Source of the DNA: Entophlyctis helioformis
Lineage: Eukaryota > Chytridiomycota > Chytridiomycetes > Chytridiales > Chytriomycetaceae
NCBI GenBank assembly: GCA_025526915.1
Contig: JAHLKH010000297.1
Location: 1-22,872 of the forward strand
DNA: 22,872 bases
Direction of reading: 5' to 3'
Each line of letters opens with the position of its first letter. Position 1 is the stretch's first letter. Position numbers and translations under genes: made by a program. This document shows positions 1 to 22,872 of this stretch, piece by piece. The notes beneath the pieces are model-generated. The model ran no database searches. It saw nothing but the letters and a program-made list of their open reading frames with translations, and was not told where the DNA came from.

Positions 1-163
1 TCATGACCACGCCTCCCTCACACCAACACGCTCCACCAAATCCAGCACACCCCAGCACACCAAGTCCGACACAAACTCGCTCTCGTCGACTTTCAGCCGT
101 CTCCTCTTGGTTTCCCTCTTGATCTTCTTCTTGTTCCCTCCCACAGACGCATCGGCAAGCAGC
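1..163 (-). CDS. possible 3'-terminal exon of an unrecognised minus-strand gene
   Basis: Read on the minus strand, one frame is open for about 54 codons and ends in TGA exactly at bases 3-1. It holds a lysine/arginine-rich stretch (NKKKIKRETKRRRLK) followed by an acidic-hydrophobic tail ending in REAWS. This composition looks like a real protein end rather than noise. An in-frame TAA lies just upstream (near 163-165) and there is no start, so it would have to be a spliced last exon, but no convincing acceptor is visible. I do not recognise the protein. The alternative is chance: on the plus strand the same bases form a pyrimidine-rich tract ending in CCCACAG, so it could equally be the 3' part of an intron. 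Weakly supported. Confidence 0.25.
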
Positions 164-940
164 TCGGTTGTTTACGCAAGAACGTAAACACTGACCAGCG
201 GCCGCCATTGATGCATACGGCACAGGCAACCAACCATGAAAATCATCCTCACCAGATGAGTGGGGTTGCCTCTGCAGCCAGGTGTGACACGCTCGAACGT
301 GTCTCTCTGGCTGTTGAACCTGTCGATCTGCTTTCTCCCATCTTGGAATGAATGGTGCCCATTTCAACGACATGCGCAATGCTGTGGCTTGCCAGCCGAA
401 AGGATCAGCGGGTGCAAGTCGATGTGTGTTCATTTGCAACAGATTCGGGCCCGGTTCTCATACCATTACCCCTGGTGGAATCGCTGTGATTGGTCGATCT
501 AGAGAGCCTTGCACGGTGCTGACACTGCGCGATGCGAGCACAGCAACAACGCGCCATGCCAGATCCAGACGCTGCTGCACTTGCCGCCCAACTGCACACA
601 AGCAACAACGAGCCAAACGACGACGACGGCAACGCAGGCGACAGCACGGATATGGGACAGCACTCGCTTGGTCGAGTCCTTCAGGGGAGACTGCGAGGCT
701 CACCGCTCAAGGTGGCATGCAGCAGGCAGTCCAGCAGGCCATGCAGCAGAGCAGCGTGGTCGTGGCCGTCTGAGAGGCGTGCCCAACAAGGCGGGCGGAC
801 AGAAGGCGGGCTGCAGACAGGCAAGCAGGTGCGTTGACTCGCTGTCTGTCCAGGCATGCTCCATTGCCCATCGACGACGATGGCACAGCAGTCTGACGGC
901 CGTGTCTGTGTGGGCTTGGCACTGACTGTGTGCATGTCTG
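164..940. other. no confident gene; scattered short open frames
   Basis: No continuous gene is seen. It contains a forkhead-type inverted repeat (169-190) and plus-strand frames of 60-140 codons that overlap each other, for example one from 348 and one from 532 with Gln-rich runs (MQQAVQQAMQQSS). Some of these look protein-like but none joins to the next with a good intron. It may be the eroded 5' part of the coding trace that follows. Confidence 0.4.
169..190. promoter_or_regulatory. inverted repeat of forkhead-like sites
   Basis: TGTTTACG and CGTAAACA form perfect 8-bp arms around a 6-base spacer. Each arm carries the forkhead core GTAAACA. It lies between the possible minus-strand exon and the plus-strand coding traces. 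That it is a regulatory site is inference from the motif only. Confidence 0.3.
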
Positions 941-1711
941 ATGGGTCCAAACAGCAAGGGACGTTGGCAAGACGGCCGTGAACAGGGCGAGCTGGTTGTT
1001 GTTCAAGAAGACAGTGAGAGCATTGGCATAGCAGGACCAAGCTGCCTGGTGCTTTCCGACTGCGACATGGGATGCAGCAGCAGCAGATGAGCAGCCACTG
1101 AGACGTGCTCGAAGGGCCGATCCTTGGAGTTGGCTGCAGGACCTGCTTGCTGGACAGCTGGATTGGCATGCCGACTTGGACGCCAAACTCGACAGTGGCA
1201 GCACACTCGATGAGCAGCACACTCGGCGACACTGATCCAGACGAGATTGGTGAGGAGGACGCGAGTGCTGGCAGGCGTGTCTGGCCACATTGCACTTGGT
1301 GCGATGGCATCTTGGATGCGATCCATTGAGCAGCAACTGGAGTGGCCAAACAGATCATGCACTCTCGATTCATTCAACAACCACAACGACGATGATGATG
1401 GCGATGGTCCTGACGATCCAAGTCTTGCATGCACTGTGCGTGTTGACAAGGACAATCCAGAGCAGAGGGGCGATGCAGGCAGTGCGCCAACGGCCAACCC
1501 GCCCACGGACCAGCTGGCCAGTCAGGCAATACCAACTGCATCGCACTGGGTCACAATGAAGATGCATATCAGGACGCTTGTTGGATGCAACGGGGCATTG
1601 GCTGAGAAGACGACACTCGGAGAGGGGCTCACTGCAATGCAGCTCATGACACGCAGAGTGATGCTGCACAGCGCATATCGAGCTGCGCACTGGGTGGCAT
1701 CACATCAATGA
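941..1711 (+). pseudogene. decayed or frameshifted coding trace of unknown function
   Basis: Protein-like sequence runs along the plus strand but changes frame several times. It starts at ATG 941 (MGPNSKGRWQDGREQGELVV), continues in a second frame with a Trp/Asp/Leu-rich segment (about 1070-1230), then a third (DTDPDEIGEEDASAGRR, about 1227-1330), and finishes in a 154-codon frame that stops at 1711 with a short Asp run (NNHNDDDDGDGPDDPS). No catalytic motif is recognised. The shifts occur about every 100-250 bases, like those in PPN1 downstream, so either true decay or sequencing indels could explain them. It ends 204 bases before the XPG-Fanzor gene on the same strand and could be a neighbour gene or a remnant of the same mobile unit. 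Confidence 0.35.
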
Positions 1712-1915
1712 CTGTGCCAGCAACACACGACCGCATCTTGAACGCCTGGCTGTTGGCTGTGCTCGCTGCTCCCTTGATGGTTGTCGGGCAGTGGGCGGCG
1801 AGTGCCAGACTGCTCGCTCTCTATCCACTCGCTCTCTGTTTTCATGCAATGAAAAGTTCAACTCCGCCAGACGCTCCGATTCTTTTCTCGTAAACGCAGA
1901 TACAGACACAGCAGC
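1712..1915 (+). promoter_or_regulatory. upstream region of the XPG-Fanzor gene
   Basis: This 204-base gap lies between the stop at 1711 and the ATG at 1916. It is rich in CT tracts (CTCGCTCTCTATCCACTCG near 1813) and has no clear TATA box. It is the only space for a promoter and 5' leader; the promoter role is inferred from position. Confidence 0.35.
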
Positions 1916-3388
1916 ATGACGGTCGCCGGCTTGTTGAGGGTGCTCAAGCTAGGCAGGGCTGTCTGTGTCTACAGTGCTGCCTGGACCCTGTGCCAGGTCT
2001 TGCAGGCTATGCTGCAACAGCTGCTGCCACAACAGCCGCCGCCGCAACAGCAGACTGCAACAGCCGCAACAGCAACAGCCGCAACAACAACAGCTGCAAC
2101 CACCCACTTCAGCGGGATGCTGCACGTTGACGTGCTAAGCGTCTTCTTCTCGCAGCTAGTCGCCACAGCCGCCATCAGCATGCCCGACTCCATTGACAGC
2201 TGGAAGGACATCGTCCAGCCAGCTTTTCAGCTGTTCATGGCGTCGGTCGGCGACGGCCACACCATCAAATTCCATGTGGATGGTCGCCGCGGAGACGCGG
2301 GAATCAAGATCGTGCACTACAGCCGCGCACTCAAGATGCTGCATGCGGCGGTCAAGGTTCTGCGGTATGCGTTCCGCCGCCAAGAATGCAAGCAGATGGG
2401 ATCACTTTCAAAGTAAGTTTGCTACTCTGTACTGTGTGGCTGCCATGCTGACTATCTTCTGCTGCTTGCCATCAGGGACGAGATGTATGCCCTCAACAGG
2501 TTCTACACGTTGACGCAGAGCGACAAACAGCACATTGCTGCGGCCCTCAGTGAGCTGGCTGGCAAAAAGAAGGGATGCACAGTCTGCTGGTGTGATTATG
2601 AGGCTGATGTATGCATCGCCCGCCATGTTCATGAGCCAAGGTAACATTGCCTTGGATCATTCTGCCGTGACTGATGGCTCACGGTCTGTATTCTGTGACA
2701 GTGCCAAGCCGATCATTGTCATTGCCAATGACTCTGATCTGGTGGCACATTGTGCTGGGCACTGCGGTGTTGTTGTGACCCACTTGCAGCATGGGCGGTT
2801 TAACCAGCCTCGCTCATACAACCATGGCGGTATCGCCTCAACCGCGTCTGCATTGGGTGTGCGGGATTTTCGTGGTGCATGCCTGGCTGTGGCTGTGCTT
2901 TCTCATACAGACTTTTTTGGCCGCAATGACCATGGTGAGTTGCCGCGCCTGTTTTGTAGTATCTGCCATCACTCACATGCCATTCTTTGTCTACATGCGC
3001 GATTCTGCTTGCATTCCCTGCCAGGAATCGCCGCCGCGGTCAAGTTTGTCAATGCGCGGTTTGATGCCAAGGTCGAAGAGCTCAACATCAAGGCGGCTGA
3101 CCTCTACACGATCCTCGAGACTCCTAATGAGGCCAAGGCGTTCATGGACGACGTCAGGGACGCGTACATCGAGGAGCTGGTCAAGAATGGTGATGAGAGC
3201 CTTGTCCAGGCATTCAAGAACGCATTTGAAGTCTTTGTCAACCGGAATGATGTTGGGGCCTCTGCTGGTGCAATCACAGCACCGATCGTCGCGAGGTATG
3301 TTTATTCTTGAAGGATGTCATGGACATGATGGCATTGACGCGTTTGAATGCCTTGCACAGATCTGAGCCTCAAGCCAACCACACCAAC
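1916..3388 (+). CDS. N-terminal FEN1/XPG-like 5' nuclease domain (exons 1-5a)
   Basis: FEN1/XPG enzymes cut 5' flaps and bubbles in DNA with two metal ions held by acidic residues. Here the family order is visible. The start is MTVAGLLRVL. N-domain motif GMLHVDVLSVFF has D72, and IKFHVDGRR has D122. The I-domain has DYEADVCIA (E208, D210) and IVIANDSDLVAHC (D231, D233). A helix-hairpin-helix-like segment AVLSHTDFFGRNDHG has D291, corresponding to the GxDY motif of FEN1. A Gln/Thr/Ala-rich insert (about residues 37-66) separates the start from the first Asp. Introns at 2413-2475, 2641-2701, 2935-3024 and 3296-3360 are all GT-AG. The frame runs into the retrotransposon at 3389. Family assignment is firm; cutting activity and substrate are inferred. 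The C-terminal PCNA-binding motif of FEN1 is not seen. Confidence 0.85.
3384..3388 (+). repeat. target site duplication, left copy (CCAAC)
   Basis: CCAAC directly before the LTR start TGTAAC is repeated at 10295-10299 directly after the right LTR end GTTACA. A 5-bp duplication is usual for Ty3/gypsy integrases. Deleting the element and one copy restores the exon frame. Confidence 0.93.
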
Positions 3389-3510
3389 TGTAACTGTCCT
3401 CGTCGAGAGCGGCTGGCCGTCTGGTGGCAGAGGGGCAGTGAGTATACAGGCTTACGGCTTGGATACGACTTCATTGAGACTCATGCACAGACCTGGTGGC
3501 AGAGGGGCAG

Positions 3511-3753
3511 TGTAACAGTCAGCCGCGATCACGTGACACGCGTGCAACCAGTCGCGCGTCCCACTTGAATCCTGACAGACCACAAGGCGACTTGCCCCAG
3601 TCGTCGCCTTGTGTACTGAAACCCGCCGTCTGTCAGGTATTGCCCGTGCATATGCCTTTATTACTACGAAGCTATATCAATGAATAACCTTGTGTACTGA
3701 AACCCGCCGTCTGTCAGACCGCCCATCGTCTCGTTGCACATCGTCCTGTTGCA
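3511..3753. mobile_element. nested solo-LTR-like insertion
   Basis: The insert begins TGTAACAG and ends CTGTTGCA, that is TG...CA with imperfect inverted ends. It is flanked by GGCAG at 3506-3510 and 3754-3758, a 5-bp duplication. The right LTR lacks it and shows the uninterrupted site. It has no coding capacity, so it is best read as a solo LTR of another element, or a small non-autonomous LTR unit. Inside are an 11-bp hairpin (3581-3591 with 3603-3613) and a 30-bp direct repeat (3607-3636 and 3688-3717). Orientation is not certain. Confidence 0.8.
3607..3717. repeat. 30-bp direct repeat pair inside the nested insertion
   Basis: The same 30 bases, starting CCTTGTGTACTGAAACC and ending CTGTCAG, occur at 3607-3636 and 3688-3717. 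The first copy also pairs with 3572-3591 upstream (CTGACAG and CACAAGGCGAC), giving a potential two-part stem. Between the copies is an AT-richer stretch with TATATC and AATAA-like sequence, as might be found in the U3 or R part of an LTR. Confidence 0.75.
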
Positions 3754-3846
3754 GGCAGTGAGTATACAGGCTTACGGCTTGGATACGACTACAACAACAG
3801 GGCCAAGCCAAGTCCGGGCGAGGCGCGTCCAGATCAATGCCAGCAG

Positions 3847-3858
3847 GTCACGTGACCA
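3847..3858. promoter_or_regulatory. palindrome GGTCACGTGACC in the left LTR
   Basis: A perfect 12-bp palindrome with the E-box core CACGTG lies near the outer LTR end that would be U3 on the minus strand. The same 12 bases occur in the right LTR at 10258-10269. CACGTG is a binding core for fungal bHLH factors of the Cbf1/Pho4 type; a promoter role is inferred. Confidence 0.5.
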
Positions 3859-3883
3859 CGGGACTGCGGCAGCATCCGTTACA

Positions 3884-3894
3884 CTCCCCCCAGC
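3884..3894 (-). other. polypurine tract before the 3' LTR
   Basis: On the minus strand the sequence GCTGGGGGGAG abuts the LTR start TGTAACGG. It sits where the plus-strand primer of reverse transcription is expected and fixes the element's orientation. Confidence 0.85.
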
Positions 3895-3936
3895 GTAGAC
3901 AGCCACTTATAAGAAAGAAGAGTGGATGAACAGCGA

Positions 3937-6900
3937 CTAGGAGGATGCAGGGGCATTGCACACACGAGAGGCAGAAGTGCGGGCAACGATGGACGCATAG
4001 GACACAGGACGGGGAACCGTGCGCTCAGAGCGACGAGGTGGGGCGGGATGGTTGAGAGGGGGAAGAGAAGAGAGAGAGAAGGAAGGAGGAGAAGAGGGAG
4101 GAGGGAGAGGAGGGAAAGATGGAGAGAGAGAGGGAGATGCGGGTGCAGCAGGTGCGATCGGCTCGTCAGCCGGAGCAGGTGCCGCGGGCGTGGCTGCTGC
4201 TGGAGCAGGGGCCACTGGTGCAGGAGCAGGCGCAGTGCGCTTGCGGCGAGAGGGCTTGGATGCCTTGGGCTGCGTGGGAGCAGGCGCCGTGGCTGGAGCA
4301 GGAGCAGCCGGAGCAGGAGCCGCGCGCGTGGGCTGAGCCGGTTTGGACGCCTTGCCCTTAGGCGCCTTGGTCGGCCGAGCATGGAACACCTTGACGAGGT
4401 CCTGGGCCTTGCGCATGTCGGCGGCTGGGACCCATGTGTTGTCGTCGGCTGGATAACCGACCCACTTGACCAGATACTCGATCTTGCCGCGATAAGTGCG
4501 CGAGTCGACGATCTGCTCGACCTCGTAGTTGTCCGACGTGCCGTCGTCGGCGTGGTACTCGGGGTCAGGCCGGGAGGGCACGTCCTTGCGGCCGGTGGGC
4601 GCAGACAGAGGGTCGACATACGGGCAGATCCGGTCGGCATGGAACACGTTGTGGACGCGGTGCAGCGAGGCAGGCAGCGCGAGCGTGTAGTTGAGGCCAG
4701 ATTCACCAGAGTCCAGGCTGGTGATGGCAAAGGGGCCGAGCCACTTGGCGGCCGTGAGCGGCGGGCGGTGCGAGTCCGCCGGCCAGGAGATGCCCTCAGC
4801 GTTGAGGAGCACCATGTCGCCGACCTTGTACGCAGGGTGACGGCAGCGACGCTTGTTTGCCTGAACGGCCATGGCTGCCTGGGCTTTGCGCCGATTCAAA
4901 ATGGCCGAGTCGCGAGCAGCAGCCATGTCCAGCAGCAGGTCGTGGGCCGCGGCAGATGGTGCCAGGGCTGGCTCGGACGGGAAGGACCGCGGGTGGCGGC
5001 CAAACGCCAGGAAGAAGGGTGCAAAGCCAGACGACGCAGACGGCGCGCAGTTGAGGCCAAAGCAGGTGGGACCGAGCAGCAGCGGCCAGTCAGAGCCGTG
5101 GTAATCGGCCGCCTTGGCGAGCGCATCCTTGATGGTGCGGATGCTGCGTTCGGCCAAGCCGTCAGTCTGCTGGTGGCGAGCCGTGCTGAGGTTCTGCTTG
5201 ATCCGGGCAGCAGTGCAGAGGCTCGACCAGAAGGCCGACAGCCAGCGGGCGTCGCGGTCCGAGACGATGTCGACCGGGAAGCCCTTGCCCGAGCAGACCC
5301 AGCGAGTCAGGAAGAGCTCGGCCAGCTCCTGGGCCGACGACGAGCGGCGGCACGGGAACGCGTCGCAGAGACCGGACAGGCGATCGACCACAACCAGAGC
5401 AGCATCAAACGCATCGTCTTGTCCGCCCGCGGGCAGGAACATGACGTCCATGGCGACGCTCGAGAAGCAGTCGTCCGGGATCGCGAGTGGATGCAGCAGG
5501 CCGTCGGGCCGGTGGTTGGGCGTGCGGTGGCGCTGGCACACGTCGCATGAGGCGACGTAGGCGGCAATGTCCTCGGACATTCTGGGCCAGAAGTACCGGT
5601 TCGACAAGCGGCTGGTGGTCCACTGACGTCCCTGGTGCGCGCCAAAGGGGGAATCGTGGTAGTGGGCGAGCAGATCCGCGCGCAGAGACTGCGGCACATA
5701 CAAGTGGTTGCCTTTGTACCACCACGCACCATCCAAGCACTCCATGTGCACTACGACCTTGCGGTCGGCCGGCGTGGCTGACGACGGGTCAGCCTTCCAG
5801 CCAGGCAGTCTGGAGGCGAATGGGTCGGCCGGCAACGCCGCACGCACGTCTTTCGCCCAGTCAGAGTCAGTGCGCAGATTGGCAGCACGGATCGGGACAG
5901 GCGAGCGACAGTTTGTGCAGAGAGGGGCCTTTGAGGGATCGCGGGACAGCAGATCGGCCAGCGCGTTGAGCTCGCCAGGCACGTACTCGATGGATGTATC
6001 AAACTCCTGCAGAGACAGGACCCATCGAGCCTGCCGATCCGACAGGTGGGGCTGCGTGGCCAACCAGACCAGCGCCTTGTGGTCAGTGTGCGTGACAGAG
6101 CGCACACTGGACAGCAGATGACGGAAACGCGAGAAGAACTCCACGATGGCAAGCAACTCGTGTTCGTGGGTTGGATAGTTCATCTCGGCTGGGCTAAGCT
6201 TACGTGACCAGCAGGCCACCAGCTTCTCGCCATCTGGGTGGATCTGCGACAGGTAGCCGGCAATGACGTAGTTGCTGGCATCAGTGTAGACATGCGTTTC
6301 CAGAGCCGGGTCAAAGAACCGCAGCTCGGTCGCTTTCAGCACTGCCTGTCGCAGGTCTTCCACGGCCTGCTTTTGAGCAGGGCCCCACTCCCACTTGGCA
6401 TTCTTGGCCAGTAGCTTGTATAGTGGCAAGCACATGGTGGCGTACACCTTTGCAGGGTTCGGCCCACCAATGAATGACTTTAACCACACAAGCTTACCTA
6501 GCCAAGTTGCCAGAGTGGTTGTGTTGGAGATGTGGGGGGCAGCTGCCATGTCCTGCAAGTGCTTTGGCGCAATGGAATAACCAGTGGGCGAAAGCACATG
6601 ACCGCAGAACTCGATGTCCTGCTGCAGGATCATGCACTTAGATGGCTTAATGTACAATTGAGCCTTCAGTAGCAGCTTGAGAACAGTGCGTAGGTGTTTG
6701 ATATGCTCCTCGTACGTCGCGCTGTAGATGTAGATGTCATCCATGTACACCGAGACGCACGTGCCCAGCAGCTCATTGAGCGTCGACTGGATGGCTTGTG
6801 TAAACACAGCCGGAGCATTGGTCAGCCCAAAAGGCATGACCGTGAACTCAAAGTGACCAAACTGGGTGGAGAACGCAGTTTTCCACTGGTCCTCCGCCTT

Positions 6901-9309
6901 AACACGGATGTTAAGGAAGCCCTCGCGAATGTCAAGCATCGAGCGGAAGGGTTTGTTTGCCAAGTTATCACGGAGGGTCTCAATCTCCGGGATCGCACTG
7001 TGGAACTTCACCGAGATGTTGTTCAAGCCGCGGTAGTCAATGACCAACCGCAGCGAACCATCCTTCTTGCGGACAAAGAGCATGCCGGCGCCCAAAGGCG
7101 ATGACGAGCGGCGGATGTAACCTTTGGTGTACCACTCGTCCAGCTGCTTCTTGAGCGCTACGGATGCATCCTGGTTCAGTTTCTTGAGGCCACGACGCGG
7201 CGGCAGCTGCGCATCCTTAATGAAAGGGATCGCGATCTCGAACTCCGAGTCGTGCGCGCGGCCTTGCGGCGGGCAGCAGACCTCGTAGTACTCGATGAAT
7301 GCCTTCTGCGTCTCCTCGTCCGGGCAGACTGGAAGGTAGGGGTACTTCTCCTTCAGCTCGTCCGGGGTGAGGCCGTTTGCAGCCGCGACGCGAAGGCGCG
7401 CATCGGCAGCTGCCTCACGGTCCTCAGGCAGGTCATCCACATAGACCAGCTCCGCGTACTCGTCAGGATGGGCGAGGATGTCTGACATGGTAACCACAAT
7501 GTCAGAGTGCGGCCGGTTGTGGGGTGCAGCCGACGGCGGAGCGTCTTCGTGCTGCCAGATGTGGTGCACATCGGGGCGCGACTCGGTTGAGAAGCGGAAA
7601 ACACCGCGACAGAAGTTGAATGACGCCTCCGCGGTGGTGCGCAGCCATGGCATGCCCAGGATGACATCATCCACACCGTCATAGACGAGGAACCGCACCT
7701 GGCTGACCGCAGCTGATCTGTCGGCCAGCGTGAGGTATACCTCTGAATCTAGCCTCTGCAAGTTGCCGTTGGCAAACTCAAGAGTCACCGCCTGCCGGGT
7801 GAACGGCCGGGCAGCGGCGAGCAGGCCATTGGCATCCAACCAATGGCGAGCCACTAGATTCGCGCTGCTGCCAGTGTCCACCAGGACGCTGGCGCTGCGA
7901 TTGTCCAGGAACACCGGAAAGGTGCACCGGTGGGTGGTGATGGGCCTCACCGGGGCAAGGTGCCCCTCCTTTAGCCGCGATGGCGGCAACACAGGACAAA
8001 CAGGGTGATCAGGGGCCGCGGAGGGCATCTTTTTATTCGCAACACCACCCAATGGGTCACTCTTCTTCATCTGCGTCACTGTACTGCATCCCGTCGTCTG
8101 AGAACGACGAGATGGTTTCGAGCGACTGCGAGCCGGAGCCATTGCTGGTGCGCCGTCGTCACGGGCAGGGACCGATGGAGATTCGGTGTCAGCATTGGGC
8201 TTACACGCGGCTGCAGGCTTAGCCGCCGAAGCGCGCTTAGCCACAGGAGCAGGAGGAGCCAGAGGGGGCGAGCGAACGTACCCGGTTGCCTTGGCCTTTG
8301 CCGCGATGTGCCCGACCTTAGAGTGGGGCGGGCGCTGGCTAGGCGATCGGCCAGCATGGTCGGCTGTCGCAGCGGGCGAGGCAGCCTTACGCGTCTCAGA
8401 CGCGCTGTTGTTGCCAGAGGGCGCAGGAGTGGCAGCCTTGGGCGACGAGGAACTCCAAGAACGCGGCGACGCGGCAGCTGTCTTGCCAGAGCTGGGCTTT
8501 GACTGGGCCTCGAGGGCCTTGTGGGCATCTGCCAGAGCAGTGGCGGCGGCAGTCTCCAGAGCGTGCTCGGCTGCCTCTGAGTGATCCTCAAAGAACGCGT
8601 CGCGGAGGGCGGCATACGTCTTGAACTTCCCTGGGGGCAGATCCTTGATGCGGGCACGAAGGAATCTGAGCTTCCGGTCGTCCGTGTATCCCGCGTCGCT
8701 GAACAGCGGTTCGGCCTCCAGAATCCAATCCTGCGGGGCGCGGCCATGGCACAGCGTCGGCTTGAACAGGCTCTCCAGCTTCCCTTCCGCTTGGTTGCGA
8801 ATCCGCTCTGGGTTGCGGTGGAGCGACTGGAGGTCGGCAAGGAACTGGGGGAACGTGAACAGAGTGTCGTCGGCAGAATGCGACTCGTGCCATGCGGTGA
8901 CAAACTCGAGTGCGCGGCCAGAGAAGTACGGCAGCAGTAACGAGAAGATGGCGCCTAACGGGATTGCGTCGACGCCGGCAGTGGTGCAGGCTTCCTTGTA
9001 TGCACCGCTGACCGCAATGACGAATGGCTTGTGGTTCTTGTGAGTGGTGTTCCAATCGACTGAGGGAGCCGAGCCCTTGGTCATCACGAATCCGCTGAAT
9101 GGCACCTGCTTGGCGCCCAAGCAGTCTGTGAAAACCTTGGCGAGGTTTGGTGCACGGGCGTCCGCGGCTGCTGGCAGGCGTGCGTCCACCGAGGACCCAA
9201 ACATGAGGGCCGAACGCGACGCCTGCAAGGCAGCTGTGGCTGCAACGGCCTTGTCTGCGGCCTGCTGGGCCGAGGCGACTTGCTTGCTAAGGGCGATCAT
9301 CGATTCCAC
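3937..9309 (-). CDS. gag-pol: Gag-Pol polyprotein of the Ty3/gypsy chromovirus
   Basis: This 1790-codon frame has no break. In order: a Gag capsid-like region (about 60-270, e.g. AIPLGAIFSLLLPYFSG); a low-complexity Ala/Ser/Lys region without a visible CCHC zinc knuckle; aspartic protease with VDTGSSANLV (D478); reverse transcriptase with VYMDDIYIYS (YMDD at 855-858); RNase H with VYTDASNY; integrase with an HHCC zinc finger (HYHDSPFGAHQGR ... CDVCQRH) and DDE core (AMDVMF with D1288, SDRD, TDGLAERS); a chromodomain near 1595-1645 (YEVEQIVDSR ... LVKWVGYPADDNTW); and a Pro/Ala-rich tail. The polyprotein copies the element RNA and inserts the DNA; the chromodomain normally directs integration to marked chromatin. 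The same frame continues upstream through an in-frame TGA into 9340-9981, so the first Met here (9309) may not be the natural start. Confidence 0.96.
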   Translation of the reverse strand: MESMIALSKQVASAQQAADKAVAATAALQASRSALMFGSSVDARLPAAADARAPNLAKVFTDCLGAKQVPFSGFVMTKGSAPSVDWNTTHKNHKPFVIAVSGAYKEACTTAGVDAIPLGAIFSLLLPYFSGRALEFVTAWHESHSADDTLFTFPQFLADLQSLHRNPERIRNQAEGKLESLFKPTLCHGRAPQDWILEAEPLFSDAGYTDDRKLRFLRARIKDLPPGKFKTYAALRDAFFEDHSEAAEHALETAAATALADAHKALEAQSKPSSGKTAAASPRSWSSSSPKAATPAPSGNNSASETRKAASPAATADHAGRSPSQRPPHSKVGHIAAKAKATGYVRSPPLAPPAPVAKRASAAKPAAACKPNADTESPSVPARDDGAPAMAPARSRSKPSRRSQTTGCSTVTQMKKSDPLGGVANKKMPSAAPDHPVCPVLPPSRLKEGHLAPVRPITTHRCTFPVFLDNRSASVLVDTGSSANLVARHWLDANGLLAAARPFTRQAVTLEFANGNLQRLDSEVYLTLADRSAAVSQVRFLVYDGVDDVILGMPWLRTTAEASFNFCRGVFRFSTESRPDVHHIWQHEDAPPSAAPHNRPHSDIVVTMSDILAHPDEYAELVYVDDLPEDREAAADARLRVAAANGLTPDELKEKYPYLPVCPDEETQKAFIEYYEVCCPPQGRAHDSEFEIAIPFIKDAQLPPRRGLKKLNQDASVALKKQLDEWYTKGYIRRSSSPLGAGMLFVRKKDGSLRLVIDYRGLNNISVKFHSAIPEIETLRDNLANKPFRSMLDIREGFLNIRVKAEDQWKTAFSTQFGHFEFTVMPFGLTNAPAVFTQAIQSTLNELLGTCVSVYMDDIYIYSATYEEHIKHLRTVLKLLLKAQLYIKPSKCMILQQDIEFCGHVLSPTGYSIAPKHLQDMAAAPHISNTTTLATWLGKLVWLKSFIGGPNPAKVYATMCLPLYKLLAKNAKWEWGPAQKQAVEDLRQAVLKATELRFFDPALETHVYTDASNYVIAGYLSQIHPDGEKLVACWSRKLSPAEMNYPTHEHELLAIVEFFSRFRHLLSSVRSVTHTDHKALVWLATQPHLSDRQARWVLSLQEFDTSIEYVPGELNALADLLSRDPSKAPLCTNCRSPVPIRAANLRTDSDWAKDVRAALPADPFASRLPGWKADPSSATPADRKVVVHMECLDGAWWYKGNHLYVPQSLRADLLAHYHDSPFGAHQGRQWTTSRLSNRYFWPRMSEDIAAYVASCDVCQRHRTPNHRPDGLLHPLAIPDDCFSSVAMDVMFLPAGGQDDAFDAALVVVDRLSGLCDAFPCRRSSSAQELAELFLTRWVCSGKGFPVDIVSDRDARWLSAFWSSLCTAARIKQNLSTARHQQTDGLAERSIRTIKDALAKAADYHGSDWPLLLGPTCFGLNCAPSASSGFAPFFLAFGRHPRSFPSEPALAPSAAAHDLLLDMAAARDSAILNRRKAQAAMAVQANKRRCRHPAYKVGDMVLLNAEGISWPADSHRPPLTAAKWLGPFAITSLDSGESGLNYTLALPASLHRVHNVFHADRICPYVDPLSAPTGRKDVPSRPDPEYHADDGTSDNYEVEQIVDSRTYRGKIEYLVKWVGYPADDNTWVPAADMRKAQDLVKVFHARPTKAPKGKASKPAQPTRAAPAPAAPAPATAPAPTQPKASKPSRRKRTAPAPAPVAPAPAAATPAAPAPADEPIAPAAPASPSLSPSFPPLPPPSSPPSFSLSSLPPLNHPAPPRRSERTVPRPVSYASIVARTSASRVCNAPASS

Positions 9310-9336
9310 GGTCTTGGTGGCCTGCGTCTGCAGGTT

Positions 9337-9981
9337 TCACACGGCTGCCGTGTTGGCTGACACTGAGTCGAACAGAGCGGCCAGACGCTCCTCATTGGAC
9401 GCGGCAGACGTGGTGAAAGAGTCCGCCTGCTGGACCAGCAGCTTGTGGGTGTCGTGCAGACGGGTCTGCAGGTCCTCGATGGAGACCTGAACCGCAGACA
9501 GCGATGCGGCGTGGTCATCCAGTGTGATCCGGACGTCCTCGCTGGCCGAATCCTGCAGCTGGTGCACAGAAGCGGACGCGGCGCCAACAGAGTGGACGGG
9601 AAAAGCGAGCGAGCCGCCCGCGCCGCCCAACAGAGCACCTCCGCCGCCCCGAGGCGCGGCAGAGGAGTGGCGAAACGCGGGCGTGCTGGAGGCCACTGCA
9701 GAGGTTGCATTGCCCGATGGAGCACCCTGGCGGCCACGAGAGCCAGCCTGAGGGAGGCGGGATGCAGACATGCCGCTGGCCATGGAGCCAAGCCCAGAAT
9801 CACGCGTGTGGCTATCAGCCCAGATGGTAGAGTTACCCGTAAACCCATGCAGGAGGTGTGACGGCTCGTCGGCAAACGAGGAGTCTGGCGAGGCGAATGA
9901 GGCGCTGTTGGCGTCCGGGTCGGCGTCGGCCGCAGCGCTGGCAGGGCCGGCGCCAGGGGTGGGCGTGTGAGACAGGCCCAT
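9337..9981 (-). CDS. gag: N-terminal Gag segment ending at an in-frame TGA
   Basis: The frame starts at ATG 9981-9979 (MGLSHTPTPGAG), about 70 bases inside the 5' LTR, and runs 214 codons to TGA at 9339-9337. The first half is low-complexity Ala/Ser/Asp/Gly. The second half is heptad-like (DIRI..DDHAASLSAVQVSIEDL pattern around 9450-9530) and likely coiled coil. The next codons (NLQTQATKTVESM) continue in the same frame into the 1790-codon polyprotein, so the TGA splits one Gag. It may be a nonsense mutation, a read-through stop, or an unneeded leader. No zinc-binding motif is present. Confidence 0.75.
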   Translation of the reverse strand: MGLSHTPTPGAGPASAAADADPDANSASFASPDSSFADEPSHLLHGFTGNSTIWADSHTRDSGLGSMASGMSASRLPQAGSRGRQGAPSGNATSAVASSTPAFRHSSAAPRGGGGALLGGAGGSLAFPVHSVGAASASVHQLQDSASEDVRITLDDHAASLSAVQVSIEDLQTRLHDTHKLLVQQADSFTTSAASNEERLAALFDSVSANTAAV

Positions 9982-10049
9982 AGGCGCACAAAAAGAAATC
10001 GACGCCGCAGGTAACGGCGGCTGGCGGCGTCGGTGGCGTTGGTTGTTGT

Positions 10050-10294
10050 TGTAACTGTCCTCGTCGAGAGCGGCTGGCCGTCTGGTGGCAGAGGGGCAGT
10101 GAGTATACAGGCTTACGGCTGGATACAACTTCATTGAGACTCAGGCACAGACCTGGTGGCAGAGGGGCAGTGAGTATACAGGCTTACGGCTGGATACAAC
10201 TACAACAACAGGGCCAAGCCAAGTCCGGGCGAGGCGCGTCCAGATCAATGCCAGCAGGTCACGTGACCACGGGACTGCGGCGGCATCCGTTACA
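10050..10294 (-). repeat. 5' LTR (right), 245 bases
   Basis: It begins TGTAAC and ends GTTACA on the plus strand and matches the left LTR outside the nested insert. It contains two tandem copies of a roughly 49-base unit (CTGGTGGCAGAGGGGCAG ... GGATACAACT) separated by about 22 bases. The palindrome GGTCACGTGACC is at 10258-10269. Confidence 0.95.
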
Positions 10295-10299
10295 CCAAC
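10295..10299 (+). repeat. target site duplication, right copy (CCAAC)
   Basis: It matches 3384-3388. Exon 5 of the interrupted gene resumes at 10300. Confidence 0.93.
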
Positions 10300-13200
10300 C
10301 ACATGGATGTCAACACGACTCCATCTGTTGGAATGAAGTATGAATGCATGGAATCTGTGGCGTTTCTGGCAAAACTGACACTGAGTTTCTGTTTCTGATG
10401 CTGCGATCTCATTATTGTGCAGGTGCTTGACGGATGGATGCTGCTTGAGCCATACTGCACAGCAGCAGCAGCAGCAGGCTGAGAACGGTGTCCAGCTTGT
10501 CCACCTGACACGTGGCAGGGTCGAGCAGCTTGTCAGCAGCACTGTTGGCAGCAGGCGGTTGGATGCTGCGTTTGATGAGGTGAAGGGTTGCCATGTGGCA
10601 CTCGACACCATCATCAAGTGCACAGTCAATCGCCTTGCGAGCAGCTACGATGCTGTCACGCGTCGTGACATCCTGGCAGCCATCTGCAAGGCAGCGAGTG
10701 CCCAGCTGCTGCAGATTGCCAGCGAGCAGTTTCTTGGAGCAGATGGCATTTTTAAGCTCCTCCCAGCAGATGAGCCAATCTATCGCGCATTGGTATGTTT
10801 GCATGGCTTGAATGCATGCTGTTGCTCTTGCACCATGCGCATTTACTGATTTTGAATGCGGCTGACTTGATCCATTGCTTCTGGACAGAACGCAGCAATG
10901 AGAATGCAGACGCAGCTTGACAAGATTGCCAATCCGCCATACGCATCCCACCGGCATACATCCACTCCCAGTAGGTGTTGATTGCATTGAAATGATTCAA
11001 CAGCATCCACTCACAGATCCATTTGTGTTGAATGCATAGTACTGGACACAGAGACGCAGAAAGTCGAGTACCACGGCAGGATGACCACGCGAGTTGCACC
11101 GCGATCCATTGTCGCTGCCATCCACGACAAGGCGTCAGCCTGGCTGTATTTCCTGGAGCACCCCATAGGTCCACATCCAGAAAACGCCAAACCGCCGACA
11201 CTCATCAATCAGCGCCAAAAGGCTGTCGCCCTGCTGCAGTCCATCATTGAGCAAACTGCAGTGCGTCTCGACTTCCACTGACTGCATGTGCATGGAATGA
11301 TTTGGCGCGATTGCTCACCATCCCACTCCACAGGTTGGTCCTCCTCCACCGCCACCCAAGCCACCACGGTTGTCCAACAACATTTTCGCAGCACTGGCAT
11401 GCTCCAAGACCTTTCCCGTTGGCGATCTTGCCAACACTGAGACGACGGTGAGTTTGGTGCACCATTGGCGATTATGGCTGTGTTTGGTGCACTTGGAATG
11501 GCCGCCTGATGCTGCATCCAACCGTCACAGGCGCCATTCCAATTCACGGCAGCCAAGCGGGCTGCGCACACAAAGGAGCGTGCCAAGAAAAAAGAGAAGG
11601 CCACACTACAGGAGATCATCAGAGAGAACAAGAAGAAGTCAGGCCTGCGTGCTCGCAAGGCTGGAACTGTTGGCAAGAAGAAGGCGTACGCGACATATGG
11701 CATGTCATGTGCCTTGAATGTGCTTGCTGACACATGTGTCATGCCACAGATGGGTTGCTGGCAGTCGAGTGGCAACTCGTCAGAAGCTTGCAAAGCTCGG
11801 CCGCATGATTGCGATGCCAGTCATGACACTTGCCGCGGCCACCCATCCCAAAGGACAGCCAAGACCTAAAGGCAATGCACACAGCCGCCCTGAGCAGATT
11901 GTCAAAATGGCGGTATGGGGTTTGATCGGCATGCTGCTCTGTTTGCTTGGCTTTGTGGATGCTGACTTGTGTGGTATGCAGGAGATGCAGTCATGCGATC
12001 TCGCAAACACCAAGTTTTTTGGGCCCCAAACCAAGACACCACTCGCCGAGCAGACACCTAGTTCAATCAGCCACGACACCACCCTCACAGTCTACTATTT
12101 CACGGCCGGCTTGTGGCGTGCTGCCCTTGCCTTGATCGGCGCCATGGTCGCGGATCTGGTCAAGCTGGATGCAGACGCGCCTCTGCCTCTGGAGTACTGT
12201 GTCCTGGAGGCAAGCCAAGGCAAGCTGACGCAGTATTACTATGTCAACCCGAGGACTTTGATGAGGACGAGAGCGCGACGCTCTTGTCAGGTGGATGCAT
12301 TCACAAGCAGGGCATCATTGTTTGGCACATGTACGGCACCGGCCCGCACAGCAGCGACACAAAGATCCCTCGCTATGGCAGCTTGGTGACTCTCGAGAGT
12401 GACACGGCTCTCAAGATCTGCGCCTTTGATACTGCCAAGATTGCCAAGCAACCCAACATGCATGGCGACCTCGACGAGCACGACGAGCACGACGAGCACG
12501 ACGAGCAGGACGAGCAGGACGAGCACGACGAGCACGACGAGCTGCCTGTGCAGCCTGACGACCCATGCATCCAGGACGAGCACGATGAGCACGACGAGCA
12601 CGATGAGCCCGAGCTGCCTGTGCAGCCTTGCATCCAGGACAAGCATGATGTGCACAATCAGCCGACAGCAGCCAGCAGCACCGGCGCTTCATCTTCAGCC
12701 GTCCAACCGCCACCACCACCACCACCACCACCAGCAGCAGCAGTTCCATCAGCAAATGAGCTGCTTACGGCCCTCACCAGCAGTATATCAGGTGGAGGCG
12801 GTGCTGTGGACATGCTGCTGCGCCATCTTGGCTATGTCCTGGCAGACAGCATGATGGTGCAGCCGCAAGCGACCAAGCATGCCATCCACTCCTGGATCGT
12901 AACAGTCATGCAAATGATGATCCATCGCACCTGGACGCGGAGGGTGCTGCAAACCAACGCAGCCAAGCTGCAGGATGACACGGTACGGATGGACATGATG
13001 CAGACGTGCACGATGCTGATGGACATGTCACTGATTGATGCAATGCAGCAGGCGGCCACAGAGCACAGCGACACGTTCCAGAAAGACGCGCGGCAAGCAG
13101 CCATGATGGACATGGCACAGATGGACACGATGCGAGCAGCCATGATGGATGCCGACATGATGGACGCGACGCAGCAGACGGTGACAATCCAGGCCGACGC

Positions 13201-13740
13201 GATCCTGTCAGCCGTGGTGCAGGCAGATGCAGAGCTGTCGGCCTTGATGCACACAAGTGCGCAGACGGCAGACGCTGTGCACGCGGGCACTATGGAGGCT
13301 GTCTTGCCCTACAGGCTTGATGGCAGCCTTTGCGCGGATGCAAGGAACGACATTTACAGCAATCTGGCCAGGGATGTGTGTGGCATGCTCGCGCGGCACT
13401 ACATCTCTAGCCAGTCTGAGCTGGCCGTCACTGCGGCCCTCAAGCTGATGCCCAGTGCATCCATTGAGGACGTGAGAGTGTGGATTGCGGCACTTTTCAA
13501 GACCGCCAAGGCTGCCAAGGCCGCCAAGGCTGCTGCTGCCAAGGCTGCCAAGGACGCTACACCACCAGCGATCGAGGACGCCACACCGCTGGCCACTTTG
13601 GACACTGCTCCTCCCACCTCAAGTCTCAAGCGGGGCCGGTCCACCTCTTCGTCAGCCAACAAGGGCGGCAGGCCCAAGAAGCGACGGGGCAGGAAGGCAG
13701 CCACCACCAAGGACGCGGCATCCAGCTCTTCCTCGGCCAC
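10300..13740 (+). CDS. middle part and linker of the XPG-Fanzor protein (exons 5b-12)
   Basis: Reading resumes after the retrotransposon in the same frame as exon 5a. Exons 6-11 encode a helical region without a recognised catalytic motif, a Pro run (VGPPPPPPKPPRL, near 11334) and a Lys-rich helix (KERAKKKEKATLQEI, near 11575). Exon 12 carries two runs of Asp-Glu-His triplets (12472-12540 and 12576-12610), a poly-Pro run near 12711, a Met/Asp/Gln-rich repetitive segment (about 12975-13250), an Ala/Lys helix (about 13500-13550) and an AT-hook with basic tail (GGRPKKRRGRK, 13664-13697), which suggests nuclear DNA binding. A one-base shift sits at the CCC run 12248-12250; adding one base joins YYYVN to PEDFDEDES. 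Alternatives are a very short intron there or a separate gene starting near 12113, but the N-terminal residues of that frame look non-coding. No homologue of the middle region is recognised. Confidence 0.65.
12472..12612 (+). repeat. Asp-Glu-His coding microsatellite
   Basis: The 9-base unit GACGAGCAC is repeated in tandem, with a few Gln codons, in two blocks separated by a Pro/Gln/Asp spacer. It codes for runs of DEH. Slippage here would change length by whole triplets and keep frame. Confidence 0.85.
13664..13697 (+). other. AT-hook and nuclear-localisation-like motif
   Basis: GGRPKKRRGRK has the AT-hook core Gly-Arg-Pro flanked by basic residues, and the same run serves as a classical nuclear-import signal. 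It lies just before the Fanzor part. Function is inferred from the motif. Confidence 0.6.
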
Positions 13741-16181
13741 TGACGACGGCGGTATTGATACAATCCCGCAAGAGCTGCACAAGCTCAAGACACTGGTGCC
13801 TGATGTGTCTCGGTCAGAGATCGTGATCTTTTACGAGCTGTCCAAGCTTGCTGGCATGACAAACAAGCTGTGCCCGCAAGCAGCCAGCCGCGATCCCTTC
13901 ATCCTCATCACCGAGACAACGCTCTTTTGGGCAGTGATGGGGAGTAGTGATGATCGCATCCGTGGCGAGCAAAGTGCTGCTTTGGCATACTTGCGACTGC
14001 AGCTCCTTGCTGTACTCAGTAGGTCGCACTGCCTGTTTATGCCATGTTTGTATGATATGATGCTGACACTGCACTTTTATCCAAGACTACCAAAAAGCCA
14101 GCTTGGGCCTCGCATCATCCAACAGGACGATCAAGAAGGCGTTCAGCAATGGCAAGGAGCTCTGTATCCTCAACATACTCCTTCCCGGCCTCCGCCCCAA
14201 GAAAGGCCGCTATCAGACGCCAGACGAGGCCGACAAGGAGGTGTTTGAGCAGGTCCAAGCAAATGACGCAGTCATTGCTGATGCGATGCAACTGGCTGAG
14301 CACGAGGGTCTGGTTGGCAAGGAGTGCCAGGAGTTTATAGACGCCGTGATCGATGGTCTTCCTCCTGCAATTCCAAGCAAACCGACCGCGGTGGGCAGCT
14401 TCCGGACGGACGGATACAGCATCTTTCAATTGGCGCTGGACTATTGCACAGACCGTCCAGAGTCGCCTCGCAGTATGTGGCGTGCTTGAATGCTTTGGTG
14501 CACACATTGGTTCTGACTGCCGCCTTGATCTGCATGCTCCAACATGGCATCTTTAGGCGAGCAGCCGTGGCTTGCTGATGGCATGCCTGATGATGATGAT
14601 GATGATGATGATGGCTTGGATGATGGCTTGGATGATGGCTTGGATGATGGCCTTGATGGCACATGTGAGTTGCTGTGCCAATCCAGACGCGCACTTGTTG
14701 TCCACACCGACTGACATGCCATCCACAGCTGCCGATCCTGCCGACCCATCAGCCACCAAGCCAAAAGCACCTAATCCTGTAAGTCACTTGCACGCTAAAC
14801 TCGCGCATTGGTGCACATGCATTGCACATTCCTCACTCATGTCATGGCATGACAGGGCAAGCTCAGCTTCTACGCCTCGCAGCGACTGCGCAACATTGTC
14901 AAAGCCAACAAGTTGTTCACCAACAAGGGCTACCGGTTTGTGCGGATTGTTGGCATTGATTGGGGCGAGCGGTACCTGTATGGCGCGTCCAGCATGCTGG
15001 TGGATCTGGCAACCTTCACCTATACCCTCGAGTCCAACTACGTGCTCGCCTCTGGCATGGCACGAGCCGAGCACAGCCTTCAGCGGTGGTATGCATGCAA
15101 TGACTCTGCCACGCGCACTCTTGACCAGATCAACTCACAGTGCCTGCCTCTTGTGCCAGGCTCAACAATCGATATGCCAAGGCTGCTGACATCCAGGCGG
15201 CCATTGCATTCAAGACAGCAAAGCATGCCGATCCAAACGCCACAGCAGGCGAGAGAGCCTTTTGGGATCTGCGCTGCCGTGCGTACTGCTCGCCATTCCT
15301 GAACGCACGGGTACGTTTTCTCTGGTTCTGAATGCCCATTGACATGCCCGCCATGCTGCTTGATTGCCTGCTGATCACACTGGATGGCATGGCATGACAT
15401 GGCATTCCACAGAAGGTCAAGGCCAAGCGGTTCACCAAGCGCAGCAACAGCATGTCTATTCGCGGAAACGCTCTTGAGGGCATCATGAAGCTGGCAGGAT
15501 CGACCACTGGAGAGCGCGCATCTGCTGCGTCTCAAGGCCGCTGTGACAAGCCAACAGAGAAGGACATCCCCGTTGTGTGGGCATTTGGCATTGACTTTAC
15601 AGGCCAAGGTGGCAGGCACACTGTGTTTGAGAAGTTTCTCATCAGGCATCTGCGGTCGTCTGGATATGCCTATGTGCGTCTGATGCCATCCATCCATCCA
15701 TCCGTCTGTGTACCAACTGACCACACGATCATGCACACACACACACAGATCTACCGCTGCAACGAGAACCTGACCAGCCAGATGTGCCCGCAGTGCAAGC
15801 AGCGGATCCCATACAAGAACCGCACCAACCTGCGACGCTACGAGTGCACAGACTGCGAGACTGTCTACCACCGAGACGTTCTTGGAGCCACCAACATTGG
15901 AATGGTCGCACTGTGGCATCTGCTCTATGGACAACGGCCGCTCTACTTGACGCACACGCCCGCCGGTCAGCAATCCAGCCACGCCAGAGTACCTTGCAGA
16001 CATCAAGGCAATGCATCTATTCATCCAGGATCGTGCACAACATCACATCATGCTGCTCGCGACACCGCCTGATCAGCCTGTCGTCCAGCAGCCTCCGTCA
16101 CCCGATCTGCTTCCCTTCAAGTCGCATGTGGCCTCATGGGATCAGATCATGCTGCCATGTCTGCCAACAACAACACTTTGA
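13741..16181 (+). CDS. Fanzor-type RNA-guided nuclease domain (exons 12 end-19)
   Basis: Fanzors are eukaryotic relatives of TnpB that cut DNA under guidance of an omega-like RNA made from the 3' part of their locus. The split RuvC and zinc ribbon are visible. RuvC-I is VRIVGIDWGERY (D1675 in the corrected numbering). The RuvC-II region is VVWAFGIDFTGQG, without the usual Glu, followed by a candidate alternative Glu in RCNENLTSQMCPQC (E1861). The zinc ribbon is CPQC ... CTDC. RuvC-III is YHRDVLGATNIG (D1898). Upstream are helical segments and an Asp-rich LDDG repeat (14590-14660) that would form the lobe before RuvC. Introns: 14019-14085, 14473-14556, 14665-14728, 14779-14855, 15089-15159, 15311-15412, 15674-15748. 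Near 15960 the frame shifts by one: uncorrected it stops at 16072; in the next frame it continues protein-like (TPEYLADIKAMHLFIQD) to TGA 16179-16181. Family call firm, activity unknown. Confidence 0.9.
14588..14660 (+). repeat. GAT and GATGATGGCTTG coding repeat
   Basis: A run of about eight GAT codons is followed by four copies of a 12-base unit coding Gly-Leu-Asp-Asp. All lie in exon 14 of the fusion gene, so the repeat makes an acidic patch just before RuvC-I. Confidence 0.85.
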
Positions 16182-16416
16182 ATCGGGGAACCTCCCGATC
16201 GACCTAACGGGTCACTTCAATAGAAGGTGAGACCCTTGTTGGATGTGCCACGCCCGCCTGTCGTCGCATGCTCGTTGCTGACTCGAACCTTCAATCACAT
16301 GATATGTGGGCTTGCATCCGTCGCCTCTTGGGTCGAATTTAACTCCAAAATCCTTGGTAATTGTATGAATATCGGGCCCAGAATCGGATCAATCGTCACC
16401 CATAAATTCCGGCTAA
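16073..16416 (+). other. 3' end and intergenic region between Fanzor and PPN1
   Basis: The first 109 bases hold the frame-corrected C-terminal tail of the Fanzor. Right after its stop is a small hairpin (ATCGGG 16182-16187 with CCCGAT 16194-16199). The rest, 16200-16416, is more AT-rich than its surroundings and has no open frame. It must contain the Fanzor 3' end and the PPN1 promoter. By analogy with other Fanzor/TnpB loci, a guide RNA would be expected to overlap this stretch; no such RNA is proven here. Confidence 0.45.
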
Positions 16417-18958
16417 ATGGTTTTGTTTGCCAATTTCAAAACGACGTTCATGAACACAGCGATCGGTCTAGCGGCACTTGCGGCCTGCTGGCCACTGCTG
16501 CAGCATCCAGACCAGCCCGCAGTTGCTTCTGCACACCCAACAGCTGCGCAGCAGCACCAGCAGCAGCAGCAAGTGCTATTTTCAGCACCAAGCAACGATG
16601 ACAGCAGCGTCAATGCCATCGATGAGCTCAGCGTTCATGGCCGACCGTTGTCTGGACGCTTCCTTCACGTCACAGACATCCACCTTGACCTGTACGTGCA
16701 CGGCTGCCGAAGCTCAGCCAGACCCGTGAGCCTCTGCCTTGCATCGGTCCATTGACTCGTGCTTGGATCGACAGGCTCTATCGCACCGGTGCACCACCAT
16801 CGTCCCAGTGCCATATCGTCGGCAAGGACAAGGGCAAGGGCGGCAAGAAGAACCATCTCGAAATCGAGTCCAAGCGACCCATGCAGAGCGCTGGCTTCTA
16901 TGGATCGCCTGGTGCTGGCTGCGACTCGCCTCCGACTCTGGTCAACGAGACGTTCCGCTTCATCAAGGAAGTTCTTGTCGATGCTGACGCCGGTCTTGAC
17001 TTTGTTGTCTGGACCGGCGATAATGCGAGGTGACTCCTGGCATTGCGTCCAAGTGGTGCCACACAAACTAACGTTCCATGCAGACATGACAGCAGCGCCT
17101 CTCCCCGCTCTGAAGAAGAAGTCCGCCAACTCAACCGGATCTTGACGCAGGCAGATGGTCGACGCGCTGACTGTCCATCCCACAAAGTCAGGCAGGCCGC
17201 GCATCCCAGTTCTCGCGTCGATCGGCAACAACGATGTCCATCCGCACAACCGTCTCAAGTACTCGGCAAAGTCGCGCAACCCAACGCTCAACTTCTTTGC
17301 CGACCTGTGGGCGCCGTTCATCCCGCCGTCTCAAGACATCGTCTTCCGCCGCATTGGCTCCTATGTTGTCGATCTCGTTCCCGGAAAGCTGTGGGGCGTG
17401 TCGCTCAACACATGTACCTCACAAGCTTGAATGACGCTGTACCAGACTGCCGGCGTCGAAGAGTCAAGCCACCCAAGAAGACCAAGAAGACGAAGAAGAC
17501 AAAGCACTCGAAAAAGTCCAAGCATTCCAAGCACCAGCGAGATCTGCAGACTGACGCAGACAATGGCGAGGAAGGAGCTAGCACGGATGATGTCGAGGAA
17601 GACGACAACGACGACATGTCCATCCTTCGCTTGACGGCTGGCGACGACGTCCTCAGCTGGCTCGAGACCAGTGTTCTCATCCCGGCGCGCAACCGCAACA
17701 TTGGTGTGTACATTTCCGGTCACATTCCACCCAAACGTCGTCAACTACGGTACGGGTTGCTACACGGAGTTCTCGCGGCTCTCGGTCAAGTACCGTGATG
17801 TCATCCAGGGGCAGTTTTTATGGCCACATGAACATTGGTAAGAGATTGCATCCTCTGATCAGACCCAGGCATCCTTCTTCAGTCACAGCTGACCGTGGAC
17901 ACAGACCACTTTTTCTTTACAACGCCGACCAGGTCTTACGCCGCAATTCAGTATCGGCATCGTCCACGGTGGCCCGATGTCGCTCGCAGCTGATTACGGC
18001 GACAACGCTTTGGAGACCGCCATTGGATTGGACAGCGACGGCGCCAAGAACGATGCCAGTGATCAACAGCCAGCACCGGCCAGCATTTCAGGCGAGATGA
18101 GGGCGATGACGACCAGCTGATGCACATCATGGCACCGACATGGGTGTTTCCTATACTTTGAATACCTCATTCTGCACTTCAAGGTATCACCGACACAGAT
18201 GATCTGCCGAATCCCGTTCTGATTGCCCCTTCGGTCGTTCCGGCCCTTCAACCCGGCTCTCCGCGTCTTCAAGTACGACACATTGCAGCCTTCATCTCGC
18301 CAACCGCAAACGCCAGCAGCCTCGGTTCAAAAAGGGCAGCAATCGCAAGGCAAAACCCGCCACGCACGCCCCAGTTTGGCAGACTGCTCGACTATGACCC
18401 AGTTACTATGCAGATCTCGATTACTGGAACAACCACCAAGGGCCGAGTGCGTCTGTTGCGGGCAAGCCAAGGATCCCGTCGTCTGGGAAGTATCTATTCG
18501 AGCTTGAGTATTCTCCCCGCCGCGCTTACAACATGTCTGGCGACGCGCTCGACGCAGACTCGATGCTGGAGTTTGGCCAGCGTCTTGCGGGCCGATTCTT
18601 TGAGATCCCAAAGTCGAAACGAGACGTTTCCTCACTGGACTCGACAGCAGATCTCAAGCCCACGGACGAGGCCAGGTATGAAGGCGAGGACGAGGGCGAT
18701 GACGATGACGACAACAATGGCAAAGAGGCAGACAAGGGCGAGACGGAAGGCAGTGCGACTGACCAGCCCAGTGATCACAACAGCAGCAGCAGCAGCAACA
18801 GCACCAGGAGGAAGAAGAAGGCTGCCAAGAAGGAGCGCGAGCGTGTCCGTCGCCGACATGAGCGCGAAACCAAGCGACTTCGCTACGAGTTCTTCACCAA
18901 CATGGTGGTGCACATGGCCGGCATCCAGTCGCCAGCGTCCTCTCTTCCATGGCAATGA
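16417..18958 (+). CDS. PPN1: endopolyphosphatase, vacuolar (several frameshifts)
   Basis: Ppn1 hydrolyses internal bonds of inorganic polyphosphate in the vacuole. The ATG at 16417 begins a short basic head and hydrophobic segment (NTAIGLAALAACWPLL), fitting its type II membrane anchor. Calcineurin-like phosphatase motifs follow in order: GRFLHVTDIHLD, VVWTGDNARHD, ASIGNNDVHPHN, YISGHIPP, YGHMNIDHFFF, then IAPSVVP and FNPALRVFKYDT, and a C-terminal FELEYSPRRAYNM typical of the family. A Lys-rich and acidic insert (17470-17610) precedes GHIPP. Clear introns: 16692-16774, 17030-17083, 17838-17904, and probably one near 18149-18188. At least eight one-base shifts are needed to join the conserved blocks, for example near 17150, 17411, 17730, 17817, 17950, 18105, 18245 and 18370-18400, mostly at short homopolymers. 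Either a recent pseudogene or indel errors. The exact C-terminus is uncertain. Confidence 0.88.
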
Positions 18959-19049
18959 ACTGCGCTGTATCTATTACTGGCGATATTGCTGCTGCTGGTA
19001 TGCTTCTGCGGCTGCTGGGCAGCGCGCTTTGCGCAATCACCAACACGAC
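18959..19049 (+). promoter_or_regulatory. short intergenic gap before symplekin
   Basis: Only 91 bases separate the PPN1 stop from the symplekin ATG. No TATA box or other motif is recognised. The true PPN1 end could lie a little further in another frame. Confidence 0.3.
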
Positions 19050-22000
19050 ATGGACGCCCAGGCGCAGTTGCTTCTCCAGCAGCTGCTCATGGTGCTGCAG
19101 CAGGGCTCTCCGCAAGAAAAGACGGCTGCGCTCGTGGCGTGCGAGTCTATTGCCGCCGCAGACGTCAACAGCTTTGCTGCCAGTCTGCTGCCCGTCGCCC
19201 TGTCGACAGCGACGGTGTCCGACGCAGCCGTGCGTGTGCAACTGCTCAGCTTGGTCGAGCGGGTCTGTGCTGCCGTGGACGTGGGCGGACTGCCCGACAT
19301 CAAGTATCCTGGTGCGTGCATGGCGCTGGTAGCCGCTGCTGCCTGGGCTGCTATGCCTGGACCATCCCGCCTGGGTCCTGTTTGCGGCATGGCCGACTGA
19401 CGTGCAAGCGCACACTTGCCTTGTCTTGCCAGTCATTGCCGGCTGCATCGAAGCGCTCGACGCAATATTCCCAGACGAGACCATCCCCGTCAGGAAGCGC
19501 ATCATCCAGACCATGACGAGCATCTTCCCGCTCGCATTCCGCATCCTGTAAGCTGCCACTGCAACCCCAAATGCTCGCTCTGCTTCTGCTTCGCATGCTG
19601 CTGTCTCGCACTTTTACTTGGACTCGCTGACGACATCTGGCCGGTTCATGCCCGTTGCTCTGGACAGATCTGCCACGCCTGGCCATCCCAAGTACTGGAC
19701 CTTTTTGTCGTCTGTAAAGACGCATATCGACGCTCTCTTTGTCCATCCAAACGAGGGCATCAAGGCCAATGCTGCAAAGTACCTTGCTCAGGTCGTTATT
19801 GTTCAGCTGCCCAAAGATCCAGCCGATGTAAGAAGCGCCAGATATGTTGCCCAAGTGGTCTCCACGCCAAACTAAGCATCGCATGGTGCCATGCTTGCGA
19901 CAGAGCGATGAATTGCCTTCGCTCAGTATCATCCCGGCTGGGCACCCATACATGAACCACGAGCAGCTCATGGCCGAAGCGCTCACGCTGCTAAACAAGT
20001 TTGCCATGTTTCTTGGCCCAGCCAATCCAATCCGGGCGTCGGGCTCCTTTTTCTCATCGGTCATCAACTGCATGCACGATATCATCAAGTCTCGTGCCCA
20101 GTTTGCCCAGATTGGCCTCTCGGCCCTGCTCGAATGGTACAAAAACCAGCCGACGTATCTGACACAGCTCCAGCTTCGCAGCGCTCTCCGCACTCTCAAG
20201 ATTGTCCTTTTATCCGTGCTCGCGCTGCCATCTGTGGCGCCTCTCCAGACAGTGGTTGCCGATCTGCTCATGACGCTTGGAGCAAAGCCGTACGAGCTAG
20301 AGGCGCGTCTGCGCCGCAGTGGCAAACGGGCAGCACCAGTCGAGTTTGAAGGCCCACCTGAGGGCGACGAGTGGAAGCGGCAACGGGTCAACTCGGCCGA
20401 CTCGGCAAATTCCGACGTCCAGGATTCAGCCGGCCCTCTCACGCTGTCGCCTCCTGCTGCTCAGATCATCAGCAATGGCTTGGAGCGCATTCCGTTGCTT
20501 GAAGTCGTTGACGCCATTCTGCGCACATTTTCCAATCGCAGCTCGGTTCAGTGGGAGCACGATACCGCCATGTACGTCCAGTCGATGCCCGCCAATGCAG
20601 ACCCGTCTGCTGCGCCGCGTGATCCTCGTCTCCGTGCATCGGCAGCAGCAACTCCTGCGCCAGACCCCGAGCTTATTGCACTGCAGGGGCAGCAGCGCCA
20701 AGAGTTTGTCAACGCCATGGTCACTGAGATCCAATCCATGGTCCAAGCAAGCATCGAGGCAAATCGGCAGCAGCAACTCCAACTCCAACAGCATCTGCTC
20801 CTCCAGCAGCAGCTGCAACTTGAGCAGCAGAGCCGCCAGGGACCTGCAGCAGATATCAACATTGCAGCTGTTGACCAGATCACGCTGATTGGGACAGCGA
20901 CTGTTGATCTGGACGCAATCCTCAACCAGCCGCCCGACCTGTCCGAGCCTGACCGCGAGTCGCTTCTCATTGACTCGCTGGACCGTATTCTGTCCATGGA
21001 GCATCATTTTGCGATTCCGGCAGGCTCCATGTCAATGCTGGGAAAGCCGCAGCCACTGGTTCCCTCCACCAACGATGGCGTGTTGGCTGCACGTCTCGGG
21101 TGGATGCTTCTTGTTGTTCGCGTTGCCACTCGCTCAGGTTCATTGTCAGAGACTCTTCGCAAAACACTGCTTGACTTTGTTGTTGCCGATTTTCCAAAGA
21201 GGTGAGCACGGCGCCTCATCGTCGCTTTTCGAATGGTTCCTGACGCATGCCCTTTACGCCGGATGGACAGGGTTGATCTGGCTGTCTTGTGGCTCAACGA
21301 GGAGCTGCTTAGTGATGAAAAGTCCAAGACCAGGCAGGGCACGGTGTGGTTTGATCGCATTCTGGATGCTCGCCTGTCCGGCGTCAGGCGAGCTCGCGAC
21401 TCGACTGGCAGACACGCTGGAGCGGCCCAGCAAGAGCAGGGGCAAGGAACATCGGGCGGCAACGTACCCGAGACTGACCGTGGGGAGGATATCGACATGG
21501 TGCAACCACCAGCCGAGTTGGGCGAGGCTGAAGAGGGAGGCTTGGGCGAGGAGCTGGAAGAGGAACAAGAAGAGGATGAGGAAGACGAGGATGAGGACGA
21601 GGACGCGGCCCAAGGCGAAGTGGCTGTGGGTCAGGACCGAGACGCTGTCGCGGCTGCTGCTGTTTCGCGCATTGTGCTTCGTCCAAACGATCGCGCCATT
21701 GCCCGGTTGCTTGTTGATGCCCCAGAGCTGACCAACCACGGACTTGAGCTCATCATTTCACTCTGCAAATCGCCGCTTCGGTAAGTATGCCCGACTGCTG
21801 AACGCTCGCTGTCGGCCCATCCATTGACTAGCCTGACACATGTTTTGCGTTTACTCTGCCAGTGCCAAGGCCGGCATTGCCATCTTGCGAGAGCTGATCG
21901 TGCTGCGTCCCAGCATCCGCGACTGGTGCCTATCGCAAGTGCTCGGCTTTTGCTCGCACCCTGATCCAGCAACACGGACGCCTGCGGTCGCAGTGTCTCT

Positions 22001-22872
22001 GGGATTGTACCATCAACAAAAGGCCTATCAAGCAGCATTGCCCAGCACGCCTTGGAGAGCATCCGCCAATTGCAACGCAAAGCCGCTGATGCCGAAGCTG
22101 CGCTGGCGACTGTGCCGGATGCAGACGGTGATGCCACTGCAGCAACAGGTGCTGAATCGGGCCAGAGGCACCGCAGACCCAGCTGGCTATGAGCGGGAAG
22201 AAGAAACCGCACGTCACTTGGAACTCTACCTTGGCCTGTGTCCGCTAAACGACACTCTTCTGCACGAGTAAGTGGTCTTTGCCACGGTTCATGCTTGCTC
22301 AACGGGATCTAGAAACTGACTCTCGCGACTCGTTTGATTGCCACGACAGGATTTTTGGTCTCTATCCGCAATACCCTGCAGCTGTGCGCCAGTTCGTGCA
22401 AACGCAGATTGTTGGCACGCTGACAACCATGGCAGCAAGACCCGAAAAGCTGCTGGACCTGATCGCGTCGTTCCCTGCTGGCTCCGAGGACCTGGTCCTC
22501 AAGATAATGGATGTGCTGCTTGCGACAGAGCACGCCCCCGCTGCCATCCAGCAAGCCGTCACGGCGTACTTTGCGCGCAATCTTGAAGCCCGATTCCTTC
22601 TCATCATCATGCCCAGCTCCCTCGGGTACGTTGGTGCTCTGCTTGGGACTCGCGATGTTTTGCGCAGCATCCGGCTGACAACGTGTATGGTCGCGGCCAG
22701 TCCAAAATCCTCGATGAGCTGCCCAAGCTGGTGCAGCTGCTGGACGGAACCGAGCCACAGCGCGAGATTGTTCGCGCCATGTTCCTCAAGCTTGTCGAGG
22801 TGCCTGCAGATGAAGCATCGGCCGATGGCGAGACCAGACGGCCGCCCGTGACGCCTGCGAGCTGCTCATCAA
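19050..22872 (+). CDS. PTA1: symplekin / Pta1, cleavage and polyadenylation scaffold (3' partial)
   Basis: Symplekin/Pta1 is a HEAT-repeat scaffold of the mRNA 3'-end cleavage and polyadenylation complex in the nucleus. The ATG at 19050 starts MDAQAQLLLQQLLMVLQQG. Exons: 19050-19311, 19433-19547, 19668-19827, 19904-21201, 21271-21780, 21863-22267, 22350-22625, about 22701 onward. Family landmarks are VRKRIIQTMTSIFPLAFRI, FLSSVKTHIDALFVHPNEGI, HPYMNHEQLMAEALTLLNKF, RVDLAVLWLNEELLSDE, RHLELYLGLCPLNDTLLHE, LYPQYPAAVRQFV and, at the end, KILDELPKLVQLLDGTEP, as in the symplekin C-terminal domain. A poly-Gln segment (about 20760-20850) and an acidic run (about 21530-21610) lie between the HEAT blocks. 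One-base shifts occur near 22015, 22165, 22625 and 22858, again at homopolymers or splice edges. The gene leaves the window before its stop. Confidence 0.88.

What the first reader, a model, noticed from the sequence alone, without database searches (positions are those of the whole stretch)
1916..16181. XPG/FEN1 flap nuclease fused to a Fanzor RNA-guided nuclease
Nineteen inferred exons with matching splice phases join a 5' nuclease (D72, D122, E208, D210, D231, D233, D291) to a C-terminal Fanzor with RuvC and zinc ribbon, giving a protein near 2,000 residues. I know of no described fusion of these two nuclease families. A flap nuclease next to an R-loop-forming RNA-guided nuclease could trim the displaced strand or the cut end, helping transposon copying or homing; that role is speculation.
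Basis: partly seen in the sequence, partly recalled or inferred. Interest (0 to 1): 0.93.

Follow-up and report, generated by a model that had tools for sequence, protein, structure and literature searches.

The report
Flap-like nuclease fused to Fanzor
In the chytrid fungus Entophlyctis helioformis, a DNA transposon present in dozens of copies carries exons that appear to form one gene joining a likely flap-trimming DNA nuclease to a likely RNA-guided DNA cutter of the TnpB/Fanzor kind, which together would help the element copy itself; the copy in this window is broken.

Summary
The fusion holds for a transposon family, not as an intact gene in this window. The window is a contig of Entophlyctis helioformis (chytrid). 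The feature is one copy of a 7-9 kb transposon with 23-bp terminal inverted repeats and 8-bp target duplications; its left end occurs at 76 places, its right end at 164. Nineteen exons lead from an XPG/FEN1-like N-part, through roughly 1,200 residues of unknown fold, to a TnpB/Fanzor-type RuvC with zinc ribbon. The N-part/middle junction can be read in frame in five subfamilies, and a depositors' gene model makes the same junction. All seven flap-nuclease acids are invariant in six sequences (36-68% identical). The window copy is broken by a Ty3/gypsy insertion in a small exon and two frameshifts; none of six copies mapped exon by exon is intact. The flap-nuclease assignment is remote: Pfam matches stay below cut-off and AlphaFold was uninformative, but a profile-profile score was reached by 0 of 200 shuffles. 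The RuvC motif is DWG, not the Fanzor-typical DPG. No held paper names Fanzor and XPG together. Likely mechanism (inferred): RNA-guided cutting of the empty site, the fused nuclease trimming 5' ends so that repair copies the element back.

The parts
440..447 (.). left copy of the 8-bp target duplication (CAGATTCG; right copy CAGAATCG at 16379-16386, one mismatch)
448..470 (+). left terminal inverted repeat of the element (76 places in the genome, up to 2 mismatches; reversed-pattern control 0)
471..1915 (.). 5' region, 28-bp subterminal repeats; no conserved reading frame (83 of 112 deletions relative to the window are not multiples of 3)
1916..2412 (+). exon 1 (N-part: first two catalytic-type acids)
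2476..2640 (+). exon 2 (EAD acids)
2702..2934 (+). exon 3 (NDSD and TD acids)
3025..3295 (+). exon 4 (GIAAA stretch, end of N-part)
3361..3388 (+). left piece of the small fifth exon, interrupted by the gypsy insertion (other piece 10300-10337)
3389..10294 (-). Ty3/gypsy LTR element with chromodomain, inserted in the small exon; duplication CCAAC at 3384-3388 and 10295-10299; not part of the fusion
10300..10337 (+). right piece of the small fifth exon
10423..11912 (+). exons 6-11 (10423-10792, 10889-10970, 11052-11260, 11334-11447, 11531-11685, 11750-11912): middle part, no known fold
11982..14018 (+). exon 12, long middle exon; frameshifted in this copy, open in L066
14086..14778 (+). exons 13-15 (14086-14472, 14557-14664, 14729-14778)
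   Evidence: P0014, P0008
14856..15088 (+). exon 16, first RuvC motif GIDWG
15160..15673 (+). exons 17-18 (15160-15310, 15413-15673)
   Evidence: P0008
15749..16072 (+). exon 19: alternative glutamate, C4 zinc ribbon, RD of the third RuvC motif; ends at 16072 in this copy, while other copies read on to the stop that lies at 16179-16181
16183..16240 (+). conserved hairpins directly after the stop used by other copies; candidate guide-RNA scaffold (inferred; approximate right limit)
16353..16378 (+). right end of the element with the right terminal inverted repeat (164 places, up to 3 mismatches; reversed-pattern control 0)

Best explanation
This is a damaged copy of a 7-9 kb DNA transposon whose exons appear to encode one long protein, joining a likely XPG/FEN1-type 5' nuclease to a likely RNA-guided TnpB/Fanzor-type nuclease that would help the element copy itself. 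Shown: ends, target duplications, copy number, shared exon phases, conserved acids, zinc ribbon, and the damage in this copy. Inferred: an RNA read from the 3' hairpins through the right end guides the RuvC module to the empty target site (the homologous chromosome, or the donor site after excision) and it cuts there; the fused flap-type nuclease then removes 5' flaps or resects 5' ends, so that the break is repaired by copying from a chromosome that carries the element. Movement to new sites, with its 8-bp duplications, would need a transposase that I could not identify.
For: Repeated architecture: 30 of 77 listed N-part matches have a listed Fanzor match downstream on the same strand; the 7.2-kb subfamily that the first query missed carries the N-part too. 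Transposon: 76 left and 164 right ends, controls 0; 9 of 15 copies have flanking 8-mers alike at 7 or 8 positions, 0 of 210 cross-pairings. One frame: 10 of 30 mapped copies have exons 1-5 in register and no stop in the spliced frame; donor consensus kept in 23 of 23 aligned copies although its bases change; L084 of a fifth subfamily can be spliced in the same phase; P0001 makes the same junction; L066 is open for 1,410 residues. Selection: dN/dS 0.43-0.46 overall between subfamilies A and B. N-part: seven acids invariant in six sequences; profile-profile score 28.85 against FEN1/EXO1/XPG I-domains, 0 of 200 column shuffles reach it (maximum 20.37). C-part: PF07282 above cut-off, motif and alternative-glutamate spacing fit. 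3' hairpins: 98.3% of cells paired.
Against: No copy read is intact throughout. No transcript was seen. In 2 of 7 copies the gene finder prefers a break at the N-part/middle junction at the lower cost. N-part matches to Pfam are below cut-off (best E 0.013), the genome-wide XPG_I search hits none of these copies, PDB profile searches found no flap nuclease, hhalign's own probability is 15% and AlphaFold gave pLDDT 43. The first RuvC motif is DWG. No transposase was found in the element. Covariation of the hairpins is slight (22 of 500 shuffles reach the percentage paired). dN/dS is near or above 1 in two short middle exons.
Confidence: 0.6

Rival explanations
1. Two proteins from one transposon: the N-part ends just after exon 4 (intron retention or a real stop) and a second protein starts at the ATG in the small exon or further on.
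For: Read on past exon 4, the frame meets a stop within a few codons; an ATG lies in the small exon in subfamilies A, B and D; 12 of 23 copies have a GC donor there; the gene finder prefers a break there in 2 of 7 copies at cost 10.
Against: Splice sites and phase are kept in five subfamilies; P0001 makes the junction; exon 6 has no ATG before its conserved residues in the window; the ATG is absent in subfamily C (L083); only about 65 nt separate exon 4 and the small exon, too short for separate transcripts (inference).
Confidence: 0.17
2. The N-part is not a flap nuclease but another PIN-like or unrelated domain with similar acids; the protein would be a Fanzor with an unusual N-terminal extension.
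For: Pfam matches below cut-off, to three different PIN-like families (XPG_I_2 E 0.013, 5_3_exonuc_N 0.027, NYN_YacP 0.066); no match in solved structures; uninformative model.
Against: All seven acids invariant across five subfamilies; profile-profile alignment in catalytic register, 0 of 200 shuffles, against E 0.66 for an unrelated profile.
Confidence: 0.15
3. The two nuclease modules, or the unclassified middle, are themselves the mobility machinery, so that the protein replaces a transposase.
For: No other conserved frame was found in the 5' region and no transposase profile matched the parts scanned; no MULE in the genome (hAT search uninformative).
Against: 8-bp duplications with inverted repeats are typical of DDE transposases (general knowledge); KDZ-type transposase pieces exist elsewhere in the genome, 3 of 4 with stops, and short copies of 1.0-2.2 kb suggest action in trans.
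Confidence: 0.1
4. Chance neighbourhood or nested decay of unrelated elements.
For: The window copy does carry a nested gypsy element and frameshifts.
Against: The same order, strand and spacing recur in many copies inside shared ends with target duplications.
Confidence: 0.02

Closest known systems
Fanzor proteins of eukaryotic DNA transposons (Bao and Jurka 2013, PMC3627910; Saito 2023, PMC10432273; Yoon 2023, PMC10711439)
   Same: RuvC with C4 zinc ribbon, alternative glutamate, carried by a transposon with inverted repeats; conserved structured stretch after the stop
   Different: joined to an N-terminal XPG/FEN1-like module and a long unclassified middle; DWG instead of DPG; the known SPu-1 protein has 633 residues (passage) against roughly 2,000 here
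Eukaryotic XPG/FEN1/EXO1 5' nucleases
   Same: order of seven acids, EAD and NDSD stretches, TD followed by a GI-A stretch
   Different: sequence matches below Pfam cut-offs; part of a larger transposon protein; host FEN1, EXO1 and XPG exist separately
PGv-1 Mariner element with separate transposase, GIY-YIG nuclease and Fanzor (Bao and Jurka 2013, passages)
   Same: a second nuclease travels with a Fanzor in one transposon
   Different: separate proteins and another nuclease fold; here one spliced frame and no recognised transposase

Membership tests
TnpB/Fanzor superfamily | D-x(125,275)-[TS][TS]xx-C4-x(5,50)-RD motif (abstract of PMC3627910) | tested here: met
   D35, T224-S225, C228/C231/C248/C251, R257-D258 in A3; one row of A3 is partly hand-assembled, not in these residues
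TnpB/Fanzor superfamily | profile match to the TNB domain above cut-off | tested here: met
   PF07282 43.5 and 40.4 bits against 26.3; NCBIfam guided_TnpB E 4.8e-7 but 29.4 bits against a cut-off of 100
Canonical Fanzor | glutamate six residues before the zinc finger (alternative E) | tested here: met
   E221-x6-C228 in A3; definition from passages of PMC10711439
Canonical Fanzor | DPG in the first RuvC motif (near exclusive in Fanzors) | tested here: not met
   DWG in the three rows of A3; therefore filed as TnpB/Fanzor-type, not as canonical Fanzor
Canonical Fanzor | RNA-guided DNA cleavage | not testable with these tools
   only structured 3' hairpins seen
XPG/FEN1 5' nucleases | seven active-site acids in order | tested here: met
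   invariant in six sequences of five subfamilies
XPG/FEN1 5' nucleases | profile match above curated cut-off | tested here: not met
   XPG_I_2 at best E 0.013, 15.5 bits against 24.2; PF00867 hits only host repair genes; hence XPG/FEN1-like, not filed as a member
XPG/FEN1 5' nucleases | profile-profile similarity over the I-domain | tested here: met
   score 28.85, E 0.0018, 0 of 200 shuffles; program's probability only 15%
XPG/FEN1 5' nucleases | fold | tested here: inconclusive
   AlphaFold pLDDT 43
DNA transposon with terminal inverted repeats | inverted repeats and target-site duplication of fixed length | tested here: met
   19 of 23 positions alike (sequences); 8-bp duplication in 9 of 15 copies
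DNA transposon with terminal inverted repeats | encodes its own transposase | tested here: inconclusive
   no transposase profile in the parts scanned; the middle has no known fold

The most novel reading that the evidence does not exclude
A transposon-borne homing enzyme with two nucleases in one polypeptide: a TnpB/Fanzor module, guided by an RNA from the element's own right end, cuts the empty allele next to a CAAA-like motif, and the fused FEN1/EXO1-like module resects the 5' ends, so that repair copies the element across: a natural gene drive with built-in end processing. The unclassified middle may even carry the mobility function.
Probability: 0.25. Interest if true: 0.93.

Novelty: new variant of a known kind. 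Interest (0 to 1): 0.8.

Why it matters
If true, nature has fused an RNA-guided DNA cutter to an end-processing nuclease, a pairing that bears on how TnpB/Fanzor proteins keep their transposons in genomes and on editors that steer repair towards copying. It would make RNA-guided homing in a eukaryote testable, with many sibling copies of different age in one genome. The combination of DWG with the alternative glutamate also adds a branch to the question of how Fanzors arose.

Tried and rejected
Chance pairing of unrelated elements: contradicted by the repeated architecture. A second gene in the 5' region: 83 of 112 deletions relative to the window are not multiples of three. Viral relatives: two scans of viral contigs gave none by tblastn. 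Rfam: nothing at gathering scores in the window. Transposases elsewhere in the genome: no MULE; no hAT, but that search rang in no control genome; KDZ, 4 pieces. A search of the protein database with the 1,410-residue model found nothing at E <= 0.001 among the 7,991 candidates scored, so no deposited long fusion protein was seen. AlphaFold models of an N-part and a C-part protein both had pLDDT 43. Fold search of the N-part model was uninformative (no flap nuclease listed). For the C-part, 6 of the first 13 Foldseek rows are CRISPR effectors (Cas005, four Cas12-1, one CasPhi), best E 8.3e-3, none at E <= 0.001. The first gene-model run over-spliced and was retuned; one two-gene run crashed after two copies and was completed for the other five. 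The gene finder cannot show intactness, since it avoids stops by construction. Papers: none of the held papers has both Fanzor and XPG; 'TnpB', 'flap endonuclease' and 'fusion' occur together in one (PMC12719977, listing only); XPG, FEN1 and flap have no occurrence in three Fanzor papers (passages and counts seen). Of 82 papers with 'Fanzor', 40 were listed. The library holds open-licence papers only; a further 2023 survey of Fanzors is known to me by recall and was not seen.
Full report
What the window is. The window is a whole contig (C297) of a 29.6-Mb genome in 482 contigs. Profile searches of 5.8 billion proteins with the N-part (7 hits at E <= 10) and the C-part (10 hits at E <= 1) returned only Entophlyctis helioformis proteins (only candidates sharing short words are scored). 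Contig lengths given there equal contigs of this genome (34,258 = C239, 180,915 = C36, 30,177 = C254, 35,250 = C235, 85,360 = C117). So this is a chytrid fungus. Other eukaryotic genomes were not available to search.

The element. Copies share a left end, GGCCCGGTTCTCATACCATTACC at 448-470, and a right end, CTTGGTAATTGTATGAATATCGGGCC at 16353-16378; the terminal repeats agree at 19 of 23 positions. The left end occurs at 76 places (up to 2 mismatches), the right end at 164 (up to 3), reversed-pattern controls 0 and 0. Of 76 left ends, 41 have a listed right end within 25 kb on the same strand (100 of the 164 right ends were printed): 14 pairs measure 7.2-8.0 kb, 14 measure 8.8-9.8 kb, 3 are short (1.0-2.2 kb) and 10 are longer than 11 kb. 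Of 15 copies with both flanks read, 9 have flanking 8-mers alike at 7 or 8 positions (7 of them exactly 8, and none at 7 or 9 bp); 0 of 210 cross-pairings reach 7. The other 6 may be mispaired or recombined ends.

The gene. A gene finder scored on substitutions between seven full copies (60.7-97.2% identical) finds many of the same exons in three subfamilies: 233 nt in A, B and C; 82 nt in all three; 209 nt in A and B with 266 in C; 155 in A and B with 158 in C. L066 gives 1,410 spliced residues without a stop.

The junction. Across exon 4, the small exon and exon 6, 23 copies were aligned. The donor after exon 4 is GTATGT or GTAGGT in 11 and GCAAGT or GCAAGC in 12; the acceptor of exon 6 is CAG in all 23. 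The small exon is 66 nt in A, B and D apart from single-base indels in decayed copies, and can be read as 39 nt in C. Ten of 30 mapped copies have exons 1-5 in register and no stop in the spliced frame. In L084 (subfamily E) a direct splice in the same phase is possible. The depositors' model P0001 (BC831DRAFT_507395) runs through exons 2-6 with this junction and ends inside exon 6; in exon 1 it starts further upstream and leaves out a short piece. P0014 joins exons 12-16, P0008 runs from exon 13 into 18, P0011 joins 18 and 19. Whether those models rest on transcripts I cannot tell, and no deposited model spans N-part and C-part. When the gene finder may break the gene, at cost 20 no break falls before exon 14 in 7 of 7 copies; at cost 10 L067 and L069 break just after exon 4, L069 also just after exon 10, and L065-L069 break late, in exons 14-18. 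Retaining intron 4 would give an N-part alone (inference).

Selection. Between subfamilies A and B, dN/dS is 0.43-0.46 in three comparisons of 842-929 codons; exons broken in either copy were left out. It is 0.14-0.49 in exons 1-4, 0.21-0.38 in exons 6 and 7, 0.51-0.70 in two RuvC exons, and 0.85-1.21 in exons 9 and 11. The small exon has 0.74-0.81 on 21 codons, too few to weigh. So both modules and most of the link seem to be under purifying selection.

The N-part. Seven acids are invariant in six sequences of five subfamilies, 36-68% identical to the first. Pfam matches are below cut-off (XPG_I_2 E 0.013, 5_3_exonuc_N 0.027, NYN_YacP 0.066). Against I-domains of the host's FEN1, EXO1 and XPG and of three PDB chains, hhalign scores 28.85 (E 0.0018), with EAD, NDSD and TD...GIAAA on the catalytic stretches; 0 of 200 column-shuffled versions reach it, the highest being 20.37; the program's own probability is 15%. 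An unrelated profile gives E 0.66. PDB profile searches found no flap nuclease and the AlphaFold model was uninformative. I call it XPG/FEN1-like.

The C-part. The TNB profile is matched above cut-off. The residues fit D-x(125,275)-[TS][TS]xx-C4-x(5,50)-RD (abstract of PMC3627910) and the alternative-glutamate spacing of Fanzors (passages of PMC10711439). The first RuvC motif is DWG, whereas Fanzors are near exclusively DPG, so I file it as TnpB/Fanzor-type. The low-confidence model of a C-part protein has CRISPR effectors in 6 of its first 13 Foldseek rows, none at E <= 0.001.

The 3' end. Directly after the stop used by other copies lie hairpins. In 14 distinct sequences 98.3% of cells pair; sliding the partners drops this to 30-62%; two pairs show a double change; 22 of 500 shuffles reach the percentage paired. 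This fits a guide-RNA scaffold, which in Fanzor and TnpB elements lies at the 3' end (recalled), but the covariation is slight.

This copy. A chromodomain Ty3/gypsy element with an open frame of 1,799 codons sits at 3389-10294 inside the small exon, with duplication CCAAC. Contig C67 has the same host flanks (99% over 2 kb), the same insertion of the family, and no gypsy at this place. Exon 12 and the last exon are frameshifted here. Other copies break elsewhere. I found no copy intact throughout, but read only seven in full.

How it likely works. Shown: architecture, ends, duplications, conservation. Inferred from TnpB/Fanzor biology: an RNA from the right end guides cutting of the empty site. 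Inferred from XPG/FEN1/EXO1 biology: the fused module trims 5' flaps or resects 5' ends and so favours copying from an element-bearing chromosome. The duplicated 8-mer leans to CAAA on its left: of 31 distinct flanks 23 have A at position 2 against 11 at the mirrored position (Fisher p 0.0046); positions 1, 3 and 4 lean the same way with p 0.31, 0.07 and 0.13. Such asymmetry would fit a motif read by the guided nuclease, but is only a hint. Who makes the duplications is open.

Known or new. No held paper has both Fanzor and XPG, and three Fanzor papers do not use XPG, FEN1 or flap. The nearest known arrangement seen is a transposon with a separate GIY-YIG nuclease beside a Fanzor (passages of PMC3627910). 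I rate it a new variant of a known kind.

Noticed in passing
window 3389-10294: Ty3/gypsy element with chromodomain and an open 1,799-codon frame on the minus strand, 5-bp duplication CCAAC; absent from the other haplotype contig C67.
   Followed up: partly
L066, L068, L070 exons 1-4: Mosaic copies: exons 1 and 3 differ strongly between copies (dS 0.56-0.73) while exon 4 and most of exons 6-11 are nearly identical, as if modules were exchanged between subfamilies.
   Followed up: no
window 471-1868: The non-coding 5' region (91-95% identical in the loci compared) is better conserved between subfamilies A and B than the N-part coding exons (about 81%); 28-bp repeats lie just inside the left end.
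   Followed up: partly
L007, L008, L024, L027, L028, L029 right ends: Beyond GGGCC these copies share a further stretch (ATTTGCCGGC...), so either the element ends further out or another repeat adjoins it.
   Followed up: no
intron 4, window 3296 and homologous sites: 12 of 23 aligned copies use a GC donor (GCAAGT or GCAAGC) where the others have GT; could favour intron retention and an N-part-only product.
   Followed up: no
left flanks of 35 copies (31 distinct): Target duplications lean to CAAA on the left half, less so in mirror image.
   Followed up: partly
G000 C334:6404-7253, C271:9823-10062, C396:222-449: KDZ-type transposase pieces, 3 of 4 with stops; none of these contigs is in the list of 76 left ends.
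   Followed up: no
window 19832-21205: Host gene beside the insertion: symplekin/PTA1 N-terminal domain (PF11935, E 1.2e-19).
   Followed up: no
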